Source: a virus
Direction: 5' to 3' (one strand)
Virus record (IMG/VR): IMGVR_UViG_3300036766_002181
Coordinates: 62,001-126,000 of that record
Length of the DNA: 64,000 nucleotides
The position numbers were made by a program, and so were the translations under genes. Below are positions 1-64,000 of this stretch, one piece after another. Numbering within the stretch: position 1 is the stretch's first letter; each line of letters opens with the position of its first letter. The notes below the pieces were generated by a model. The model saw nothing but the letters and a program-made list of their open reading frames with translations, was not told where the DNA came from and made no database searches.

Positions 1-103
1 ATTGAATATAGTTTACAGCATCTTCTTTTGATTCATATGAAGTTGAATAAAGATCCTCGCTCTCGGTTAGCTCAATAACAACAAATTCGCCACCAACCCT
101 CAA
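1..103 (-). CDS. Partial hypothetical protein, 5' end only
   Basis: An open frame starts at TTG (101-103), preceded by a perfect AAGGAGG Shine-Dalgarno at 115-121, and runs off the left edge after about 34 codons. The visible peptide begins MRVGGEFVVIELTES and has an acidic, beta-strand-like composition. It starts 2 bases after the stop of the upstream glycosyltransferase, so it is the next gene of that operon. The family is not recognised. The strong ribosome site is the main support for a non-ATG start. Confidence 0.6.
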   Translation of the reverse strand, partial: MRVGGEFVVIELTESEDLYSTSYESKEDAVNYIQ

Positions 104-105
104 AC

Positions 106-927
106 CTAACCAACCTCCTTTGCATCACCAAAATTTATCATATGCCTTACATCATATCCTCTCTCTGCGACAGAAGCCACATATTGTTGAGATATTTTGT
201 CTAAAATATTATATCTCAGTTCAATCATTGTTCTTTCAATGGGCTGAACACCATCTCCCCTGGTACTTAAGCCTTTTTGTTCATCAAGATAATATCCTAA
301 AATTCCTGGGACCATTCCTATTTTATAGTTTTTTGCAAGTCTAATGGCAAAATCAAAGTCTGCTCCTGATTTTAGTTGCTCATCAAAATAACCAATTTTA
401 TTAATTACTTCTTTTTTAAACATAAAAAATGGACCAAGATGCATTCCTCTTTCAAGCTCTTTTGGATTTTCAATTGTAAAAGAATGGTCTACAAGCTTGC
501 CGGTTTTCAATCCTGGCTTATTCACGATAACAAAATTTCCATGAACCACATCATAATCCCTTTTATTAAACAAAAATTCTATTTGTTTAAAAATGCTATC
601 AGGGGTTCTTAAATCATCCACATTCCAAATAGCCAAATATTCGCCTGAAGCCTCTTGAATACACCTATTCATAGAAACCCCAATTGGGTCCACAGGAGAT
701 GCTATAATATGTCTGATTCTATTTGGATATTTTTCTTGAAATTCTTTAACCAACAAAATTTCTTCTTCAGAGGGTTCATTGTGATCAAGAACGACTTCTA
801 GGTATTCGAAACAATGTTGCCTTGGAAGCTCTTCTAAGAAGAGCTTAAGATAATTCTTCATTTTATAACAGGGCGTAATTGTGCTTACTTTTATTCCCCT
901 GTTATCATCTATTAAAACTTGTGTCAT
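106..927 (-). CDS. GT-A family 2 glycosyltransferase
   Basis: About 273 residues. The N-terminus (IKVSTITPCYK, about residues 12-22) is the first beta strand and nucleotide-binding loop of GT2 enzymes. A WNVDD motif near residue 105 is the DXD-type metal and sugar-nucleotide site, and an acidic GADFD stretch near 190 fits the acceptor-side catalytic region. The frame is open up to 957, but ATG 927 is preferred because AAGGAGG lies 12 bases upstream and the GT fold starts right after it. The start overlaps the upstream epimerase stop (905). Sugar donor and acceptor cannot be told. Likely role is glycan transfer in the cytoplasm on a phage or host surface component. Confidence 0.85.
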   Translation of the reverse strand: MTQVLIDDNRGIKVSTITPCYKMKNYLKLFLEELPRQHCFEYLEVVLDHNEPSEEEILLVKEFQEKYPNRIRHIIASPVDPIGVSMNRCIQEASGEYLAIWNVDDLRTPDSIFKQIEFLFNKRDYDVVHGNFVIVNKPGLKTGKLVDHSFTIENPKELERGMHLGPFFMFKKEVINKIGYFDEQLKSGADFDFAIRLAKNYKIGMVPGILGYYLDEQKGLSTRGDGVQPIERTMIELRYNILDKISQQYVASVAERGYDVRHMINFGDAKEVG

Positions 928-1813
928 AATATGATAAGGCCTCCTTAACTCCAACATCTAAAGATATGGTTGGTTTCCAGTCTGTAAAGGCCTTAAGGGC
1001 AAACCCCGGCTCTATCTTGGCATCCTTTTGAACTCTGTCTTTCTTTTGTGCAAATATCAGCTTGCACTTTGTTGCCTTTTCAAACATTTTAGCAAGGTCT
1101 TTTATTTTAACCCATTCTCCTGAAGAAATCTCAAAGGCTGATAAGTTGTTTGTTTTTAACCAGGTTTTTACATGCCTCTGCTTGTTGGCAAGTCTGATTA
1201 AGGCAGAGCAGGCATCTTTAACGTGCAAAAACTGTCTAGACTCTTCTCCGTCGGTTCTCGTTTCTATTTTGCCATTTTTTAAAGCAGAGATTGCAAAATC
1301 ATTCATAACATGATTTTTTTCTTTCTCATCAGGATGTTTATAGTTTATTCCATAAATGTTCCAAAATTGAACAGAGATCCCATCAACAGAGCCAACATAT
1401 CTTTCTCCAAGCAGTTTTAAAAGACCGTATGTTGACTTTGGAATTTTTGTCATCATGGTAGAAGTAAAAATAACAAGCTTATTTTGTTTCTTAATTTCAG
1501 CAAAAACGTTTTTCATTATTGAAATATTGTTTTCAATAAAGGCATATTCGTGTTCGTGCTTCTCAAGATAGTTTGCCCCGCCTACATCAAAGGCCAAGAA
1601 ATAAACCACGTCTGACTTTTTCATTAGACTTCGTAGAAGTTTTTTTGATGATTCCTTGGAAAGGTCTTGCCTAGTTTTATTATTTCTAATATCAAACTCA
1701 TGTACATTAAAGCCTTTTAGCCCAAGTTCCTGAACCAGATGTGAGCCAATTAGACCTTCGGAACCCAGGACAAGGGCAGAAGGTTTTTTTACTTTGTTTC
1801 TTTTGTGCTTCAT
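905..1813 (-). CDS. NAD-dependent epimerase/dehydratase (extended SDR)
   Basis: 302 residues. A Rossmann dinucleotide motif GSEGLIG lies at residues 17-23 and the SDR catalytic YxxxK is Y129-K133 (YGLLK) after a TSTM strand that supplies the active-site Ser/Thr. The NIYG and DGEESRQFLHV segments are typical of nucleotide-sugar epimerases and 4,6-dehydratases. It would interconvert NDP-sugars for the flanking glycosyltransferases. It overlaps the next gene upstream by ATGA at 1810-1813, so the two are translationally coupled. The exact substrate (for example GDP- or UDP-sugar) is not decidable. Confidence 0.85.
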   Translation of the reverse strand: MKHKRNKVKKPSALVLGSEGLIGSHLVQELGLKGFNVHEFDIRNNKTRQDLSKESSKKLLRSLMKKSDVVYFLAFDVGGANYLEKHEHEYAFIENNISIMKNVFAEIKKQNKLVIFTSTMMTKIPKSTYGLLKLLGERYVGSVDGISVQFWNIYGINYKHPDEKEKNHVMNDFAISALKNGKIETRTDGEESRQFLHVKDACSALIRLANKQRHVKTWLKTNNLSAFEISSGEWVKIKDLAKMFEKATKCKLIFAQKKDRVQKDAKIEPGFALKAFTDWKPTISLDVGVKEALSYYDTSFNR

Positions 1814-2697
1814 GACTCTTTTGACAAGATGTTAAGGTAATTTTCAGCGCCCTGTTTTAGGGTATGATTCTTTAAAATATAGTCTCTTGGAGAATATGTT
1901 TTTAAATTTGATAAAAAGAAGTCAAATTTTTCTTGCCGAAAAGAGGAGCGAATTGGTTCTTCGTCAAAAACATAGCCACAAAATTTATCGTCAAAATAGG
2001 GAACAGAGGTTGCTGCGGCCGTAAAAGAAGAATCTCGCTCATATGTCCATAAGGCTTTATCAAATACAAAACAAGGAACATCCATACTTTGAATATTCAT
2101 GTTGGCAATTCCCTGGCTTTCTGTGTTTGTAAACAAGATGGCAAACTTGGATCTATTGCAAAGGGAGAGCAGTTGATCCTCCTGATAATAACCGTACTCT
2201 ATTATCTCATATTCTAAAGCCCTTTTTTGAAGAGCCGCCTCTATTTTGTCTAAACCAAGTTTATCCCTATTCTTATAATAAACAAAGCAGTCTAAATCTT
2301 TTTCTATATTTGGATTTGGCTTCCAAGCCTCTGCGTCTATTCCAACAGGCCAAACTGAAATATCTTTTCCCCTCATTCCTTGAAAGGCCAGGTATTTATT
2401 CTTTACCCACAGGCTTGGTACAATGAATCTATTAAATTTGGAACAAATAGCTTTTTCTTCAGTTGGCAAAACAAAAATATTGGGGCCAAATACTGATCTG
2501 TCCATCGGAAGGGACTCAACTACCTCGTTAGATGGTCGCTGAAGACAGCCAAACACGTCTGCCTCTCTTGGGTTGTCCACGATCTTAATGTTGTCTCTGC
2601 CTTCCTTTAAGACCAACTGAAGGCCCTTAACGAGGTTCTCTGCTACTTTGCCCGGTCCAAACTTTTGATTAGGATTGTAATAAAGATATATTTTCAT
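1810..2697 (-). CDS. GT-B type glycosyltransferase (GT1/GT4-like)
   Basis: 295 residues starting MKIYLYYNPN. The frame is open further upstream to 2823, but that extension overlaps a better zinc-ribbon gene in another frame, so ATG 2697 is chosen. Features of GT-B enzymes: an N-terminal NQKFGPGKVAENL loop, an IVPSLWVK segment (about 120-130), and a C-terminal half with acidic FTNTESQG, the donor-binding E-containing motif of GT4-like proteins. It is probably cytoplasmic and works with the epimerase whose start it overlaps by 4 bases. Donor unknown. Confidence 0.75.
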   Translation of the reverse strand: MKIYLYYNPNQKFGPGKVAENLVKGLQLVLKEGRDNIKIVDNPREADVFGCLQRPSNEVVESLPMDRSVFGPNIFVLPTEEKAICSKFNRFIVPSLWVKNKYLAFQGMRGKDISVWPVGIDAEAWKPNPNIEKDLDCFVYYKNRDKLGLDKIEAALQKRALEYEIIEYGYYQEDQLLSLCNRSKFAILFTNTESQGIANMNIQSMDVPCFVFDKALWTYERDSSFTAAATSVPYFDDKFCGYVFDEEPIRSSFRQEKFDFFLSNLKTYSPRDYILKNHTLKQGAENYLNILSKES

Positions 2698-2845
2698 TAT
2701 TATTTTCTTCGGCCAAGCGTTCCTGTTCGGCTCGTCTAGAATCAAATCCACAAACATCACAAATCTCACCGTTGCTTGGGCCGCCATTACCAAGTGTAAT
2801 TTCGCACTTATCACACCATCCAATCTGTCTCCAGTTAGTAGACAC
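2669..2845 (-). CDS. Small zinc-ribbon protein
   Basis: 58 residues from GTG 2845; a short gene in a different frame from its neighbours. It carries CDKC at residues 11-14 and CDVC at 29-32, a treble-clef or rubredoxin-like CxxC...CxxC pair, followed by an acidic, helix-prone Glu/Asn tail. It overlaps the start of the downstream glycosyltransferase by 29 bases, which fixes that gene's start at 2697. Function unknown. The two spaced CxxC pairs are the reason to trust it. Confidence 0.6.
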   Translation of the reverse strand: MSTNWRQIGWCDKCEITLGNGGPSNGEICDVCGFDSRRAEQERLAEENNNENISLLQS

Positions 2846-2869
2846 TTACTTCTCTTTTAGTCTGGCGTA

Positions 2870-3382
2870 TCATTTTCTAACAAAAAATCTTTCTTCAGAG
2901 TTTTCTCCTGCAAAAGAATCTAAAGAAAAACCCCTGTTTCCAAGATATGCCTCAAGTGCAAGGTTTGCTGTCTCATCTTCATCTTTTTTGCTAATAATAA
3001 CATATTTGAAATAACCCAACATTTCTTCTAGGCCTGTAAGAACTTCTGTTTGATTGTTTTTGCAGGCCAGGTGAAGAAGTTCGTTTGTTTCTACATTAAT
3101 TGAAGCAGCATGTTCTCTCCAGAGATCTTTAAAGGTTTTTGTTTTGGCACGTATATCTGTTTTATTCGACAGATTTTCAATAAGAATCTTTTGAATCATG
3201 CCAAAATTTCTTGTTCCAAGATATAAGTCTGAATAAAGCCCCATTTTCTTTTCAACCCAAAGAACCTGGTGAACGCCAAGCCTGTGATAATACCTGGCAT
3301 ATTCTCCCTTTCCTGCGCCAACATGAACAACTCCATTAATCTTGTATGGAGCCAGATTTAACAATAAATTTTTATCAGTCAT
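2870..3382 (-). CDS. FkbM-like methyltransferase domain protein
   Basis: 170 residues. GVVHVGAGKGEYARYY (residues 17-32) matches the SAM-binding motif I region of FkbM-type methyltransferases, followed by VLWVEKK, the acidic end of strand 2. The C-terminal part ends in an EERFFVRK strand. The protein is shorter than usual FkbM enzymes (about 200-250 residues). It may O-methylate sugars made by the neighbouring glycosyltransferases, but activity is uncertain because the later motifs are weak. Confidence 0.6.
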   Translation of the reverse strand: MTDKNLLLNLAPYKINGVVHVGAGKGEYARYYHRLGVHQVLWVEKKMGLYSDLYLGTRNFGMIQKILIENLSNKTDIRAKTKTFKDLWREHAASINVETNELLHLACKNNQTEVLTGLEEMLGYFKYVIISKKDEDETANLALEAYLGNRGFSLDSFAGENSEERFFVRK

Positions 3383-3414
3383 AATGCCTCTTCAGTATAT
3401 TTTAATGCAAATTA

Positions 3415-4287
3415 TCAAAATTGCATATTTTCTAATTGCAACACAATTGGGCAATGAACAGAAATGTTCTCTTGCGCAAGCCTCGTTGTGTTTCCTAGCG
3501 AAATTCTTTTATTGTGATTTACAAACAAATCATTCAATTGATGTATGTCTGAAGTTTCTTCAAAACGATTATTAAATAAAACCTGAACTCGATTTGTTGG
3601 TATGTTGATTAGTTTACTTTCGCCCTCATAACAGGACATATAACCATAAAGCTTTCCCAGGGAAGCCTTCTTTGCATTTAAATGAACTTCAAACATGTTT
3701 GGATTTTGAAATGCTGGCAAACAAGAAATTATTGATTTTATAAAATCGGTATTATAGATATTACCATCCAAGGAAAATGGATAGCCCCAATCTCCTTCGC
3801 AACCTTGCCATTTCCATGTCAAATATTCCTGGTTGTCTCTCGGTGAAAGATCTGTTGGGAGCTTTGTGTCCGTGCTTAAGGCATAGCACTTTGTTATGCC
3901 TTTATATAGTCTCAAAGAAGCGGCCAACATGTGTATATTTTTATTAAGGGCCCTTTCAAATATAGAATCCTTTAATGAAAATTTTGATTTAAAAATAATA
4001 TCGTCAACAAGAAACATTGTGTATGGATTGGCGTCCAGAATAGAAGCTATGGTTGGCTGATTAAGAGGTAGGCCTGTCGCTCCTTGATTTATAAAGTTAA
4101 ATTCAGGATGAAGCTTCTTTACCTTTTCATAGCCCATTTGAAAATCTTTTTCAGAGGCCCTATAAATAACAGACAGGGACATTCCAGGAAGTTCTTTAAG
4201 ATCAATAAAATTCTCCTTAAAGGAACGCAGACATGCCTCAAGCTGCATTGGGCGGTTAAAGGAATAAGCTACTACATTAAGCGTCAT
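3415..4287 (-). CDS. Putative glycosyltransferase (GT-A fold)
   Basis: 290 residues. The start MTLNVVAYSFNRPMQLEACL resembles GT-A N-termini (the FNRP loop after strand 1). A metal-site candidate is MFLVDDIIF near residue 116 and a conserved-looking WKWQGCEGDWGYPFSLDGNIY block sits near 162-182, as in phage glycosyltransferase-like proteins. It overlaps the downstream-strand neighbour 4284-4568 by 4 bases. Family assignment is from motif pattern only; it could be a nucleotidyl-transfer fold with another role. Confidence 0.6.
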   Translation of the reverse strand: MTLNVVAYSFNRPMQLEACLRSFKENFIDLKELPGMSLSVIYRASEKDFQMGYEKVKKLHPEFNFINQGATGLPLNQPTIASILDANPYTMFLVDDIIFKSKFSLKDSIFERALNKNIHMLAASLRLYKGITKCYALSTDTKLPTDLSPRDNQEYLTWKWQGCEGDWGYPFSLDGNIYNTDFIKSIISCLPAFQNPNMFEVHLNAKKASLGKLYGYMSCYEGESKLINIPTNRVQVLFNNRFEETSDIHQLNDLFVNHNKRISLGNTTRLAQENISVHCPIVLQLENMQF

Positions 4288-4568
4288 TGTGAAATTTTTA
4301 TAAACGTTGTTTTTAAACGATCATAATCAACAACAATTTCTCTGGATATTTTATCAGGCCTTGTCCATGGATCATTTAGGTATCCTGTCAAGAAAAGAAA
4401 AATTCCTATATTTTCGTCATAACTTTCTTTGCCATAAAGATATGGTCTTTCTTCTATGATTTCTTTGACATAAACTATTAATGGTTTATTCTCGGAGAGG
4501 TTATAGGTTTGCCACCTATAAAGTTCTCCGGGGACAAGATGATGATGATTGCTTTTTTCTTTTATCAC
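4284..4568 (-). CDS. PGxLY-family small protein
   Basis: 94 residues from GTG 4568, coupled to the upstream membrane gene by a GTGA overlap. The LVPGELYRWQ motif (residues 11-20) is the signature shared by 13 genes in this window. It is followed by a variable middle, a strand GIFLFLTGYL and an Ile/Lys-rich end. Predicted beta-rich and soluble. The function of the family is unknown to me. Confidence 0.75.
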   Translation of the reverse strand: MIKEKSNHHHLVPGELYRWQTYNLSENKPLIVYVKEIIEERPYLYGKESYDENIGIFLFLTGYLNDPWTRPDKISREIVVDYDRLKTTFIKISQ

Positions 4569-4954
4569 TTTTTTACAAGCTTATATACCGGAGATTCCCG
4601 TATCCAGTGAATTCCGCCAACAATCTTATCAGTATTTATTTGTTTCATTTCTATATTATATTTTTCTACATCAATATCCTGCCCAAAGTATTTTGTCATA
4701 TTTTGTGGTTCCTTGTCTTTTGTAAGGACTATAACCACATTGTCTATCTTATATGGAGTTAAGATTTGTGTGGTATGTTCAGGTGCAAAAACCATATACC
4801 ATTGCATAAGCAGCAAAAACAATGTGCCAGAAATGCAAAAAAATGGTACAGCTTCGCTTTTTGGGCTAAATTTATCTGCCGCATATATTACAAGAGATAC
4901 AAAACCTATTATTCCTGTGATCGTTAAAAGTGTAAGAATTCCTGCTTCTGGCAT
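4565..4954 (-). CDS. Two-span membrane protein
   Basis: 129 residues. Two hydrophobic helices are clear: about 5-27 (ILTLLTITGIIGFVSLVIYA) and about 38-57 (FFCISGTLFLLLMQWYMVF). A soluble C-terminal part of about 70 residues contains LTPYKIDNVVIVLTKDKEPQ, which resembles the variable beta part of the neighbouring PGxLY proteins although the motif itself is missing. It lies between PGxLY genes and shares the operon. Function unknown. Confidence 0.65.
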   Translation of the reverse strand: MPEAGILTLLTITGIIGFVSLVIYAADKFSPKSEAVPFFCISGTLFLLLMQWYMVFAPEHTTQILTPYKIDNVVIVLTKDKEPQNMTKYFGQDIDVEKYNIEMKQINTDKIVGGIHWIRESPVYKLVKK

Positions 4955-4955
4955 A

Positions 4956-5330
4956 TTAGTTTCTCCTATTTTCTATTCTTTCAAATGGAAGCTTATCATT
5001 GTCGTCATAAAGACTATACGTTATTAACTTATTATTTATCAAAAAAGTTAAAACCATTTTTATTGAAATTGTGCTGTCTTGGCGTGGAAATAAAAAATTT
5101 TCAGATGAAGTTCGGCCAACAAACATTGTCGCTATCGTATATTTTTGTAGATTGCCTATGCCCGTGTATCGATAAAGTTCTCCTGGTATTAATAAATTAT
5201 CGACCCTCTGCTCAAGCAACTTCCTTTTGTTTTTTAATTTATTCTTCCACTGCCGCTTTTTTGCGACATAAATCAAACATGGAAAAGCAAGCGAGAACAA
5301 CACCCATAATGTCAACATTATAGGACTCAT
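4956..5330 (-). CDS. Membrane-anchored PGxLY-family protein
   Basis: 124 residues. An N-terminal hydrophobic helix (about 4-22) is followed by a strongly basic linker (KKRQWKNKLKNKRK) and LLIPGELYRYTG at about residues 46-57. By the positive-inside rule the PGxLY domain would be cytoplasmic. It overlaps gene 5327-5713 by ATGA. With that neighbour it shows that the PGxLY domain occurs in soluble and membrane-tethered forms. Confidence 0.75.
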   Translation of the reverse strand: MSPIMLTLWVLFSLAFPCLIYVAKKRQWKNKLKNKRKLLEQRVDNLLIPGELYRYTGIGNLQKYTIATMFVGRTSSENFLFPRQDSTISIKMVLTFLINNKLITYSLYDDNDKLPFERIENRRN

Positions 5331-5713
5331 ATCTCGGCAGAGCCTTCTTCTTCTTCTTCTTCATAGCTTTTTATAAGTGCATGGTGGTCTTCGAAGAATA
5401 ATTCTTTTCTAACAATACCATCTTCATGCAGAAAAAAGGCTTCTATAAAGAGAAAATCCATATCTGGTTCGTCATGTTGGAATCTTCCGCAGCCTGGCTG
5501 TCTTTTGACAAATATCATATAATGATAATCCCGTTGAAGAATATTTCTTCTTTTGTATAATTCGCCAGGAATAAACTTTTTATCAATCCTATTTTCTAGA
5601 GCCAGCATTTTTGTTTTTAACTTTCTAAATTTTAAGAATTCAATAATTTTAATTGTTAAAGAAAAGCCAAGCAGGCCAAACAAAATTTGGTACAAGAAGA
5701 TTGCAGCCATCAC
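5327..5713 (-). CDS. Membrane-anchored PGxLY-family protein
   Basis: 128 residues. One N-terminal transmembrane helix (about 4-25), then FLKFRKLKTKMLALENRIDK, a basic coiled linker, then KFIPGELYKRRN near 45-56. The middle strand reads MDFLFIEAFFL and the tail is an acidic EEEEEEGS run. The layout matches gene 4956-5330, so the two are tandem paralogues. It starts 4 bases into the end of the GT2 gene at 5710. Confidence 0.75.
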   Translation of the reverse strand: MMAAIFLYQILFGLLGFSLTIKIIEFLKFRKLKTKMLALENRIDKKFIPGELYKRRNILQRDYHYMIFVKRQPGCGRFQHDEPDMDFLFIEAFFLHEDGIVRKELFFEDHHALIKSYEEEEEEGSAEI

Positions 5714-6453
5714 TTGGCCTCTAACCAGGCACCATTTGTACTTGTATTTCTTCTATAAAAATAAAGCGGTTCTTTAAGCACAGATGTTTTCTGAAGCAAT
5801 AAAGTTAAGGAAGTATTATGAGCAGAATCTTCTGCTTTTTGGCTTCGCAAACCCATATTTCCGGGCATAAATTTTAACCCAAAATTCCAAAACTGTTTAT
5901 AAAATAGGGTGCTTGCTCCATGAACCTCATAGTTCTGACCAACATAATAATGATTTATTCCAGGAGTTTTGAATCCCTTATAAACCTGCCCAAGCACTTC
6001 TTCATGACCCATAACATCCTTGTCCTGTACGGGCCCAGAAGGCGTCCATAGAGAAGCCTTGTCAATGTCTTGTTGGCTATGGCAATGTACAAAACCACAG
6101 AGGTTATGATATGAGCCATTATCCTTCAAAACTTTTAGTTGTCTTTCTAATCTATATATACTGGATACATCGTCGGCATCAGCGACCGCTATCAAATCTG
6201 CTCTTGCCTTTTCTATGCCTGAGTTTAGGGCAAACCATTTTCCTCTGTTTTCCTTTAAAAGAATTGGTTGAGCTATTCTTGCATCTGCGCCAGAAATATT
6301 GTTAATAATCTCTGGGCTGTCATCAGTCGAGCAATCGTCAACAATGATTATTTCTATATTCTGAAGGGTCTGTTTTAAAATCGAATCAACGGCCTGTGTA
6401 ATATATTGAGCATGATTAAGGTTGGGTATAATAATGCTTATTTCAGGTTTCAT
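5710..6453 (-). CDS. GT2 family glycosyltransferase
   Basis: About 247 residues from ATG 6453. EISIIIPNLNHAQYI, then EIIIVDDCSTDDS (about residues 38-50) and VADADD (about 93-98) are textbook GT2 strand 1, first Asp pair and DXD. The C-terminal third has HGASTLFYK and RRNTSTNGAW. A TTG in frame at 6462 is an alternative start. No Shine-Dalgarno is visible, and a consensus promoter ends almost on the start (see 6468-6496), so the message may be leaderless. Confidence 0.9.
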   Translation of the reverse strand: MKPEISIIIPNLNHAQYITQAVDSILKQTLQNIEIIIVDDCSTDDSPEIINNISGADARIAQPILLKENRGKWFALNSGIEKARADLIAVADADDVSSIYRLERQLKVLKDNGSYHNLCGFVHCHSQQDIDKASLWTPSGPVQDKDVMGHEEVLGQVYKGFKTPGINHYYVGQNYEVHGASTLFYKQFWNFGLKFMPGNMGLRSQKAEDSAHNTSLTLLLQKTSVLKEPLYFYRRNTSTNGAWLEAK

Positions 6454-6467
6454 AATGGTCAAACATT

Positions 6468-6496
6468 AGAATATCTAATTTTGGTATCCTTGTCAA
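6468..6496 (-). promoter_or_regulatory. Sigma-70 promoter for GT2 gene
   Basis: On the minus strand TTGACA (6491-6496), a 17-base spacer and TATTCT (6468-6473). The predicted start of transcription is near 6461, 8 bases from ATG 6453 and practically on TTG 6462, leaving no room for a ribosome site. The -35 box overlaps the first base of the divergent PDZ gene start codon. Confidence 0.7.
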
Positions 6497-7104
6497 TGAA
6501 ATTTAAAACAAAAAAGAAGACTTTAAAATATGCGATAATCATATTTCTTTGTTTAAGCGCCATTATTCATTTTTGTATATTCTATTTTAAGATAATGCCA
6601 AAAGCAAACAATCAAAACAACAATATAACCATTTCTATTGAAGAAGAAAAAGAAACAGAAAAGCCATTAACGCCACAGATGCGGCCAAATATTAAGGTTC
6701 TTCCCAATCTGGTCGTTAAAGAAGAAAAACCTTTGCCCTCGCCAACTAAAACAGAAAAGATAACAAGGGGAGATACAGAAAAAAGGAAGACCACAAAGAA
6801 GAAAACAATGCCAATGCAAAAGCATGAGGCAATAGATACGGACAAGGTTTGTCCCTATAACTGGTATGGCGGAATAGGAATTGCAAAGCTTATCGGTCCT
6901 GATGGCTATACTTCGACCATAACAAGCATATTTGAAGGCTATGCTGCCGACAGAAGCGGCCTAAGAATTGGTGATATAATTCGCTATTATGATGATAGCG
7001 ACATTCGTGGAACTCCTGGCACTCCGCTTACTTTAACCATTGAAAGAAATGGCGGAATATTTAAGATAACCCTAATCAGGGTAAGGGTTTGTTATACCTT
7101 GTAA
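6496..7104 (+). CDS. Membrane-anchored PDZ-domain protein
   Basis: 202 residues from ATG 6496. A basic N-terminus (MKFKTKKKTLK) precedes a single transmembrane helix (about 12-32). About 90 residues of charged Pro/Lys/Glu-rich linker follow, then a C-terminal PDZ domain: YGGIGIAKLIG (carboxylate-loop position) and AADRSGLRIGDIIRYYDDSDI, the classic GL..GD.I motif of HtrA/Tsp/GspC-type PDZ domains. The layout (inner-membrane anchor, long Pro-rich spacer, periplasmic peptide-binding domain) resembles TonB or GspC. No protease domain is present. It is a lone plus-strand gene; a TATAAT at 6427-6432 could be its -10 box. Its end overlaps the convergent gene at 7076. Confidence 0.8.
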   Translation: MKFKTKKKTLKYAIIIFLCLSAIIHFCIFYFKIMPKANNQNNNITISIEEEKETEKPLTPQMRPNIKVLPNLVVKEEKPLPSPTKTEKITRGDTEKRKTTKKKTMPMQKHEAIDTDKVCPYNWYGGIGIAKLIGPDGYTSTITSIFEGYAADRSGLRIGDIIRYYDDSDIRGTPGTPLTLTIERNGGIFKITLIRVRVCYTL

Positions 7105-7498
7105 AATGCCGCAGAGAACAGGCCTTGCATAACGTTCTTTGCCAGCCTGTCTTTATTTTATCTACAGCGGCTACTTGACCACAATCTTCGCAAATATATT
7201 GAGAAACATATTCGTGCATGTTGATTAGGTCTTCGACATACCCGTCGCCATAACTGTCAACATAGACTCTCAAGTGAGCAAATTTTTCTTTTATTTGAGA
7301 AAAGCGAACAGGAAACTCTGGCCTTGTTTTTTGTTGATACTCTGTTATTAGCCAGCAAAGACTTTCTAGCAGGTCATACCATCCGTCGCCTACCTCTGGT
7401 ATTGTTGTCATAGTAAAGGAAGAAATCTTTTTATCGGGTTTAAGAATAAAAAGATCAGGATATTGATCAATAAGCTTATTTGCCAGGTTTGAGTTCAT
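7076..7498 (-). CDS. Conserved phage protein with C-terminal zinc finger
   Basis: 140 residues. GDGWYDLLESLCWLI (about 37-51) precedes a helical section, then CEDCG (about 103-107) and CKAC (about 124-127) form a zinc ribbon near the C-terminus. This helical plus treble-clef arrangement is common among phage proteins of unknown role. It overlaps 7476-7745 by 23 bases and is convergent with the PDZ gene. Confidence 0.7.
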   Translation of the reverse strand: MNSNLANKLIDQYPDLFILKPDKKISSFTMTTIPEVGDGWYDLLESLCWLITEYQQKTRPEFPVRFSQIKEKFAHLRVYVDSYGDGYVEDLINMHEYVSQYICEDCGQVAAVDKIKTGWQRTLCKACSLRHFTRYNKPLP

Positions 7499-7745
7499 TT
7501 GCCTTTGCTATCTCTTCTGTTGATGATAAGAAAAAATCTTCTTCAATTCTTTTCTTTGCCAATTCTCTTAATTCTTGAATTCCTTGGTTGGTCTGACTCC
7601 AATCCAACATTCCCTTTGTTTCTTCTGCCATGGCCTCAAGGGTTGAAACCAGATATTTCTCTATATCCACAAGGCTTAATACTCTTGCATTTCTTAGGTT
7701 TGCCTTAAACCGAATTTCTTTTTCTTGTTGATCAAAGTCTATCAT
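7476..7745 (-). CDS. Hypothetical helical protein
   Basis: 89 residues, charged and almost wholly helical by composition (VDIEKYLVSTLEAMAEE, IQELRELAKKRIEED). No motif recognised. It sits 3 bases after the GT2-like gene 7749-8747 and overlaps the zinc-finger gene that follows, so it belongs to the same operon. Confidence 0.6.
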   Translation of the reverse strand: MIDFDQQEKEIRFKANLRNARVLSLVDIEKYLVSTLEAMAEETKGMLDWSQTNQGIQELRELAKKRIEEDFFLSSTEEIAKANELKPGK

Positions 7746-7748
7746 AGA

Positions 7749-8747
7749 TTATTCCTTGTGTTTGTCGCACCAAGCTCTTGCCACTTCTGGAACTGGTCTG
7801 TTAATTGTAACTGCATTTTTTATGGTTTTGCCGTCATAAGCCGCATGAAAAATGTGGCCATTGGAAGCCTCTAGCCTTTTTGCCTCTTCCCTCATCTCTT
7901 GGTCTGTTACTTGATTCCACGGCTTGCTAAAAAATGGATAGCCGTCAGGGTGCGTATCTCCATATAGACTATCCCAAGATTTACTCCAAAATTTTTGAAA
8001 TTTCTTCATCTTCTCATAAATGCTCCACCAGGAAAGATGATAAATGGTTGGTAACTTGTTTATAACGCCATTTAACCATTGTTCATATTCTTTGGCATAA
8101 GAGATATCCGTCGTCGCCCTTTGCCGAAGCTGTTCAGTCTCTGGTTTCATAAAATTAACAAATGAAATCATTTGCCCTGTATTGCTATCAACAATCTCAC
8201 ACCCGTCACATCCATGTTTTGCATACAACAGCCCGCCTTCATATCTTCTAAGGCTTAATGGAATTCCATGTGTAATATGTGGAAGATTTTTGCTCAATCT
8301 CCATTTCCATGGATTAACATCGCAGCGAATCCTATTTGAATTATTCCATGGCTCAACGATGGGCAGGGCCATTACCGGGATGTTCTCGTCCAATTTTTTA
8401 CATAGACTTTCTATTTGCTCTCTACTAGTGGGCATTAATATCTCATCAATATCCTGGGGCCAAAGATAATCTCCCGTGCAACGAAGACGCGCCATGGCCT
8501 TCATTTTTCCATCATAAATTCCCCCATTTTGGGCTGACCAATTTGCATTGCCCCTTATGATCTTAAATTCTTTTTCACCAAATTCTTTCTTAAGTTCCTC
8601 AAGAACCTCAAGAGTGTTGTCTGTTCCGTCGCTTGTATCACAAACAACAATTTCATCAAAATAAGGAAATACAGACCTTATAGATTCCTTTATTGGGTAA
8701 TCCATAGAAACAGCATTTCGTGAGGTCGCATAGACGGAGATTTTCAT
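7749..8747 (-). CDS. GT2-like glycosyltransferase
   Basis: 332 residues. MKISVYATSRNAVSMDY, EIVVCDTSDGTDNT (first Asp motif, about 33-46) and WPQDIDEIL (about 95-103, DXD position) define a GT-A glycosyltransferase of the GT2/GT92-like type. The C-terminal half is rich in Trp and His (YHLSWWSIYEKMKKFQKFW), which may bind the acceptor. It touches PGxLY gene 8747-8995 by one base. Confidence 0.75.
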   Translation of the reverse strand: MKISVYATSRNAVSMDYPIKESIRSVFPYFDEIVVCDTSDGTDNTLEVLEELKKEFGEKEFKIIRGNANWSAQNGGIYDGKMKAMARLRCTGDYLWPQDIDEILMPTSREQIESLCKKLDENIPVMALPIVEPWNNSNRIRCDVNPWKWRLSKNLPHITHGIPLSLRRYEGGLLYAKHGCDGCEIVDSNTGQMISFVNFMKPETEQLRQRATTDISYAKEYEQWLNGVINKLPTIYHLSWWSIYEKMKKFQKFWSKSWDSLYGDTHPDGYPFFSKPWNQVTDQEMREEAKRLEASNGHIFHAAYDGKTIKNAVTINRPVPEVARAWCDKHKE

Positions 8748-8995
8748 TAAATTCTTTCTTTAATATAATCGACAAACCAATAATCTTGTGGTACATAGAT
8801 TATATTCTTATCGTATAAAAAGATAAGATATTCTTTATCACAAGTAAGATACATCAGTGTAGAAGTGGTCGTGATTATTGGATCTATCATTGGCTGCCAT
8901 CCTTCAGAATTGGCCTTATCAATTCTTGCTTTTGTTGTATATAAAAGGAGGTTAGATGTTTTATACAAATTTCCTGGTATAAACTTAAAAATCAT
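8747..8995 (-). CDS. PGxLY-family small protein
   Basis: 82 residues with FIPGNLYKTS at residues 5-14 and a later TLMYLTCDKEYLIFLYD segment, the second recurrent element of the family (T-L-M-Y/F strand followed by F-L). It begins within the ATGA overlap (8992-8995) of the upstream paralogue, one of a tandem set of four. Confidence 0.8.
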   Translation of the reverse strand: MIFKFIPGNLYKTSNLLLYTTKARIDKANSEGWQPMIDPIITTTSTLMYLTCDKEYLIFLYDKNIIYVPQDYWFVDYIKERI

Positions 8996-9279
8996 TTTTC
9001 TTGCATTTCATTCAAAACCATCGCATATCTTTCACTGGCCATAAACAGAAAGAAAACCAATCTGCCATTCCATAAGAAAATGGGATCAATATGGTGTTGA
9101 TCAAATGCGTGTTCCCTAACAAACATTAAACAGGTGCCGTTCTTTAAAACGGATCTTCCAGGCAGTAGTGAAGATCCTGAATTATGCCCAACATAATAAG
9201 ATTCTTCGAATGGAATTACAAAATTATTTATCTCGCCCGTGATGTGGTAACAATATAGATTCCCTGGCTTAAAAATCAT
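8992..9279 (-). CDS. PGxLY-family small protein
   Basis: 95 residues: IFKPGNLYCYH at the N-terminus, NGTCLMFVREHAF in the centre and FLWNGRLVFF near the end. ATGA overlaps on both sides (8992-8995, 9276-9279) show strict translational coupling with its paralogues. Predicted all-beta, soluble. No catalytic residue is conserved among copies, which suggests a binding role (inference). Confidence 0.8.
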   Translation of the reverse strand: MIFKPGNLYCYHITGEINNFVIPFEESYYVGHNSGSSLLPGRSVLKNGTCLMFVREHAFDQHHIDPIFLWNGRLVFFLFMASERYAMVLNEMQEK

Positions 9280-9572
9280 AAAGAAGAATCATCCTCTTGT
9301 ATTTCTTTGAATTGTGCCTGAAAGTGTGCGACTTGGGCCAGATGTAAATTTGGGAAATAAACCAACTTTCCATTGTGAATAAAAAGATACAGGGCCGGAA
9401 GGACACTTACTAGGTTTTTTTCACTAGTTATAAACATCAAAATCTCAAAGATCTTGCCCGCTTCGTTTAAACGAATATATTCGTTTTGATTCCTTGGCTC
9501 CTGAGCCTGACGAACATAATATATTTGTCCATAAAATCTGTAAAGAGATCCCGGCTTAAAAGTTAATGTCAT
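9276..9572 (-). CDS. PGxLY-family small protein
   Basis: 98 residues: LTFKPGSLYRFYG (residues 3-15), EILMFITSEK in the middle and LYLFIHNGKLVYFP, which aligns with FLWNGRLVFF of the downstream paralogue. ATG 9572 sits 3 residues before the motif, as in most copies. Confidence 0.8.
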   Translation of the reverse strand: MTLTFKPGSLYRFYGQIYYVRQAQEPRNQNEYIRLNEAGKIFEILMFITSEKNLVSVLPALYLFIHNGKLVYFPNLHLAQVAHFQAQFKEIQEDDSSL

Positions 9573-9591
9573 AATAACGGCAATAAGTTTA

Positions 9592-9834
9592 TTATGAAAT
9601 CAAAGAAAAATCAAGATAGGAAAAAGAGAAAATAGTAATAATCTCATTTTCATAAAGAAACCTAGGATAGGTTTCGTATTTGCTAACTTCTGAATTAATA
9701 TACATTAATTGTCTGTTCTCAGGAACAGGAAACCCAAGGCGTTTACGCTTTTCAGAAAAACAAAAGCGCAATATGTTTTTTGTTTCATATAATTCTCCCG
9801 GAATAAACATGTTTGAATTTGCTATATTCTCCAC
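9592..9834 (-). CDS. PGxLY-family small protein
   Basis: 80 residues from GTG 9834; ATG 9810, one residue before the motif, is an equally good start and fits the other copies better. FIPGELYETK is followed by QLMYINSE and FLYENEIITIF. It is the first of four tandem paralogues running to 8747. The 20-base gap to the next copy is larger than elsewhere in the set. Confidence 0.75.
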   Translation of the reverse strand: MENIANSNMFIPGELYETKNILRFCFSEKRKRLGFPVPENRQLMYINSEVSKYETYPRFLYENEIITIFSFSYLDFSLIS

Positions 9835-9857
9835 AATTGTTGATATTTATAATCGAT

Positions 9858-9944
9858 TTAAGCCACATCCGATACCATGGCTATCCTGCCATCAGGCTCT
9901 TTTGGAAATGTCACAGAATGGCGTACAGGGCCGCCAAGGGCCAA
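9858..9944 (-). CDS. Tiny reading frame in phase behind the nuclease TAG stop
   Basis: Directly after the TAG (9951-9953) of the nuclease gene, the same frame stays open for 31 codons to a TAA at 9858-9860. It encodes a protein-like peptide (GGPVRHSVTFPKEPDG, then AMVSDVA). Either a 28-residue gene starts at TTG 9944, or the nuclease is extended by readthrough. No Shine-Dalgarno is visible. The composition looks coding rather than random, but evidence is thin. Confidence 0.3.
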   Translation of the reverse strand: MALGGPVRHSVTFPKEPDGRIAMVSDVA

Positions 9945-9950
9945 ATATAT

Positions 9951-10940
9951 CTATGTGCAGAACTTTGTTCCCCTGTACGGACAAAAGGGTTCACAGGCCA
10001 TCCTGTTTTTAAAGACAAATCCCTTTCTAACCTGGTTTAACATGCTCTCAACCGTATTAAGGGCACGTTCTACTGCCTTTGGGCCGACCGAAATAGGAAC
10101 AAGCTCAAATCGATCCAAAGGCCTTCTTTGTTTTGCAGGAATTCTCTTCATAAGAACAAAGGCACACTTGGCATCCTTGAGATCAAGGTTCATAAGCTTA
10201 CAAAAATAATGCTTATAAAGAATCAATTGCATTTGGGTTTTAAAATCTCTTTTCTTATTTGCTGGCCAGCCCCAGCTACAAGTTTTTAAATCGATAATAT
10301 AATAGTCATATTCCACGGGTGGGAGCCTACCCTCTTTTTCGCATTGAAGCAGGAGTTTTTTTGTTGGCTCCCTTCTAACCTTGATAATTGTGTCTAGGAA
10401 GCCCTTAAACTTTATGTTGGTTTGTTTTTCAATAGACTCAAATAGGGGATATTCAGTAGCAACAAGTTGCCACCTTGTTCCAAAGGCTTCAAGAAGCCAG
10501 GGTTCAATTTGATTTAATGAATCTTCAATGGCACTTACAAACTCTGGTATTTTGTCCTTAATCTTCTCTAGCTGTTCCTCGTTTAGACTAGACTTTAGCA
10601 TGACGCAAAACTCATTTTCCACATCCTTTGCCTTTGGCAATATCTTTGTTTGAAGATAATTTTCCATTGCCGAGTGCATAATTTTTCCATAAACACTGAA
10701 GATGTTTGAATCAGGTACAGGTGGAGGGATTTTATCTATGTGTTTAAGCTTGTGTCTGTATCTACAATCAATCCAATCAGAAACCTCAGAAAATGAAATA
10801 TGATACTTTCCCGTTGGAAGAATTGTAGGATCCTTAAAAAGAGGAAGCTGAACCCTTCTTCCTTCTTCTGTTGTTGGATTTCTTTTTGTTTCTGCTACTG
10901 CTGCTATTTTTTGTTCTTGCTTGGGAAACGGATATTTCAA
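9951..10940 (-). CDS. PD-(D/E)XK nuclease (RecB/Cas4-like)
   Basis: 329 residues from TTG 10940. The RecB-nuclease pattern is complete: an ISFSEVSDWIDCRYRHKL start (about 48-65), GKIMHSAME with the motif-I His (about 85-93), GFLDTIIK (metal Asp, about 179), YIIDLKT (Asp and Lys of motif III, about 218-224) and QMQLILYKHY (motif IV Gln and Tyr). A C-terminal Cys cluster (CEPFC, then FCT) resembles the iron-sulphur ligands of Cas4/AddB-type proteins. Probably an exonuclease in DNA processing or recombination. It follows the IMPDH/GMPR gene by 5 bases. Confidence 0.85.
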   Translation of the reverse strand: MKYPFPKQEQKIAAVAETKRNPTTEEGRRVQLPLFKDPTILPTGKYHISFSEVSDWIDCRYRHKLKHIDKIPPPVPDSNIFSVYGKIMHSAMENYLQTKILPKAKDVENEFCVMLKSSLNEEQLEKIKDKIPEFVSAIEDSLNQIEPWLLEAFGTRWQLVATEYPLFESIEKQTNIKFKGFLDTIIKVRREPTKKLLLQCEKEGRLPPVEYDYYIIDLKTCSWGWPANKKRDFKTQMQLILYKHYFCKLMNLDLKDAKCAFVLMKRIPAKQRRPLDRFELVPISVGPKAVERALNTVESMLNQVRKGFVFKNRMACEPFCPYRGTKFCT

Positions 10941-10945
10941 TTTTG

Positions 10946-11977
10946 TTATTTGTTAAACCTCACCCCAAATCTGCACTTGTCATGAAACTCTCTTAAGTTT
11001 CTTGCTCCAACATAGGAAAAAGAACTCCTTATTCCACCGGCAATATCTTCGATAACCTTACTAACTGGCCCTGTTGGTTCAAGAATCTCGCTTTTTCCTT
11101 CTGGCGTTGGCATTTGTTTGTCATTCCTGTATGTTTCTTGAACATCCTTAGAGGCCGAGCCTCTATAGGTTCTTCCTTGTGGAGCCTCGTTACAGGCGGC
11201 CAATAATCTTCCGGTCATAATAAAATCTGCACCAGCGCCGAGGCTTTTACAAATGTCTCCAATCTCAACAAACCCGCCATCGGCAACTATTGAAACATTT
11301 CTGTTGGCAACATGTTCTGACATAAGTCTTGCCTGCCTAAGCCCCTCGACTCCCTTAAGAACAGACTCTAGATTTGGAACCGTTACTCCTGTTACGTTTT
11401 TAGTTTGACAAACGCTTCCTTGGGCAATATTAATCTTTACTGCGTCTGCTCCCCAAAGTGCCAAATCCCTTGCCCCTTCCGGCGTTGCAATATTGCCAGC
11501 GACAACATAAACATTAAAGGTGTTCTTAAGGTATTGAATCATTTGTTTCATATGAAGACTGTGACCATGGGCGATATCAATAACAAAGTATCTTGCTCCT
11601 GCGTCATAAAGGGCCTTGGCTCTTTCGTGAGAATCCCTATTTACACCCACCGAAACAAGACTTGGCAACCTGGCAAAACGTTCATTTTCAGATAATTGTG
11701 TTTTTCTAAATTCATTAACATTGTCTGATATTGACATAAATCGATGAAGAGCCCCAATTGCTCCTGCCTTCTTGAGGGCGAGACACATATTTCCATCTGT
11801 GACAGATTCCATGTTTGCAGAAATAACAGGGACAGGAATTTCTATTTGTCCCAGCTTAGAAGAAATATCTAATTCCTTTCTTGATGAAACATCTGAATAG
11901 TTTGGTATGATAAAAACGTCTGAATAGGATATAGAGCTATCGTATTCAGGACGAATTTTAGGATCTATTACGGTCAT
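10946..11977 (-). CDS. IMP dehydrogenase / GMP reductase family enzyme
   Basis: 343 residues from ATG 11977, which overlaps the upstream stop as ATGA. A TIM-barrel of the IMPDH/GMPR family: SYSDVFIIPNYSDV, VISANMESVT, then the catalytic loop GSVCQTKNVTGV with Cys190, IVADGGF (phosphate site, about 230) and the TYRGSASK flap. No CBS domain is inserted and the length is close to GMP reductase (about 345) rather than IMPDH (about 490), so GMP to IMP reduction is slightly favoured; family members of both activities look alike here. It may shift the host purine pool during infection. Confidence 0.9.
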   Translation of the reverse strand: MTVIDPKIRPEYDSSISYSDVFIIPNYSDVSSRKELDISSKLGQIEIPVPVISANMESVTDGNMCLALKKAGAIGALHRFMSISDNVNEFRKTQLSENERFARLPSLVSVGVNRDSHERAKALYDAGARYFVIDIAHGHSLHMKQMIQYLKNTFNVYVVAGNIATPEGARDLALWGADAVKINIAQGSVCQTKNVTGVTVPNLESVLKGVEGLRQARLMSEHVANRNVSIVADGGFVEIGDICKSLGAGADFIMTGRLLAACNEAPQGRTYRGSASKDVQETYRNDKQMPTPEGKSEILEPTGPVSKVIEDIAGGIRSSFSYVGARNLREFHDKCRFGVRFNK

Positions 11978-12906
11978 ACTATTCCTTCTATATTGTTCCA
12001 AAAAAAGCTTGGTCGAGATCTAAGATAGGCCATAGTCTCTTTAATGTCTCCATTTTTAAACCAGTCTTCATCCTTGTGTTGAACATTTTCGTTTAAGTCA
12101 AGCTCAAGGCCAAGAAGCTTTGCTTCAATTGTGATTCTTGGTGCTGTATCCTTATCTCTAGGAAAAAATACTAGACCCTTAAATTTAGAAAGACTTATAA
12201 GGAAGTCTTCTGGTTTTAAGCCACCACCAACCACCTCATAAAGAAGATTATTTTTTTTGCAATACTCTTCTGTTTCTTGTTGATTTTTTATCCATGAACC
12301 GCCGCCTAAAACTAACCATTTTCCATTATGACCATTCTTAAGTCTTTCCTGATAAAGCCCTTCAAGTTGATCAAGAGTTTTATCATCAAAGGTAGAGCCC
12401 TGAACAATTAATTTGTTTTTTGGCCAATTGTTCATCTCGGGAAAAAGTCGAAGATATTCATTAAGCTGTCCTTGGGACATAAAGAAAACATGCTCTGCGC
12501 GCTCATAGAAGCCCTTTATAAGCTTACCAGGTTTTTCTAGGTGACAGGCACACTCCTTGCCAGTATTAAGTTTGTGAAGTCCACTGGAGCGAAAAATGCA
12601 TGCCTTAAAATCACATTCAATTACTGAGTATTTTAAACCGCTTGTAGCAACCTCTATTAATATGTCTTGAGTCAGGGCACAAAAGTTTCCAAAGATCCAA
12701 TAGATGCCATGCTCTTTTGATTGTTGTATTAAGTCTCTATATGAGTTAAAAATTTGAGAAGATCTAATCTTAAAAACCCTCTCTGGGCACTTGTTTAAAA
12801 TTGCATCCAGCGTAAGCTCTGCGCCTCCCACTAGATCAGAAGAAAAAAAATCAGCCACTCCAACAAACCTAGTGTTTGTTGGAATATAATATATTGGCAT
12901 ATTCAT
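11974..12906 (-). CDS. GT-B glycosyltransferase-like protein
   Basis: 310 residues. GVADFFSSDLVGGAELTLDAIL (about 16-37) is the N-terminal donor-fold loop of GT4-type enzymes. Further on are HVFFMSQGQLNEYL, WLVLGGGSWIKN and VFFPRDKDTAPRITIEAKLLG, where the E-x7-E motif of GT4 is reduced. Several Cys (KACIF, KECACH) are unusual. It probably transfers sugars to a phage or host glycan. Upstream region 12907-12962 holds only weak promoter-like sequence. Confidence 0.7.
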   Translation of the reverse strand: MNMPIYYIPTNTRFVGVADFFSSDLVGGAELTLDAILNKCPERVFKIRSSQIFNSYRDLIQQSKEHGIYWIFGNFCALTQDILIEVATSGLKYSVIECDFKACIFRSSGLHKLNTGKECACHLEKPGKLIKGFYERAEHVFFMSQGQLNEYLRLFPEMNNWPKNKLIVQGSTFDDKTLDQLEGLYQERLKNGHNGKWLVLGGGSWIKNQQETEEYCKKNNLLYEVVGGGLKPEDFLISLSKFKGLVFFPRDKDTAPRITIEAKLLGLELDLNENVQHKDEDWFKNGDIKETMAYLRSRPSFFWNNIEGIV

Positions 12907-12962
12907 TTATTGCAATATGACCAGTATCCTATCTTTGCAACGAAATTTATACCTATGTTACT

Positions 12963-13211
12963 TTATATTTTATAAAGTTCAAATAGATCTGAAAATTCAA
13001 AATTAAAGAATGCTCTTTTTACAAGGCCATATCCACAACAAAAAAAGTAGGCCTCAGAAACACCAAGCACACGCTCGCCATCGACAAATCTAATTGGCAT
13101 AACAATGGTATTTCTTAGGATTTCGACCGATTGTTTCTGATAGTGAAACCAAAAGCTAAGATTTGATCTTGTTCTATATAGACTTCCGAGGAGCAGAGGA
13201 TGATTATTCAT
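12963..13211 (-). CDS. PGxLY-family small protein (LG variant)
   Basis: 82 residues with LLLGSLYRTRS at 7-17: the Pro of the motif is replaced by Leu. TIVMPIRFVDGERVLGVSEAYFF matches the equivalent part of the next copy (TVIMPVRFKQGVFTYG), so these two are recent paralogues. It overlaps that copy by 8 bases. Confidence 0.75.
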   Translation of the reverse strand: MNNHPLLLGSLYRTRSNLSFWFHYQKQSVEILRNTIVMPIRFVDGERVLGVSEAYFFCCGYGLVKRAFFNFEFSDLFELYKI

Positions 13212-13431
13212 GGACTATTTTTTCAAAACAATTTGCGAGTTCTTCTTTTGTAAATCTCCATGAAACAATTTTATTATTGCACCATAGTTCATAATACATG
13301 AATACGCCATACGTGAATACGCCCTGCTTGAAACGAACAGGCATTATAACGGTATTCAAAGAGAGATTGTGATAACTGCAAAAATTATCTGTTTCCCTTA
13401 TCCGATATAGTTCGCCAAGTACAAGAATCAC
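13204..13431 (-). CDS. PGxLY-family small protein (LG variant)
   Basis: 75 residues from GTG 13431, coupled by a GTGA overlap. It has LVLGELYRIRE, again with Leu for Pro, and a NTVIMPVRF strand. The C-terminus (FTKEELANCFEKIV) is an amphipathic helix shared with the upstream copy. Role unknown. Confidence 0.75.
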   Translation of the reverse strand: MILVLGELYRIRETDNFCSYHNLSLNTVIMPVRFKQGVFTYGVFMYYELWCNNKIVSWRFTKEELANCFEKIVHE

Positions 13432-13649
13432 AAGGCTTCGTCAACTTTTTTAAAATGATTTTTTAACTGCTGGCGATTGAAAGCGGAACTATAAACTTGA
13501 CCAAAAACAAGAAAAGTTACCACAATGATCTTATAGCGGACAACTTCTTTCTTTATGAAAACCAAAACAGTGTTTTTCTTAAATTCGGCATTATCTTGAG
13601 CAGACCAAAATGGATTTTTAACAAGATAAAGACTACCGGGAACCAGCAT
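13428..13649 (-). CDS. PGxLY-family small protein
   Basis: 73 residues: MLVPGSLYLVKN at the very N-terminus, NTVLVFIKKE in the centre and a helical RQQLKNHFKKVDEAL end. It follows the alanine dehydrogenase gene by 3 bases and leads a tandem set of three. Confidence 0.75.
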   Translation of the reverse strand: MLVPGSLYLVKNPFWSAQDNAEFKKNTVLVFIKKEVVRYKIIVVTFLVFGQVYSSAFNRQQLKNHFKKVDEAL

Positions 13650-13652
13650 AAA

Positions 13653-14759
13653 TCATTTTAATTCTTTGTAGTGATGCATCATGTCAAGATCTTGAGCAAC
13701 GCCCCTGTTCGCAATCTTTCCTTCTCTTGTATTGATTCCCTTTAGTAGTTGCTCAGAAATTCGTCTACTACCTTCTGAAGCGGCAAGCCATTCTTCAATA
13801 TAGGACAAGGTTATCTCTGTAAGCTTGACAGAGGCCTCTTCTGGCCTCTGTCCAGGAAGATTGGGGATGCAACAATAGGTTTTATTTTCAAAGACATAGG
13901 TTGGATCTGAATAAGAGGTTACTTTAGATCCACATATACAACCGCCCTGGTCAATTGCAATATCGAAAATCATTCCATTTTTTTGCACCAAAAACTCAAG
14001 ATCCTCTTTTGCAACAACTGTTGGGGCTCTGGTTCCTTTAACAAGAACTGCCCCAATAAGAAGATTTGCTGTCTTAAGGGCAAATCTTAAATCAGAAACT
14101 CCACCATAAAGAGACTTCTCCATATTTTTAATTCTAACCAGTGGGTAATGTTCCAAGAATAAGAAATTAAGTTCCTTAATTCTTTCTTCTCGCTTTTCAA
14201 AAATTGTGATTCTTTTAATGTCTGGCTTTAAAAGTGCCTGTCTTGCTGCCTCTTCGCCAACCACTCCCCCACCCACAATAACAACCTCTTCAAGAGGGCT
14301 TGTCAAATATCTTTCTGCCAAATCAATAGAGGCCCGCCCGGCAATTTCGCTCATTGGCTTTAGAGCAGGAATATTTCCTTTAATGTCTTCAATGGTATCA
14401 TAAGAAATTCCTGTGATATTGTTATTGATCAGTTCTCTGGCCAGACCTTTATTTGCCGCAAGATGCAAAAAGGCAAATAGAGTCTTTCCCTTAAACTCTG
14501 AAAGCCAGGTATTAAATTCTCGACCAACAGGTTCCTTAACCTTGGCAATTACATCACAAATCTTTGCAACGGCAATTGCATTTGGGAGAATCTTGGCACC
14601 AACATCAAGATAGTCTCTGTCTGAATATCCTGAAAGAACGCCAGCTTTGCTTTCAACAAAAACCTCAAAGCCACGAGACTTAAGAAGCATGGCGCAAGTA
14701 GGGGTTAAACCAACTCGGCCTTCATGATCCTTAACTTCTTTAATCGTACCAATTTTCAT
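13653..14759 (-). CDS. ald: Alanine dehydrogenase
   Basis: 368 residues from ATG 14759, overlapping the upstream stop as ATGA; the family length is about 370. It should catalyse NAD-dependent interconversion of L-alanine with pyruvate and ammonia. The key residues of the AlaDH/PNT-N family are in place: Arg15 (HEGRVGLTP), Lys75 (KVKEP), His99 (FLHLAAN) and an Asp near 270 (DIAIDQGG). The NAD motif VIVGGGVVGEEAA is near residue 170. It is embedded in a phage operon after small unknown genes and before PGxLY genes, so it looks like an auxiliary metabolic gene. Confidence 0.92.
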   Translation of the reverse strand: MKIGTIKEVKDHEGRVGLTPTCAMLLKSRGFEVFVESKAGVLSGYSDRDYLDVGAKILPNAIAVAKICDVIAKVKEPVGREFNTWLSEFKGKTLFAFLHLAANKGLARELINNNITGISYDTIEDIKGNIPALKPMSEIAGRASIDLAERYLTSPLEEVVIVGGGVVGEEAARQALLKPDIKRITIFEKREERIKELNFLFLEHYPLVRIKNMEKSLYGGVSDLRFALKTANLLIGAVLVKGTRAPTVVAKEDLEFLVQKNGMIFDIAIDQGGCICGSKVTSYSDPTYVFENKTYCCIPNLPGQRPEEASVKLTEITLSYIEEWLAASEGSRRISEQLLKGINTREGKIANRGVAQDLDMMHHYKELK

Positions 14760-15070
14760 TGCTCGGATCCATAGTAATGAAAGCCTAACTTTTCGTTCCA
14801 TTCCTTAAGAATCCCTTGGGTCATTGAATGAAAGGCATGTCCATAACTTCCGCTCATCAGTTCTTCAAGAGAAATATCAGCTTCATCTAAACGGATTTTT
14901 TGCTCAGGGGTTCGAAGGTACCTTTTAATTGCAGCCATATGATACTTTTCTTCAAAAAACTCCCCATCTTCTTTCCAAAACCTAACAACTTCTTCCCAAG
15001 TTGGATTTCCATGCAATAGCTCTTCCAGGTCTATTGGCGGCTTTACAATTATTTTATTTGCCTTTAACAC
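14756..15070 (-). CDS. Hypothetical protein
   Basis: 104 residues, acidic and helical, with aromatic-rich pieces (WEEVVRFWKEDGEFFEEKYH). No family recognised. Its stop overlaps the alanine dehydrogenase start (ATGA) and its start overlaps the small membrane gene 15054-15248, so it is in the same transcript. Confidence 0.6.
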   Translation of the reverse strand: MLKANKIIVKPPIDLEELLHGNPTWEEVVRFWKEDGEFFEEKYHMAAIKRYLRTPEQKIRLDEADISLEELMSGSYGHAFHSMTQGILKEWNEKLGFHYYGSEQ

Positions 15071-15248
15071 AAAGTCTCCTAATCCTATATTTTATTCTAT
15101 AGCATCCGGCAAGCAAAACAAGAGCAAAAACAACAAAATAACCAAGGGCATAAATAATTGCCTTTTCGCCAAAATATAAATTTTTTCTCCTGTTGTTAAA
15201 GGCATCATAAACCCGTCTTGCTCTTTTGCCTACTTTTCTCTTTTTCAT
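15054..15248 (-). CDS. Small single-span membrane protein
   Basis: 64 residues: a very basic N-terminus (KKRKVGKRARR), a hydrophobic helix (about 28-48, IIYALGYFVVFALVLLAGCY) and a basic tail. This is the layout of many phage accessory membrane peptides. Function unknown. Confidence 0.6.
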   Translation of the reverse strand: MKKRKVGKRARRVYDAFNNRRKNLYFGEKAIIYALGYFVVFALVLLAGCYRIKYRIRRLCVKGK

Positions 15249-15249
15249 A

Positions 15250-15546
15250 TCAATATAAAGTTACAGAACAATTTTCCCCAACCACAAGGGTTCTATTTTG
15301 CTCTACTTTTACAGTAAGAGGAGAATTTGAAATAACCTTAAAAATGCTGTGATTGGGAACAAAGGCAGGGCAATTAACGTATCCTATGGCGAGCGGCAGC
15401 AACACACGGTTTTCGTCCTCATTCTTTGCCGTCTTGAGAAACTCAACTCCAAACAACAACAATACAATTAACGTAATTCCAGCAATAGAGTATCTGACGG
15501 CATTTTCTTTTCGAGAAAATGGAACCAATCTATTATAACCTGACAT
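15250..15546 (-). CDS. Single-span membrane protein
   Basis: 98 residues. A hydrophobic helix at about 19-37 (YSIAGITLIVLLLFGVEFL) is followed by an outside-facing beta-like domain with two Cys (VNCPAF, ENCSVTLY) that could form a disulphide. Probably inner membrane with a periplasmic domain. Function unknown. Confidence 0.6.
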   Translation of the reverse strand: MSGYNRLVPFSRKENAVRYSIAGITLIVLLLFGVEFLKTAKNEDENRVLLPLAIGYVNCPAFVPNHSIFKVISNSPLTVKVEQNRTLVVGENCSVTLY

Positions 15547-15549
15547 ATA

Positions 15550-15756
15550 TTATCTCTGCTCCTGTTGCATCAGGCTGTGTTTAAACTCCAAGACATTCTT
15601 TCGACAAGAAGAACAGTCGTTACAACTGGCGAAACAAATGGCAATAATAACAAGCAAAAATCCGGCATTTGTGAAATTGATCAAAAAATCATTAAAATTA
15701 GAAGGAGCCTTTTGGTGCTTCTCTGTCTCTTCTTTGTTTTCGCCTGCCGTTGTCAT
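15550..15756 (-). CDS. Small single-span membrane protein
   Basis: 68 residues: a hydrophilic N-terminus, a helix at about 30-45 (AGFLLVIIAICFASC) and a C-terminal CNDCSSC cluster of closely spaced cysteines followed by a charged tail. Its ATG overlaps the stop of 15753-16394 (ATGA). The Cys cluster next to the membrane is unusual; its role is unknown. Confidence 0.55.
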   Translation of the reverse strand: MTTAGENKEETEKHQKAPSNFNDFLINFTNAGFLLVIIAICFASCNDCSSCRKNVLEFKHSLMQQEQR

Positions 15757-16394
15757 TGTGCTGTATCGGCCTTTTCTTCCCGTGCAACAATGTCAGCAGC
15801 AGGAGCAATGGCAGGCGAAGCCTCGACTTCTGATTCCTGCCCTGCCTCAACATCCTTGCTTCCTGAAACGGCCTCGTGGATTCTAACTTCCATTTCAATC
15901 TCTTCTGAGACACCAAACGGCTTTCCGTCTCTTTCAAGAATTTCTCCAAAGCCCATTCCAAGGGCCACAGACAAGTCCTCAAAGGCAATCTCTGTTTCGA
16001 TTCCCTGATAATCTGGGTTTCTCTTGGCATCTTCCCAGGTCACGTTTCGCGCCTTCATCAAATCCTTTTTTCGATCAATGTCAAGAATCTTAAATTGGTA
16101 GGCAGCCGGTTCGTGGCGGGGATTTGAACCATTTTCATCAATTCCCTTCAAAATACCAAGGCCAACAACGTCCCCGACCAGAATTCCATCAAAAAACTCA
16201 GCAGAGGCTTCGTCCTCGACAACAAGACGACCCTCTTGAAACTTGTCAAGCTGATCATTGTCCAGGTCATACATGAACTTCCTAAGAGCCGTGCCAAAGG
16301 TCATGGAAGGACGGCCAGGATACCTCTCAGCATTGGGGTGGCTCTTTCTCTTGCTCTTTAGCTTAAAAGTATCAACAACCTTGGTTTCTGACAT
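15753..16394 (-). CDS. Hypothetical acidic protein
   Basis: 213 residues. A basic N-terminus (KLKSKRKSHPNAERYPG) is followed by an acidic body with DLDNDQLDKFQEGRLV and FDGILVGDVVGLGIL, and a disordered Ala/Glu tail. Not recognised. It lies between a short KOW-like gene and small membrane genes in one operon. Confidence 0.55.
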   Translation of the reverse strand: MSETKVVDTFKLKSKRKSHPNAERYPGRPSMTFGTALRKFMYDLDNDQLDKFQEGRLVVEDEASAEFFDGILVGDVVGLGILKGIDENGSNPRHEPAAYQFKILDIDRKKDLMKARNVTWEDAKRNPDYQGIETEIAFEDLSVALGMGFGEILERDGKPFGVSEEIEMEVRIHEAVSGSKDVEAGQESEVEASPAIAPAADIVAREEKADTAQ

Positions 16395-16406
16395 TTGTTC
16401 TTCTTT

Positions 16407-16643
16407 CTATCCTCTTTCCAGTTTTTCAAGAATTGCCGTTGCGTGAAGAAGCTTTTTAAGATTTCCAGGGGTTCGTAGAATCAAAGAAGAAACCTCATAT
16501 TCCTCTTCAATGGGATGCTTCTTCCATTGACAAACTGCCAATTTCTTATTGTCCAGAAACTTCTTTACAACGACCGTATAAAAGCCAAATCTTCCCTCCA
16601 TGGAGAGATCTTCAACAAATACCTCGTCGCCAACCTTTAGCAT
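16407..16643 (-). CDS. Small beta-barrel-like protein
   Basis: 78 residues. KVGDEVFVEDL, YTVVVKKFLDNKKLAVCQWKK and YEVSSLILR have the strand pattern of SH3/KOW-like or DUF2158-like small domains. The start ATG lies 6 bases beyond a consensus -10 box (promoter 16650-16678), so its message would be leaderless. Function unknown. Confidence 0.6.
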   Translation of the reverse strand: MLKVGDEVFVEDLSMEGRFGFYTVVVKKFLDNKKLAVCQWKKHPIEEEYEVSSLILRTPGNLKKLLHATAILEKLERG

Positions 16644-16649
16644 ATAATG

Positions 16650-16678
16650 ACATTAGCAAAATCCCACGAGCTTGTCAA
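16650..16678 (-). promoter_or_regulatory. Sigma-70 promoter, possibly leaderless
   Basis: Minus strand TTGACA (16673-16678), spacer exactly 17, TAATGT (16650-16655). The predicted +1 falls on or within 1-2 bases of ATG 16643. It drives the operon that runs left through the membrane genes and alanine dehydrogenase. Confidence 0.75.
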
Positions 16679-16686
16679 GCTTATTG

Positions 16687-16875
16687 CTATTCCTGTTTTG
16701 ATTCCTTGAATAACAACATATTAATATAGGGTGTTCCACTTTGAGAATAAACAATTTCTAAGTCAAAATGAGTTGCACCTTCGGGCAGTTGATCCTTGTT
16801 TTTACAGCCGGCATAAATGCAATACTTTCTGTCAAAAGTAAATTTTTGGTTTTGTTTCTTAATAGTCGAGATCAT
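16687..16875 (-). CDS. Hypothetical small protein
   Basis: 62 residues: KFTFDRKYCIYAGCKNKDQLPEG then THFDLEIVYSQSGTPYINMLLF. Beta-rich with two Cys. Not recognised. Upstream (16886-16920) a TTGACA on the minus strand lies 18 bases from a TAATCT next to the ATG, another possible near-leaderless arrangement. The 100 bases upstream show no other gene I can support. Confidence 0.5.
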   Translation of the reverse strand: MISTIKKQNQKFTFDRKYCIYAGCKNKDQLPEGATHFDLEIVYSQSGTPYINMLLFKESKQE

Positions 16876-16976
16876 AGATTATTTATGCCCTTCATCCTCT
16901 GTCAAATCAAGTATTTGGACTTCCTTCTTTTACAAGACAAAAGATGTGTATCTTTTGATGGTTTCATTTTCTAAAT

Positions 16977-17217
16977 TCACTTTTTAGTAAAAGTTACGAC
17001 TCTTACACGTTTTGGATCAAAGCCGAAATCTTGATCTATCTCTACGATGCCGCTGTTAATGGCCTCTTTTAGCCAGTCAAGCCATCCGATTGCACCCAGC
17101 TTAAAATCGGCCTTTTTCTTTTGGGCAGACATTAAAATATTTCTATAATAATTGCCATCCTCGCCCGGCACCACCGCACCTACAACGCATCCAGAGTTCT
17201 TCTGTTTCCATGCTCAT
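16977..17217 (-). CDS. Hypothetical protein, probably frameshifted near 17160
   Basis: The open C-terminal frame (16977-17174, from GTG) encodes GNYYRNILMSAQKKKADF...GWLDWLKEAINSG, a convincing phage protein. The natural N-terminus, ATG 17217 or 17211 with AGGA upstream and 3 bases after the previous stop, lies in another frame and reads METEELWMRCRCGGAG. Skipping one base near 17155-17165 joins them into one protein of about 80 residues. Either a base was inserted (mutation or sequencing) or the GTG start is genuine and the N-terminal piece is noise. Confidence 0.5.
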
Positions 17218-17220
17218 ATC

Positions 17221-17439
17221 CTATGGCTTGTGGTGTTGGTTGTCAACCGGATAAGCATGCAAGAAGCCATCATTATCCTCAACATAATTCTCGTCGGCCT
17301 GCTCACGAGGAAAGCTCCCGTGCCACTTGCCAATATCTGGATCACATTCTGAGCATAGAGCAACCCTTGGTTTCGACCAAAAATATGACAATGCCGTGTT
17401 CTCCACAACGCCACACTTTTTGCACTTATATAGACTCAA
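17221..17439 (-). CDS. Conserved phage zinc-ribbon protein
   Basis: 72 residues from TTG 17439. CKKCGVVENTALSYFW (6-21) and LCSECDPDIGKWHGSFPR (28-45) form a CxxC...CxxC zinc ribbon with the GKWHG signature that recurs in small phage proteins of unknown role. It is the first gene behind the consensus promoter at 17469-17496. Confidence 0.75.
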   Translation of the reverse strand: MSLYKCKKCGVVENTALSYFWSKPRVALCSECDPDIGKWHGSFPREQADENYVEDNDGFLHAYPVDNQHHKP

Positions 17440-17468
17440 CGCCTTCTCTTTCGCTTGGGCACTGGTCT

Positions 17469-17496
17469 ATTATAGCAACTTGTGGCTCAATGTCAA
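17469..17496 (-). promoter_or_regulatory. Consensus sigma-70 promoter
   Basis: Minus strand TTGACA (17491-17496), 16-base spacer, TATAAT (17469-17474). Both boxes are perfect, in the only gap between phoH and the zinc-ribbon gene. The leader to TTG 17439 would be about 23 bases. Confidence 0.85.
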
Positions 17497-17518
17497 GCAA
17501 TAAAGGCGACGCTTTATG

Positions 17519-18700
17519 TCAAAGAATGCGGGCAGCCAGGGCACTTAGCTCGCTTCTCAGACCCTCATGTAGGGAAACGTGACCAAACAGGGCATATCCG
17601 TGGAACTTCTGAATGGCCGTTGTAAGGGCATTAAACTTGATACTAAGATCAAGTCTATCAATCTGTTCTATATCTCCTGTAAAGATAACCTTTGTATTTT
17701 GCCCGGCTCTTGTTAAAACTGCCTTAAGTTCGTGCGCAGAAATATTTTGTGATTCATCAAGCAATATGATTGAATTATTAATTGATCTGCCACGAATATA
17801 GGTCAAAGCCTCTACCTCAATAATTCCCTTATTAAGAAAATAATCAAGAGTGGTTCCCGGCTGGTGGTGTTGGGTGGCGGCACCACTGGCCTGTCGCTTC
17901 TCATCATGATAACGCCTGTTGCCTTTTCGATTTCTTTTTTGGCCGTTGTATCGAGCGGTTTCAAATCCGGGTTTAAGAACTTTGTTGCCTCCAAAGCTAT
18001 CAACCGAGGCTGCCATCTCTTCATTGTCTTCCAAAAGAAATTTTAGATTATCCTTTATTGGGCTCATCCAAACGTCCAATTTTTCTCGCATATCGCCCGG
18101 CAAATAACCGATATCTTTTCCAACCGGATGGATCGGCCTTATAATAACGAGCCTCTTATATTTTTTGTTTGGTCCCATGATCTGTTCTAGGGCAGATTCA
18201 ATTGCAATTATGGTTTTTCCTGTGCCCGAAGAACCAATCAGAGTTACAAAGTGAACAGAAGGATCTGTAAGAAGCTCAAAGGCAACGACCTGCTCTACAT
18301 TAAGGGGTTTTAATTTTTCGAATCTTTGTTCTTTAACAAACCTATATTTTCCTTCGTCGCAATACCTTAAAAGCATATAAGGCTTTATATTCTTGTCATA
18401 ATTGATAATCAAAAAGTCATTTTCTTTTAAGGGACAATTTTTTGGTTTAATTTGATCTCCCATAGAAAAATGTGGGCTTGCACTAAAGTCGCCATGAGCA
18501 AATCCCTGATATTCTTCCCAAAATCTAGAAAGGGTTTCTTCGTTTGAAATCTTAATGAAGTAACAAGATGGCGGAATAAAGGAATTTTTCTTTTTTGTTC
18601 CTTCTTCTAAAGACACAGAAGGAGTAGCCTTTGGAGAACTTACCACTGTGGCCTTTTTTAATCTTGAAGAAGAAGCGATCGGAGCTTTTGGTTTTTTCAC
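17519..18700 (-). CDS. phoH: PhoH-family ATPase
   Basis: 393 residues from GTG 18700. The first 125 residues are a Lys/Ser-rich then beta-rich domain seen in phage PhoH proteins. The PhoH core follows: LNVEQVVAFELL, Walker A GSSGTGKT (155-162), IIRPIHPVGKDIGYLPGD, LTYIRGRSINNSIILLDESQN (Walker B, about 300-320) and IFTGDIEQID. An inserted basic, His-rich loop lies in the middle (about 245-275). PhoH is widespread in phages and probably an RNA or nucleotide-acting NTPase; its role in infection is unsettled. Confidence 0.92.
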   Translation of the reverse strand: MKKPKAPIASSSRLKKATVVSSPKATPSVSLEEGTKKKNSFIPPSCYFIKISNEETLSRFWEEYQGFAHGDFSASPHFSMGDQIKPKNCPLKENDFLIINYDKNIKPYMLLRYCDEGKYRFVKEQRFEKLKPLNVEQVVAFELLTDPSVHFVTLIGSSGTGKTIIAIESALEQIMGPNKKYKRLVIIRPIHPVGKDIGYLPGDMREKLDVWMSPIKDNLKFLLEDNEEMAASVDSFGGNKVLKPGFETARYNGQKRNRKGNRRYHDEKRQASGAATQHHQPGTTLDYFLNKGIIEVEALTYIRGRSINNSIILLDESQNISAHELKAVLTRAGQNTKVIFTGDIEQIDRLDLSIKFNALTTAIQKFHGYALFGHVSLHEGLRSELSALAARIL

Positions 18701-18721
18701 TGTTTTTATTATTGCTATTGT

Positions 18722-19216
18722 TTAAAAAATCAACGGCCAAAGCGCCTTAACAATAATTGCTATGGCCGCAAGAAGAAAGGCCCACAAAACCTTGTTTGTA
18801 TTCTTGTTTAGTCTAACTGCTCCATCCAGGTGTTCTAAACCCTGCCCGCCTATTTTTTTTAAACTGTTTTCAAGATTTTCAACCATCATCAATCTGCTGC
18901 TATATGATTTGGTACTTTCAGAAAGTTCTCTTATCTCGTCAACCAGACCGGCACTTATATTTTTTGTATCCTGAATTCTTCGATAGATGCCATCATCAGG
19001 ATTATATAGGGCCTGTCCTATTTCTCCAATCTTCTCCTTTGTTTCATCCTGTTTAATCATAACCGAGTTAAGATCAGAAACAATTTTTCCTTGAATATCC
19101 TTAATTTCATTTACCTTATTAACAAGCTCGTGAAATTCCCCATTCATGGCTGGTGAGTTTTTTATTTCTCTTAATAGGGAAAGGATTTCTTTTTCTTCTT
19201 GTTGTGCCGAGGGCAT
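18722..19216 (-). CDS. Coiled-coil protein with C-terminal membrane anchor
   Basis: 164 residues from ATG 19216. Long heptad-like helices (EEKEILSLLREIKNS, then a Val/Ile/Lys-rich coiled coil) lead to one C-terminal hydrophobic helix (about 146-163, VLWAFLLAAIAIIVKALW). The tail-anchored topology leaves nearly all of the protein in the cytoplasm. Possible roles are membrane tethering or lysis control; nothing is diagnostic. It is divergent from the chaperonin gene. Confidence 0.6.
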   Translation of the reverse strand: MPSAQQEEKEILSLLREIKNSPAMNGEFHELVNKVNEIKDIQGKIVSDLNSVMIKQDETKEKIGEIGQALYNPDDGIYRRIQDTKNISAGLVDEIRELSESTKSYSSRLMMVENLENSLKKIGGQGLEHLDGAVRLNKNTNKVLWAFLLAAIAIIVKALWPLIF

Positions 19217-19264
19217 ACTATTCCAATCCAACAATCGAACAATAACGTATTATAAGATATAAAT

Positions 19265-20794
19265 ATGGAAGAATTTAACAAAATCAATAAATTTACCAAT
19301 TTTAATAATCGACAAGGGTTCTTGGCCGAACTCACAAGAGTCTCTGATAAGTTTGTCAAAAACTATACGAATATAGAGAGCCTAATAACACAAAATTTAA
19401 TTCTTATAGACAAAAATAATTCTTATCATTTTCTTAACGAAATTCTAAAGCCCGACTTAAACAACAAAATAGAAGTTAATATATGTAGGCTTTTAAGCAA
19501 AACAATGCACCAATCAGAATTATTGGCCTGTGATGCTTCTCGCATGGTTTTTGCCGGGGCCTTATTGGCACTTGAAAAAATATTAAGAAATGAAAAGCTG
19601 TTAAATACAATTCTTCATAAAGATGATGATTTTGAGCAGAGCCTAGAACAGGCCATGAGAAAAATCAAGGAAGCAATTCAAAATTGTGCCTCTATACCAA
19701 CAAAAAATACAATAAAAAGCCAATCAGCATTTTTTGCCCAATTCACAACACAAGGTACAGAGCAGTTGCATCGTGTCTGTATTGAAGCAGTTGAATTGGC
19801 CGGCCTAGAAGGCAAGATTTTTATAAAAAATGGAACACAGAATAATCACTACATTCTTGAATTAAAGGATGGCTATACCTTTGACTTGTTAGAATCTTTT
19901 GAAATGTTTTCTCAGCAGCCATCGGGTGGAGTTTGGGAAAAAAGAGAATGCAAGGCCCTTGTTGTTGATGGCTTTGTTGAAAAGGTTTCTGAGATTGATC
20001 AACTTTTGAATGTTGCCTATGAAACAAAACAACCTATGATTATTGTTTCCCAGGGCTTTTCTGAGGAGGTTGTCTCCACTTTATTTACAAATTGGAGACA
20101 AGAAAAACTTCAGGTTTTGCCAATTAAACTAAAACAAGATATAGATAGCCTCAATGTTATTAATGACATTGGTGCGGTTTGCGGTATGGAGCCTATTTCA
20201 TATCTGCGAGGCGAACTATCAAAATATATTAAGTTTGAAAATTTGCCAACAATTGATCGTATTACCGTTGCCTTTAACAAAAAAAGTAGCAAGTCAAAAC
20301 ACCAGGTTTCCTTTGAAAACAATAAAACAAAAAAGGCAGTCTTTGCTCAAATAAAAGCCCTCTCAGAAAAAAGAGAACAAAATAAATTTGTTGAGGACGT
20401 ACAGGGCTTCATGGACAATAGAATTAAAAGCCTATCTCCAAATTCTGTTTATTTTTATTTGCCAAATGAAAGCCCTGCCTCTTTGGATCAAAAAAGAATA
20501 ATAATAGATACCAAGCTAAGACAAATAAAAGGCATGTTTAATTATGGCGTTGTTGACAGCGACGACTGGTGTTATCACCTAACCCGAGATTATTTGCTTC
20601 ATCATAGCGGAATTTATAGCATGGCGGAAAATGAGTTTGAAGAAATTTTTTTCAAGTTTATTACTGAGATTTTTTTCGATATCAGATACGGACACAGCTT
20701 CTCTTCTTTGGCAGTCTACGTAGGACTCCTTTTGGGGATTAAGCTTGGCTTCTCTTTAATTTCTTCGGGTGGAATCATAACAACAGAAAGCTAG
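19265..20794 (+). CDS. Divergent GroEL-like chaperonin
   Basis: 509 residues; bacterial GroEL has about 548. Sequence landmarks follow the GroEL order: AGLEGKIFIKNGTQ (like VGKEGVITVEDGT), LELKDGYTFD (like DVVEGMQFD), KQPMIIVSQGFSEEVVSTLFTNW (like [21 protein letters not shown], apical domain, about 258-280), RITVAFNKK (like KRVVINKD), AQIKALSEKREQNKF (like AQIRQQIEE) and the end SSGGIITTES (like SVAGLMITTEC). The ATPase loop GDGTTT is reduced to CDASRM, keeping only the Asp, and the GGG of the equatorial domain is lost, so ATP use is doubtful. No GroES is seen nearby. It may fold large virion proteins. Confidence 0.8.
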   Translation: MEEFNKINKFTNFNNRQGFLAELTRVSDKFVKNYTNIESLITQNLILIDKNNSYHFLNEILKPDLNNKIEVNICRLLSKTMHQSELLACDASRMVFAGALLALEKILRNEKLLNTILHKDDDFEQSLEQAMRKIKEAIQNCASIPTKNTIKSQSAFFAQFTTQGTEQLHRVCIEAVELAGLEGKIFIKNGTQNNHYILELKDGYTFDLLESFEMFSQQPSGGVWEKRECKALVVDGFVEKVSEIDQLLNVAYETKQPMIIVSQGFSEEVVSTLFTNWRQEKLQVLPIKLKQDIDSLNVINDIGAVCGMEPISYLRGELSKYIKFENLPTIDRITVAFNKKSSKSKHQVSFENNKTKKAVFAQIKALSEKREQNKFVEDVQGFMDNRIKSLSPNSVYFYLPNESPASLDQKRIIIDTKLRQIKGMFNYGVVDSDDWCYHLTRDYLLHHSGIYSMAENEFEEIFFKFITEIFFDIRYGHSFSSLAVYVGLLLGIKLGFSLISSGGIITTES

Positions 20795-21240
20795 GGCAAG
20801 CCACCAAGATATACAACGGAAAGAGTGGGAGTAAGACCGAGCGCAACGCCCGTTACATTAAACCCGCACATTTCTACATAGTCTCCTACAACAAGCCTTA
20901 CGATGGAGGAGACAATGAAGTTTGCTCCTGACTGAGCAACGCTTGTTTCAGACAGTATTGTCGTTCCATTTTTTCTTAGGGCCACAGAAAATCTTTGATA
21001 TGGTGGTAGAGCATATGCGCCTGCTGCCACTTCTCCTGCAAAAAAATAAATACCAGGCCAGCCATCAGGGATTGTTATTCTGCTTGTATTGGTTGTAAGG
21101 CTGTGAAGGCCTCCGTTATTGTAGGTTTGTGCCGTGTAGACTATTGCCACATATGTTGAATTACCTGCAATGAGAGTGCCGGCGGCAGCAGTTACTCTAC
21201 AGCCTGGCGTGACAAAATCATGACCATTTAAGGCTACCAT
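20791..21240 (-). CDS. C1q-like jelly-roll virion protein
   Basis: 149 residues, all-beta. HSLTTNTSRITIPDGWPGIYFFAGEV (about 46-71) is the core shared with the next two genes. With QRFSVALRKNGTTIL and VGDYVEMCGF it follows the C1q/TNF-like jelly-roll pattern found in phage receptor-binding or decoration proteins. It probably trimerises at fibre tips. It ends 4 bases into the convergent chaperonin gene end. Confidence 0.65.
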   Translation of the reverse strand: MVALNGHDFVTPGCRVTAAAGTLIAGNSTYVAIVYTAQTYNNGGLHSLTTNTSRITIPDGWPGIYFFAGEVAAGAYALPPYQRFSVALRKNGTTILSETSVAQSGANFIVSSIVRLVVGDYVEMCGFNVTGVALGLTPTLSVVYLGGLP

Positions 21241-21722
21241 GGTATGCCGCCAACATAATGAATGTTAAGACTTGCATATGCGTTTACACTTCCTCCGGAA
21301 GAAGAGTGCTTACCTTGAATCTCCAAGTAATCTCCTGGAACAAGGAAGGCAACTGTTTCGAAAAAATAATATGTATAGTTTAAATACGGATATATGTTGG
21401 TTTTTCCCCAGGTTTGCAGGGTGGTTGCACCGTTTTTTATTATCCAACAAGAATGATCTGTAGTAAAGTTTGCCTTGGTCACAGACCAAATTATTTTACC
21501 GCAAATCAAATATTGTCCAGGCCAGCCATCAGGGATTGTTATTCTGCCTGTATTTGTTGTAAGGCTATGCATACTATGTGTATCATAGTTTTCAACCGGA
21601 AGAGTAATCGTTGTTGCTACACCTCCATTTGGAACAGATTGGGCACCACTAAAATTTGTAGATTCACATCTTGGCACAATTGGATTAATGCTATCATCGT
21701 TTTTTGAAGTTAAGGATTTCAT
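21234..21722 (-). CDS. C1q-like jelly-roll virion protein (paralogue)
   Basis: 162 residues. HSLTTNTGRITIPDGWPGQYLICGKI near 55-80 and VPGDYLEIQGKHSSS match the neighbours at the same positions; loops differ strongly (the aromatic NIYPYLNYTYYFF here). The conserved core with divergent loops suggests selection on surface binding. It overlaps 20791-21240 by 7 bases. Confidence 0.65.
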   Translation of the reverse strand: MKSLTSKNDDSINPIVPRCESTNFSGAQSVPNGGVATTITLPVENYDTHSMHSLTTNTGRITIPDGWPGQYLICGKIIWSVTKANFTTDHSCWIIKNGATTLQTWGKTNIYPYLNYTYYFFETVAFLVPGDYLEIQGKHSSSGGSVNAYASLNIHYVGGIPW

Positions 21723-21725
21723 TAT

Positions 21726-22211
21726 TTAAAATCCTATCCATTGTGCTGAAAAAAACTGCCCTGACATAGTAAATGTGTTTACTTGCACGGTCTGAAATTC
21801 AAAGTAATCTCCGGCAACAGCATTGGCAACCTTGGAAAACGCATAGCCGTGTTGCGTCTCGGGGCCATCACCGACGACCATATAATCTATATTTGTATTA
21901 TTTTTTACAATTGCAAAATGGAGTCCATCTTCATCTCCAACATCTGCTCCTAGACCACCGGCACAAAAAAGATAATATCCTGGCCAGCCTGCCGGTATGG
22001 TTATTCTTCCCGTATTTGTTGTTGTACTATGCATGCCCCCAAAGTCATGATCTTCTGTATTAAAGGTCACAACAACCCACCCACCCCCAGAAGACATTGA
22101 TTGTGTCGTAGAGTTTGTCAGACGACAACCGGGAGCACCAAGCTTGTAAGTTAGACTTGGCCTTCCTCTGCCGTTAATGCCGGCAGGATTTCCTCTACCA
22201 CAACTAATCAT
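21726..22211 (-). CDS. C1q-like jelly-roll virion protein (paralogue)
   Basis: 161 residues. HSTTTNTGRITIPAGWPGYYLFCAGG and AVAGDYFEFQTVQVN repeat the core of the two previous genes. The N-terminus (GRGNPAGINGRGRPS) is Gly/Arg-rich and may be a flexible attachment arm. Third of the tandem set; its start overlaps 22208-23080. Confidence 0.65.
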   Translation of the reverse strand: MISCGRGNPAGINGRGRPSLTYKLGAPGCRLTNSTTQSMSSGGGWVVVTFNTEDHDFGGMHSTTTNTGRITIPAGWPGYYLFCAGGLGADVGDEDGLHFAIVKNNTNIDYMVVGDGPETQHGYAFSKVANAVAGDYFEFQTVQVNTFTMSGQFFSAQWIGF

Positions 22212-23080
22212 TGATACTTAAACCCAAATTTTACTTGCACACCAGTTGCAGTATATACCGGCGTGTTTGTTGTCCCGTTTACTATGGCAACATAAAGATT
22301 GCTGTCTCCTGCTGCGGCTTTAACCGGCATACTAAGCCCTGACAGGTTTACTACCTTTGCACCGCTTATTGTCACATAATCGCCAGTCGATATACCAACT
22401 GCTGCCACAACGTTTCTTAGATTTGCATCTGAAATGTTTGGAACAGATCCTTCTGTGCCAAACGAAGTATTTGTGCTGCTAATATATAGATAAAAAGAAG
22501 CACCCTGGGCATCTTCGTCTAGGACAAAAATTGAATCAAGAATTGCAGAGCCACCAGCCTCTTGTACGGCAGAGGCTATGGCCTGAGTATCAGCCAACAA
22601 AGAACTTGTTCCATATGTTAAACTTGCTGAAAGAGTCATTGTAACCGTAAAAAGATTTGCAGGGACAGGTCTTACCCATAAACGCTGGTATGAATCTACT
22701 CTGGCAAATTCAAATTGAGCATTTGCTCCAGCACTAGCAGTTGGTGCCGTTTGCATCTCAAACAACGAGGCAACTCCTATGTCTGTCGAACTGGTTGTTG
22801 TATTTATTGATCTCGTGTGTGGAATGTTTGAAATCGAAGCCGTGATCGCTGAATCTGCTGTAACGTGTGCCCATATCCTATGCTTGTCATCTACTCTTGG
22901 TGTTGCATATTTTGCATCGGCCTGCCCTGTAAGGGGCACAAATTGCACCTCAAACAGTGGAGTTAGGCCAACATCGCTAGAGCCTGTAACCTGGCCCTGT
23001 GCCTTTCCGAGCTGAGTTGAGCCTGTTCCAGGAATATGAGAAACTATAGAAGAGCTTAAATTGCCAAAATCTGTTGTCAT
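22208..23080 (-). CDS. Putative virion/fibre protein
   Basis: 290 residues, Ser/Thr/Ala-rich and beta-structured. Two N-terminal repeats recur: SSDVGLTPLFEVQFVP...ARVDDKHRIWAHV and STDIGVASLFEMQTAP...ARVDSYQRLWVRP. The second half (SNLYVAIVNGTTN) is typical of phage structural proteins. It lies in the appendage cluster, so a fibre or baseplate-attached role is likely. Confidence 0.55.
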   Translation of the reverse strand: MTTDFGNLSSSIVSHIPGTGSTQLGKAQGQVTGSSDVGLTPLFEVQFVPLTGQADAKYATPRVDDKHRIWAHVTADSAITASISNIPHTRSINTTTSSTDIGVASLFEMQTAPTASAGANAQFEFARVDSYQRLWVRPVPANLFTVTMTLSASLTYGTSSLLADTQAIASAVQEAGGSAILDSIFVLDEDAQGASFYLYISSTNTSFGTEGSVPNISDANLRNVVAAVGISTGDYVTISGAKVVNLSGLSMPVKAAAGDSNLYVAIVNGTTNTPVYTATGVQVKFGFKYQ

Positions 23081-23102
23081 AAATTATATTTAAATATTTC
23101 TC

Positions 23103-24602
23103 CTATGGAATTCTTATAATGCTTGATAATGTAAAAAGATTTATCATACTAGCCGCACTAGAAAAATAGCCCTTATTTTGTGCCGAGCCATTCCCCACAT
23201 CCCAATCAAGGTTACTTGCATGACCCAGGGCCGGGGCAGTTGGCAGCAAAAGCTTTCCGCCATAGTTAACGGCAACCGCCAGCCCTGCGCCAGAGGGCTG
23301 TCCTGTTACATCTCCTGCCAAGACAACGTTTGCCGTTGTTACTCTTAGACAGGCTCCAGTAACCGTAGAAAGTTCCGCATTGTCAATTCGTACGCTTGTG
23401 GGATAGGCCGAATATGCTCCAAGCAAGGTTCCTGCATGGATGGCATCATCAGAACTAAGGGCAACAAGTTGTGTGGCCGGATGGAGCGAAGAGCCAACAA
23501 TGGCCACTCCTGTGGCCGGATGAAAAATTCCAAAACCTGCTGTATAACTTGAAGCAGAGGGCGGTGCAATTCGACCAATAAATTTAATTGTCGAATGTTT
23601 GCTATCGCCATTTGACTGATATCTTATTTCGCCAATTAAAATCAAAAAATTAAAATCTTGCAACAAAGCAAAGGTAGCTCGATCCGAGGCATCCTGATGA
23701 GCCCCCCAACCAAGCCATAGATTTGCATTTGAAAGACTTATTGGCGAATTAAGCAAAAAAATTGGCGCTCCAATATTTCCGATCGCTCCAAATCCTACAT
23801 TTGATCTAAAAAAGCTAGGAAACCATCCTGCATAGTCTGCTGTGGCGCCATCAAATGTTTTTTCACAACCAAAAAAAGCGTAATTACAATCTGAAAAAAT
23901 TGGTCTAGCAGTAGAGTTGCTTGCCGCCAATCCAACTCCAATAAAACAATAACCTCCACTTTGGGCCGTATTTTGAGATTGCATGGAGGTTCCTTCAAAA
24001 AATGATTCAGATGTGGCGGCAGGCGTATTAAAAACAATTCTACAAGTATTCCATCGTGTAATTTTATACGAGTCTCCAACGCCCGGCACGGGCGAAAAAG
24101 TAATACAGGGAACAATGTCTGTCGTAGTGTTGTTCCTGATGGTTCTTCTGGCACCGTTTGCCGCACCAGAGGTTAGTTCTACGGTGTAGCCATTCCAAGA
24201 ATCTGCTATCAAGCCCGAATCCTTAACAACCTGGGCTCCTGTTGAGGCTCCTGTTGTTCCTGTTGAAATTGTTGTTTCTACAGTAGAATCCCAATCTTTA
24301 TCTGCTATAAAATAAACCCATTCTGCCAGGGTTCTTTTTCTAAACTTAGATGCCACATAATCCAGTCCCTTTAAATGAATCACCACTGGATTTGTAACAA
24401 TGAAAGGAATCATTGTTTCTGCCTTGCCAAGTGTTTGAATTGCGCTCAATTGAGACAAGCCATCGTTAGTGTCGTCACCAAAAGCAGAATCGACATAAAT
24501 GTGCAAAACCCCTGTCCCGATAGAAATAAGATTAGACAAATCAACATCAACAAGATGCTGCCTTCTGGTGGAGGTATCTATTGTTATAACCTTTTTTGTC
24601 AT
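23103..24602 (-). CDS. Putative tailspike / beta-helix protein
   Basis: 499 residues. LHIYVDSAFGDDTNDGLSQL (about 33-52) is the entry motif of pectate-lyase-like right-handed beta-helix spikes. Turn-rich strands with many Asn, Gly and Ser follow through to the end. A carbohydrate-binding or degrading virion spike is the best guess; no catalytic set can be named. Stop and start overlap by one base with the fibre gene upstream. Confidence 0.6.
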   Translation of the reverse strand: MTKKVITIDTSTRRQHLVDVDLSNLISIGTGVLHIYVDSAFGDDTNDGLSQLSAIQTLGKAETMIPFIVTNPVVIHLKGLDYVASKFRKRTLAEWVYFIADKDWDSTVETTISTGTTGASTGAQVVKDSGLIADSWNGYTVELTSGAANGARRTIRNNTTTDIVPCITFSPVPGVGDSYKITRWNTCRIVFNTPAATSESFFEGTSMQSQNTAQSGGYCFIGVGLAASNSTARPIFSDCNYAFFGCEKTFDGATADYAGWFPSFFRSNVGFGAIGNIGAPIFLLNSPISLSNANLWLGWGAHQDASDRATFALLQDFNFLILIGEIRYQSNGDSKHSTIKFIGRIAPPSASSYTAGFGIFHPATGVAIVGSSLHPATQLVALSSDDAIHAGTLLGAYSAYPTSVRIDNAELSTVTGACLRVTTANVVLAGDVTGQPSGAGLAVAVNYGGKLLLPTAPALGHASNLDWDVGNGSAQNKGYFSSAASMINLFTLSSIIRIP

Positions 24603-26716
24603 TAGTCTATTTCGATTATCTCGCCCTTTTCAATCACCATATAAGTATCCAAACCTGGAGCTTCATTGCTAAGAACAATCTTTCCAACAGGAACAATAAA
24701 TTCACCAGATCCGGTAGGCATAAGATTTGTATAACTTCCACTTGTTATAGTTGATAGATAAATTCTATCTCCTTCTAACCAAGTAGTTCCCTCTTGAAGA
24801 GAGGCGGTGATAAAGGCATCTCCTGCCCGTTGCACCTCACCAACAGACCCGGCAGCAATCGTGCCTGTCCATCCCTCGGGAATGGCTTGTGGAACAATTC
24901 CTAAAAATTTAGAACCCGTTGCATCATTTGCTATGGCAAGCATCATTTCGTGATTACCGCCTGGGGGCTCAAAAACTGCCTGACCCTCTGTAATTGAAAA
25001 AGCCATGCTGTTTGTTAGGGCAATCGGAAGCTTTGAAGTAAACAAATAATGTTTATAGAAGGTTGTTCCCCCGGCTATAACCGGATCATAAAACCAAAGC
25101 TCGCCATTTCTTGATTGAATTTTGGTTGCATCATCATTTCCTATGTTTAAAGCACCAGAAAATCTTACAGATCCGCCAAAAACAGGAATTCTGTCGCCAG
25201 ATGAACCAGAAGAAATTGTTCCTGATATAAAAACGTGTACATCCGAGCCTATGCTTTTTGCGCTAGTTTCTTTAATTGGTCCAATTACAACATCCTTATC
25301 TGTATAAAGAGACGAATCAACAGAGGTCCAACGAAAATCTGGCAAAGAATATTGCTCTGGCTTTAGATAATAAACATCTAGCAGATCCGTGTTGTTCATG
25401 CCTGGTGCTTCGCCAGTTCCTGCCAACCACCTGATGGTTCTAAAGGATTTTCCTGTTAAAAGGTAATCTCTGCCCTGTCTCTGTTCGCTTCCATTTAAGA
25501 AAAGCAAAACTGAAGATGGATGTTTTGGTGTAAAACTAAGAAATGTACCTAGATTTTGGTCAATGCCAAAAATAGTTTCTGAATCTATTCTTTCTTGGAC
25601 AAGGCCCACATTTGAATCTGCTTGAAAATAAAAGGCCGTTAATATATCGCTTGAAGAAAGCGGAGTTGCCGTGCCTGTATCGGCAAGCCATCTGATTGTT
25701 TGGTTATCTGAGCCTGTTAATAAATAATCCTTGGTTGATCCTTGCGCTTGATAAATTCCATTTAAAAACAATAAAACGCTAGAAGTAATAGGCACATCAA
25801 ATAAGGTTGCCACAAGGTCCACGTCTGAGCCGCTTAAAACGTCTTCTGTGGTTATTTGCTCTTGATTTATCTTTATTCGTTCTGAATCTGAGGCAACATA
25901 GTATACGTCAAACACGTCTGTCGCATCTACATTTTGAGCCACGCCAGAACCGTTGAGCCACCGAATTGTACGAAAATCTTCGCCAGAAGATGTGATGGTA
26001 TATTCTTGTCCATCTCCCTGAAGAGCATGCAGCCCATTCAAAAATAAAAGAACACTTCCAGTTGTTGCAGGATCAAATGAAAGCTGCGTTGGCAGATTGG
26101 CATCATTTCCATCATCTATAAGAGTTGATTGAATTTTTTCTTGTAGATTGTTAATGGTTAACGTATTAAATTCAACATTTTCTTGAGATTGCGAAACTTC
26201 TATTCCATGCTTTTGAACAAGAGTACGAAAATCTAAAGTATCCGTTGCCGATGCCGAAGCAAAAACCTCTGCTCCCTGACCGAGATTGATACCAGAAACA
26301 GGCTTAATTAAAACATCCAGATAACCATCAACCGAACCAGTTACATCCACATTGCCTATAAAATTATAAGATTCAGTATCTCCCTCAACCAGGGCTCCTG
26401 TTAGTTTAGTTTCAAGAGGATTTATAGAGCCTGAACCAAGGTTTAGATTTCCTGAAACGAAAACGTCTCCACCAAAAACAGTTACACCATGACTATCTGA
26501 TTCGTCTCTACTATTAACGGCTCCAGAAACATATAAAAACACATCAGAGCCAATGCTTCCAGAATCAAAGGCATTTGGATTAATTTGTCCTGTATTTGGA
26601 TTTAATCCATCCTCAGATTCAATTGGGTATATTAATATGCTTGCTCCGGTCCCCGTGGAACCCGAGCTTATAATCTTGTTAAGCTGTATTTGATCTGCAC
26701 GAAAATCGCTTGTCAT
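24602..26716 (-). CDS. Repeat-containing tail fibre protein
   Basis: 704 residues. Three tandem repeats of about 80 residues occupy about 205-450; each has SSVLLFLNG, a tyrosine motif (YTITSSG/YLLTGS/YLLTGK) and TIRWL...GTG or GSG, then a D-x-x-x-xYY/FYF element. They are flanked by twin FGGDVFVSGNLNLG and FGGSVRFSGALNIG segments on either side. The C-terminus is beta-rich (GTIAAGSVGEVQRAGDAF). This is a trimeric-fibre style of architecture in the virion appendage cluster. Confidence 0.7.
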   Translation of the reverse strand: MTSDFRADQIQLNKIISSGSTGTGASILIYPIESEDGLNPNTGQINPNAFDSGSIGSDVFLYVSGAVNSRDESDSHGVTVFGGDVFVSGNLNLGSGSINPLETKLTGALVEGDTESYNFIGNVDVTGSVDGYLDVLIKPVSGINLGQGAEVFASASATDTLDFRTLVQKHGIEVSQSQENVEFNTLTINNLQEKIQSTLIDDGNDANLPTQLSFDPATTGSVLLFLNGLHALQGDGQEYTITSSGEDFRTIRWLNGSGVAQNVDATDVFDVYYVASDSERIKINQEQITTEDVLSGSDVDLVATLFDVPITSSVLLFLNGIYQAQGSTKDYLLTGSDNQTIRWLADTGTATPLSSSDILTAFYFQADSNVGLVQERIDSETIFGIDQNLGTFLSFTPKHPSSVLLFLNGSEQRQGRDYLLTGKSFRTIRWLAGTGEAPGMNNTDLLDVYYLKPEQYSLPDFRWTSVDSSLYTDKDVVIGPIKETSAKSIGSDVHVFISGTISSGSSGDRIPVFGGSVRFSGALNIGNDDATKIQSRNGELWFYDPVIAGGTTFYKHYLFTSKLPIALTNSMAFSITEGQAVFEPPGGNHEMMLAIANDATGSKFLGIVPQAIPEGWTGTIAAGSVGEVQRAGDAFITASLQEGTTWLEGDRIYLSTITSGSYTNLMPTGSGEFIVPVGKIVLSNEAPGLDTYMVIEKGEIIEID

Positions 26717-26786
26717 ATCCGTAAAGTTAAATATGGCTAATACAGATACTAAATCAGACTATATTAAAACGAATTATTGATATTAA

Positions 26787-27455
26787 TCAAAGCCACAATC
26801 TGGTAAGATTTGCATAAGAAAAAGCTAAAAGCTTTTCTAATTCGGCCTTATCTAAGTTTCCCCTGGCCACATGATTAGAGGCCTTGGCCAGATTCCAAAG
26901 AATTTCTCTTTTTCTTGAATCTGAAATTCTTGAGGTTAGCCAGGTTAGGGCTACAAATCTTTCTCCCTTGACAATTGGCATAATTTGATGTTCTAAAAAA
27001 GATGAAAATACAACTGCCGTTCCTGCTGCTGGTTTAAAAGTAGAATTGACCGAGCCAAAATTAAAAACCATTTCGCCACCGTCATATTCTTCTGGCTCAC
27101 TAAGCAAAATAGAAACTGAAAGATCCCTTCTTTTTAACTTTCCTCTTATTCCCGAATCTACATGTAGGCCGTAATGATCCTTTGTTGCCGAATCATATCT
27201 TGATATAAAAGCTCTTTCTACTTCTTCTGGCCAGGCAATGCTAGAAAATGATGGAGTATTTCTTAATTTGTCCTCTACTAGATCTGATATTTTTTGGGGC
27301 GGCTTTAGCATCTGACTATTTTTCTTTTGACTCTTTGCTCCAAACCCGGCAGTTGTGGCACCCTCTGACCAGCTTTCTTTTGGCTCTAAACTTATGGCAT
27401 TTCTTACTTCTGAAACTTCGTTTTTTGTTAATAGGTCAATTAAAAATATAGACAT
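26787..27455 (-). CDS. PKHD-type 2-oxoglutarate/Fe(II) oxygenase
   Basis: 222 residues, close to the PKHD-hydroxylase size (about 225). Iron ligands are His98 and Asp100 (GLHVDSG) with distal His156 (LEHQIMP); Arg166 (GERFVALTW) binds 2-oxoglutarate. The C-terminal helical AKASNHVARGNLDKAE tail also fits bacterial PiuC/YbiX-like proteins. It lies inside the virion-protein block, so a substrate in fibre or tail proteins (hydroxylated Pro or Lys) is possible but unproven. Confidence 0.88.
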   Translation of the reverse strand: MSIFLIDLLTKNEVSEVRNAISLEPKESWSEGATTAGFGAKSQKKNSQMLKPPQKISDLVEDKLRNTPSFSSIAWPEEVERAFISRYDSATKDHYGLHVDSGIRGKLKRRDLSVSILLSEPEEYDGGEMVFNFGSVNSTFKPAAGTAVVFSSFLEHQIMPIVKGERFVALTWLTSRISDSRKREILWNLAKASNHVARGNLDKAELEKLLAFSYANLTRLWL

Positions 27456-27463
27456 AATTTTTA

Positions 27464-28210
27464 TTATTGACTAGTAACGATAAAATGGATTTTATTTGTC
27501 AGATTTGAACTAATTGTATTTGCAGATCCGCTAAGATTAAAGGATTCGTTTGTAAGCTCAACATTGGCAGTGTTGTTTCCAATCGAATCGTGTGCAGAGG
27601 CCCTGTATTCTATAGTTCCTGGTGTAATGGTATAACTTGCCGTATACGCTGATTGATCTGTCACATCGACTTCTCCGCCATAAATTGTAAACAATGAAGC
27701 CGTAAATGGACTATTTGTTTTGGGAGAACCGCCATGAAGAACCAGGGCCGGATAGTTTGGTGAAAGATCTGAAAATACTGCCCTATATCTAACCGCACCA
27801 GAAAATGGCGCAGAAACACCTACGACAAATTGGCCAGAAATTGGAAGGCTTAAACCAAAGGCATTAATATTTGAAGAACTATTTTCAGTTGGTTCCACAG
27901 AGAAAACAACAAAGGGATCGCCAGAGAACTCAAAATTGTAGTTTCCGGTTACAAAGGTTTCATTATCAAAGTAAACCAATCCTTCATCATACTCGGCATA
28001 CTTGACAATAACCACGCCCTGAAGGTCGTTGTCTTTTATTACAAAATAGTCCCTGTGTCTGTAGGTTTGATTTAAGTCAAATGAAATGCTCTTGGAAGAG
28101 TGGATATCAACAAAGTTTAATATTTTTGGTTTTTGTCTGTTATAAGAATATACCTTGCGCCAAATGTTTCTTTTTCCAGCATAACGAAAGTCTTGACCAT
28201 CTCCAGACAT
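27464..28210 (-). CDS. Putative virion protein
   Basis: 248 residues. The N-terminus (GKRNIWRKVYSYNRQKPKILNFVD) is basic, the rest beta-rich with many Ser/Asn/Thr (PISGQFVVGVSAPFSGAV, TASYTITPGTIEYRAS). No family recognised. Position between the oxygenase and a large structural gene suggests an appendage part. Confidence 0.5.
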   Translation of the reverse strand: MSGDGQDFRYAGKRNIWRKVYSYNRQKPKILNFVDIHSSKSISFDLNQTYRHRDYFVIKDNDLQGVVIVKYAEYDEGLVYFDNETFVTGNYNFEFSGDPFVVFSVEPTENSSSNINAFGLSLPISGQFVVGVSAPFSGAVRYRAVFSDLSPNYPALVLHGGSPKTNSPFTASLFTIYGGEVDVTDQSAYTASYTITPGTIEYRASAHDSIGNNTANVELTNESFNLSGSANTISSNLTNKIHFIVTSQ

Positions 28211-28256
28211 AGACTTAAGTATTTGTAGGGGCGTTTAATAAGAGGAATAAGGCTTA

Positions 28257-29954
28257 TTACTCTTGTCTTGGAACTATATTAAATCCAGATTTTGACAGGG
28301 CAATAAGCTGGGTATGAACATCTCCAAGTCTAGCCTTCGGTATCTTGTTTTTGTCCATAAATTTTAAGGCAATTTGTTCTAGCTCCTCAGAACTTTGTTG
28401 CTTAAGCGGTTCGGTTCCTGGAAGTGGCTTGCCTGTTGTCTGGCCTGTTGGCTCTACTCCTGCCTGTTCTGTGCCCTGAGTTGGTCTGGCAGGCTTTGCG
28501 CCGCCAAAGGCACTCTTTGCTGCCTGCTGTTGCTGGGATCTACCAGAAGGATCAATTTGAGACACTTCAGGAAGTTTTAATCCTGAGTCTACCTGATCTA
28601 TTTCATTTGCTGACAGGGCCGTAATTTCACTTGCAAATACATCGGGTGAAAGAATTTGTTTTCTAAAGTTAAGGAGTCTTCTTGTGACCGATCGCTTAAC
28701 CATGCTTATAACGGCTTTTGAAGTCTCTTCATATTTGTCACGGTCATCTATAGAAGGAGGCTGTGTCTCGGCCTTGTCTGTATCCAGGGCGCGGTCTACA
28801 GGATAGTCTCCCATTCTGCCCTTGATTGTTGGCCAGGCCTTTAGAAAGGCCTTTAATTCTCCATAGACGTTTAGGATGTCTGCCTCTACGTTTCTACCGA
28901 AAATACTTAAAAGTTTGTCCTTTGCGGCAGAACCTCTTTGCGTCATCACGTCATTTATTTTTTTATTGATTGCATCAATCACTTGTTTTGTTTGCGGCAT
29001 GCGCTTTGCATAGGGAGCAAAGACTTGAGTTACTTTATTAAACTGGCTACCAAGATTTGTTAGCTTTTTATCATCAAGAACAAACTCTCCACCTGCCTCG
29101 CCAAGAAACTCCCTTTCTTTTTCTTCTTCTGTTGGCTCATCCCATTCCTTTAATATTTTTGCAATATCGCCATCAACAGATTCAACGGCATCTGCGGTAG
29201 CACTACCAGCATTGGCAGGAGGCTGCACTGTTGGCTCAGCGGGCGTAGATGATGGAGTTGCCTCTGCTGGTGGAGCCGGCTCTGCCGGCTCCACTTCTTC
29301 TGTGGCAACGACCATTGGAACCTTCCCGATTTCTTTAAGCCTTACCAACTCGTTATAACTTAGGCCCAGAAGTTGGGTTGCAATTCCAGGAGCATCAATA
29401 AAGGGTATTGTTCTAGATCTGTAAATTGCGCTAACAAATCTTTGCTCTTCCTTGCTGGGAACGAGGGCAAAGGTAAAGGCATCCTTTATTGCCTTTGGAT
29501 TATATTTTTCTGTGCCTTCTCCAGGTTGCAAAGAGTCAAGTCTAACGTCTGGGGAATTTTTTGGGGCCAGGAAAAGATGTGAAGATAATAGAACCGGAAG
29601 ATCTGAAGTAAAAAATCTGGAAAAGGCATTATAAAGAAAGCTTAGTCTCTTAAGCGTGTCAGAGGCCTTTTTTTCATTTACCTTGCCTGTTATAACCTTT
29701 TGAAGATCATCTTCTGCCGCATTAAGCTGGGCAGCAATCATGGGAATTTTTGTTTTATAGGGGCCGAAGGTTTCGTCAAACTTGGTTATGGCATTTATAA
29801 TACGCTTAACAGTTATTCTGTTTATTTGCTCATTAACCAAAATAACATTGTTTTCAACCCAACCATAGGCAGCCTTATCAAGGAGTTTTTTCTTGTGCTC
29901 AATGAATTTCTCATATTCCTCTCTGAGCAAGCCGCTTTTTTTAATTCCACTCAT
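28257..29954 (-). CDS. Large helical protein with internal duplication
   Basis: 565 residues from ATG 29954; GTG 29963 is possible. The two halves resemble each other: FGPYKTKIPMIAAQLNAAEDDL (about 45-66) aligns with FAPYAKRMPQTKQVIDAINKKI (about 310-331), each followed by a helical stretch ending in FSRFF or LKAFLKAW. Disordered Pro/Ala/Glu linkers (about 220-265 and 475-530) separate the parts. Probably a virion or head-internal protein; family not recognised. Confidence 0.55.
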   Translation of the reverse strand: MSGIKKSGLLREEYEKFIEHKKKLLDKAAYGWVENNVILVNEQINRITVKRIINAITKFDETFGPYKTKIPMIAAQLNAAEDDLQKVITGKVNEKKASDTLKRLSFLYNAFSRFFTSDLPVLLSSHLFLAPKNSPDVRLDSLQPGEGTEKYNPKAIKDAFTFALVPSKEEQRFVSAIYRSRTIPFIDAPGIATQLLGLSYNELVRLKEIGKVPMVVATEEVEPAEPAPPAEATPSSTPAEPTVQPPANAGSATADAVESVDGDIAKILKEWDEPTEEEKEREFLGEAGGEFVLDDKKLTNLGSQFNKVTQVFAPYAKRMPQTKQVIDAINKKINDVMTQRGSAAKDKLLSIFGRNVEADILNVYGELKAFLKAWPTIKGRMGDYPVDRALDTDKAETQPPSIDDRDKYEETSKAVISMVKRSVTRRLLNFRKQILSPDVFASEITALSANEIDQVDSGLKLPEVSQIDPSGRSQQQQAAKSAFGGAKPARPTQGTEQAGVEPTGQTTGKPLPGTEPLKQQSSEELEQIALKFMDKNKIPKARLGDVHTQLIALSKSGFNIVPRQE

Positions 29955-30070
29955 GTACACCACCAGGGTTAAATATTACCAAATTTATCTAAATTGGCTA
30001 AATAAAAAGCAAACACAATAATACATCTTGAATGGAATATCACATATTATTGATAAAAGGATTTGTCATT

Positions 30071-30334
30071 ATGAGCACACCACAACAGAAAAAGAACAAA
30101 ATCTCACTAGAAGTAGAGAGAACTCTCCATAAACACATGGATAGAGTCAAGGAAGGAACAATAGACTTCGTACATCTCTATATTCAAAAGAACAATATTC
30201 CCGTGGATCGTCCTTCCTTGGCAAAAATTCTTGACATTGTTAGACTTGCTCTAGACAGCGAGCATATGAATAAAATGGATATCTTCCTTAAGGATCTTGA
30301 TTCTGCTCTAACTTCAGCAGTTAAAGACGAGTAA
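30071..30334 (+). CDS. Hypothetical small helical protein
   Basis: 87 residues from ATG 30071, preceded by AAAGGA 9-10 bases upstream. Helical: EVERTLHKHMDRVKEGTIDFVHLYIQK. It runs divergent from 28257-29954 and leads a two-gene plus-strand unit. Role unknown. Confidence 0.6.
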   Translation: MSTPQQKKNKISLEVERTLHKHMDRVKEGTIDFVHLYIQKNNIPVDRPSLAKILDIVRLALDSEHMNKMDIFLKDLDSALTSAVKDE

Positions 30335-30354
30335 ACTCGCTAGTTATTTTAGCC

Positions 30355-31044
30355 GTGTCAGGAATTGATAATGATAAGATACAAATTCAACTCGTTGGTC
30401 AACAGAAATCAAAAAAATCATCTACTGTAGTTGAATTGCCTGCCGATGTTTCTTCTTCTTTTAATGTCGAACCTACTGTGACGCCGAAACCCGTCAATAT
30501 ACCGCTCGATAACCAAACTCTCTCTTCCAAGCAAGAGGTTATTCCAAATGTCCCCAAACAACATCAAGCCGATTATATAACGCATCTTATTGAATGCAAC
30601 TGCTTTATTCGTCAATTTAAAAATTCAACAAACCCGCCGAGTCATAAATTTATCGTTTTCAGCGAGCTTGATGAAAGCGCAAATGTTAAGCCAAGTTATG
30701 CCAAGTGTAACAACTGTGGGGCCGTTAGAAGAATAACAGAAATTTGTGTTTCACAGGCAGCACCCTCAATGAACGAAGATTCTAGATCCCTAGAAACAAT
30801 AGATGATATAAGACTAGAACTGCCACAGAATCTTATTAAGATTCTTGAGAAACACGAATGCGAGTTACATACCTGGCAGGAGGCCCGCTTTATTTTAAAG
30901 GCTGGGCTTTTTGGGAGGTTTGTTGTTTTGTCAAAAGAAAGAACAAAAGAGGATCTTGTTATTGGCAAAACATGCCAAATATTGGGAAATGATCTTTATA
31001 AAATTGAAAATTTTGAAAGAGACGAACGTGGGATTTCTTTTTAA
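30355..31044 (+). CDS. Conserved phage zinc-binding protein
   Basis: 229 residues from GTG 30355. A disordered N-terminal 70 residues precede IECNCFIRQF (about 79-88), HKFIVFSELDE and AKCNNCGAVRRITEIC (about 116-131), a split zinc-ribbon. The C-terminal half is helical (WQEARFILKAGLFGRFVV). The HKF-x-VFS plus CNNCG arrangement recurs in phage proteins of unknown role. Convergent end overlaps 31041. Confidence 0.65.
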   Translation: MSGIDNDKIQIQLVGQQKSKKSSTVVELPADVSSSFNVEPTVTPKPVNIPLDNQTLSSKQEVIPNVPKQHQADYITHLIECNCFIRQFKNSTNPPSHKFIVFSELDESANVKPSYAKCNNCGAVRRITEICVSQAAPSMNEDSRSLETIDDIRLELPQNLIKILEKHECELHTWQEARFILKAGLFGRFVVLSKERTKEDLVIGKTCQILGNDLYKIENFERDERGISF

Positions 31045-31346
31045 ATCTCTTCTACTTCGATTCCATTTTCTTCATTTTGTCTATCCTCGATAGCCTGACT
31101 TGCCCAAATCCTAACCTGTTTAGAAGCTTTTTCTAGATGCTCTGCTATCACAAGTAGCTCTTCTTCAAAGATATGGCGTTCTTTTTTGGAATCATTTCTA
31201 TCATAATAGGGATCAAAGTCCCTGTATTCAACATACTGTCTTCCGCTTGGAAGAGTTGATTTTACCAGGGTCCACTGATTTGGTATAACCGCTATTGAAT
31301 CATTTCTTCCAACCTTAGAACGTAGTTTTTTCTTGCTGTTATTCAT
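31041..31346 (-). CDS. Hypothetical small protein
   Basis: 101 residues from ATG 31346; the frame is open to 31376. Basic N-terminus, then WTLVKSTLPSGRQYVEYRDFDPYYD and a charged helix with LLVIAEHLEKASKQVRIW. A perfect TATAAT lies 7 bases upstream of the ATG (31354-31359), again placing +1 at the start codon. Confidence 0.55.
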   Translation of the reverse strand: MNNSKKKLRSKVGRNDSIAVIPNQWTLVKSTLPSGRQYVEYRDFDPYYDRNDSKKERHIFEEELLVIAEHLEKASKQVRIWASQAIEDRQNEENGIEVEEI

Positions 31347-31353
31347 GTCTTCT

Positions 31354-31359
31354 ATTATA
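31354..31359 (-). promoter_or_regulatory. Perfect -10 box abutting a start codon
   Basis: Minus strand TATAAT, with a poor -35 (TTAAAC) 17 bases upstream. Only 7 bases separate it from ATG 31346, so transcription would begin at the start codon. Confidence 0.5.
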
Positions 31360-31460
31360 CAACTAACATGAAACAAGTTTAAAATGTTTTAAGTTTTCCC
31401 GCTTCAACTTCATGTACGCACTATACTTTTTCTTATTTTTGGCTCATTATTAAATGAATC

Positions 31461-31766
31461 ATGGAAAATAATAACGACGTTATAGATCCGCTTTCTCCTT
31501 CGGGCCTGCTTGCAGACGAGCCAGAAGAGGGAGTGAAATATATCAATCCAAACATTGAAGTTAAACTTCCTGCCAACAAGAGAATGGAATGTAGAGAAAT
31601 TGTTAAAAAGATAAAAGACTATGGAATAAACCAAAGGCAGCTTGTCTATCTTGTTTATTTATTGGCCCTTGAGCTTGAAAACAGAGAAATGATGTTAACA
31701 ATAACAAAGACGGTTGGGGAACAGAGAAACAATGTTCCAATCTCTGAATTGATTATACCAGAATAA
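31461..31766 (+). CDS. Conserved phage helical protein
   Basis: 101 residues. An acidic N-terminus is followed by KRMECREIVKKIKDYGINQRQLVYLVYLLALELENREMM, a strongly helical block resembling small conserved proteins of large phages. Role unknown. An isolated plus-strand gene between minus-strand units; region 31377-31460 upstream shows only weak promoter-like sequence. Confidence 0.6.
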   Translation: MENNNDVIDPLSPSGLLADEPEEGVKYINPNIEVKLPANKRMECREIVKKIKDYGINQRQLVYLVYLLALELENREMMLTITKTVGEQRNNVPISELIIPE

Positions 31767-31789
31767 TTGGCATTTTGATCATCAAGATG

Positions 31790-32212
31790 TTATTTCTGTT
31801 GCTTATATTTCTTAGTGTTATATTCTTTCCAATAGATCCAACCACCATTTTCTGTGTGGAAGCCCCATTCTCTTACCTTTGGTCCCATTAGACAGACTGT
31901 GAGGGTTCCAGGAGACACAGAAACAATTGTATGAGCAGTACCCGCACCAATCAGGTTCAACCACCTGTGGGTTTCCAGGCCCGCCATTCGTCTTTCTGTA
32001 TACTGTCCTCTAAGAATAAGAGACAAAAAGGATACAGGATGATCGTGAAGATAGGGCTCGGGATCAGGGTGATTAAGCCAGTGCAAACAAATGGCAAACC
32101 ATGGAGTCTTAAACAGGTGCAACCTGGTGATATAGTTTGTTGGAACAAAGGTCCAACGCCAAAAGCACCAATTGGTTCCTGACTTATATTCTCTGTTTTT
32201 AAACATATTCAA
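31790..32212 (-). CDS. Cupin-like protein
   Basis: 140 residues. WCFWRWTFVPTNYITRLHLFKTPWF then PEPYLHDHPVSFLSLILRGQYTE (about 51-73) with His pairs and GAGTAHTIVSVSPGTLTV are the two cupin motifs of a small one-domain cupin. HDH and the later His could bind metal. Function cannot be assigned; sugar- or amino-acid-related enzymes are common in this fold. Confidence 0.65.
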   Translation of the reverse strand: MNMFKNREYKSGTNWCFWRWTFVPTNYITRLHLFKTPWFAICLHWLNHPDPEPYLHDHPVSFLSLILRGQYTERRMAGLETHRWLNLIGAGTAHTIVSVSPGTLTVCLMGPKVREWGFHTENGGWIYWKEYNTKKYKQQK

Positions 32213-32760
32213 TATTTTCCAAGAAGCATTCTTACCTGAAGATTCACAAGAGTCTTGCGCAAAACATTATTCCTAATAAAGCCCTGAACAATTGAATTTA
32301 AAACATGTGGCAAGCCTGGATCTGCTCGAAGTCCAAGAAAAACCCTTGTTCCCTTTTCTTGCTGATATTCTGATAGGGCAATCTTCCCTTCAAAAACAGG
32401 AACATTTCCTGATAATTTTCTTATTTCAATATCTACTGTTTTTTTATCAAAGCCCGTTCTTTTATTTACCTGAACCCGCATCCAAAGAATATCTTGGTAA
32501 ACCTTGGTTTCAAGATAACATTCACTTTTAGACAGTCCCACAGAACGATATATGTGCGGAAAAAGTTTATTATAGGATTTACAATCTCCAAGAATATCTG
32601 AAACCTCTTGAACAGAATGCCCTGAAATTGTAATTTCATCCTGTTCCCAGGCAGGAAATGGCCTCTCATCTATTGCCGGCTGTTGTTGCTGGGCCCAAAC
32701 AACTGCCGAGCACATCAAACAACAAGCAACGCCCATAATAAGAGACTTAAAATCGACCAT
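32209..32760 (-). CDS. Exported SRPBCC/START-like protein
   Basis: 183 residues from ATG 32760. A signal peptide (LIMGVACCLMCSAVVWA, about 9-25) ends before QQQQP. The mature part, ISGHSVQEVSDILGDCKSYNKLFPHIYRS then repeated amphipathic strands and a C-terminal long helix (LPHVLNSIVQGFIRNNVLRKTLVNL), matches the SRPBCC helix-grip (START-like) fold that binds hydrophobic ligands. A periplasmic lipid-binding role is possible. It overlaps the cupin gene and 32747-33043. Confidence 0.65.
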   Translation of the reverse strand: MVDFKSLIMGVACCLMCSAVVWAQQQQPAIDERPFPAWEQDEITISGHSVQEVSDILGDCKSYNKLFPHIYRSVGLSKSECYLETKVYQDILWMRVQVNKRTGFDKKTVDIEIRKLSGNVPVFEGKIALSEYQQEKGTRVFLGLRADPGLPHVLNSIVQGFIRNNVLRKTLVNLQVRMLLGKY

Positions 32761-33043
32761 ATCGAGTGTCTTCAATGTCATAACCAAGGGCAACAAGTCT
32801 GGTTGGCTTGGCGTCTCCCGGAAACAGGTATTCTACTTCGCCATAGGCACTGATCTGTGTATCAGATTTTTTATAAAGCCTTCCTGGAATTTGTTTGTCT
32901 AGTTTAGAAGACTGAAGAGAGCCATCTTCATTTATGAACTGAAGATAGTGAAGATAAAATTCTTTATAAAGTCCATTTGGTAGGCGGCGAAAAACCCGCT
33001 CAATGGAGGTATTCATTCTTGTTGCACTTCTGCCCGTAATCAT
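32747..33043 (-). CDS. Hypothetical protein
   Basis: 98 residues. NGLYKEFYLHYLQFINEDGSLQ and IPGRLYKKSDTQ occur; the latter resembles the PGxLY motif but lies at residue 52 rather than at the N-terminus, so membership is doubtful. ATG 33016 (residue 10) is an alternative start. It is coupled to the SRPBCC gene by a 14-base overlap. Confidence 0.5.
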   Translation of the reverse strand: MITGRSATRMNTSIERVFRRLPNGLYKEFYLHYLQFINEDGSLQSSKLDKQIPGRLYKKSDTQISAYGEVEYLFPGDAKPTRLVALGYDIEDTRYGRF

Positions 33044-33066
33044 ATTAAAAGTCTTTCTTTATTTGC

Positions 33067-33633
33067 TCAGTTGCTATCCACAAAAATATTCACGGTAAGA
33101 TCATAAAGCTCTTCGTTGGCAATAGGCTGTCTGCCAACAAAGGTTCTTAGGGAATGGGCTGTACTATTAAGTACATAATAGCCGTCACTAACTCTATGAA
33201 CTCCAAGTGGAAACAGGCCCTTAAGGCTAGTTAAAAGCGCCAGTCTGGTATCCTCTGCCCTGTTCCAGGTAGCAAAGTTTCCCCAAAGAAAACTTGCCTG
33301 CTGAAGTCTTTGTCCATTGGCTTGAAACCAAAAGTAAATCTGGCCCGGCTTTGTTGGCTCCTGGGAATAAAAGCTTGTTTTTTTGACCATCCCACCATTG
33401 CCATAGTTGCAGTTTCTTAAAATTTGGTCATCTTCATATACCTTCCAGGTGCCGCCCTGTTTTAAGCAGGTCTGTTCAACCTCTTCGACGGTTGTTTTTC
33501 CTACCTGGTAACCGGCGAATTTAACATATTCAGAATATGCTCTCTTGTTGTTTTGATCATTGGCAGAAACGCTACTTGCCGCCAGAAGTGCCAGGGATAA
33601 AATTATTGATATTGCCGATACGGTTTTGATCAT
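33067..33633 (-). CDS. Exported hypothetical protein
   Basis: 188 residues. Signal peptide MIKTVSAISIILSLALLAASSVSA with cleavage before NDQNN. AAAGGA lies 8 bases before the ATG. The mature protein has two Cys (EQTCLKQ, LRNCNYG) likely disulphide-bonded, and a YFWFQANGQRLQQASFLWG block. Periplasmic or secreted; role unknown. It is one of several exported products in this window. Confidence 0.65.
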   Translation of the reverse strand: MIKTVSAISIILSLALLAASSVSANDQNNKRAYSEYVKFAGYQVGKTTVEEVEQTCLKQGGTWKVYEDDQILRNCNYGNGGMVKKTSFYSQEPTKPGQIYFWFQANGQRLQQASFLWGNFATWNRAEDTRLALLTSLKGLFPLGVHRVSDGYYVLNSTAHSLRTFVGRQPIANEELYDLTVNIFVDSN

Positions 33634-33672
33634 ATTGTTTCCTTTGAATTAAAGAATTGTTGCTATAATTTA

Positions 33673-33795
33673 TTATAAAGCCATTGTTGTTGGTTTTATA
33701 ACAATTATTGCACTTTGCTCACCAATGCATAAAGAATTATTTATATTCGTTTTAAGGGCAGCATAGATCTGCCTGTAGTCGGACCCGTCCAGCAT
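33673..33795 (-). CDS. Short ORF in the gap before the kinase-like gene
   Basis: 40 residues from ATG 33795: LDGSDYRQIYAALKTNINNS then CIGEQSAIIVIKPTT. The composition is protein-like and it fills an otherwise empty 208-base gap, but no Shine-Dalgarno is seen. A hairpin GGCAG-N7-CTGCC (33759-33775) falls inside it. Confidence 0.4.
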   Translation of the reverse strand: MLDGSDYRQIYAALKTNINNSLCIGEQSAIIVIKPTTMAL

Positions 33796-33841
33796 TGATG
33801 GAGTGTCTTAAAATGGCTTCTAGGGGCTCTGGCGACAGAAT

Positions 33842-34594
33842 TTAACTCTTAGCGCCAGCTCTATTAATTTGGCAGAGAATTTCTTGTTTAACAAATTCTC
33901 TTATTAACCTATTTTTTGTTGCTCTTTGCCTTTGTTCCTCTTTAAGATCTTCCAATGGAATATCGGTTATTGTATTTCCCATAAGATCGATTATCTTAAA
34001 GTTGCCTCTCTTGTCTTTTAAGACATTTCTCTGGTGTATGTCGATTAACTCAACCCCAATCTTATTGAGATATTTGGCCGTATTATAACACATTACCAGC
34101 ATTGGAAGATCATTCCTGGAAAAAATATGATGATTGTCTTTTCTTACTCTATAAATCACATCCTTAAGATTTAATAAATGGCCCTCAAAAAAAGTTTGAT
34201 CAGAAACCCTTTCAAAAAAGGCAAACTCTTCCTTGGATAGGGGATATAGCCTTTCTTGAATAATGACATAAAGTTCCAACTCCCAGGTATCATGTTCGTC
34301 TCTTGGCTTGGGATTCTGTACAGTAATCCTTGGAAGTTTATAAACACCATAAATGTTTGATATGTGTTTAAGCTTCTTTCCTTTAAGTCTGGCACTGACT
34401 CTGGCTTCAGACCTGTCTGTTGTAAGCTTAACCACATGACCAGATTTTGTAAGATATGCCTCTCCAAAGGCTCCCTTGCCAAGTTGCTGCAAATCAAATT
34501 TAGAGGTCGGGGTTAGACCAAGTTTGTTTGCCAGACTTGGGTGATGCTCAATTAGGGCATCCTTAAAAAATGTTTCTTTTTCAAACGTGCTCAT
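33842..34594 (-). CDS. Protein kinase-like protein
   Basis: 250 residues from ATG 34594. Gly-rich loop LGKGAFGEAY (38-47), Lys56 in HVVKLTTD (ATP-anchoring Lys), catalytic-loop equivalent VELIDIHQRNVL with Asp (about 180-191) and metal-binding IIDLMG (DFG-like, about 201-206). The order and spacing match a minimal eukaryote-like/Rio-type kinase fold. Substrate unknown. It is paralogous to the next gene upstream (shared LTTD...VSARLKGKK and IIQERLYPLS segments). Confidence 0.75.
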   Translation of the reverse strand: MSTFEKETFFKDALIEHHPSLANKLGLTPTSKFDLQQLGKGAFGEAYLTKSGHVVKLTTDRSEARVSARLKGKKLKHISNIYGVYKLPRITVQNPKPRDEHDTWELELYVIIQERLYPLSKEEFAFFERVSDQTFFEGHLLNLKDVIYRVRKDNHHIFSRNDLPMLVMCYNTAKYLNKIGVELIDIHQRNVLKDKRGNFKIIDLMGNTITDIPLEDLKEEQRQRATKNRLIREFVKQEILCQINRAGAKS

Positions 34595-34607
34595 TGACAA
34601 ATTATAA

Positions 34608-36008
34608 TTATTTCTTTTTATTGCTGCTGGCGAGCTTAATGTTTCTTATGGCTCCCCTTGCCAGCTTGTCTTGGGTTGGTACTGTTTCGTCGTCAAAGGT
34701 TTGTGAATTAACATTAGATCTAACCCAAATATAGGCCATTTGATCAAGTTTAATATCTCCTATAGAAATAACCTCTTTTTGATATCCATATTCATCAGCA
34801 ATTTCTGATTTGCCAAGAATGTCTGGATTTAATAAGAAGTCATTTCCTCCACCATGAATTTTGGCCCTCATTACAACGAAAAACTTATTTCCCTTGCTAT
34901 ACAGCAACGTTCCCCAATCCTCTTTTATTTTCTTAATAATGGCAGGATTGACTGTCCAGGAAAAGTGATCTCTGGATTGATGGCCTGCAAAAAAATTTCC
35001 ACCTACTTGGGATCTCCATTTTCCATCCTTTTCTTTTTGTCCGTCAATTGCCTTTTTATTGCCACCCAACATTTGTTGAAGAATTTTTGGATCTACCTCC
35101 ATAAATCTATAGGCATACTGATATCTTTGAGGAACCTCTAAAACTTTTTCATATTTTCCTGCATTCTTAAGTTGATCTAGTTTTTTAATCCAAGGATTTA
35201 ATGCTGATGGACTACCGTGGTAATGAACATTCATGGCATTTTTTAAATCTATTTCTTTTCTGGTATTTGGTTCTTTTGGCTTTGGCGTATCTTTTCTTTC
35301 TGGTGCAAATAAATATTGGCCAAAGACTTCATCCTTAGATGCTTCTGGCGCTTCTGATAATAACAATGTTAACTTTATAAGTTCTTCCCTGATCAGGTCT
35401 ACTAATAGCTGCTCATTTTTTATTTTTGGTATTTTTGATTTTTTTGATGAAAAGCCACGAAGATCAATTATTTTTATATTTCCATCTTTATCTTTAAGAA
35501 CATTTTCGCCGTGAACATCTGATAGATAAATTCCCATTTTTAGTAGGTCATTTGACAGTTCTAGACACATGTTTAATAATGGCAAGTCTTCTTTTACAAA
35601 GCCATCGTCTCCTTCCTCATTTTGTTTTGCTACTTCAATTTCATTTTCCAGACCATTGGTAGTAAGCGTTCCCTCAAAAACTTCATGCAGCTTCCAGAAG
35701 AACTCTTGTTCGTGGGCCGACAAGGGATACAATCTTTCTTGTATGATTGCAAACCAATCCTTCATATAGGGAATCTCTGGCAATCTATATACTTCCAAAA
35801 TATTTGCTATATGCTTTATTTTTTTTCCCTTAAGTCTTGCACTAACCGCAACCTCTTTAGTATCTGTTGTAAGCTTAAGAACGTGACCTGATTCTAACTG
35901 GTAGGCATAACCCCAGGCCCCGCCTCCAAGCTCAAGAGAATGCTCTGTTAGACCAAGCTTCTTGGCAACCTTTGGATAAGATTCAATCAGGTCTTCTTTG
36001 AGAGTCAT
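34608..36008 (-). CDS. Kinase-like protein with ART-like C-terminal domain
   Basis: 466 residues. N-terminal half: LGGGAWGYAY (Gly loop, 27-36), LKLTTD (Lys), IYLSDVHGENVL (catalytic Asp, about 158-169) and IKIIDLRGF (DFG position), as in its paralogue. The C-terminal part (about 255-466) reads YHGSPSAL, AYRFMEVD, HFSWTVNPAIIKKI, LLYSKGNKFFVVMRAKI and YQKEVISIGDIKL, a strand order reminiscent of ADP-ribosyltransferases (R in strand 1, S-T/S-W segment, E before the last strands). A bifunctional protein-modifying enzyme is suggested; the ART part is a fold guess. Confidence 0.6.
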   Translation of the reverse strand: MTLKEDLIESYPKVAKKLGLTEHSLELGGGAWGYAYQLESGHVLKLTTDTKEVAVSARLKGKKIKHIANILEVYRLPEIPYMKDWFAIIQERLYPLSAHEQEFFWKLHEVFEGTLTTNGLENEIEVAKQNEEGDDGFVKEDLPLLNMCLELSNDLLKMGIYLSDVHGENVLKDKDGNIKIIDLRGFSSKKSKIPKIKNEQLLVDLIREELIKLTLLLSEAPEASKDEVFGQYLFAPERKDTPKPKEPNTRKEIDLKNAMNVHYHGSPSALNPWIKKLDQLKNAGKYEKVLEVPQRYQYAYRFMEVDPKILQQMLGGNKKAIDGQKEKDGKWRSQVGGNFFAGHQSRDHFSWTVNPAIIKKIKEDWGTLLYSKGNKFFVVMRAKIHGGGNDFLLNPDILGKSEIADEYGYQKEVISIGDIKLDQMAYIWVRSNVNSQTFDDETVPTQDKLARGAIRNIKLASSNKKK

Positions 36009-36018
36009 TGGCCAACCC

Positions 36019-36909
36019 TCAAAATAGGTTCTTTACAAAGTCAAGAACTCTTTCAAAGAAGCCGGCTTTCTTTTTCTTTTTTGATGGCAATGGCTTGCCC
36101 GATTCAGAGTCAACAGTTGTCCATACCTCTGATTGCAATCCCCAATCCTCATAGGGAAAATAGGTGTAACCATTATCGGCATATCTTTTGCCCCAAGAGT
36201 TTCTAACAATAAATCCTCCCTTGTCTTTTAGATACCCAACAATGCAAGTTGCATGGTAGCCGAGAAGAGCCTGCTTGTCATTTGCCTGTTTCCACATTCT
36301 TGGTCCATAGTTGTACACGGGAATTGTAAGCAGACAGGGACCATTTTTTACAAGAGCCTTCTTTAGGGCATCTATGCTCTTAACAACAGCATAACCCTGA
36401 ACCCTATATTCTGATGCCTCTTTTTTAAGGGCCTCTGTAATTGGTAGGGTTGTAAGATAGGGATAGTCTTTTTCTGGAACAGAGCCTACCTTTGTTAGGA
36501 TTCTCATCACATCTCTTGGATACATTCCCTCACCCTTTGTAGATCTACTATTATAGATAAACTGGGGGCTCATATAGTCCAAGAAATGAACATCCCTTCT
36601 TTCCTGCCATTCCTTCATTGCGGCAGAGGACATTCCAAAGCAACAACCTTGCTTTCCCTGATCTCTTATGGGAAGAAGCTCTGGTCTATAATCAAGATTG
36701 TCTGGAAGGTCATTTAGATTAATGGCCTGATAAATTGTTTCTGCCTCGTGATCTCTTGGATCGTGTGGACTCCTTTGTACTCTATCCAAACGAACATCCA
36801 GTGCCTCTGTTACCTTTCCACCAGAAGGAGGGGAAACAACAGTAGCAGGATAGATGGTCGTGATTGTTGATGATGGTGATGATTTTTTTGATTTTGATTT
36901 TTTGGCCAT
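36019..36909 (-). CDS. Papain-like (C1) cysteine protease
   Basis: 296 residues. Catalytic set of the C1A fold: Gln84 (oxyanion), Cys90 in RDQGKQGCCFGMSS, His219 (GYHATCIVGY) and Asn237 (VRNSWG). The YFPYEDW element follows, as in papain. The first 45 residues are a basic, Ser/Pro-rich segment without signal peptide; a Lys-rich tail ends in FFERVLDFVKNLF. It may process virion proteins or act on host targets after injection. AAGGAT precedes the ATG, and a GGCTTT...AAAGCC hairpin lies at 36929-36949. Confidence 0.85.
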   Translation of the reverse strand: MAKKSKSKKSSPSSTITTIYPATVVSPPSGGKVTEALDVRLDRVQRSPHDPRDHEAETIYQAINLNDLPDNLDYRPELLPIRDQGKQGCCFGMSSAAMKEWQERRDVHFLDYMSPQFIYNSRSTKGEGMYPRDVMRILTKVGSVPEKDYPYLTTLPITEALKKEASEYRVQGYAVVKSIDALKKALVKNGPCLLTIPVYNYGPRMWKQANDKQALLGYHATCIVGYLKDKGGFIVRNSWGKRYADNGYTYFPYEDWGLQSEVWTTVDSESGKPLPSKKKKKAGFFERVLDFVKNLF

Positions 36910-36956
36910 ATTGTGATATCCTTAAATATGGCTTTTCCTATATAAAGCCAATGACT

Positions 36957-37432
36957 TTATTGAGCAATAAGAACTATATTTTCAAGAACTTCTTTTTGGG
37001 AATAGGTAACCCATCTTTTTCCATCAGGCCCCACAAAAACAAGACCATTAAGAAGGTGCCGTCTTTTGCATTCTTTTGCATTGTAACACTTGCCAACATA
37101 CATTAGAATTGTGCCGGTCATGAATATCCCAATATTCATTGTTAGATTGCCTCCTCCTATGTTTGATGCTCCGGTGTTGCAGATGGTTATGTTGTTGTGA
37201 ATATGGCTTGGGTTTCTTATGATCTGATCAACGTCTGTAGGGGGCCAGGAAGAAAATATCAATATTCCATCCAACAATGAAATGTTTGACGATGATGGGG
37301 CATATGGATTAACGATAACAAGAGGAGGATTGCGGGGCAGCCGGTTCTTGTATCTTTGTGATTCTATAAAGACTTCCTGGAATAAGTTCCTTATTCTTGT
37401 TGTTTTCTTTTCTTTTTTGTGACCGGCCTCAT
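36957..37432 (-). pseudogene. PGxLY-family gene with shifted frames
   Basis: The long C-terminal frame (ends 36957) carries the family's second half: TGTILMYVGKCYN and LNGLVFVGPDGKRW. The PGxLY motif itself (IPGSLYRI, 37360-37383) is in another frame that stops after 20 more codons, and the only ATG (37432, MRPVTKKK) is in a third frame. Removing one base in the A-rich run near 37400-37413 and one near the C-run at 37340-37346 would restore a normal member with a long insert. So it is either decayed, mis-sequenced, or expressed by frameshifting (the ATG frame contains A-AAA-AAG in slippery phase). Confidence 0.6.
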
Positions 37433-37441
37433 ATAACAATA

Positions 37442-37748
37442 TTAGGTTATTTTAATCAAAAAGTCTTTTTCAATATCAGATTCATGTGTTCCATAGGATC
37501 TCTTTGTTCCAAAGTCATAAAATGTTTTATATGAAAACGGTTCTTCAATAGTCTTATCAGCGGGGCCTTCACCAAGATACATCAAGAGAGTGGCTGCTCC
37601 CTCATGGGTTGGCAGGGTAAAGTAACGAGAACCATTTACTATCAATACCGCCTTCATCTTTTCTGTTTTCTCTTATAAAGAATTCACAAACATGCCAGGC
37701 CACGGGCTTGGTCTTTATTCTTAATCGATATAAGTCTCCTGGGATCAT
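37442..37748 (-). pseudogene. PGxLY-family gene with one frameshift
   Basis: ATG 37748 overlaps the upstream stop as ATGA and reads MIPGDLYRLRIKTKP, an intact family start, but this frame ends at 37602. The second half (AATLLMYLGEG and YGTHESDIEKDFL, which matches IGTHEDNFISLFF of the upstream paralogue) lies one base out of phase, ending at 37442. A single +1 shift between 37690 and 37660 would give a normal protein of about 100 residues. Confidence 0.65.
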
Positions 37749-38080
37749 ATTAATTTCTTAAAAAACAAAGATATAAAATTATCTTCATGTGTTCCAATCC
37801 ACTGGCTTGCTTGTGGTTCATAAAACAATATACCATCTGGAACTTCTTCTGAATGGCCCATATACATCAGGGTTGTGCCGGCCTTTACGGTATAGCCCTC
37901 TAGATCTGCACGACAATCTATAAACCCTCCTTCAGAAGCGCATATATCTTCCAGACTTGCATCTGACTTAAATCGCCAAAAAGAATAATACCTTGTTTTT
38001 CTTCTTCCCTTTAAAGAAAATAAATCGCCTTCCTTTAAAAATAAAACAGATTTTTTATTTACTTTTTTCTTTTTTATCAT
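37745..38080 (-). CDS. PGxLY-family small protein (EGDLF variant)
   Basis: 111 residues. FLKEGDLFSLKGRR replaces the usual PGxLY, with TTLMYMGHSEEVPDG and WIGTHEDNFISLFFKKL as the conserved second half. Basic N-terminus (KKKKVNKK). It is the only intact copy of this cluster of three and shares its C-terminal motif with the frameshifted neighbour. Confidence 0.65.
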   Translation of the reverse strand: MIKKKKVNKKSVLFLKEGDLFSLKGRRKTRYYSFWRFKSDASLEDICASEGGFIDCRADLEGYTVKAGTTLMYMGHSEEVPDGILFYEPQASQWIGTHEDNFISLFFKKLI

Positions 38081-38081
38081 A

Positions 38082-38999
38082 TTAAAAATTTAAACTCTTA
38101 TGCTTTTTCTTATGACAATCATGACAAAGAACAATACCAGAAACCTTGTTTGTCAAATGATAATCCGTAACCGCCTTAATAATTTCTTGTTTTAATTGAA
38201 AGGTTTCTATGCTGTATGGCGTGGCAACAGCATAGTGATCAGCCCAACCCAATCGCCTTGCCTCGGATATAACAATAGAAGACATAGATTCTTGATTGTG
38301 ATGGACGTTTAATTTTGGATTTTTATTGCCATTGTTATAAAAATCTTTTCCACATTCCTGACAGGCAAATCTCGCCGCTTCCAAGAAGGGGCGCTTCCAT
38401 TCCTTATAAAGCCTTTTGCTGCTGCTACACATTGTGTGCAACGGAGCAATTCCTCCCTTCCATTGAGAATGCTCTGGTCCGCTTTTTCCCTTAAAAGTTC
38501 CATCTTTCCAATACTTCTTTGCCCTTTCACTTAACCTGGGATCTGCCGATCTGTTTTCGGCCATCTTCTTAATACTTTTATTGGTTTCCTTGGTCTTGCC
38601 CTGTGCCCAATGTTGTCCGGTTTCTTTTTCAAAGAATGGGTGAAAGGTTCCATCCTCAATCATTTTCTTTCGAGTCTCAAGGGACTTTTCTCTTGCCTTC
38701 TGATTGTGACCCCAATTGTTGTTCACACGAGCAGCATGACCACGAATATATTCTCGAAATCCTTCTCGAATTCCAAGAAACTTGGTTTTTTCTCCACAGC
38801 CACAGGCACATCTTGGTTCCGAGCCATTCAATAAGATATAAAGTTCTTTCGATGGTTTTTTGTGGCCTTTTCGAAAGTGAACCGACAAGGAAAGCAAAGA
38901 GGGAAAAAGGGCTGTGCAAAGCGGGCATACATGAGGTTTAATTTCCTCCTCTTCCTCCTCCTCTTTTGATGCTACAATTGCTGCTGTTTTGTTTTCCAT
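38082..38999 (-). CDS. HNH homing endonuclease
   Basis: 305 residues. An N-terminal C2H2-like finger (CPLCTALFPSLLSLSVHFRKGH, about 25-46) and a CACGCGEKTKF mini-finger precede Gly/Lys-rich NUMOD3-like repeats (ETRKKM, SERAKKYWKDGTFKG). The C-terminal HNH core has CQECG (about 215), HHNQESM and CHDCHKKKH near the end. It is free-standing, downstream of the tail-tube gene, as typical of mobile HNH genes that cut intron-less neighbours. Confidence 0.85.
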   Translation of the reverse strand: MENKTAAIVASKEEEEEEEIKPHVCPLCTALFPSLLSLSVHFRKGHKKPSKELYILLNGSEPRCACGCGEKTKFLGIREGFREYIRGHAARVNNNWGHNQKAREKSLETRKKMIEDGTFHPFFEKETGQHWAQGKTKETNKSIKKMAENRSADPRLSERAKKYWKDGTFKGKSGPEHSQWKGGIAPLHTMCSSSKRLYKEWKRPFLEAARFACQECGKDFYNNGNKNPKLNVHHNQESMSSIVISEARRLGWADHYAVATPYSIETFQLKQEIIKAVTDYHLTNKVSGIVLCHDCHKKKHKSLNF

Positions 39000-39081
39000 A
39001 TCGACTTAATCTCCATCGCCATTTTATTGGGTTATGAAAATTAGTCTAACATAGAACTTTACAAATGTAAACAACAATGTG

Positions 39082-39222
39082 ATGCTGCCATTTTCAACTA
39101 TCGGCTTCGATAATATGGTAGCTCAAGAAACAAGCAGAATAGATCCAAGAAAACGTCGCCACTACATTGTCGAATCAGAGTGTCTAGTATTGTGCCACGG
39201 CGTTATCAAATCTCAAAGTTAA
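39082..39222 (+). CDS. Possible small ORF upstream of HNH gene
   Basis: 46 codons from ATG 39082 on the plus strand, with GFDNMVAQETSRIDPRKRRHY. It fills most of the 184-base gap 39000-39183 but runs 39 bases into the convergent tail-tube gene and has no Shine-Dalgarno. May be chance; otherwise the gap holds only AT-rich sequence. Confidence 0.25.
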   Translation: MLPFSTIGFDNMVAQETSRIDPRKRRHYIVESECLVLCHGVIKSQS

Positions 39223-39675
39223 TGTGATCTCCATCAGGTCAGTTGCAGAGTCATAGGCAAGATCTCCGAACTTGGCCTCTGTAATAAAGGCACCCTTGAT
39301 ATCCCAAAGTTGGACCACTGTTCCAACTGGATCTAACATCTTGATCTGTACGTCTCTCTTGTAAAAGTCAGCATAACCGGCTCTGCCTGAAACTGATTCA
39401 AAACAAAGACGAATCCATTCCATGACCTGCTGGGCTCCTGAAGGGGCAATAGGATCATGAAGGACTACGGCAAGAGTATCAAAGGTGGTTTTTCCGGCAA
39501 CATATCTGGTTGAGTTAATCCAGGGAATAGGAATTTCCTCTGTTTTATAACCAGGGCGAGCAGCAGACTTAACAATAAAAGAATCAATGCCTTCTATGGC
39601 AAAAACGAATCTTCGCTTTGCCAGTGGTTCAAACTTGTTTGGCAACAGGGCAGAGCTATCTAGCGTGATCGTCAT
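39184..39675 (-). CDS. Tail tube protein (T4 gp19-like)
   Basis: 163 residues, the gp19 family size. RRFVFAIEGIDSFIVKSAARPGYKTEEI (about 21-48), TFDTLAVVLHDPIAPSGAQQVMEWI and a C-terminal MEITLTLRFDNA strand follow the tube-protein pattern of contractile tails. It stacks as hexamers inside the sheath. It is separated from the sheath genes by three unknown genes and a homing endonuclease. Confidence 0.9.
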   Translation of the reverse strand: MTITLDSSALLPNKFEPLAKRRFVFAIEGIDSFIVKSAARPGYKTEEIPIPWINSTRYVAGKTTFDTLAVVLHDPIAPSGAQQVMEWIRLCFESVSGRAGYADFYKRDVQIKMLDPVGTVVQLWDIKGAFITEAKFGDLAYDSATDLMEITLTLRFDNAVAQY

Positions 39676-39749
39676 TGTGCTATAATTTCCTTACTTTTTG
39701 AATATCAGTTTATTCTTCTTTTAAGTATGCTAGAATTAACAAAATTTCT

Positions 39750-40847
39750 ATGATATTTGTTCAAAAAGAAGCTGCTGGTGACTCTGGCATGATAGAAAAA
39801 TCTGGAATTTATCAAATTAAAAATATCATAAACAATAAGTTATATATCGGTTCTGCTAGAAACTTCAGAATAAGATTTAATGACCATATTCATAAACTTA
39901 AAAGGAATAGGCATCCAAATAAATATCTTCAAAACGTTTATAATCAAAACCCAAAAAGCTTGGCTTTTACCATAATAGAAATTGTTGAAAACTGGCAACT
40001 TAATCTTCTTATAAAGGAACAAGAATATTTGAATGTCTTCCACGACAAACAGCAGACCTGTTATAACATGTGTCCTACGGCTGGCTCGGCTTTTGGAAGA
40101 AGACACTCAGAAGAAACCAAGAAAAAGATGTCACGATCTGCTATTGGACAACCGTGTTCTATAGAAACCAGGGCCAAAATGTCTGAGATAAGCAAAAAAA
40201 GAATTAAAGATCACTTTAAATCTGGCAAAGAAAATCCAATGTTTGGAAAAACCGGGAGCAAACACCATTTTTATGGAAAGCACCAAAGCTCAGAATCAAT
40301 TCTTAAAAGAAAAGAAACCATAGCAAAAAGAGACAAACCAATTGCCTATCATGCCAGACAAATTGCCCAATATGATATGGAGGGAAATTTAATTCAGATT
40401 TTTAAATCCGTATCAGAAGCAGAAAGACAATTGAAAAACAAAGGCATCAGTAGTTGCATGTATAGAAAAGCACAAACTTCTGCTGGTTTTGTCTGGAGAG
40501 ATCCGCTAGAGGATGGTTCTTTTCCGTCAAAAATTGATGCAATTACAAAAAAGCCCACTGGCTTTTTTGGCAGACATTCACAAGAGACAATAGAGAAAAT
40601 AAGAAAAAATCATCCAAGCAAAAGATCAGTACAACAATTTGACAAACTCAATCAAGCCATATCTCTTGAAACATATTCCAGTCTAAAGGAAGCCAGCAGA
40701 AAAACTGGAATAGTCTATTCTACAATTTGTGCCTGCTGTAAAGGCAAAAGACCATCTGCCGGCGGATTCATATGGAAATATCTTTTAGAAAAAGAACCGC
40801 CAGCAGATAATCAATATCCACCATCATCATCTTCTGGCTTGTTATAA
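39750..40847 (+). CDS. GIY-YIG homing endonuclease
   Basis: 365 residues, or 352 from ATG 39789 where GGTGA lies 9 bases upstream. GIY-YIG core: SGIYQIKNIINNKLYIGSARNFRIRF (about 17-42) and an asparagine/glutamate region to about 100. NUMOD3-type helices (RRHSEETKKKMS, SIETRAKMSEISKK) and two NUMOD1 repeats (IAQYDMEGNLIQIFKSVSEA and VQQFDKLNQAISLETYSSLK) bind DNA. Opposite strand to its neighbours and directly behind the tube gene start, a usual place for an invading endonuclease. Confidence 0.92.
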   Translation: MIFVQKEAAGDSGMIEKSGIYQIKNIINNKLYIGSARNFRIRFNDHIHKLKRNRHPNKYLQNVYNQNPKSLAFTIIEIVENWQLNLLIKEQEYLNVFHDKQQTCYNMCPTAGSAFGRRHSEETKKKMSRSAIGQPCSIETRAKMSEISKKRIKDHFKSGKENPMFGKTGSKHHFYGKHQSSESILKRKETIAKRDKPIAYHARQIAQYDMEGNLIQIFKSVSEAERQLKNKGISSCMYRKAQTSAGFVWRDPLEDGSFPSKIDAITKKPTGFFGRHSQETIEKIRKNHPSKRSVQQFDKLNQAISLETYSSLKEASRKTGIVYSTICACCKGKRPSAGGFIWKYLLEKEPPADNQYPPSSSSGLL

Positions 40848-40951
40848 ATATTGCCGTTTCCAGGCTCATAAAGATCCGTTGTTATCCTCCCCATCTGCTC
40901 AAAATCAAGGCTTCTTCTTTGTAGTAGGCCGGCCGAAGGATCAACAGGCAT
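40811..40951 (-). CDS. Small conserved-looking protein in tail module
   Basis: 46 residues from ATG 40951, starting one base before the stop codon of 40952-42385. PVDPSAGLLQRRSLDFEQMGR then an acidic DDDGGY end. Co-directional with the tail genes and in tight spacing with the upstream one, so likely a small virion or assembly protein. The homing endonuclease ORF overlaps its 3' end by 37 bases. Confidence 0.6.
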   Translation of the reverse strand: MPVDPSAGLLQRRSLDFEQMGRITTDLYEPGNGNIYNKPEDDDGGY

Positions 40952-42385
40952 TTATTTTCCTATTTTAAGCAAAAGTCTCTTTCCAAGTCTTTTTGCTCTT
41001 TCATCGATATCCTCGCCTGACTTATTCCATTCTTCTGGATCAAAGTCCTTATAATAGGCCTCAACTATATTTTCTACAGACATATAGGCGTTATAGGTAA
41101 GTTCTCCTACTGGAAGAACATTAAGAAGGGCCATAATGGTCTGTTGACTGAGAAGATCCTTTTCTTTTCCATTCTTTTCTATGCCGGCCAAAGAAAAGGC
41201 ATACTTCAGGGCAAGTCTATCTTTCTTAGAAAGAGCCATCTCTGCTTCAAGATTTGAAAGAAGTCTTAAACTCTTTTTTCTGTAGCCCTCTGGATTTCCG
41301 AGAAAGTTATCTGCATTATTGTCCTCTTCTGTGTCATCGTCGTCATCATTTTTCTTCATAAAAGGAAGAACCGTACCTTCTTGTTTCATGGTATGGGCAT
41401 CTGCCTTGTAGGGCATTTTAACAGCACCAGAAAATGTTGGATTCTTTGATTTCTTTACAATTCTATCATTGGCCTCAAAGGTTACCTGGGCAATGGCATA
41501 AATCTTTTCAAGAATCTTTGTTCTGATTTTCTTTGATAATGTTTTTATCATGGTTTGAAGTTTTGGTGCAATTCTATAATCTGGGCTTCGATTCATAAGA
41601 ACCTTATGGAGAGCCCAGTTGCTATCATAAATTTTCATAAATTCTTCCCTTGAGGGAAATCCTTTTCTTCCCTTTCCATGAAAAATAAAGGCATCAAGAA
41701 TTTCTTGCAATAAAACAACCTTTATTGCCTCCATTAATCTATCTGTAAGCTCTGCATTTCCAATAACAAGGGCCCGTCTTTCTGGATCCTCTATATATTG
41801 ATCCTCGCAGAAGATTGCATCCTTAAGAACCTTGTCGGTATCAAGATCCCTGTCTTCTTCTTCCTTGTCATCATCATTGGATTCTTTTTTAAGAGGCTCT
41901 TTTTCTTGATCTAGAATTTCTGGATTGTGGTAATGATCGGGCTCATATTCCTCTTTATCATCATAGGGATTATAACGTTTTTTCTTCTTTGCGCCGCCAT
42001 ATCCCCAGCCAAAATCATCGTCGCCATCATCTAAAGAGGTTCTTTTGTTATTAAAATGACCCGGATAACCCCTTGCTTCCTCTACCTCTGTTTTTTCCTT
42101 TGCATCCAAAGAAGTTTTTTTATTATCAAAATGATGATAGCCCCTTGTTGTCCTATCCTTTAATGAAGCATGAAGTTCAATTTCTTTTTGCAGGTCAAAG
42201 TTTGCCTTTAAAAGAGTTTCGTTGGCAAGCTCTACAACCCTATTGTGCGAAACCTCTGCTGCCGTAAAGATGTAGTCGTTAAGGTTTTCTAAATACTTTA
42301 TAAGATAGTTCTTTGCAAGCTCACGACTTTCTCTGGCAGCCTCTTGCATCCAGGGCTTCTGTCTTCTTGGAGGGCGATTGTTCAT
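40952..42385 (-). CDS. Hypothetical virion-module protein
   Basis: 477 residues, helical and highly charged. A duplicated element RGYHHFDNKKTSLD (about 81-94) and RGYPGHFNNKRTSLDD (about 105-120) lies in a disordered acidic region ending near 190. The helical C-terminal part carries SREEFMKIYDSNWALHKVL and LEAEMALSKKDRLALKYAF. It lies in the tail operon between sheath and tube; baseplate, tube-assembly or scaffold roles are all possible. Confidence 0.5.
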   Translation of the reverse strand: MNNRPPRRQKPWMQEAARESRELAKNYLIKYLENLNDYIFTAAEVSHNRVVELANETLLKANFDLQKEIELHASLKDRTTRGYHHFDNKKTSLDAKEKTEVEEARGYPGHFNNKRTSLDDGDDDFGWGYGGAKKKKRYNPYDDKEEYEPDHYHNPEILDQEKEPLKKESNDDDKEEEDRDLDTDKVLKDAIFCEDQYIEDPERRALVIGNAELTDRLMEAIKVVLLQEILDAFIFHGKGRKGFPSREEFMKIYDSNWALHKVLMNRSPDYRIAPKLQTMIKTLSKKIRTKILEKIYAIAQVTFEANDRIVKKSKNPTFSGAVKMPYKADAHTMKQEGTVLPFMKKNDDDDDTEEDNNADNFLGNPEGYRKKSLRLLSNLEAEMALSKKDRLALKYAFSLAGIEKNGKEKDLLSQQTIMALLNVLPVGELTYNAYMSVENIVEAYYKDFDPEEWNKSGEDIDERAKRLGKRLLLKIGK

Positions 42386-43620
42386 TATGGCGCCTGTAGA
42401 TCTACGTCGGGCGGGCCATAGGAATCTGCTATGTCCTGCTGCATTTCATTCCAGGCATCAACTGCCTGTTCCTTGGTTACTTCATCTACAAATTCATTAC
42501 GATTAGAGCTATCAGGGGCTCCGTCATAACAGTTGCCACAACTAATTGTATATCCCCAATAGGATCCATCATAAAGCGTTGGCAAATCTCCACAATCATG
42601 GCATGGAAGAACACCTGGAAGATCCTTGCCTTCTACTTTTCCGCCAGCAAGATCTCTAGGGCCCTCTTCCAAAGCGGGTCTTCTTCCAAATTTATTTGAA
42701 CTTTTATGTCTTCTTTTTTGTTCGTCATAGTCAAAAATAGAACCCAGATCAAAATCATCCTCGCCACAATTTGGACACTTTATGTTTCTCTCATCATCTC
42801 CTATACCAAATCGAGAACCGCAACCATTGCAGCGTATGCGCACCTTTCTAACATCTTCCTTCAGACCTTCTTCTAAAACATCAATATCTGTGCCATGACA
42901 CTTCGGACAGGTAGGATTCATTGAATTTGTACTAAACTTTCTGCCGCATTCCATACATTCAACCCTTACTTTGTGATTATCTTTTCGGGGCTTCTCGGCA
43001 TGTTCGCCTACCGTACCAACAAGAGATCTTTTTGCCACGTTGTTCCTTTTTTCCGTATGCCATGGTTCATAGGCAGAGGGTATTTCCATCCAGGTTGATC
43101 CATCATGGGCACTTGCAAATACTTGGGCAATTTTCTTTTGGATTGGAAACTCATCCAAGACTTTTCTAACCTCTTTGCTATCCTTAACATAGAGATCAGA
43201 TTCAAAATGATGCATTGTCGCATCAATTCCTAAAAGCTCCTGATAAAGACTAGAATGTCCCATTTCTTCATTAACGGGGGCCGGTCTATAGAGGGGTTCT
43301 AATTTGTTTCTTAGCCATTCATAGGGATCGCCTGATCTTGCCTTCTGGATTTCATGGGGCATTTCATCACTATAATAATCAGTTAATACAGACACTAGCT
43401 CTTGAGAAAGGTTGTCTGTTTCTCCTTTAACAAAGGCTTCGAGTTCCTGATCCTCTACAGGATCAAGATCCAATCTTACCTCTTGCTTTTTTACGTAGGG
43501 CCGGAAGCCAAGTTTTTGTGCAACTTTCCTACCAAAAGAAGATTCTTTTAATACAATAGAAGAAACAATTTCTTTCAAATGCCTCTCTGTGAGTTTTGTC
43601 TTAATTGCCATGATTGCCAT
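42385..43620 (-). CDS. Triple zinc-ribbon protein with Lar-like end
   Basis: 411 residues from ATG 43620 with AGAGG 6 bases upstream. Three zinc ribbons: CMECG/CPKCH (about 222-240), CNGCG/CPNCG (about 263-285) and CHDCG/CGNC (about 342-363). The last with VTKEQAVDAWNEM looks like the Lar restriction-alleviation family. The N-terminal 200 residues are helical. DNA or RNA binding is likely; an anti-restriction role is a guess from the Lar-like end only. It is co-transcribed with the tail sheath genes. Confidence 0.6.
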   Translation of the reverse strand: MAIMAIKTKLTERHLKEIVSSIVLKESSFGRKVAQKLGFRPYVKKQEVRLDLDPVEDQELEAFVKGETDNLSQELVSVLTDYYSDEMPHEIQKARSGDPYEWLRNKLEPLYRPAPVNEEMGHSSLYQELLGIDATMHHFESDLYVKDSKEVRKVLDEFPIQKKIAQVFASAHDGSTWMEIPSAYEPWHTEKRNNVAKRSLVGTVGEHAEKPRKDNHKVRVECMECGRKFSTNSMNPTCPKCHGTDIDVLEEGLKEDVRKVRIRCNGCGSRFGIGDDERNIKCPNCGEDDFDLGSIFDYDEQKRRHKSSNKFGRRPALEEGPRDLAGGKVEGKDLPGVLPCHDCGDLPTLYDGSYWGYTISCGNCYDGAPDSSNRNEFVDEVTKEQAVDAWNEMQQDIADSYGPPDVDLQAP

Positions 43621-43645
43621 GATTGCCTCTTAAAACTCCCCTTGA

Positions 43646-46624
43646 TTACACTTGGTTTGTAACCACAAAGTCAATGCTCACCGTTTCAAGCGTCTTGCTA
43701 GGCGTAATAAATATGGATCCTCTTATAATCCTGTTTTCTAAGTCTGCCTGAGTGGTCGTTGTTGTATCGATCTTAACCAAGAATCTTTCAACTCCCTTTT
43801 GATCCTGTATGGCCTTTAAAATTGGGGTTGTAAGCTGGGCAAATCTTGCAAGGGTTTCTTCACGACCCTGCTCAAAGAGCATTCTATAACCAACGGCCTT
43901 AACCTTGCGTCTAATGTCAATTAGAAGCCTTCGAACGTTAACTCTATCAAGAGAGCTTTCAGTTTGAAGAAGTGTCTTTTGTCCCCAAACCACAACTCCT
44001 TCTGAACCTGCAAAAGAAACAAGTGGATTAATGTTTGCATCCTGAAGAGTGTCCATGTTTTCTTTAGACAGTCTAACGGCTGCCGATTCTACTGTGTCTA
44101 GAGAGCCTCTGGTAAATCCAGCAGGAGCAAACCATGGATGGGCTACTGCATCATTCTTTGCAAAGGCACCAAGAACGGCGACTGAGGGTGGCACCACTCT
44201 GGTTCTTCCTGTAAAACTATCTCTAAGAACAACATCTGGGAAATAGGCAGCACCAAAAGAGCTGTTAATTCCACGGGCTGTATGTTGGTTGGAGGTGTTC
44301 TTAACGCTCAAAATCTGATTACTTGAAGAAATTGGCAAATTCTGAATATCATACTGTGGAACATCCATAATAAAGACAGAATCAAATCTGTTTTCATTAA
44401 CAAGAAGCGCCCTATCAGTGATTACTGTATGGCGAATTCCTGGAACTGCCATCATTTGAATGTCAATTTCTGTAACATCCTCAAAGATATCCAATGCCTT
44501 ATTAAAAGCAGCAACCGTTGGTCCGTCAGTAAGGCCACGATCTGCATAGGTCATTTCTTCTGTCACGGCCAAGTCTGTCATGTTGACGGCATCTCTGTCG
44601 AAAACATTTGTTCCATCAAATCCGCCATGCAAGAAGAAGGAGAACTTGGCAACATTGCGTGTTGCGGCATCAGTCAAATCATTTACAGAAAGGGCTCTAG
44701 TGTCGCTGTCCACTGTAACATTACCATCTCTTACATAAATCCACTCATCCATTTTTTGTGTATTTGGTTTATCAAAGGCATTAATTGCAATTTGTATATT
44801 TCCCAGGGAGAACTTATTATGATTAAATCTATCAGCATCAAGAATGCCATTCTCGGCAGAATCGGCAACTCCCTGGTTATTGCTTAAGACCATATTCATA
44901 AAGTCTGTATGGAAATTTGGATAATACTTGTTAAACGACAGGATGTTGGTATCCTGGGCCGTGCTTAGGTTTGGCTCTGCAACGCTGGTCTTTTCTTCAA
45001 ATTGAATGCCCCAATAAAGAGCCTTATCAACAACTCTATTTGGCGTTGAGCCTCTGGTAATTCTTTCTCTAAGAGGAACAGGCAATTGAACAATATTAAA
45101 GAAGGGATCAGAAACAGAAAGATAATCACCATCATCAAAACTGTTAAATGGAGCCGACCCAGAAGTTACAAGGTGTGGAACCCCACGGAAACCAAATGGA
45201 ACTGCGGCAGGAGAAAGTTCGCCATCAGAAACCTTGTTGGCCATTTCAACTCTCATATATCTTGAATTGTTTTCAAAATTGCCTTCGGTAATAAGCTTTT
45301 GTGAGCCAATTGCTGCATCAAAATTAAAGAAGGTTTTTGTATCTCCAACAATTCGAGCAACATATTGCGGAGAATCAGGATTTAGACTTAATCCTCTCCA
45401 TGCCTCAACTGCAACAGGAGCCTTGTCATTGTCGTTAAAATCTCTTACAAGGAGATCAAACTTGCCATAAGGCTCTGCATCTGTGCCTGGGATAATATTC
45501 TCAATTGAGAACTTAAGTCTAGAGTTTGGTTCCTTGCCATCTGAAAGGGCAGAAATCTTAAACAGATTTTCTTCCTGGCCACCAAATTTCTGTGAAACCA
45601 CATAAACAGATTCGGCAGTACGATATCTGTCTTCAAAATTTTCAAAACTTGGGATCGTGGTTGAGCCCGAGTTTCTAGTTGGCGAAGCTGACGTTAATAG
45701 GAAAACAACGTCTTCAGTTTCGAGTGCTCCCGAGACTGCGCCTACACCAAAATCCTCTAAAACAACACCTGAGCCTGTTGGCGTGGCTAGGGCTGGGTGA
45801 ATTTTATAATCAGCATATAGGAGGTGGCCTGCCTGCTCGACCTTATAAGGATCTGTATTAAGCACCTTGGTAAGATAGTTTGGTGCCGTTGGGTCAAAGG
45901 AGGCTGTAATAACATTTGGAAAGGCTGGATCAGGATTGCTGTGTCCATTTAGAAGCACAACAAATTCTTGACGCCCGTTGGCTATGTTTAGAGAGCCTGT
46001 AAGGCTCCCTGAAGCCGTTGAAGAAGTGCCTGTGGCATCTGGTGCATTGTCTGCCACTCTGCTGCTAGAGAGGGTTGCATACACTCCTGAAGCTGCAAAA
46101 ACAATACCACGAACAACCGGAACTCCTTCTATTGGTAGGCCAGCATCGGAAAAAATTGTTGAGGAACCTGTTTGCTTCATATAGCAACCAAGGACAAAGG
46201 TTCTGCCTTCATCTCCTTCGCCAGGAACGGTTACATATTGATTATCATCAAGACCACCACCAGGAGCCTGTGGAAGAACCGCACCGACAACAAAGCCGCC
46301 AAAAACAACACGGCCAGAGTTGTCACCAGCATCTTCTCTTGCCTTGCCTGAACCGGCACCAAGAACCCTAAGAAAGGTTAATGCCTGTGAATTTCTTAGC
46401 CATTCGATGGCTGCCATGGGAGCAGCAGCCTGATCATCTGTCGATGTACCAAAATCTACCACGAAGTCTGAATCCGTTGGAAGGGTTACAGGAACGAAGG
46501 CTGGTCCCTTTTGAGAAGTGCCTATAACTCCAGCCGGAATACCGGCAGGACGAATTGAAGTTGGACCAGTTCTATTGATTACCCTTGTCGTAACTCCTGC
46601 GCTCTTGTATGTTATTTGTGACAT
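43646..46624 (-). CDS. Tail sheath protein, copy 1
   Basis: 992 residues, much larger than T4 gp18 (659). N-terminal GPTSIRPAGIPAGVIGTSQKGPAFVPVT (about 19-46) and the C-terminal conserved sheath region: HPWFAPAGFTRGSLDTVESAAV (about 838), VSFAGSEGVVVWGQKTLL, then VRRLLIDIRRKV and the final IDFVV strand. A middle insert (about 150-700) forms extra outward domains. AGGAAG lies 6 bases from the ATG. It polymerises around the tube and contracts. Confidence 0.92.
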   Translation of the reverse strand: MSQITYKSAGVTTRVINRTGPTSIRPAGIPAGVIGTSQKGPAFVPVTLPTDSDFVVDFGTSTDDQAAAPMAAIEWLRNSQALTFLRVLGAGSGKAREDAGDNSGRVVFGGFVVGAVLPQAPGGGLDDNQYVTVPGEGDEGRTFVLGCYMKQTGSSTIFSDAGLPIEGVPVVRGIVFAASGVYATLSSSRVADNAPDATGTSSTASGSLTGSLNIANGRQEFVVLLNGHSNPDPAFPNVITASFDPTAPNYLTKVLNTDPYKVEQAGHLLYADYKIHPALATPTGSGVVLEDFGVGAVSGALETEDVVFLLTSASPTRNSGSTTIPSFENFEDRYRTAESVYVVSQKFGGQEENLFKISALSDGKEPNSRLKFSIENIIPGTDAEPYGKFDLLVRDFNDNDKAPVAVEAWRGLSLNPDSPQYVARIVGDTKTFFNFDAAIGSQKLITEGNFENNSRYMRVEMANKVSDGELSPAAVPFGFRGVPHLVTSGSAPFNSFDDGDYLSVSDPFFNIVQLPVPLRERITRGSTPNRVVDKALYWGIQFEEKTSVAEPNLSTAQDTNILSFNKYYPNFHTDFMNMVLSNNQGVADSAENGILDADRFNHNKFSLGNIQIAINAFDKPNTQKMDEWIYVRDGNVTVDSDTRALSVNDLTDAATRNVAKFSFFLHGGFDGTNVFDRDAVNMTDLAVTEEMTYADRGLTDGPTVAAFNKALDIFEDVTEIDIQMMAVPGIRHTVITDRALLVNENRFDSVFIMDVPQYDIQNLPISSSNQILSVKNTSNQHTARGINSSFGAAYFPDVVLRDSFTGRTRVVPPSVAVLGAFAKNDAVAHPWFAPAGFTRGSLDTVESAAVRLSKENMDTLQDANINPLVSFAGSEGVVVWGQKTLLQTESSLDRVNVRRLLIDIRRKVKAVGYRMLFEQGREETLARFAQLTTPILKAIQDQKGVERFLVKIDTTTTTQADLENRIIRGSIFITPSKTLETVSIDFVVTNQV

Positions 46625-46676
46625 TATTTCTTCCTATGTATCTATTTCTTTTCTATAACTATTGGTTTTATTCTTT

Positions 46677-49600
46677 TTATACGAAACTGGTCCCGGACCT
46701 AGTTATGACAAAATTCATATCAATAAATTCTACTGATCTAACCGGCTTTAAAACAATTCGACAATTGATTTTATGAGCATTGATATCTGCATCAGAATTG
46801 TTCGAACTATCGCAGATAATCTTAAAAGTCTGGATTCCTTGTCTAATTTGAACGCTTGTCATTACTGAATTAATTTGATTTTTTAATTGATCCCTCAAGT
46901 CAGGAGTAATGTTTTCCCAAATTAGGCGATTTCCAATATCGATAACCTGGCGCTTAAGATCATTAAGCATTCTTACAACGTTTACGCTACCAAGAGCAGA
47001 CTCTTGCTGCTCTAAAGTATTTTGTGAAAATATGACATAACCTTCTCTTGGGAATTTAACAATTGGGTTGATATGAGCCGAGAAAAGTCTATTTCTTTCT
47101 GGCTGGGTGATTCTCGTGGTTGTTCTTTTAACAAAATCAAGAGCAGCTCTGTTAAACCCTGCGGGTGCAAACCAGGGATAGGCAACCCTATCGTTGAAGG
47201 CAAGAGCAGATACGGCTGCCACAGAAGCAGGAGCGGTTACTCTTCTTCCATTTGCCTCGTCGTCCATAACAATTTCTGGGAAATAAGAAGCCACGAATTC
47301 ATTATCAATTGCCCTGCCTTCAAGGGCATTTGCAGTTTTCTGTGGATCTGGAAAAATTCCAGTTTCTCCATCAAAAACTCTTTCGCCTGCGGCGTTATAG
47401 TTTGGAACATCCATTACATATAATGCCAGACCATAATCTCTAACCTTGTCGGCATAAAAATCGGTTACAAGTGGATCTCTCTGTCCCGGCACAGCAACCA
47501 CATTAACATTAGATGCCATTGCATCTGTAATAATCTTGGCCGATTCTCTATATGAGGCAACCGTATTATTGGCTATTCCTACTCCGTTTTGATTAAAATC
47601 AAATCCGGGAGAAATAAATGAGCCGTTAACATTTCCTAGAGTACCATCTGTTCTGTCTTCTGTTGAAGAGGCTCTATCGTCATAGGTGGCAGCATGCTTG
47701 TCAAGAATGTTTGCCCCATCAAACCCGCCTTGAAGAACCAGAGTAAATTTAGCAAATTGTGAAAATGCATTAAAGGTAGCAGCAGTTGCTCCCTTGTTAA
47801 CAAGAGTGGCAAAGGTAATCCTGTTGGTTGCATCGTCTGCATCTGTAATCATATAGTTTGTTACGTCAGGAATACCGTTTCTTATATAGGCAGCTTCCTT
47901 AATGTGCGCTTCAGCAGAAGAGGTTAAATCATTTAAACTGGTATTACCAAATGCAACCTTGGCCAGGGTAAACTTGTGATTGTGGAATCTATCCTGATTC
48001 ATAGAACTCGTTACGACAGCATCAAGCTCAGAAATTCCATTAAATTGAGTGTAGGCTGCAATAAGAGCATTTGGCTCTGTTACAGGATTTGGGTTTAGAA
48101 CATCCTTAATTCTTTCTAGTTTAACGCCCCAGAAGAATCTTCCGTCAACAATTTCAAAGTTGCCAGGAGCACCTTCTAGCTTACCAGCCTCTGTGGATAC
48201 TGCTCCACGGGTAATCTTAAATCTAAATGGAATTGGTGGTACAACGGCGGCCAACAACTCTGCATCTGCACCCGAAGTGCCAAGATTTGCATGCAATCTT
48301 TTGATATCTGCGAAATCAGCAAGAGAGCCAGATCGATCAAGCAATCTAGAGTTTGTGCTTAAAACTTCATAGCCTCTAAAGCCAAATGGAAGCGATTCGG
48401 CTGGAATCAATTTGCGCTCGACTTCATCTGAGGCAACAACCCGAACAACCTTTGATATGTTTGCATATCGGCCAGAAACGATAAGTCTACGGTCCTGCTC
48501 GTCTTCTGCATCAAAGTTATAAAAGGCTTTTCTGTCGCCAATCTTATGACAAATATAGTTTTCTGATTCAGGATCAAGATTCACATTATTAAATTGTTCA
48601 AGTATACTAATGTTCGTATCTGTATCCTCAAAGTCTCTTACAAGAACCGTAAATGTGCCAAACTTATATCTTGGATTTGAGGACTTCTTAATATCAGAGA
48701 TAGAAATCTTAAATTTCTTATTTGGAAAAGCCCCATCATCACGGGCTTCGAAATGGAAAAGATTGTGCTCGGTAATGCCAAAGGGCTGAGAAATAATTGA
48801 AGGAGTCTTTGCCTGTTTATATCTTGTATCAAATCTTCCAAAGGCATTTAAGAAAGGAAGACCCGTATCTCCTGAAAGATCGCTGGTCTGTGCAGAGCCA
48901 GAAGCAATAACAACATCTCCGCTGCTTGTTCCTACGCTTGCAACGGCGTCATCTACGGCGAAGTTTGCATAAACAACGTGCTTATATGTGCTAAATTGTT
49001 CTGGATCGGTGTTAAGTACCTTGGCAAAATAATCATCATTTGAAGGATCAAGAGAGGCGGTTACAATTCTAATTCCAGGATTTCCTTCATCGGCGGCAAA
49101 GCTTGCACCCAAGGAACAAGAAATAACAATCTTAAACTTTTTGGTTGTACTGTTTGCGGTCGCAGCATCATCTGCACCAATGGCCCAGGATTCATCATGA
49201 TCAAGAACCTGAATTCTTGTATCATTGGCCGTAAAGATAACGCCTCTTACAAGACGAGCATCTGAGCCAGAAAGACTGGTATTATGTGAAAATCCTGCCT
49301 GTCCAAAAGATTCACTCACTGAAATCTCGTGTCTTGCCACAAGAAACTGAACGGCACCATGAATTGGCTCTGAAGCCAAGGAGGCACTAACCTTAAAGCC
49401 GGCATTTACAACCGTTCCCTGTGTTCTTGTTGTTTCTATATCATCGGCGGTTGTGTTGCCACCAGCCCCCAAAACACGCACGAAAGTAAGGGCAGACCTA
49501 CTGTTGAGATGTTCGATTACAGCATAGGGAGCAGCAAATCTTGGGTTTAAATTGCCAAATCTTGTTTTAAAATCAGGAAAGGAACCAACCGTAACCGGAA

Positions 49601-49727
49601 CGAAGGCAGGGCCTCTTTCTGAGGCCCCTATGATACCCGCAGGAATACCAACTGGCTCTTGAACTTCGGCACTTAAGTCAACTTCTGTAGAAAAAAAGCC
49701 TGGAAATTTAAACACTTGACTCGTCAT
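46677..49727 (-). CDS. Tail sheath protein, copy 2
   Basis: 1016 residues and similar throughout to the copy downstream: VPVTVGSFPDFKTRFGNLNPRFAAPYAV at the start, YPWFAPAGFNRAALDFVKRTTTRI, IVKFPREGYVIFSQNTLEQQESAL and VNVVRMLNDLKRQVID at the end. Middle parts differ in sequence but follow the same order. The two may form a mixed sheath, or serve different zones (cap or contraction end). SD-like AGAGGT lies 9 bases before the ATG. Confidence 0.92.
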   Translation of the reverse strand: MTSQVFKFPGFFSTEVDLSAEVQEPVGIPAGIIGASERGPAFVPVTVGSFPDFKTRFGNLNPRFAAPYAVIEHLNSRSALTFVRVLGAGGNTTADDIETTRTQGTVVNAGFKVSASLASEPIHGAVQFLVARHEISVSESFGQAGFSHNTSLSGSDARLVRGVIFTANDTRIQVLDHDESWAIGADDAATANSTTKKFKIVISCSLGASFAADEGNPGIRIVTASLDPSNDDYFAKVLNTDPEQFSTYKHVVYANFAVDDAVASVGTSSGDVVIASGSAQTSDLSGDTGLPFLNAFGRFDTRYKQAKTPSIISQPFGITEHNLFHFEARDDGAFPNKKFKISISDIKKSSNPRYKFGTFTVLVRDFEDTDTNISILEQFNNVNLDPESENYICHKIGDRKAFYNFDAEDEQDRRLIVSGRYANISKVVRVVASDEVERKLIPAESLPFGFRGYEVLSTNSRLLDRSGSLADFADIKRLHANLGTSGADAELLAAVVPPIPFRFKITRGAVSTEAGKLEGAPGNFEIVDGRFFWGVKLERIKDVLNPNPVTEPNALIAAYTQFNGISELDAVVTSSMNQDRFHNHKFTLAKVAFGNTSLNDLTSSAEAHIKEAAYIRNGIPDVTNYMITDADDATNRITFATLVNKGATAATFNAFSQFAKFTLVLQGGFDGANILDKHAATYDDRASSTEDRTDGTLGNVNGSFISPGFDFNQNGVGIANNTVASYRESAKIITDAMASNVNVVAVPGQRDPLVTDFYADKVRDYGLALYVMDVPNYNAAGERVFDGETGIFPDPQKTANALEGRAIDNEFVASYFPEIVMDDEANGRRVTAPASVAAVSALAFNDRVAYPWFAPAGFNRAALDFVKRTTTRITQPERNRLFSAHINPIVKFPREGYVIFSQNTLEQQESALGSVNVVRMLNDLKRQVIDIGNRLIWENITPDLRDQLKNQINSVMTSVQIRQGIQTFKIICDSSNNSDADINAHKINCRIVLKPVRSVEFIDMNFVITRSGTSFV

Positions 49728-49829
49728 TATTTATTAACCTCTTTTAAAGATAAAATTAGATTATTGCTAATTCTTAAATAGGTTCCCAAATATTGAAATT
49801 CGTGTTATTTCTTTTTGTATTCTTTATAT

Positions 49830-51035
49830 TTAAGGAGTTTTTAAAAACTCATCCAGGGTTTCTTGGTCTGAGGCATAAAACACCGTTTCTCCCTTTTTTT
49901 GGTTTGATTCTAAGATAGAAACTGTCTTTTTAATAAGCCTGCCTGTCCTTGGATCCAATATCTCTTTGTGAGAGGCATATCTCTGAAGAGTGGTAGAAGT
50001 TTGCCTTCCTTCTTCTGCCTGATCAATATCATTTAAAACATATTTGTCTTTATTTTCTAGGGCCTCATTTTTTTCAAGATGCGATTTTGGTATAATGTCA
50101 GCCGTTGGAAAAGTATCAAAAACCACGACAGGAGATAACACCTCTCTGCGAATTGGAACCATTCCTGTTTCTGGATTCGGGGCCAGAATAAAACCCTTAA
50201 TTGTTACCTCAAAGGTGTATCTCAAAATCCTGGAATCCTCAGAAAAGTCATCAAGATTATCAGAACCAGAAAAACTGTCCCCAACATAGGCCATAAACCA
50301 ATAACCCTTATCAGTGGTCAATTTATATCCCCTAACCTGCGGCAAGAATGAGCCAACAAGGGTTTCAATTAGATAATTCATGTGTTGGGTATAGCTGGTC
50401 CAAAAAACAACCTCATAGGTTGTTGTAAAGAATTGAGGTTGTGGAATTGTTATAATTTCCCACATATTGTTTCCTAGCCTTGGGCTTAAAAGACCACCAG
50501 AGGCAATCTCTGGATCTCTTCCTGCCTCGCCCTGATTGGCTCTCAGGGAGGATCTCCGTGAATTGTCCATATTCTTTAAGGCCAATTTATTGATAAAGTT
50601 TTGATAATCTAGATCCTGCTCCTTTGTAATTCTTCTTTTTATTCTTAATGTGCCAGTAAATTGGTTTATTCCTCGGCCATTAATATCCTCTGAAGTTTGG
50701 GTAAATGATTTTCGTCTAATTGATATGGCAGGAAGCATTATCTGCTTATTCCTATCTCTTGGCGGGCGAAGACGCTTGGCCACGGCAAAACGTTCCCCTG
50801 TGGCGAATATAACAAATGGCTTTTTTATGGCTATTTTCTTATTTGCCGAGGCAATATTTTTTGCTGAAAATCCTATGTCCTTGTCAAACAGATTAAAAAG
50901 AGCAACATCTGCATCTTCGATTCCGGCCGGTGCGATGGCAAAGTCTGTTACAGGAGAATCTCCCTCATATCCCGAATCTAGGTGTGGTTCTGGATTTCTG
51001 GGATCCCTCTCTATCGTCTGTCTGGTTGTGGCCAT
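49830..51035 (-). CDS. Putative tail completion / sheath-terminator protein
   Basis: 401 residues. A basic N-terminal third (KRLRPPRDRNKQIM) is followed by MWEIITIPQPQFFTTTYEVVFWTSYTQHMNYLIETLVGSFLPQ (about 192-234) and GYKLTTDKGYWFMAYVGDSF. The position directly before sheath genes matches T4 gp15 (tail terminator) or gp3, but homology is not obvious, so the role is inferred from gene order. Confidence 0.5.
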   Translation of the reverse strand: MATTRQTIERDPRNPEPHLDSGYEGDSPVTDFAIAPAGIEDADVALFNLFDKDIGFSAKNIASANKKIAIKKPFVIFATGERFAVAKRLRPPRDRNKQIMLPAISIRRKSFTQTSEDINGRGINQFTGTLRIKRRITKEQDLDYQNFINKLALKNMDNSRRSSLRANQGEAGRDPEIASGGLLSPRLGNNMWEIITIPQPQFFTTTYEVVFWTSYTQHMNYLIETLVGSFLPQVRGYKLTTDKGYWFMAYVGDSFSGSDNLDDFSEDSRILRYTFEVTIKGFILAPNPETGMVPIRREVLSPVVVFDTFPTADIIPKSHLEKNEALENKDKYVLNDIDQAEEGRQTSTTLQRYASHKEILDPRTGRLIKKTVSILESNQKKGETVFYASDQETLDEFLKTP

Positions 51036-51054
51036 TTATTAATAAATAGAGATA

Positions 51055-52830
51055 TTAACCGTTATAGTGTAATTGATAAACTTCACGAGAAAGACCATAA
51101 TCAAGCAAAACAACCCTGCCGTCTGCTGTCTTGCCCCAGTGTTCTATGGTCCTTAGATCTCCATTGAGCAGTCCTGTGTCTTCCATGAGATACAAAATAC
51201 TTTGAAAGAATTTATTGTGAATTCTACGAGGATGTTTGGCGAACTCTTCTCTGCCGCCTAGCCTATCTGGAAACTTTGTTACATAAAACAAATCTGCAAC
51301 ATCCTGCTCAAAATCCAGTCCTGTTAATTTTTGGAATTCATTATAATCTGTTATTGGTCTAACAATTTCAGAAACTAACCACTGAAACTTTGGATCATAA
51401 TCGTAAATCTTGGCAACAACCGGCTTTGTTTTGGGATTGGTAAAAACATCTACTTCTGTTTCGTTTTGGGCCAGGCCTCTTGCTCCCTTTGCCCACTTTA
51501 AAACGCTTTTATTATCAACAAGATAAACTCTTCTGGCACTTCCACTGTTAAGAAAGGTTCCGTGTCTTTTAAGATAAAGTTCTTGTACCTCTTCTTTTGA
51601 GAAATGCACAGCATCTCCTGCCGACTGTAAATTTTTAAACCTTTGCAAATCAAGAAATTTCTTTTCCAAAAGAAAAGAACCATAGGCTTCTCTTAGGCCT
51701 TTTGGAAGCCGGGCAGATTCTTCTACTGTCTGTTTACCATTGTTATTTATTCTCCGTCTTAGCTCTTCGTTGCCACCTTCAACGGCAATGCCATAATCCA
51801 ATACAACCAATCTTCCATCTGCCGTTTTACCCCAATGTCCGATATAGGTAAGTTCCGAAGCGTATATACCAACATCTGTAATGAAACTAACAATCTTTTT
51901 TAAAAAAGAATTGTCTTTATATCTGTTGAGCACGCGGCCGAGGCTCTCTTGTTGCCAACAGACGGCATTAAATTCTTCAAAAGGAATTCCTGTTAAAATT
52001 TCAAAGTCCCGGTCGCTTGTTAATTCTTTTACCAACTCAGAAACAAGCCATCTAGGACGTTCAAAGTTTGTATCATAATCAAAAATCCTCGTTACAAGAT
52101 CTTTTGTTTTTGGATTTGTAAACACGTCTAGCTCGGCCTGGTTTTGTCTTAATCCAAACTTGTTATAGGCAAACTTTAAAACCTTGTTGTTTGAAAGCAT
52201 ATAGGTTTCCCTTGAAGAGCCCTGACCAAGATATGCCTCTTTTGGAACTCTATGTGCCAAATAGTATTGTTGATCCTCCCAATTTATTATTTTCTTAAAC
52301 TCATTAAAATCAAAGAATTTTTTCCCTTCATTTATAACAACGGGAAAATAAACCTCTCTTAGTGAGAGCACCTCTTGCTGTGTCACCGTCGCAATTGGCT
52401 CATTAAAACCTTTTGTGTTATAATGATATGGCGCAAGCTGTTGCCCTGTAAGAACATGGGCAAAGTCATTATTTTTGTCTCTATTTGGTTCGTCTCCTGA
52501 ATAAAGATTTGGTGTAGACATAAGCTTACTATAGGCAGCATAGACAGCCTTGTGAAGCTTCTCGCTGGTCAGGGATTGGGTTGTATAGGTTGCCATGCTC
52601 CCAAGCTCTTCCATGACGCCCAGACGAAGCTCGTTCATAACAACCTTTCTAAGATCCAAGCCAAGTCTTTTTGCTATATTCTCTACAAACTCTTCTGTTA
52701 TCGTTTTTGGATTAAGGGGGCGGATTCCTGGATTTGCCAGTCCCATGCCAAGATCATCTCGATTGGTAGCCTGCATGTCTTGCTCTAAATAGATCAATAG
52801 TTGGCCCAAATTATTCATTATAGAATCCAT
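51055..52830 (-). CDS. Tandem kinase-like protein
   Basis: About 591 residues from ATG 52830. After a helical N-terminus come two kinase-fold units. First: LGQGSSRETYMLSNNKVLKFA, then YIGHWGKTADGRLVVLDYG. Second: LNSGSARRVYLVDNKSVLKWA, then NGDLRTIEHWGKTADGRVVLLDYG. Gly loop, ATP-Lys and an LDYG (DFG-like) motif are present in both. The HRD-equivalent Asp is kept only in the second (GDL); the first has SEL there. So the first is probably a pseudokinase. It sits between neck-like and tail genes; a virion-borne role is possible. Confidence 0.7.
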   Translation of the reverse strand: MDSIMNNLGQLLIYLEQDMQATNRDDLGMGLANPGIRPLNPKTITEEFVENIAKRLGLDLRKVVMNELRLGVMEELGSMATYTTQSLTSEKLHKAVYAAYSKLMSTPNLYSGDEPNRDKNNDFAHVLTGQQLAPYHYNTKGFNEPIATVTQQEVLSLREVYFPVVINEGKKFFDFNEFKKIINWEDQQYYLAHRVPKEAYLGQGSSRETYMLSNNKVLKFAYNKFGLRQNQAELDVFTNPKTKDLVTRIFDYDTNFERPRWLVSELVKELTSDRDFEILTGIPFEEFNAVCWQQESLGRVLNRYKDNSFLKKIVSFITDVGIYASELTYIGHWGKTADGRLVVLDYGIAVEGGNEELRRRINNNGKQTVEESARLPKGLREAYGSFLLEKKFLDLQRFKNLQSAGDAVHFSKEEVQELYLKRHGTFLNSGSARRVYLVDNKSVLKWAKGARGLAQNETEVDVFTNPKTKPVVAKIYDYDPKFQWLVSEIVRPITDYNEFQKLTGLDFEQDVADLFYVTKFPDRLGGREEFAKHPRRIHNKFFQSILYLMEDTGLLNGDLRTIEHWGKTADGRVVLLDYGLSREVYQLHYNG

Positions 52831-53524
52831 TATTGCCCTGTTCCTCAAAGGCTTCATCCTTTGGATTTCCAAGATCATCCTTCTTTTCTGTGTCTATTTT
52901 TCTTGGGCCATCTCCAAGGGCAATCTCGGCCATATCATTGCCAAGGTGCTCTCGAATCTCTCTCTTGTCTGCCGTAGGCCCCTCTTCGGTTTCTGGGAGG
53001 CCCCTCTGTTGAACAAACTTATTTTGAACCTGGCTATCATTAAAGTTTTTGCTTTTAAACAAAAGCTCCTTAAATGTCTCTATATCAAACTGACCGACTC
53101 TTGATAGCTTGCCGGTTACCTTAACCGCCTTATCATATTCGACCTGGCCATAGATGTTGTCTACGTCTATTGCATTCAATATTTCATAAACCTCTTCACC
53201 ATAAACAAAGAAGTCACCAGAGGTAACAGAAATATCTTTATCAACCAAGTCTCTTGTTTGAATATAAAGCTCAATTGAAGTATCTCCTTCCATGCCAAAG
53301 GCATTCCACTTGGCAGATCTCGTTGGCTGGCCGGCAAGAACATCAAGCTTTATTGGGTTCTCAAAAATCTTTTCAATTGCCTCCTCATAAACCTCATGAA
53401 CCCTTGTCTGAAGCATAGAGATGGGAAAATAAACAATGTATTGGCCAATTACATCTTTTACTAACTCCCTGTTAATATCAGATATAAAATTTTGTTCTTT
53501 AGAACCTATGAATAATCTTGCCAT
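52811..53524 (-). CDS. Neck-like structural protein
   Basis: 237 residues. FISDINRELVKDVIGQYIVYFPISMLQTRVHEVYEEAIEKIF (about 13-54), then strands with FGMEGDTSIELYIQTRDLV and FFVYGEEVYEILNAIDV. The acidic C-terminus is disordered. The block order (connector, neck, tail) and E-x-P-like segments resemble T4 gp14 neck protein; the match is by position and style, not by clear identity. Confidence 0.5.
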   Translation of the reverse strand: MARLFIGSKEQNFISDINRELVKDVIGQYIVYFPISMLQTRVHEVYEEAIEKIFENPIKLDVLAGQPTRSAKWNAFGMEGDTSIELYIQTRDLVDKDISVTSGDFFVYGEEVYEILNAIDVDNIYGQVEYDKAVKVTGKLSRVGQFDIETFKELLFKSKNFNDSQVQNKFVQQRGLPETEEGPTADKREIREHLGNDMAEIALGDGPRKIDTEKKDDLGNPKDEAFEEQGNNGFYNE

Positions 53525-53559
53525 TTTTTAATTCATTTTCATGTTACATGCAGGACATT

Positions 53560-54645
53560 TTAAAACAAAACCCAGCCTCGATATTTGCCATGTTTCTTTT
53601 TGCCACGTATAAGCTGGCGCAAATTGTGTCTCTCAAGACTGTGTTTCTGACAAATCTCAACTATTGAGTAGCCTTCTACCACTTCTCCCAGCGGAGACAA
53701 AAGTCTTGTCAGAGAGCGGGCTTCAATAGTGTTTAAACAATTGCTTTGATTCCATTCCTCATTATTATAATTTTTATATCGAGTCCAGCCTTTATAAAAC
53801 CACAGACTTTCTCTCGTTATGTCCCTAACCTTTGTTTCAGACAGATTATTTTCATTGGCAAAATCTTGAAGATTTGTTATATTTTTGTAAAGAATACCAC
53901 CTGGCGAAAGAAGATTTGCATTTTGAAAACCTTTGAAATTTCTTGTGTCCTTTCCAACAAAATCAAGTTCTTTTAGAATTGGCCTTGAACAAACCAGCTT
54001 ATGCTTTTCTTTTATATTCTCCAATAATGCCTGTCGGCGCTTTTCTATAGCCTCTTTTGAATGAGTCTTTTCATGCCTATCAGGATCTTCTTGCCACATT
54101 TTTTTGAGCATTTCAGATGTGGCTTGTTTTCTTTTTTCATTGCCTTTCCATTGTTCCTTTCGAATTTCTGAAAGATTTTTTCTATGTTCCTCTGTTTGCG
54201 CAAGTCTATTATTTTCCATCATTTTCTTTCGAATTTCTGGGTTTGCCCAATTGGCAAGAGCAACTGCCGATATTTTTTTGCTTGTTTCTTCAGGTGTTTT
54301 TGAATAACAAGAACGGCCTTCTCCTTTTGATTGTTTTTTGAAGTTATAGCACAGGGCTTGTTTGTCATAATATTTTTCAATATATGATTCCTCAATCAAA
54401 AGCCTATCTTCTTGTGGTCCTTCTACTGTCTCCAAAATATGAAATTCAAATGCCTCTTCTCCGCATTTGTTAAAATCATTCTGAAGAAACTTGTTGTGGT
54501 GGGTTCCCTTTCTTAGGGATTTTAAATGGGCATTGCCACGAGATTTAAACTCTTTTGCAGAACCAACATAAATGCGACCATTTATTATATTAACGATTTT
54601 ATAAACTCCTGACTTAAGAGAATTTCCTTCATATAAAAATTTCAT
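53560..54645 (-). CDS. GIY-YIG homing endonuclease
   Basis: 361 residues. SGVYKIVNIINGRIYVGSAKEF (about 11-32) is the GIY-YIG core; LLIEESYIEKYYDK contains the catalytic Glu region. NUMOD3-type repeats follow (EETSKKISAVALANWANPEIRKKM, then KEQWKGN). It ends in a degenerate NUMOD1/HTH. It lies on the same strand between the two neck-like genes, where such endonucleases commonly insert. Confidence 0.9.
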   Translation of the reverse strand: MKFLYEGNSLKSGVYKIVNIINGRIYVGSAKEFKSRGNAHLKSLRKGTHHNKFLQNDFNKCGEEAFEFHILETVEGPQEDRLLIEESYIEKYYDKQALCYNFKKQSKGEGRSCYSKTPEETSKKISAVALANWANPEIRKKMMENNRLAQTEEHRKNLSEIRKEQWKGNEKRKQATSEMLKKMWQEDPDRHEKTHSKEAIEKRRQALLENIKEKHKLVCSRPILKELDFVGKDTRNFKGFQNANLLSPGGILYKNITNLQDFANENNLSETKVRDITRESLWFYKGWTRYKNYNNEEWNQSNCLNTIEARSLTRLLSPLGEVVEGYSIVEICQKHSLERHNLRQLIRGKKKHGKYRGWVLF

Positions 54646-54721
54646 TTTGATTTTTGTTTTCCTATGATTGTTAAGATGGTTGTTTTTTTAGCCTAGCATG
54701 TGAAGGGGACGTTTTAAACCG

Positions 54722-55990
54722 CTATGCAATCGTCAATGTAACATTTGGTGGCATCGGCACCATCAAAAGTTTCTTCATGTTGTTTTCTGCCAACGTTGCC
54801 TCCAGCTCTGCCAACTTGGCAAAGGTTAGGCTATCCAACTTTGCCGTGAGTCCTGTATCTCCTACCAACAGCCTCTCCTTGTCTTCTTTTGCCTGTGTAA
54901 GCAAGGACTCTGCATTCAGCTTAAGTTCTGCTCCACCAATTGGTATTGTATCTATTTTTCCTCTTACTCTTCCCAGAATCTCTGTACAAAGAGCAAAGGT
55001 GTATTGAAAGATCCAGTTCTTGGCCCAAGGGTTTAGACTTGAATAATTGATAAGACCAAAGGGAATATTGGCAGGGCTGTTAACCCCAAACATGGTATCA
55101 TCTGGAATGTTAATTCCGCCCATACCTCCAATGCTACCAGAAACGCCCATTGCATTTGCAAGGATCTCTGATGTGGGTGATGCAGGAAAGCCAACTCTAA
55201 TCCAGACCCTATTGTTTATTCTTTCTACGGCCGGCCTTGGAATAGGAAAAATACGAATATCCCTACCTGATATTCTATATCGATAATGAGATCTCCTAAC
55301 CCTTTGAGCCTCCTTTAACATACTTGCTCTAAGAACGTCCTCGAAGATCGGCAAGATATAAAATCTTGTATCTGGTATATAACTTTCTACAGGAAGGCCC
55401 GAGGCAATAAAGTTTGAAGCCAGGTTGCTGTTAAAAACATATTGAATTGGGGCGAAGTGAAACACCTCCAAGATTTTCATGACGCCTCTACTACCAGAAG
55501 GCATCTGACTGGCAATTGGCACTCCAGCCCCATCTACAAGATCTGTATATAAATCATAGTCCTGCTTGCCATCTATGAGAGTAATAGAGCCTGAAACCGA
55601 ACCCCTGCTTTGACCATAGCCAATTTCTGCCGAATAGGGTTCAACCTGACGAAGCAGGAATTCTAAATTTGGCTTAATATAATTGTTGGTTAGGTTTATT
55701 GATAGATTGGCCGTATTGGGATCATTTGGATCTACAGAGCCTGTTTGGGTTCCCAGAAGGCTTGTTAGGTTTGACTTGGCCTGATATTCAACTATGTTTG
55801 CATTGAATGTAAAGGTTGCCTCTTCAAAGCAACACCATATCATCTTCTTTGTTAGTTCAACGTTCAATACATCTTCTCCATGCTTCCTTAAGATATAGAA
55901 CACAATCTTGTCTGCGTCTTTTTGAAATACCGGGTCTTTATCAAAAAAACCGAAAGAAGTGGGCTTGATTGTCGAATTAAAGGAAGACAT
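54722..55990 (-). CDS. Putative neck/connector protein (gp13-like)
   Basis: 422 residues from ATG 55990. FFDKDPVFQKDADKIVFYILRKHG (about 12-35), an EYQAKSNLTSLLGTQTG segment, YDLYTDLVDGAG and RRSHYRYRISGRDIRIFPIPRP (about 240-262) then YSSLNPWAKNWIFQYTFALCTEILGRVRGK. The style matches T4-like gp13 neck proteins that join head and tail. Its start codon touches the divergent endonuclease start (CATATG), an unusually tight boundary. Confidence 0.55.
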   Translation of the reverse strand: MSSFNSTIKPTSFGFFDKDPVFQKDADKIVFYILRKHGEDVLNVELTKKMIWCCFEEATFTFNANIVEYQAKSNLTSLLGTQTGSVDPNDPNTANLSINLTNNYIKPNLEFLLRQVEPYSAEIGYGQSRGSVSGSITLIDGKQDYDLYTDLVDGAGVPIASQMPSGSRGVMKILEVFHFAPIQYVFNSNLASNFIASGLPVESYIPDTRFYILPIFEDVLRASMLKEAQRVRRSHYRYRISGRDIRIFPIPRPAVERINNRVWIRVGFPASPTSEILANAMGVSGSIGGMGGINIPDDTMFGVNSPANIPFGLINYSSLNPWAKNWIFQYTFALCTEILGRVRGKIDTIPIGGAELKLNAESLLTQAKEDKERLLVGDTGLTAKLDSLTFAKLAELEATLAENNMKKLLMVPMPPNVTLTIA

Positions 55991-57580
55991 ATGAATTTCT
56001 CTATAATAAATAGAAACACGACGAGGATAACCTATGAAGAGGCGAGAAAAAGATTCGAAGAATACCATCCAGATATTATTCTGCTTGAAAATGGGTATAT
56101 GGGCTGGAGGAAGCCTGCTTGTTTCTTTGATAGAATTATAAATAAACCATTTTCAGGGTGCAGGCCAAAGGATGTACTTCGTTTTAAATCGGTGCATCCT
56201 GATAGACGCAAAGAAAAACAAAAAAAATCATATAGAAAAACTTTAGAAAAACGACCAAAAAAAGAAATAAAACCAAAAAGAACATGGAAAGAAGTGGTCG
56301 AAAGTAGAAAAAAAACAATGAAACAAAAATATGGATTTGAGAATCCCTCTCAAATAAAAGAATTTCAAGAAAAGAAAAAGATAACAAGTCTAAAAAATTG
56401 GGGTGTTATATCTCCGTTGTCTCTTGGATCGGAAATTCGTAAAACAATTGTTAAAACAAATATTAATAAATACGGTGGCAAATCTCCAAGCCATTCAATT
56501 GAAGTTCGCAAAAAAATGAAAGAAACAAATTTAAGAAAATATGGAGTAGAATATTATTCTCAAAGCAAAAAACGCAATTTTGATACGTCAAAAAAAATAT
56601 TATTAAATGATGGGATCACGCTATTAACAATTAAAGAATTTTTTAAAAAATATATTGTTAAGCCGTGGCCAACAAAGGCTACAAATGTACACTGGTTTCC
56701 TGGCCAGGAAATTATCAACGAATCGAATATGATGGAAAAAATAAAAGTTTATCAAAGTCACAAAACAGGATTAGAACATCTGTTTCAAAATCTTTCTGGT
56801 CTATCTCACTTTAATAAAAAGCCAAAAAAAATCAAAAGACTTTTTCGACCAGACTTTTGTTTAAATGATAATGTTTTTGTTAATGTGGATGGACTTTATT
56901 GGCACAGCGAAAAATACCATAATAAACACAGTCACAAAGAAGTAAGAGAATCTTTTGAAGAGGCCCAATTAAGAATTTTGCAGTTTAGAGAAAACGAAGT
57001 ACGACATAATTTTCCAATTGTTTGGTCGATTTGCCAAAATTCTATAGGAAACACAAAAGATAAAATTTTTGCTAGAAAATGCTATATAGAAAAAATTTCT
57101 CAAAAAGAAGCCAATAGTTTTTTACTTAAAAATCATTTAAAGGGAAGCAAAAATGCAAAACATTTTGGTTTAAAAACAAAAGATAATAATGTTTTGGTAT
57201 CTGTTATGTCTTATAAAATCATAAAAAACATTTGTAAAATTGAACGCTTTTGTTCTGTAATAAATACAAATATAGTTGGTGGATTTGGCAAGCTTCTAAA
57301 AATAATAGAAACCAATCTACCGAAAGAATGTACGGCTATTCATTATTGGGTTGATTTAAGATATGGTATAGGAAAATTTTTAACAAACTTTAATTTTATT
57401 CATAAACGAGATACAATTGGGTGGGAATGGACCGATGGATATAGTTGCTTTAACCGTCTTAGGTGTGTCGCCGAAAAGGAATATTCTGAAAAAGAAAATG
57501 CTAAAAGAAAAGGAATCTTTCGTATTTATGATTCAGGACAACGATTATGGGAAAAGAAACTTATCGATGAATCAGAATAA
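55991..57580 (+). CDS. EDxHD/Vsr-like homing endonuclease
   Basis: About 529 residues from ATG 55991 with AAGGAAG 5-6 bases upstream. The C-terminal core VNVDGLYWHSE, then RILQFRENEVRHNFPIVWSI belongs to the Vsr-like EDxHD homing nucleases, where D and H of GLYWH and the later E are metal-site residues. The N-terminal 250 residues are basic with repeated TxxKKYGxE-type units (KQKYGFENPSQIKEF, NINKYGGKSPSHS, NLRKYGVEYYSQS) that recur in phage homing enzymes. The 3' end overlaps the HAD gene. Confidence 0.8.
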   Translation: MNFSIINRNTTRITYEEARKRFEEYHPDIILLENGYMGWRKPACFFDRIINKPFSGCRPKDVLRFKSVHPDRRKEKQKKSYRKTLEKRPKKEIKPKRTWKEVVESRKKTMKQKYGFENPSQIKEFQEKKKITSLKNWGVISPLSLGSEIRKTIVKTNINKYGGKSPSHSIEVRKKMKETNLRKYGVEYYSQSKKRNFDTSKKILLNDGITLLTIKEFFKKYIVKPWPTKATNVHWFPGQEIINESNMMEKIKVYQSHKTGLEHLFQNLSGLSHFNKKPKKIKRLFRPDFCLNDNVFVNVDGLYWHSEKYHNKHSHKEVRESFEEAQLRILQFRENEVRHNFPIVWSICQNSIGNTKDKIFARKCYIEKISQKEANSFLLKNHLKGSKNAKHFGLKTKDNNVLVSVMSYKIIKNICKIERFCSVINTNIVGGFGKLLKIIETNLPKECTAIHYWVDLRYGIGKFLTNFNFIHKRDTIGWEWTDGYSCFNRLRCVAEKEYSEKENAKRKGIFRIYDSGQRLWEKKLIDESE

Positions 57581-58112
57581 GAGATTATTTGCCTATGACT
57601 TTGACAGTACCCTTGTCACGGATATGGGCCCAAAAATGTGGGTTGTTAAGATAACTGGTGAAAAGATACCAATTGGCCAAACTGATTACCAAAATGAAAT
57701 TTATAAGTTAAAGCCGGGAGAATACATAGATTCTAGCGAATATACGGATGTAGAAGATCCTGTTCTTCACCTAGACATACTTGAATCCTTAAAATCAAAT
57801 CTATCAGAGTCCTGCATTCTTACGGCAAGAACCGAGGCAAGTCCTGTTAGGAGATTCATGAATAAGCTGGGAATATACGTTCCAGTAATTGCTGCCGTTG
57901 GCATACACAATAAACACCATGATTCTGTTAAACTTAATGCCCACAGAAAAAAGTCTTGGCTAGATCAAGAGATTTCTAAAACAAGAATAACCTATCTAGA
58001 AGTCTGGGATGACAATTTGACTAATTTAATTGTTATTAAAACACTAACAGAAAAATATCCAGAATTAACAATAAATGTTAACCTGGTAGATCACAAAGTC
58101 GAAGGAAAATAG
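57567..58112 (+). CDS. HAD-like phosphatase
   Basis: 181 residues from ATG 57567. Nucleophile motif YDFDSTL (Asp11, Asp13), motif II CILTARTEA, a Lys-rich KKSWLDQE and motif IV EVWDDNLTN. The length and lack of a large cap suggest a nucleotide or end-healing (3'-phosphatase-like) HAD, or a small metabolite phosphatase. It overlaps the homing endonuclease stop by 14 bases and ends before a convergent gene. Confidence 0.75.
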   Translation: MNQNKRLFAYDFDSTLVTDMGPKMWVVKITGEKIPIGQTDYQNEIYKLKPGEYIDSSEYTDVEDPVLHLDILESLKSNLSESCILTARTEASPVRRFMNKLGIYVPVIAAVGIHNKHHDSVKLNAHRKKSWLDQEISKTRITYLEVWDDNLTNLIVIKTLTEKYPELTINVNLVDHKVEGK

Positions 58113-58119
58113 ATTCTTC

Positions 58120-58347
58120 TTATTTTCCTTTAGGAGTGGCCTTGGTGACGGCCTTTTTCTTTGAGTCTTGAATAACCTCATTAAGAGATTCTCGAATCAT
58201 TTTTCTAAGCTCGTCTATTGAAAGCTTCTTTCCTTCTTTTTGAACAGGCAATTGTTTCTTTGCCTTTTGAACAGATTCTTTGACCATCTTCTTTACAAGG
58301 GCCACGAATTGTTGCTCCGTTAGCTTAATTTCTTTGTTTTTTGTCAT
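58120..58347 (-). CDS. Small basic helical protein
   Basis: 75 residues, very Lys-rich: TEQQFVALVKKMVKES and SIDELRKMIRESLNEVIQ repeat the same amphipathic helix twice, followed by a basic tail. Similar short Arg/Lys helical proteins are common near phage virion genes. Role unknown. Confidence 0.55.
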   Translation of the reverse strand: MTKNKEIKLTEQQFVALVKKMVKESVQKAKKQLPVQKEGKKLSIDELRKMIRESLNEVIQDSKKKAVTKATPKGK

Positions 58348-58371
58348 ATTTGTTTATTCTCTTATTTAAAT

Positions 58372-58403
58372 AGCCTATATTAGGCTTAAGCATCATTCTG
58401 CTT
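58372..58403. other. Two adjacent hairpins between divergent genes
   Basis: AGCCTATATTAGGCT (6-base stem) and AAGCA-TCATTC-TGCTT (5-base stem) lie one base apart in the divergent gap 58348-58462. A TAATAT at 58436-58441 could be the -10 for the lipoprotein gene. They may be operators or RNA folds; no protein can be named. Confidence 0.4.
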
Positions 58404-58462
58404 AGGATTAAGTATCCATAATAAGAATGAAATAGTAATATAAAAACAACGAGGTATTTTTA

Positions 58463-59164
58463 ATGAATAAAAACAGCATGTGTCTTCTTTTTTTCTGTCT
58501 TGCAACTCTGACATCCCTATCTTTTATTGGGGGGTGTGATGGTGGCTTTGATGTTGATACAGGCCAGGATAATACGCCCCAGCATTCAGACTGCACTCAT
58601 CAAACCTATTTTGAAAGAGACTTTCAGGGAAATGGGATATTCCTAGATCCTGTAACCTTGCAACCATATGAGATGACCATTGATGTTGAAAACTTTGAAG
58701 ACTATTTTGGTCTATCTGCGAAACAAACAGCAGAATTTGCCTATTATCTAACCCGGGCTCATAAGAATCTTGGTCTGCCTCATAATGACCTGGTTTATAA
58801 GTATCTAAAATCTGGTCACTATGTCGTTGTTAATGATGACGAAGTTTTTGGTCAGCTTTGGGGAGATCAAGAGGCTGCAAAACATATAGGTGCCTTTGTT
58901 AATTTCTCAAGACGACACTGCTATGAAATTCCAAGAGGAGCAGTTTGGTCCTCTGTTATTCGAGCCCAATATTGGAATCTAAGAGGATCCAATGTTATAG
59001 TTCACGAAATGATTCACATGGTTTCATCGGCCACCTTTGGCGATTCTGATTCTGACCACAAAAATCCTTTGCTATGGGATTTCTTGGATAAGCAAAAATC
59101 CTTAATGGCAGAAACCTTTAGAGAATACGAAAGGGATCACGGAAATGTTCTTCCGTATAACTGA
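58463..59164 (+). CDS. Predicted lipoprotein with HExxH metalloprotease motif
   Basis: 233 residues. Signal peptide ends in SFIGGC with the lipobox Cys25, so it should be lipidated and exported. HEMIHMVSSATFG (181-193) is a zinc HExxH motif, with D198-H199 (SDHKNPLLWD) as a possible third ligand. GAGG lies 8-9 bases upstream of the ATG. It is homologous to the next gene at this region (HKNPxLW). A membrane-tethered protease, perhaps used on host envelope proteins, is inferred. Confidence 0.7.
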   Translation: MNKNSMCLLFFCLATLTSLSFIGGCDGGFDVDTGQDNTPQHSDCTHQTYFERDFQGNGIFLDPVTLQPYEMTIDVENFEDYFGLSAKQTAEFAYYLTRAHKNLGLPHNDLVYKYLKSGHYVVVNDDEVFGQLWGDQEAAKHIGAFVNFSRRHCYEIPRGAVWSSVIRAQYWNLRGSNVIVHEMIHMVSSATFGDSDSDHKNPLLWDFLDKQKSLMAETFREYERDHGNVLPYN

Positions 59165-59939
59165 TAGCAAGCGCAACAATCCCTATTTTAAAGAAGCCCT
59201 TATAAGACACCTAACCATACTTTCTGTTTGTCTTGGTATTTTATTTGTTCCCCTGTTTATACCAAAAACCGTTCAGGCCTATCAACAAAGAGCCCCCTAT
59301 GTTTCAAAAACAAAACAGGTTTTTGAATACTTCACAAAGCCAAATCCCAATGCATCTTCTAGCTGCATGACCGTTCCAAGTTTTTATTACAAGGAAGATG
59401 ATTTTGGGGTTTATTTTGATGTTATTAATAGTGATAGATTTTTTATTACCCAAATAGAAAGTCAAATACACCTTGATACTGATAAAACCCTATCCGAGGA
59501 TCAGGCCTCTTATTTGCTTTATTTGACCTATGAGGTTGTAACAAAAGAAGAATATAAGAATTTGTCAAAAGACAAAAAAGAAGAACTTTATCACATGTTA
59601 AACAATGTTATGATTGTTGTTTTAAGGGACGAAAAAACAACAAATGCCTTTTGGACCTTTGATAGATCCTATGTTTTATGGGCAGCCATGGACCTGCCTG
59701 ATTATGCCTGCTTTAAAACATCGCCAAAAGCCAAGTGGTTTATGGGAATAACCGGGGAGAGATTTATTAAAAAAGATCCTTCTACCGTTATTCATGAGAT
59801 AATGCATGCTGTTTCCTATGTGATTTATGGACGGAATTTTGATGTTGATCACAAGAATCCAAAACTCTGGACAGACGTTGGAAAAGACAGATCCCTGCAA
59901 TCAAGGGTTTTAAAAAAGTTTCGTCAATATCCTCTATAA
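59145..59939 (+). CDS. Predicted HExxH metalloprotein, paralogue
   Basis: 264 residues. N-terminal hydrophobic helix (about 23-45, LTILSVCLGILFVPLFIP) acts as signal or anchor. HEIMHAVSYVIYGRNFDVDHKNPKLW (217-242) holds the HExxH and the DHKNP third-ligand region shared with the preceding lipoprotein. It overlaps that gene by 20 bases, so the two are co-translated. Role as secreted protease is an inference. Confidence 0.7.
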   Translation: MFFRITDSKRNNPYFKEALIRHLTILSVCLGILFVPLFIPKTVQAYQQRAPYVSKTKQVFEYFTKPNPNASSSCMTVPSFYYKEDDFGVYFDVINSDRFFITQIESQIHLDTDKTLSEDQASYLLYLTYEVVTKEEYKNLSKDKKEELYHMLNNVMIVVLRDEKTTNAFWTFDRSYVLWAAMDLPDYACFKTSPKAKWFMGITGERFIKKDPSTVIHEIMHAVSYVIYGRNFDVDHKNPKLWTDVGKDRSLQSRVLKKFRQYPL

Positions 59940-59998
59940 AACTCTATGTGATTGGTCAAAAATCTTGCCGTTAAGGCCGCCAGGAGCCCTTCTAAGAC

Positions 59999-60057
59999 GT
60001 TGAGTGTTCCCTGCCCTTACCCGAGGACACTCAACTATCGGTGGTCTTTAAAAGACC
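59999..60057. terminator. Hairpins between convergent genes
   Basis: GTTGAGTGTTC pairs with GGACACTCAAC (59999-60009 with 60025-60035; 9 perfect base pairs, then a wobble and a G-C) across a 15-base loop. A second, loop-poor hairpin GGTCTTT-A-AAAGACC sits at 60043-60057. They occupy the gap between the metalloprotein gene and the convergent Nudix gene; likely a two-way terminator, though no long U-run follows. Confidence 0.55.
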
Positions 60058-60062
60058 TGGAA

Positions 60063-60473
60063 TTATGAGTTAATAGGAATATTGAGATATTCAAAAAGAG
60101 CCTTATTATATTCTTTAAAGGAACATTCTGGCCTGGTAATCTCGAAAGGATATACCCATTTGATTATGGCTCCATCCTCTAAAGAGGTAGGAGTTTCTTC
60201 GTAATCTTTTATCAGGAAAGTATGACTTTGAAAGATGCCGCATGGATACTGAAAAATCCTCTCCATGCCAATAACAGATATCCCAATTTCCTCTTTTAGT
60301 TCCCTACACATTGCTTCTTCTAAAGATTCTCCGTCTTCTACTTTGCCCCCTGGCAGACCTGTGTCTTTATGATTATTCTTTCTTGATATGGCCAAGAGAA
60401 GCCTGTCGTTGTTATTTCCTTGCCAGATTAAACCAACAACAGCCTGTGGCCACTTCTCCAACAAGGTGATCAT
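60063..60473 (-). CDS. Nudix hydrolase
   Basis: 136 residues. Complete Nudix box at residues 43-65 (G-x5-E-x7-REL-x-EE-x-GI), in GGKVEDGESLEEAMC then RELKEEIGI. It should hydrolyse a nucleoside diphosphate linked to another moiety, such as NTPs, ADP-ribose or NADH. The substrate is not shown by the sequence. Region 60063 is downstream of a hairpin; a tiny membrane ORF precedes the gene. Confidence 0.9.
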   Translation of the reverse strand: MITLLEKWPQAVVGLIWQGNNNDRLLLAISRKNNHKDTGLPGGKVEDGESLEEAMCRELKEEIGISVIGMERIFQYPCGIFQSHTFLIKDYEETPTSLEDGAIIKWVYPFEITRPECSFKEYNKALFEYLNIPINS

Positions 60474-60479
60474 GTTTGT

Positions 60480-60536
60480 TTAATAATAAATAAACAACAG
60501 AGCCCAAACGGCAGCCACAATTGTTACATATAACAT
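60480..60536 (-). CDS. Possible 18-residue membrane peptide
   Basis: ATG 60536 to TAA 60480, reading MLYVTIVAAVWALLFIYY, a single hydrophobic helix. It sits between the Nudix gene and the 60538-60735 membrane gene. A weak GGA lies 10 bases upstream. In AT-rich sequence such a short ORF can be chance. Confidence 0.3.
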   Translation of the reverse strand: MLYVTIVAAVWALLFIYY

Positions 60537-60537
60537 T

Positions 60538-60735
60538 TCAGTTAAATCCAATACGCCTTTTGCCACCAAGAGAAGGATCGTCTTTTTTTCTATTTTCTCG
60601 TCGAGAAGCAAGAAATGGGCTTGAAGTTATCGTATGATTGTCTCTGTTACGATCATCCCATTCAAGAAAAAGCCATGAGGCTACCAAGACCAATACGGCT
60701 CCTGTAATCGTTCCACAAATAAAGGTCCATAACAT
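60538..60735 (-). CDS. Small single-span membrane protein
   Basis: 65 residues: a hydrophobic helix near the N-terminus (WTFICGTITGAVLVLVASWLFL) and a basic, disordered C-terminus (SRRENRKKDDPSLGGKRR). Cytoplasmic-tail topology is likely. One of a run of three small membrane genes on this strand. Confidence 0.6.
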   Translation of the reverse strand: MLWTFICGTITGAVLVLVASWLFLEWDDRNRDNHTITSSPFLASRRENRKKDDPSLGGKRRIGFN

Positions 60736-60744
60736 AATATTTTT

Positions 60745-60882
60745 TTATTTCCTACTTGTTTGTTTCTTTCGACGGCGAAATTGCCGTTCTTGAATTTGAT
60801 GTTCGGATGGCCACAGGGCAAGGATCATATAAACCATACCATACCAGGCAACGCAATAGGCAAGAATTAACAATGAACCCAT
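60745..60882 (-). CDS. Small membrane protein
   Basis: 45 residues from ATG 60882, which overlaps the upstream stop by one base (TGATG). SLLILAYCVAWYGMVYMILALW forms one helix, then a basic QFRRRKK tail. Coupled translation with 60882-60971 supports that both are real. Confidence 0.55.
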   Translation of the reverse strand: MGSLLILAYCVAWYGMVYMILALWPSEHQIQERQFRRRKKQTSRK

Positions 60883-60971
60883 CATAGATTCTTATTTGCC
60901 CAAAAGATAAAGACTCCTGACACGACAAGGCCAATAGCCACTCCAAGAACAATTGCTCCAATGCTATACAT
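60882..60971 (-). CDS. 29-residue membrane peptide
   Basis: ATG 60971 to TGA 60882. YSIGAIVLGVAIGLVVSGVF is a typical small transmembrane helix with Gly-rich packing, ending WANKNL. AAAGGAA lies 9 bases upstream, a good ribosome site. Function unknown; phage micro-membrane proteins often act on lysis or superinfection. Confidence 0.6.
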   Translation of the reverse strand: MYSIGAIVLGVAIGLVVSGVFIFWANKNL

Positions 60972-61013
60972 GATTTTTGTTTCCTTTCAAAATTGCCAAA
61001 TAGAAGCCCTCAT

Positions 61014-61403
61014 TTAGTTGATTTCCTTATCTGTTCCCAGGCACTTCCTACAGGCCCACTTCTTTGGATCATGGATCTGATCTCCCTCAACATGGATTGC
61101 AACATACCCAACCTTTCGTGCCCTGTCTGCTGCAATGCCAGCATCCCTGCCTGTCTTGCCTGAAAGACTTCCACAGAAGTCACAGACAACCTCCCAAACC
61201 GTTCGTGGCCTAAAGGAATAGGATTCCTCTTCTTGCTCCTGTCGTTGTTGTTGCTGCTCGCCAGTGACTTCATCTGACGTTGATGAATCCTCTGATTCAA
61301 ATCTCTGACTCTGACGACGAGACATGCTCTTTCTTCCTTTCCCGTTGCCTCTCTTGTTATCAGAGCGAGGCTCAAAGGGTTGAAGTTTTTCTTGAATTGC
61401 CAT
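61014..61403 (-). CDS. Zinc-finger protein with disordered N-terminus
   Basis: 129 residues. The first 65 residues are disordered and rich in Arg/Ser/Gln/Glu (GKGRKSMSRRQSQR, EQQQQRQEQEEE). A C-terminal zinc finger follows with CDFCGSLSGKTGRDAGI (about 75) and WACRKC (about 116-121). An alternative frame at 61010-61375 is a shadow. Nucleic-acid binding is likely. Confidence 0.65.
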   Translation of the reverse strand: MAIQEKLQPFEPRSDNKRGNGKGRKSMSRRQSQRFESEDSSTSDEVTGEQQQQRQEQEEESYSFRPRTVWEVVCDFCGSLSGKTGRDAGIAADRARKVGYVAIHVEGDQIHDPKKWACRKCLGTDKEIN

Positions 61404-61440
61404 AATTTATATGTAACCTATTCTTTCTTTTTCTTTTTTG

Positions 61441-62118
61441 TTAGAACCAAAAATGTAAGGAAAACAACTTAGACCAGAATCCTGAAATTTTAGATGTTCC
61501 GTGGGCCATATTACTGCCATCAAGCCTAGCATTCCCTGTTATTTCTGCATTGCCTATAACCGTAGCATGGCCAGAGACTTCTGCGTTGCCCTTGACCCAG
61601 GCCCGATCAGAAACATGACCAAAATCAGAAACCAAGGCTTTATCAGAAACAATTGCATTGTCACTAATAAAGGCACAATCCCTAATATATGCATGATCTT
61701 TTACACAGACCCGGCGTGCCATAAAGACAGAACCACAAACCCTGGCATTACCACAGACTGAGGCATGATCATAAATTTCGGCCAGATCATAAACCTTGGC
61801 ACGATCAAAAACCGTGGCATACCTGCCAACATAGGCCGTAGGAGCCACATAGGCTGTATCTGCTACCCAGCCGCCGCCATTAACGTGGCGATGCGCAGGA
61901 ACAGGACCATTGCCACTGAGAAAATCATGAAAATTGTCTGTTGTGTCTGGAAACAATTTTGATGAAGGCACAAGGAGTCTTCTATTTTCTTCGAATGCAT
62001 CGAAGAGATTTTCAATAGGCTCGCTTGAAAGAGATGCCTTGGTGTGTCTTATATCCAAGGGAGGCCTTTTCTTAGATTGCCTTTTCTTTTTCTTTGAAGA
62101 TTTCACAAGGGTTGTCAT
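61441..62118 (-). CDS. Left-handed beta-helix (hexapeptide-repeat-like) protein
   Basis: 225 residues. From about 78 to 205 the sequence consists of short repeats of the A-x-V-x-[GD]-x type (TAYVAPTAYVGRYATVFDR, AWVKGNAEVSGHATVIGNAE), the signature of left-handed parallel beta-helices. The N-terminal KKKKRQSKKRPP is basic. Such phage proteins are often virion-associated or of unknown function. No acyltransferase active-site His can be picked. Confidence 0.7.
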   Translation of the reverse strand: MTTLVKSSKKKKRQSKKRPPLDIRHTKASLSSEPIENLFDAFEENRRLLVPSSKLFPDTTDNFHDFLSGNGPVPAHRHVNGGGWVADTAYVAPTAYVGRYATVFDRAKVYDLAEIYDHASVCGNARVCGSVFMARRVCVKDHAYIRDCAFISDNAIVSDKALVSDFGHVSDRAWVKGNAEVSGHATVIGNAEITGNARLDGSNMAHGTSKISGFWSKLFSLHFWF

Positions 62119-62135
62119 AATGCGTGTATGCTCTC

Positions 62136-62336
62136 CTAGTAGGACATTAGTCTTGAGAAGATTTGAATTCTCTCATTTTCTGAAATATCAGGAATGGTTT
62201 CCTGTCTACAAAGTTCCCTTGGAACATCATGCAAAATCTGATTGCAGGATACTCGAATCCAGCCTGGTCCCTTGTCAGGAGAGGGATCATTTAAGACATT
62301 AACAGGAAACCAACCATTTCTAAATTTTACAAACAT
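62136..62336 (-). CDS. Hypothetical small protein
   Basis: 66 residues from ATG 62336, one base after the stop of 62338-62610. FVKFRNGWFPVNVLNDPSPDK and GWIRVSCNQILHDVPRELC. Not recognised. The frame is open upstream to 62438, but that part overlaps the neighbour gene in another frame, so ATG 62336 is preferred. Confidence 0.5.
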   Translation of the reverse strand: MFVKFRNGWFPVNVLNDPSPDKGPGWIRVSCNQILHDVPRELCRQETIPDISENERIQIFSRLMSY

Positions 62337-62337
62337 G

Positions 62338-62610
62338 TTATTCAACGACAAATTCTTTCTTTGCTTCCTTGATATGCTGAAGAGTAATATCCAACATTTT
62401 CTCTGCCTTGTCAAGGGCATCCTTTTTTGCAGTCTCAATATCTTTGGAAGTGCCCTCTGCTATCCTATTCATTTCTTCGCCATGACCAGGTGTCTCTATA
62501 TACCAATATCCGCTTTTTGCAACATACAAATCAAGCGGACCAAAGGTTATTTCCCATTCGTCTTTGCGGCCATAGGCTTTATTCCAGACGTATCTTTTCA
62601 CGTTCTCCAT
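62338..62610 (-). CDS. Hypothetical small protein
   Basis: 90 residues. WEITFGPLDLYVAKSGYWYIET is beta-rich, then a long charged helix (ETAKKDALDKAEKMLDITLQHIKEAKKE). An AAGGGTG ribosome site precedes the ATG and a promoter-like TTGACA-N16-TAATAT overlaps it (62609-62636). Family unknown. Confidence 0.55.
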   Translation of the reverse strand: MENVKRYVWNKAYGRKDEWEITFGPLDLYVAKSGYWYIETPGHGEEMNRIAEGTSKDIETAKKDALDKAEKMLDITLQHIKEAKKEFVVE

Positions 62611-62636
62611 ATTATCACCCTTTTCTAAAATGTCAA
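62609..62636 (-). promoter_or_regulatory. Promoter-like TTGACA-N16-TAATAT on the start codon
   Basis: Minus strand TTGACA (62631-62636) and TAATAT (62609-62614), whose end overlaps ATG 62610. If used, +1 would fall near GTG 62601, giving a leaderless product three residues shorter. The AAGGGTG just before the ATG argues instead for transcription from upstream. Confidence 0.4.
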
Positions 62637-62682
62637 GAAAATATGACTTGGCCTACTACCTTTCCCTACATGGCATTTGTGG

Positions 62683-63198
62683 TTATAGATCATAAACGGT
62701 GACATCTAGACCGCCCAATGTACGAAGAATAATGGGTTCTATTTGAACCCAGGAGGCACCACCCAAGCCAGTGCCTATTCGGGGCATATGAATGGTTCTG
62801 CTTTCGCTAGTCCTTACTATATTGGCCACCTTTGTAAGACACTGTTCTAGGGCCTCATAGCTAAGTGGAGGTTTGGCATTTGGCTCCTTAGAAGAGTAAT
62901 GAAGGTTGGTATTGTTTTTTCCATATCCATTCTGTGCCAGCATATTAATGACGTTTAAATTCTGCTCAACTTGAATATTTTGAATATTTCCCAACTGAAA
63001 GGTTCCATAGATTGGATGTTCCTGTACCCTGAACCATTCTCGATAGGCTCTTTCTGGCTCAAACCAACGTGCCGATATGGCCAGCACCACGCCACGACCC
63101 CAACCTCCCCGATTATTGCATACATGAATGATATAATGCTCGCCAGTGCCGTTGGCCTCTGGCCTTGTAACGTCTCCCTGCTTATAGGTTATTGTCAC
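62683..63198 (-). CDS. Macro-domain protein
   Basis: 171 residues from GTG 63198. GDVTRPEA (8-15), HVCNNRGGWGRGVVLAIS (about 25-42) and the late RIGTGLGGASW (about 142-152) are the three ADP-ribose-binding loops of macro domains. HPIYGTFQLGNIQNI also fits. It should bind or hydrolyse ADP-ribose or ADP-ribose-1''-phosphate derivatives. It may reverse host ADP-ribosylation defence or pair with the ART-like protein at 34608. Confidence 0.88.
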   Translation of the reverse strand: MTITYKQGDVTRPEANGTGEHYIIHVCNNRGGWGRGVVLAISARWFEPERAYREWFRVQEHPIYGTFQLGNIQNIQVEQNLNVINMLAQNGYGKNNTNLHYSSKEPNAKPPLSYEALEQCLTKVANIVRTSESRTIHMPRIGTGLGGASWVQIEPIILRTLGGLDVTVYDL

Positions 63199-63248
63199 AA
63201 TAAAACAATAATAACATCGTTAAGCAAAAAGATATACCACCATCTTTA

Positions 63249-64000
63249 TTATTTCTTTTTGTTATTGCCATCACCAGAAAAACCTGCCTTAACAGATTTT
63301 ATAAAGGCTCTCTTAAAAGAGTCGGCCGTTGGTCCGCTGATATTAAATGGCGTTTTTTTGGATGCGTCTGCAATGGCATCTGCAATAATATCATCAATAT
63401 TTGCCTCTGCCTGTTCTTCTGTTGCTTCTTCTTTTACTATTACTGCTTCTGGTGGTAATGATGATGGTGGTGGTGGTGGTGGTGGTGGTGGTGGCGTTTG
63501 CCTTTGTTGCTCATTGTCGGCAGAATAAAAAGAAGAGGATGATGAGGATGATGAGGAGGAGGAGGAAGAGGAGGAAGAATTTGGAATATTTACAGCTTTC
63601 TTCTCAAGAGCTGGCAACCCATTTACTATTTCTTTTTCTTCTTCTTCTTCTTCTGTGATTTCTATGTCTACGGCCTCTTCTTGTTGCTGTTGTGCCATGG
63701 GCAGGGGTTTTGCTTTTGATAAAAACTTATTTGCCAATCGATCATTTTCGGCAATCTGCTCCCTTGTCCATGTTGTTGTTTCTGCTACCGAAGAAGGCAC
63801 CTCTTTTGTTTTCTTTGGTAACAACAGGGCTTCCTTAAGAGACATGTTTCCTGCAACAACAAGCATAACCGCAAGGGGATCAAAGACAAAGATTAACATC
63901 ATAATAACCCATCTGATGGTTTGATCCAAGTGTGCCTTGGCTCCCTGCTCTCCATAGACAAGTTCTGCAATATATTTGACAGGACCAACCTCTGCCTCAA
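63249..64000 (-). CDS. Membrane protein with Ser and Pro tracts (5' truncated)
   Basis: At least 250 residues, open at the right edge. The upstream visible part, VGPVKYIAELVYGEQGA, is followed by a hydrophobic helix (RWVIMMLIFVFDPLAVMLVVAG), a linker with acidic EEEEEEK, 16 or more consecutive Ser, then 10 Pro and a helical, basic C-terminal domain (SFKRAFIKSVKAGFSG). DPLAVML-type segments are seen in large-phage membrane proteins. Function unknown. The repeats make its length prone to change. Confidence 0.6.
   Translation of the reverse strand, partial: EAEVGPVKYIAELVYGEQGAKAHLDQTIRWVIMMLIFVFDPLAVMLVVAGNMSLKEALLLPKKTKEVPSSVAETTTWTREQIAENDRLANKFLSKAKPLPMAQQQQEEAVDIEITEEEEEEKEIVNGLPALEKKAVNIPNSSSSSSSSSSSSSSSSFYSADNEQQRQTPPPPPPPPPPSSLPPEAVIVKEEATEEQAEANIDDIIADAIADASKKTPFNISGPTADSFKRAFIKSVKAGFSGDGNNKKK
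63466..63494. repeat. GGT trinucleotide repeat
   Basis: About 9.7 copies of GGT on the plus strand, read on the minus strand as the Pro tract of the gene 63249-64000. Adjacent GAG/GAT-type triplets (63533-63579) encode the Ser tract. Length variation would change the linker without shifting frame. Confidence 0.85.

Follow-up and report, generated by a model that had tools for sequence, protein, structure and literature searches.

The window analysed here, a stretch of 64,000 nucleotides, was taken from a record of 244,715 bases that represents a giant virus of bacteria, in which it spans positions 62001-126000. An ATG-started open frame at 19265-20794 (+ strand) encodes a 509-aa protein (P0001) that we describe as a predicted ATPase-dead chaperonin-like protein, based on the ORF analysis, PHROG and hhalign profile matches, an AF2 model and Foldseek. 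Both flanking genes are on the - strand, one across a 30-bp divergent gap and the other with a 4-bp tail-to-tail overlap. The divergent neighbour (18722-19234, -) encodes a coiled-coil protein of 170 aa that has a SPAMNG motif and is hydrophobic at its C-terminus; a homologue of it (E 9e-12) also adjoins the chaperonin-like gene of G017 (L128), which encodes the nearest relative of the window protein by tree path. The sequence TATAAATA, which lies at the start codon, was not retained as a T4-type late promoter: the window contains six copies, about as many as expected from base composition, and this copy overlaps the ATG.

The N-terminal equatorial part of the protein (residues 1 to ~141, boundary approximate; 19265-19687, +) keeps its helices and has lost the nucleotide loops. 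Within it, CDASRM (residues 89-94; 19529-19546, +) is aligned in place of the GroEL motif GDGTTT, with only the aspartate D87 kept. The apical domain (residues ~202-394; 19868-20446, +) is the best conserved part in the family alignment. The C-terminal equatorial part (residues 428-509; 20546-20791, +) is shortened, lacks the GGG loop and ends with IITTES, which aligns with the C-terminal strand of GroEL.

The window protein is a divergent homologue of group I chaperonins. It matches PHROG 5725 ('chaperonin groEL') with an E-value of 3.4e-15 and, as a single sequence, solved Hsp60/GroEL chains (best E 6e-7), and hhalign aligns the profile of its family with a profile of canonical GroELs over residues 3-433 (probability 99.8, E 2e-30, 390 columns, the C-terminal equatorial part falling outside this alignment). 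Identity to GroEL is 13-17%, and neither the window protein nor four of its relatives match the Pfam chaperonin family (PF00118), the cut-off of which is passed by the second chaperonin of the same phage (P0002, see below). An earlier note, made from the letters of the window alone, had proposed a divergent GroEL-like chaperonin with a degraded ATPase loop in which the order of the GroEL landmarks is kept up to a final ITTE motif; the profile comparison confirms the first point, and the alignment confirms both the landmark order and the loss of the loop.

Scans of viral contigs with the window protein and with the partner GroEL gave no relatives; the window protein is too divergent for its relatives to be retrieved directly. 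Environmental relatives are numerous, however, for the tail sheath protein encoded by this phage (1016 residues). In a set of 35 sheath-relative records, one canonical and one divergent chaperonin are encoded by each of the three longest (235, 254 and 257 kb), with the divergent gene lying directly downstream of a gene for a PrkA-type AAA+ protein and before an RNaseH-like gene; one 97-kb record has the divergent chaperonin only. Using first the tail sheath and then PrkA as anchors, we collected 80 phage loci, of which 78 have enough sequence to be informative. A divergent member is found directly downstream of prkA, always on the same strand and with a median gap of 266 bp, in 60 of these 78 loci (54 distinct sequences), as detected by a profile built from five divergent proteins only. 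The cluster that recurs in loci L139-L218 consists of the PrkA-type AAA+ protein, the divergent chaperonin, an RNaseH-like protein (PF04308) and a protein of ~158 aa in which CHC and CNNCG motifs occur. Where the divergent gene is missing beside prkA, several PrkA records have a canonical groEL ~5-10 kb from prkA, a further hint that the prkA region is concerned with protein quality control. The association is not universal: no match to PrkA exists in the record that contains the window, and in G050 the divergent gene is far from prkA; PrkA is therefore not essential in all members.

A search of 50,697 phage records found no clear member of the divergent family, all matches being canonical GroELs. 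Scanning the GTDB species genomes with a pattern yielded one, on a Halobacteriovorax metagenome-bin contig with the same gene cluster. This contig (L219, PBIO01000025.1, 101 kb, binned as Halobacteriovorax sp.) is possibly a hint at the host or possibly a mis-binned phage.

The ATP site was compared with that of 20 chaperonins (E. coli GroEL, the phage's own second chaperonin and 18 other phage chaperonins). D52, D87 and D398 are present in all 20, and N, D and T, respectively, occupy these positions in the window protein; in the alignment it also lacks the GGG loop (after G428), the T30-x-G32 loop, N479 and D495. Loss of the whole ATP site in the window protein is thus strongly supported by sequence comparison. 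Across 58 members of the family, the aligned D87 is kept in the window protein only, with no conservation of the GGG loop. An aspartate is aligned at position 52 in 36 of the 58 members (K51 and G53 next to it are not kept), but single equatorial positions should not be over-read, because the alignment is uncertain at such low identity. An alignment-free pattern, GD[GS][TS][TS], is found in all 27 canonical proteins and in none of the 58 members of the family, whereas looser patterns for the GGG loop and D398 match both groups alike. GDG and GGG strings that occur in a few members were rejected as an ATP loop, as GD[GS][TS][TS] is present in none. ATP-site loss is, judging from these patterns, the defining trait of the whole family, and it is strongly predicted that the protein is no longer capable of chaperonin-type ATP binding and hydrolysis.

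The fold is predicted to be largely intact. The AF2 model of the window protein (52 sequences; pLDDT 82.9, pTM 0.77) matches whole GroEL chains in Foldseek (E 7e-24), and the model of a relative, L175 (pLDDT 92.8, pTM 0.81), likewise matches whole GroEL subunits; for both, all predicted as single chains, the best TM-scores (0.64 for the window protein and 0.67 for L175) are to GroES-bound states of GroEL. Retention of the three-domain chaperonin subunit fold by the window protein is strongly supported by these models. A prediction lacking this fold had been named beforehand, in the earlier note, as the outcome that would speak against a chaperonin, and since the model matches whole GroEL subunits this outcome did not arise. 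In GroEL, the N- and C-terminal strands together with the stem-loop hairpin form the subunit contact within a ring; all three are retained in the L175 model, but the hairpin is not predicted in the window protein, where the pLDDT of this stretch is ~50. Inter-ring contacts in GroEL lie in the C-terminal equatorial part, which is reduced here from ~116 residues to a family median of 53 (81 in the window protein).

The apical domain is the best conserved region across the family. F215, E243, L248, T272 and N276 of the window protein correspond to F204, E232, L237, T261 and N265 of GroEL. In GroEL numbering, N265 is invariant in the family, F204, T261, E232 and L237 are near-invariant, and 98-100% of the members have a hydrophobic residue at F204, L237 and L262. 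In the apical groove of helices H and I, the position of GroEL L234 is occupied by H, N or D, and Y199 is aligned to a gap.

The same record encodes a second, intact GroEL of 631 aa (152538-154433 of the record; G000:C1; L001:1303-3198; PF00118 E 6.7e-56), ~70 kb from the divergent copy and outside the window. It has an insert of ~18 residues in the equatorial stem loop, without counterpart in most canonical GroELs, and further C-terminal equatorial inserts also absent from most of them. All nine records longer than 200 kb that carry the divergent form (metagenomic records, possibly incomplete) have exactly one canonical GroEL, and a 361-kb record with PrkA (G048) has neither form. The co-occurrence of the two forms is not independent of phylogeny, and both may simply be core genes. 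No match to Cpn10/GroES (PF00166) was found in the whole 244,715-base record, which extends the earlier observation that no GroES is seen in the window, and none was found in the 20 records of the group, while GroES was detected in both positive-control phages. That phage chaperonins are rare, as had also been claimed, is not borne out: 262 records of the phage collection match (some of them bacterial sequence), so they are not very rare.

In a quick, unrooted tree, 58 divergent proteins are separated from 17 canonical ones by a branch with SH-aLRT support of 96, and the EL and PBS1 chaperonins group with the canonical side, not with the divergent family. For the pairs that allow an estimate, dN/dS is 0.08-0.37, although synonymous sites approach saturation; this suggests purifying selection on the family. 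The pair L157/L158 gives a spurious value of 1.26, as its two proteins agree fully through residue 337 and diverge from there to the contig end. As uncultured phages encode no fewer than 54 distinct relatives, the divergent chaperonin is, as far as sequences can tell, a maintained and apparently unnamed family, and not a dying gene.

What the protein does can be proposed only with graded confidence. The reading that we put first, with somewhat less than even confidence, is that it is a non-catalytic, polypeptide-binding chaperonin paralogue that acts beside, or perhaps within, the phage's own active GroEL. Its apical domain would passively capture phage proteins in a non-native state, and the protein would cooperate with the ATP-active GroEL, either by being built into that machine as an inert subunit or as a holdase that hands over clients to it, and the two would operate in a system that encodes no GroES. 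Client binding, the physical partnership and the identity of the clients are what we infer here. The loss of the ATP site, the size of the family, its separate branch, the co-occurrence with a canonical GroEL, the absence of GroES, the fold and the kept apical positions argue for such a partnership; the ~70-kb separation of the two genes, the polar positions in the groove and the hairpin not predicted in the window protein argue against it, as does the frequent linkage to prkA, which may indicate another partner, though the window's record has no PrkA. The further proposal that this ATP-free clade of uncultured giant phages is an obligate non-catalytic partner of the phage GroEL, the two forming a two-component, GroES-free folding machine, is doubtful though quite conceivable; a mixed-subunit chaperonin from a virus would, to our knowledge, be the first.

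Part of the earlier proposal of an ATP-independent or host-assisted cage agrees with this reading: the ATPase site is indeed lost, but host assistance is not needed as an explanation, because the phage has its own intact GroEL. The cage itself is only putative, the equatorial part that bears the inter-ring contacts of GroEL being shortened. The suggestion that the sheath proteins of about 1000 residues are the clients found no support; GroEL is generally held to encapsulate proteins smaller than the ~110-kDa sheath.

A stand-alone, ATP-independent holdase, either a monomer or a homo-oligomeric ring that binds unfolded phage proteins without the phage GroEL, is an unlikely but serious alternative. 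The apical domain is what the family conserves best, the contact strands and the hairpin are kept in the L175 model, and the isolated apical domain of GroEL is by itself able to suppress aggregation (PMC4973282); the canonical GroEL that accompanies the divergent form in nine out of nine large records is, however, not required by this explanation. It is improbable that the protein regulates or caps the rings of the phage or host GroEL, as a substitute for the missing GroES or as an inhibitor of the host machine: GroES was not detected in the group and both models resemble the domain arrangement of GroES-bound GroEL, but no feature similar to the GroES mobile loop was identified, and the domain arrangement in a single-chain AF2 model is weak evidence. 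A role as adaptor of a PrkA module, presenting clients to the AAA+ protein PrkA and not to GroEL, would fit the tight same-strand arrangement at 60 of the 78 phage prkA loci; we hold it to be quite improbable, given the window's record without a PrkA match and the distant genes of G050. Decay of a groEL duplicate that is in the process of being lost would explain the very low identity to GroEL and the lost motifs, but is very improbable in view of 54 distinct intact frames with common invariant residues and a conserved gene order, and of the low dN/dS values given above. Chance or convergent resemblance without chaperonin homology, consistent as it is with the lack of recognition by Pfam, has a negligible probability and is rejected on the PHROG match, the profile-profile alignment and the whole-subunit fold match.

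Compared with group I GroEL/Hsp60 (PF00118), the window protein shares the three-domain subunit, the order of elements, the apical landmarks and the N- and C-terminal strands, but has no ATP site, a shortened C-terminal equatorial part, an identity of 13-17% and no detection by Pfam. The phage chaperonins characterised to date depend on ATP and need no co-chaperonin (PMC7185714, PMC9598537). EL gp146, OBP gp246 and AR9 gp228 resemble the window protein in being phage-encoded, divergent and GroES-independent, with no GroES in the genome; however, D52, D87 and D398 are all kept in EL and PBS1 (D87 only in the window protein), and the divergent family forms a branch of its own and occurs together with a canonical GroEL in all nine of the large records. 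The nearest precedent that we found for chaperonin paralogues without the hydrolysis site are the vertebrate BBS proteins (MKKS/BBS6, BBS10 and BBS12), divergent paralogues that exist beside intact chaperonins and have lost ATP-hydrolysis residues, most clearly in BBS12 (PMC2846930). These are eukaryotic and were compared with group II chaperonins, and their ATP-binding Gly-Pro is reportedly kept (PMC2846930), whereas the divergent family keeps no nucleotide loop. The GroEL minichaperone also offers an ATP-free apical surface able to suppress aggregation (PMC4973282), but it is an artificial fragment, while the phage protein still has intermediate and equatorial domains. In an open-access library we found neither a paper that treats a phage chaperonin lacking ATP use, or PrkA together with such a phage protein, nor any account of a group I clade that has lost ATP.

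In textbooks, chaperonins are machines that run on ATP. A large phage family has kept the subunit architecture and lost the entire nucleotide site, and an intact copy is retained in the same genomes. The family makes it possible to test directly which parts of a chaperonin function in the absence of ATP, and if mixed chaperonin rings are assembled by viruses. Many giant-phage genes of unknown function may be assigned one through it, as the family is unrecognised by Pfam and absent from the annotated phage records searched.

Other genes in the window include those for an alanine dehydrogenase (PF05222/PF01262; 13653-14801, -) and an IMPDH/GMP reductase (PF00478; 10946-12001, -), both carried by the phage, and a macro-domain protein (PF01661; 62683-63198, -), for which a link to ADP-ribose chemistry is a guess. 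GIY-YIG homing-endonuclease-like genes are found amid tail and head genes at 39750-40847 (+) and 53560-54645 (-). Two adjacent genes (43646-46624, - and 46677-49727, -) encode ~1000-residue proteins with a common start pattern: the product of the former matches tail-sheath PHROGs, and that of the latter has more than 500 related stretches in viral contigs. In the cultured Vibrio phage Va1 (L011), a canonical groEL has the gene for the tail sheath on one side and that for the tail tube on the other.

What the first reader, a model, noticed from the sequence alone, without database searches (positions are those of the whole stretch)
34608..36008. Kinase-like protein fused to an ART-like domain
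The N-terminal half keeps Gly loop, Lys, catalytic Asp and DFG-like Asp. The C-terminal 200 residues show strand order like ADP-ribosyltransferases (YRF, SWTVNP, KEVISIGDI). Fusions of kinase and ART folds are uncommon and would make a double protein-modifying effector. A related kinase-like gene follows and another tandem kinase-like protein is at 51055.
Basis: inference. Interest (0 to 1): 0.65.

Follow-up and report, generated by a model that had tools for sequence, protein, structure and literature searches.

The report
Phage kinase fused to probable ADP-ribosyltransferase
A large phage carries one gene that joins a small protein kinase to a probable ADP-ribosyltransferase, next to a second kinase and a protease, which looks like a phage-made tool set for chemically modifying proteins of the bacterium it infects.

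Summary
The ORF at 34608-36008 lies on the minus strand (466 aa) in a 244,715-bp jumbo-phage record. Residues 1-200 are a small protein kinase with a full set of catalytic residues and a truncated C-lobe. A kinase-only paralogue follows 7 nt downstream (52% identity). A papain-like protease ends 10 nt upstream.

The C-terminal part has no Pfam, PHROGs or PDB sequence match. A DNA search built on its putative ART motifs found a stand-alone 221-aa homologue in another phage (30% over 150 aa, E = 8e-11) inside the head-tail gene cluster. The same search found a minor head protein with three ART repeats whose close relative passes Pfam's ART cut-off. Candidate catalytic residues are R301, S350 and Q410-x-E412.

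Profile comparison supports the ART assignment weakly to moderately. AlphaFold models were too poor to decide (pLDDT 33 and 42). ART identity is therefore probable (about 0.75), not shown.

Best reading: a late-expressed, possibly virion-packaged bifunctional host-modifying effector, combining the strategies of T7 gp0.7 and T4 Alt/Mod. Kinases and ARTs are both known phage effector domains. This is a new variant of a known kind, with an ART subfamily absent from the libraries searched.

The parts
34608..36008 (-). Kinase-ART fusion gene, 466 aa (P0001), ATG start at 36008
35409..36008 (-). Kinase domain, residues 1-200: Gly loop 35910-35930, Lys45 in VLKLT 35868-35882, Asp164/Asn169 in SDVHGEN 35502-35522, Asp182 in IIDLRG 35454-35471; little C-lobe after Asp182
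   Evidence: coordinates; for homology
34674..35303 (-). Linker start and probable ART domain, residues 236-445: R301 in YQYAYRF 35103-35123, S350 in HFSWTVNP 34944-34967, QxE 410-412 in GYQKEVI 34767-34787
33842..34600 (-). Kinase-only paralogue, 252 aa (TTG at 34600; ATG at 34594 is a likely alternative start), 7 nt downstream of the fusion gene
36019..36909 (-). Papain-like (C1) cysteine protease, 296 aa, ending 10 nt upstream of the fusion gene; Cys (QGCCFG), His (GYHA) and Asn (RNSWG) present
   Evidence: (Peptidase_C1 E = 8.9e-18)
39184..39675 (-). Tail tube gene upstream of the cassette (virion gene context)
   Evidence: phrog_4542 E = 1.9e-25
51055..52878 (-). 607-aa protein with two degenerate kinase domains of a different family, in the head-tail gene cluster (context, not a close homologue of the fusion's kinase)

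Best explanation
The gene encodes a bifunctional phage effector. Its N-terminal minimal Ser/Thr-type kinase phosphorylates host proteins, and its C-terminal R-S-[Q/E]xE-type ADP-ribosyltransferase transfers ADP-ribose from NAD+ to host macromolecules. It is made with the virion genes as part of a three-gene cassette (papain-like protease, kinase-ART, kinase), and is most likely carried in the particle and delivered with the DNA, as T4 Alt is, to reprogram host transcription or translation or blunt host defence. Shown: the ORF, the kinase motifs and homology, the duplication, the cassette spacing and the position among virion genes. Probable: the ART identity of the C-terminal domain. Inferred: both activities, the targets, and packaging.
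For: Kinase: phrog_18305 'kinase' E = 8.8e-5; catalytic residues conserved with the paralogue and with three kinase domains of L003, one of which matches the T7-kinase PHROG at 6.5e-6; family profile hits solved minimal kinases and CK2 at E = 0.001-0.006. ART: a motif-derived search of IMG/VR gave six loci, one a true homologue (L017, 30% over 150 aa, pairwise E = 8e-11, similarity well beyond the pattern) and one an ART-repeat minor head protein; a phage relative of that protein (PaV-LD, 54% identical to a repeat) passes Pfam's ART cut-off (24.2 bits against 22.3). R, S and ExE are invariant when those repeats are aligned with T4 ModA and ModB. hhalign 67% (E = 5e-5) and 34% (E = 4e-4) against ART profiles, above all 200 column shuffles. 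Context: the L017 homologue overlaps by 8 bases the head-tail adaptor gene before it and the gene after it, upstream of the tail sheath; the window gene lies a few genes beyond the tail tube. About 44% of phage ARTs sit in contexts suggesting head packaging (PMC9503650).
Against: No library or PDB sequence match for the C-terminal domain. Comparison with T4 ARTs alone is no better than shuffles. Part of the similarity to L021 is by construction; with the searched motif columns held fixed, 1 of 150 shuffles still reached the observed score in each test. AlphaFold models have pLDDT 33 and 42, and structure searches show nothing usable. Only one homologue of the ART domain was found, and no second kinase-ART fusion. 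No evidence of packaging or of either activity.
Confidence: 0.5

Rival explanations
1. Kinase plus a non-ART C-terminal domain: the C-terminal part is a phage-specific domain (for example a virion-targeting or regulatory domain) whose SWT and KEVI motifs resemble ARTs by chance.
For: No family match; no signal against T4 ARTs; structure unsolved.
Against: Motif order and spacing, R-S-[QE]xE set, retrieval of a genuine ART-repeat protein by the motif search, profile scores above shuffles.
Confidence: 0.22
2. Both domains are real, but the protein acts inside the producing cell late in infection (on phage or host proteins during assembly or lysis) and is not packaged.
For: Position next to tail genes suggests late expression but does not show packaging; T4 ModA and ModB, and T7 gp0.7, are made in the infected cell (general knowledge).
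Against: Late timing makes host takeover of the same cell less useful; the L017 homologue lies in a head-tail operon, a typical context of packaged ARTs.
Confidence: 0.3
3. The ART domain is degenerate and non-catalytic, kept for binding or as a decoy.
For: Q410 in place of the first Glu of ExE; no assay.
Against: The catalytic Glu position (E412), R301 and S350 are kept, also in L017; QxE is a normal active form in the R-S-E clade (general knowledge of ART families).
Confidence: 0.12

Closest known systems
Polyvalent effectors of phages with Kinase-PolyVal and ART domains (Iyer et al. 2017, PMC5512222)
   Same: Kinase with lost C-lobe and intact active site; ARTs, proteases and kinases in one phage-encoded set; a related contig (L003) is a giant multi-domain protein with three kinase domains
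   Different: Only two domains here; ARTs typical of polyvalent proteins are of the H-Y-D type, this one would be R-S-[Q/E]xE; the Kinase-PolyVal model scores below its cut-off
T4 Alt, ModA and ModB ADP-ribosyltransferases
   Same: R, S and [EQ]xE motif set in the same order; host-modifying phage ARTs; Alt is packaged
   Different: No detectable profile similarity to T4 ARTs alone; T4 ARTs carry no kinase
T7 gp0.7 protein kinase
   Same: Small phage Ser/Thr kinase; the paralogue's best phage hits are T7-like kinases (E = 0.02) and a family member matches the T7 kinase PHROG
   Different: No ART; early gene; host-transcription shut-off function in the rest of the protein (general knowledge)
ART repeats of phage minor head proteins (L021, Planktothrix phage PaV-LD, cyanophage PSS2, Porphyromonas phage 005b)
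   Same: Closest profile match to the C-terminal domain; YR, SWT and EKEV motifs; head-gene context
   Different: About 20-25% identity; fused to head proteins or in repeats, not to a kinase

Membership tests
Protein kinase-like superfamily | Gly loop, VxK Lys, catalytic Asp and Asn, DFG-type Asp | tested here: met
   G28/G30/G33, K45, D164, N169, D182, all kept in the paralogue
Protein kinase-like superfamily | Significant profile match to known kinases | tested here: met
   phrog_18305 E = 8.8e-5; PDB kinases E = 0.001-0.006 with the family profile; Pfam Pkinase only 0.045-0.15, below cut-off
Kinase-PolyVal (PF18762) | Score above Pfam gathering cut-off | tested here: not met
   15.2-16.9 bits against 27
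Kinase-PolyVal (PF18762) | Loss of C-terminal subdomain, Gln in last N-lobe strand | tested here: inconclusive
   Homology ends about 20-30 residues after D182 and Q90 is present, judged from sequence only
ART superfamily, R-S-E clade | Arg on strand 1, S-[TSW]-[ST] on strand 2, [EQ]xE before a late strand | tested here: met
   R301, S350-W-T, Q410-K-E412; aligned with L017, L021 and other ARTs; strands themselves not verified
ART superfamily, R-S-E clade | Match to a curated ART family | tested here: not met
   No Pfam or PHROGs ART hit for this domain
ART superfamily, R-S-E clade | Profile-profile similarity to verified ARTs | tested here: inconclusive
   67% and 34% against head-protein ARTs, above free shuffles; 1/150 with searched motif fixed; none against T4 ARTs alone
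ART superfamily, R-S-E clade | ART fold | tested here: inconclusive
   AlphaFold pLDDT 33 and 42; no significant structure match
ART superfamily, R-S-E clade | NAD+-dependent ADP-ribosylation | not testable with these tools
   needs an assay
Packaged phage effector (Alt-like) | Present in the virion and injected | not testable with these tools
   only gene context available

The most novel reading that the evidence does not exclude
The two domains work together on shared substrates: a dual-mark enzyme in which phosphorylation and ADP-ribosylation of the same host target are coupled, delivered in the particle with a papain-like protease and a second kinase as one kit. The ART part founds a phage ART subfamily that moves between virion operons both alone and fused to kinases.
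Probability: 0.12. Interest if true: 0.7.

Novelty: new variant of a known kind. Interest (0 to 1): 0.45.

Why it matters
If both domains are active, one phage protein would carry out two of the classic host-takeover modifications (T7-style phosphorylation and T4-style ADP-ribosylation). The C-terminal family is missed by Pfam and PHROGs, so ARTs in jumbo phages are probably under-counted. The architecture is small enough to express and test directly.

Tried and rejected
Close-relative scans with the whole protein, the C-terminal part, and kinase alignments in viral and bacterial contigs found no second kinase-ART fusion; tblastn against phages and plasmids found none. Two phage hits at E = 4-7 were not pursued further: one is antisense to an annotated gene, the other lies in an unannotated fragment. 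A relaxed second motif scan gave 38 loci; of the 12 besides L017 that I translated, two are copies of one prophage protein and the rest are chance matches; most of the others carry a match of the same 186-base length as that prophage protein and were not read one by one. Single-sequence and five-sequence AlphaFold models were unusable; the top PDB structure hit is a chain of an ART toxin subunit, but at E above 2 and TM 0.11 I give it no weight. Direct comparison with T4 Alt/Mod failed. An array of tandem proteins with FRG...SKFA...E motifs beside a kinase in LR756508.1 looked ART-like, but profiles do not support it. One typing slip: repeat 1 of L021 was entered as KNST instead of KNLT in A5, A6 and A7; A8 used the exact sequence.

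Full report
Where it is. The window is positions 62001-126000 of a 244,715-bp virus record. Tail sheath, tail tube and head-tail adaptor genes in it mark it as a contractile-tailed jumbo phage; sheath relatives are found in two IMG/VR contigs at 57-66% identity. The finding's ORF is on the minus strand, 36008 down to 34608, 466 aa. It follows a papain-like C1 protease (36909-36019, Pfam E = 8.9e-18) by 10 nt, and is followed after 7 nt by a kinase-only gene (34600-33842), so the three genes are probably co-transcribed. They lie a few genes beyond the tail tube gene (39675-39184), with an HNH endonuclease gene in between.

The kinase half. The first 200 residues carry the Gly loop, Lys45, Asp164, Asn169 and Asp182. 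The paralogue is 52% identical and keeps them all. PHROGs gives 'kinase' at 8.8e-5. Kinase relatives were found in L003, a giant polyvalent protein with three such domains, one matching the T7 kinase PHROG at 6.5e-6, and in L004 and L005, where the catalytic part is lost. A profile of the six sequences hits solved minimal effector kinases and CK2. Homology ends soon after Asp182, so the C-lobe is truncated, as described for Kinase-PolyVal (PMC5512222); that Pfam model itself stays below cut-off. The 51055 protein is a different, degenerate double kinase.

The C-terminal half. Neither Pfam, PHROGs nor PDB sequences match it. The residues expected of an R-S-E type ART are there: R301 (YAYR), S350-W-T, and Q410-K-E412 followed by a hydrophobic stretch. 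A degenerate DNA pattern from the last two motifs was run on IMG/VR and gave six loci. One (L017) encodes a 221-aa protein that aligns over 150 residues at 30% (E = 8e-11), including stretches that were not in the pattern: GKY.K.L.V, Y.YR, RAK, NPD, GDI. This establishes a real family. Another (L021) is a minor head protein with three repeats (phrog_16619); its relative in Planktothrix phage PaV-LD passes Pfam's ART cut-off, and the Porphyromonas phage relative sits near an ADP-ribosylglycohydrolase gene. Aligned with T4 ModA and ModB, these repeats share R, S and ExE.

How strong is the ART assignment? hhalign of the two-sequence family against L021 repeats gives 67% (E = 5e-5) and against the wider set 34% (E = 4e-4); 200 column shuffles never reached these scores. 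Because L017 and L021 were chosen by motif, I repeated the test with the motif columns held fixed: 1 of 150 shuffles reached the observed score in each case. Against T4 ARTs alone there is no signal. I put ART identity at about 0.75.

How it probably works. The L017 gene overlaps by 8 bases the head-tail adaptor gene before it and the gene after it, ahead of the tail sheath. In the window the fusion lies a few genes past the tail tube, and in a related phage (L010) the place right after the tail tube holds another gene with ART-like motifs of a different type (by eye). So this region of the virion gene block appears to collect protein-modifying genes. ARTs in such places are thought to be packaged and injected, as T4 Alt is (PMC9503650). 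I infer that the protein is made late, is probably carried in the particle, and modifies host proteins by phosphorylation and ADP-ribosylation. The QxE form (ExE in L017) suggests that its acceptor may not be arginine (general knowledge of ARTs; inference).

Novelty. Both domains are known kinds and have been described in polyvalent phage proteins (PMC5512222). I found no second example of this two-domain fusion in the collections searched, and the ART subfamily is absent from Pfam and PHROGs. That makes it a new variant of a known kind.

Noticed in passing
window 51055-52878 (-): 607-aa protein with two degenerate kinase domains (phrog_4301); in phage G006 three adjacent genes of similar kinase-like type lie in a row (L071; the one tested matches phrog_4301).
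   Followed up: partly
L077 (LR756508.1 322000-350000), 7495-15888: Seven related genes, six of them in tandem, with FRG...SKFA...EV.FDG motifs, followed directly by a kinase of the family studied here; ART-like by eye, not supported by profiles.
   Followed up: partly
L003 1-5214: Giant polyvalent protein with three kinase domains and a cytidylyltransferase-like domain in one reading frame.
   Followed up: partly
L010 17180-18247: Right after the tail tube in a related phage: gene with FFHCTPSKNLQAIMRDGI motif, resembling H-type (Tpt1/HYD) ARTs by eye.
   Followed up: no
L004 9842-10243 (-): Small gene with a Tpt1/HYD-like ART motif pattern by eye, near the degenerate kinase.
   Followed up: no
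window 43646-46624 and 46677-49727 (-): Two tandem tail sheath genes of about 1000 aa.
   Followed up: no
window 53560-54645, 38082-38999, 39750-40847, 42385-43620: Several homing-type (GIY-YIG, HNH) endonuclease genes inserted in the virion gene block.
   Followed up: no
L067 1576-4421: Porphyromonas phage minor capsid protein with an ART domain, near an ADP-ribosylglycohydrolase gene on the opposite strand.
   Followed up: no
window 31790-32212 (-): Cysteine dioxygenase-like (cupin) gene near the cassette (phrog_4786 E = 4.7e-25).
   Followed up: no
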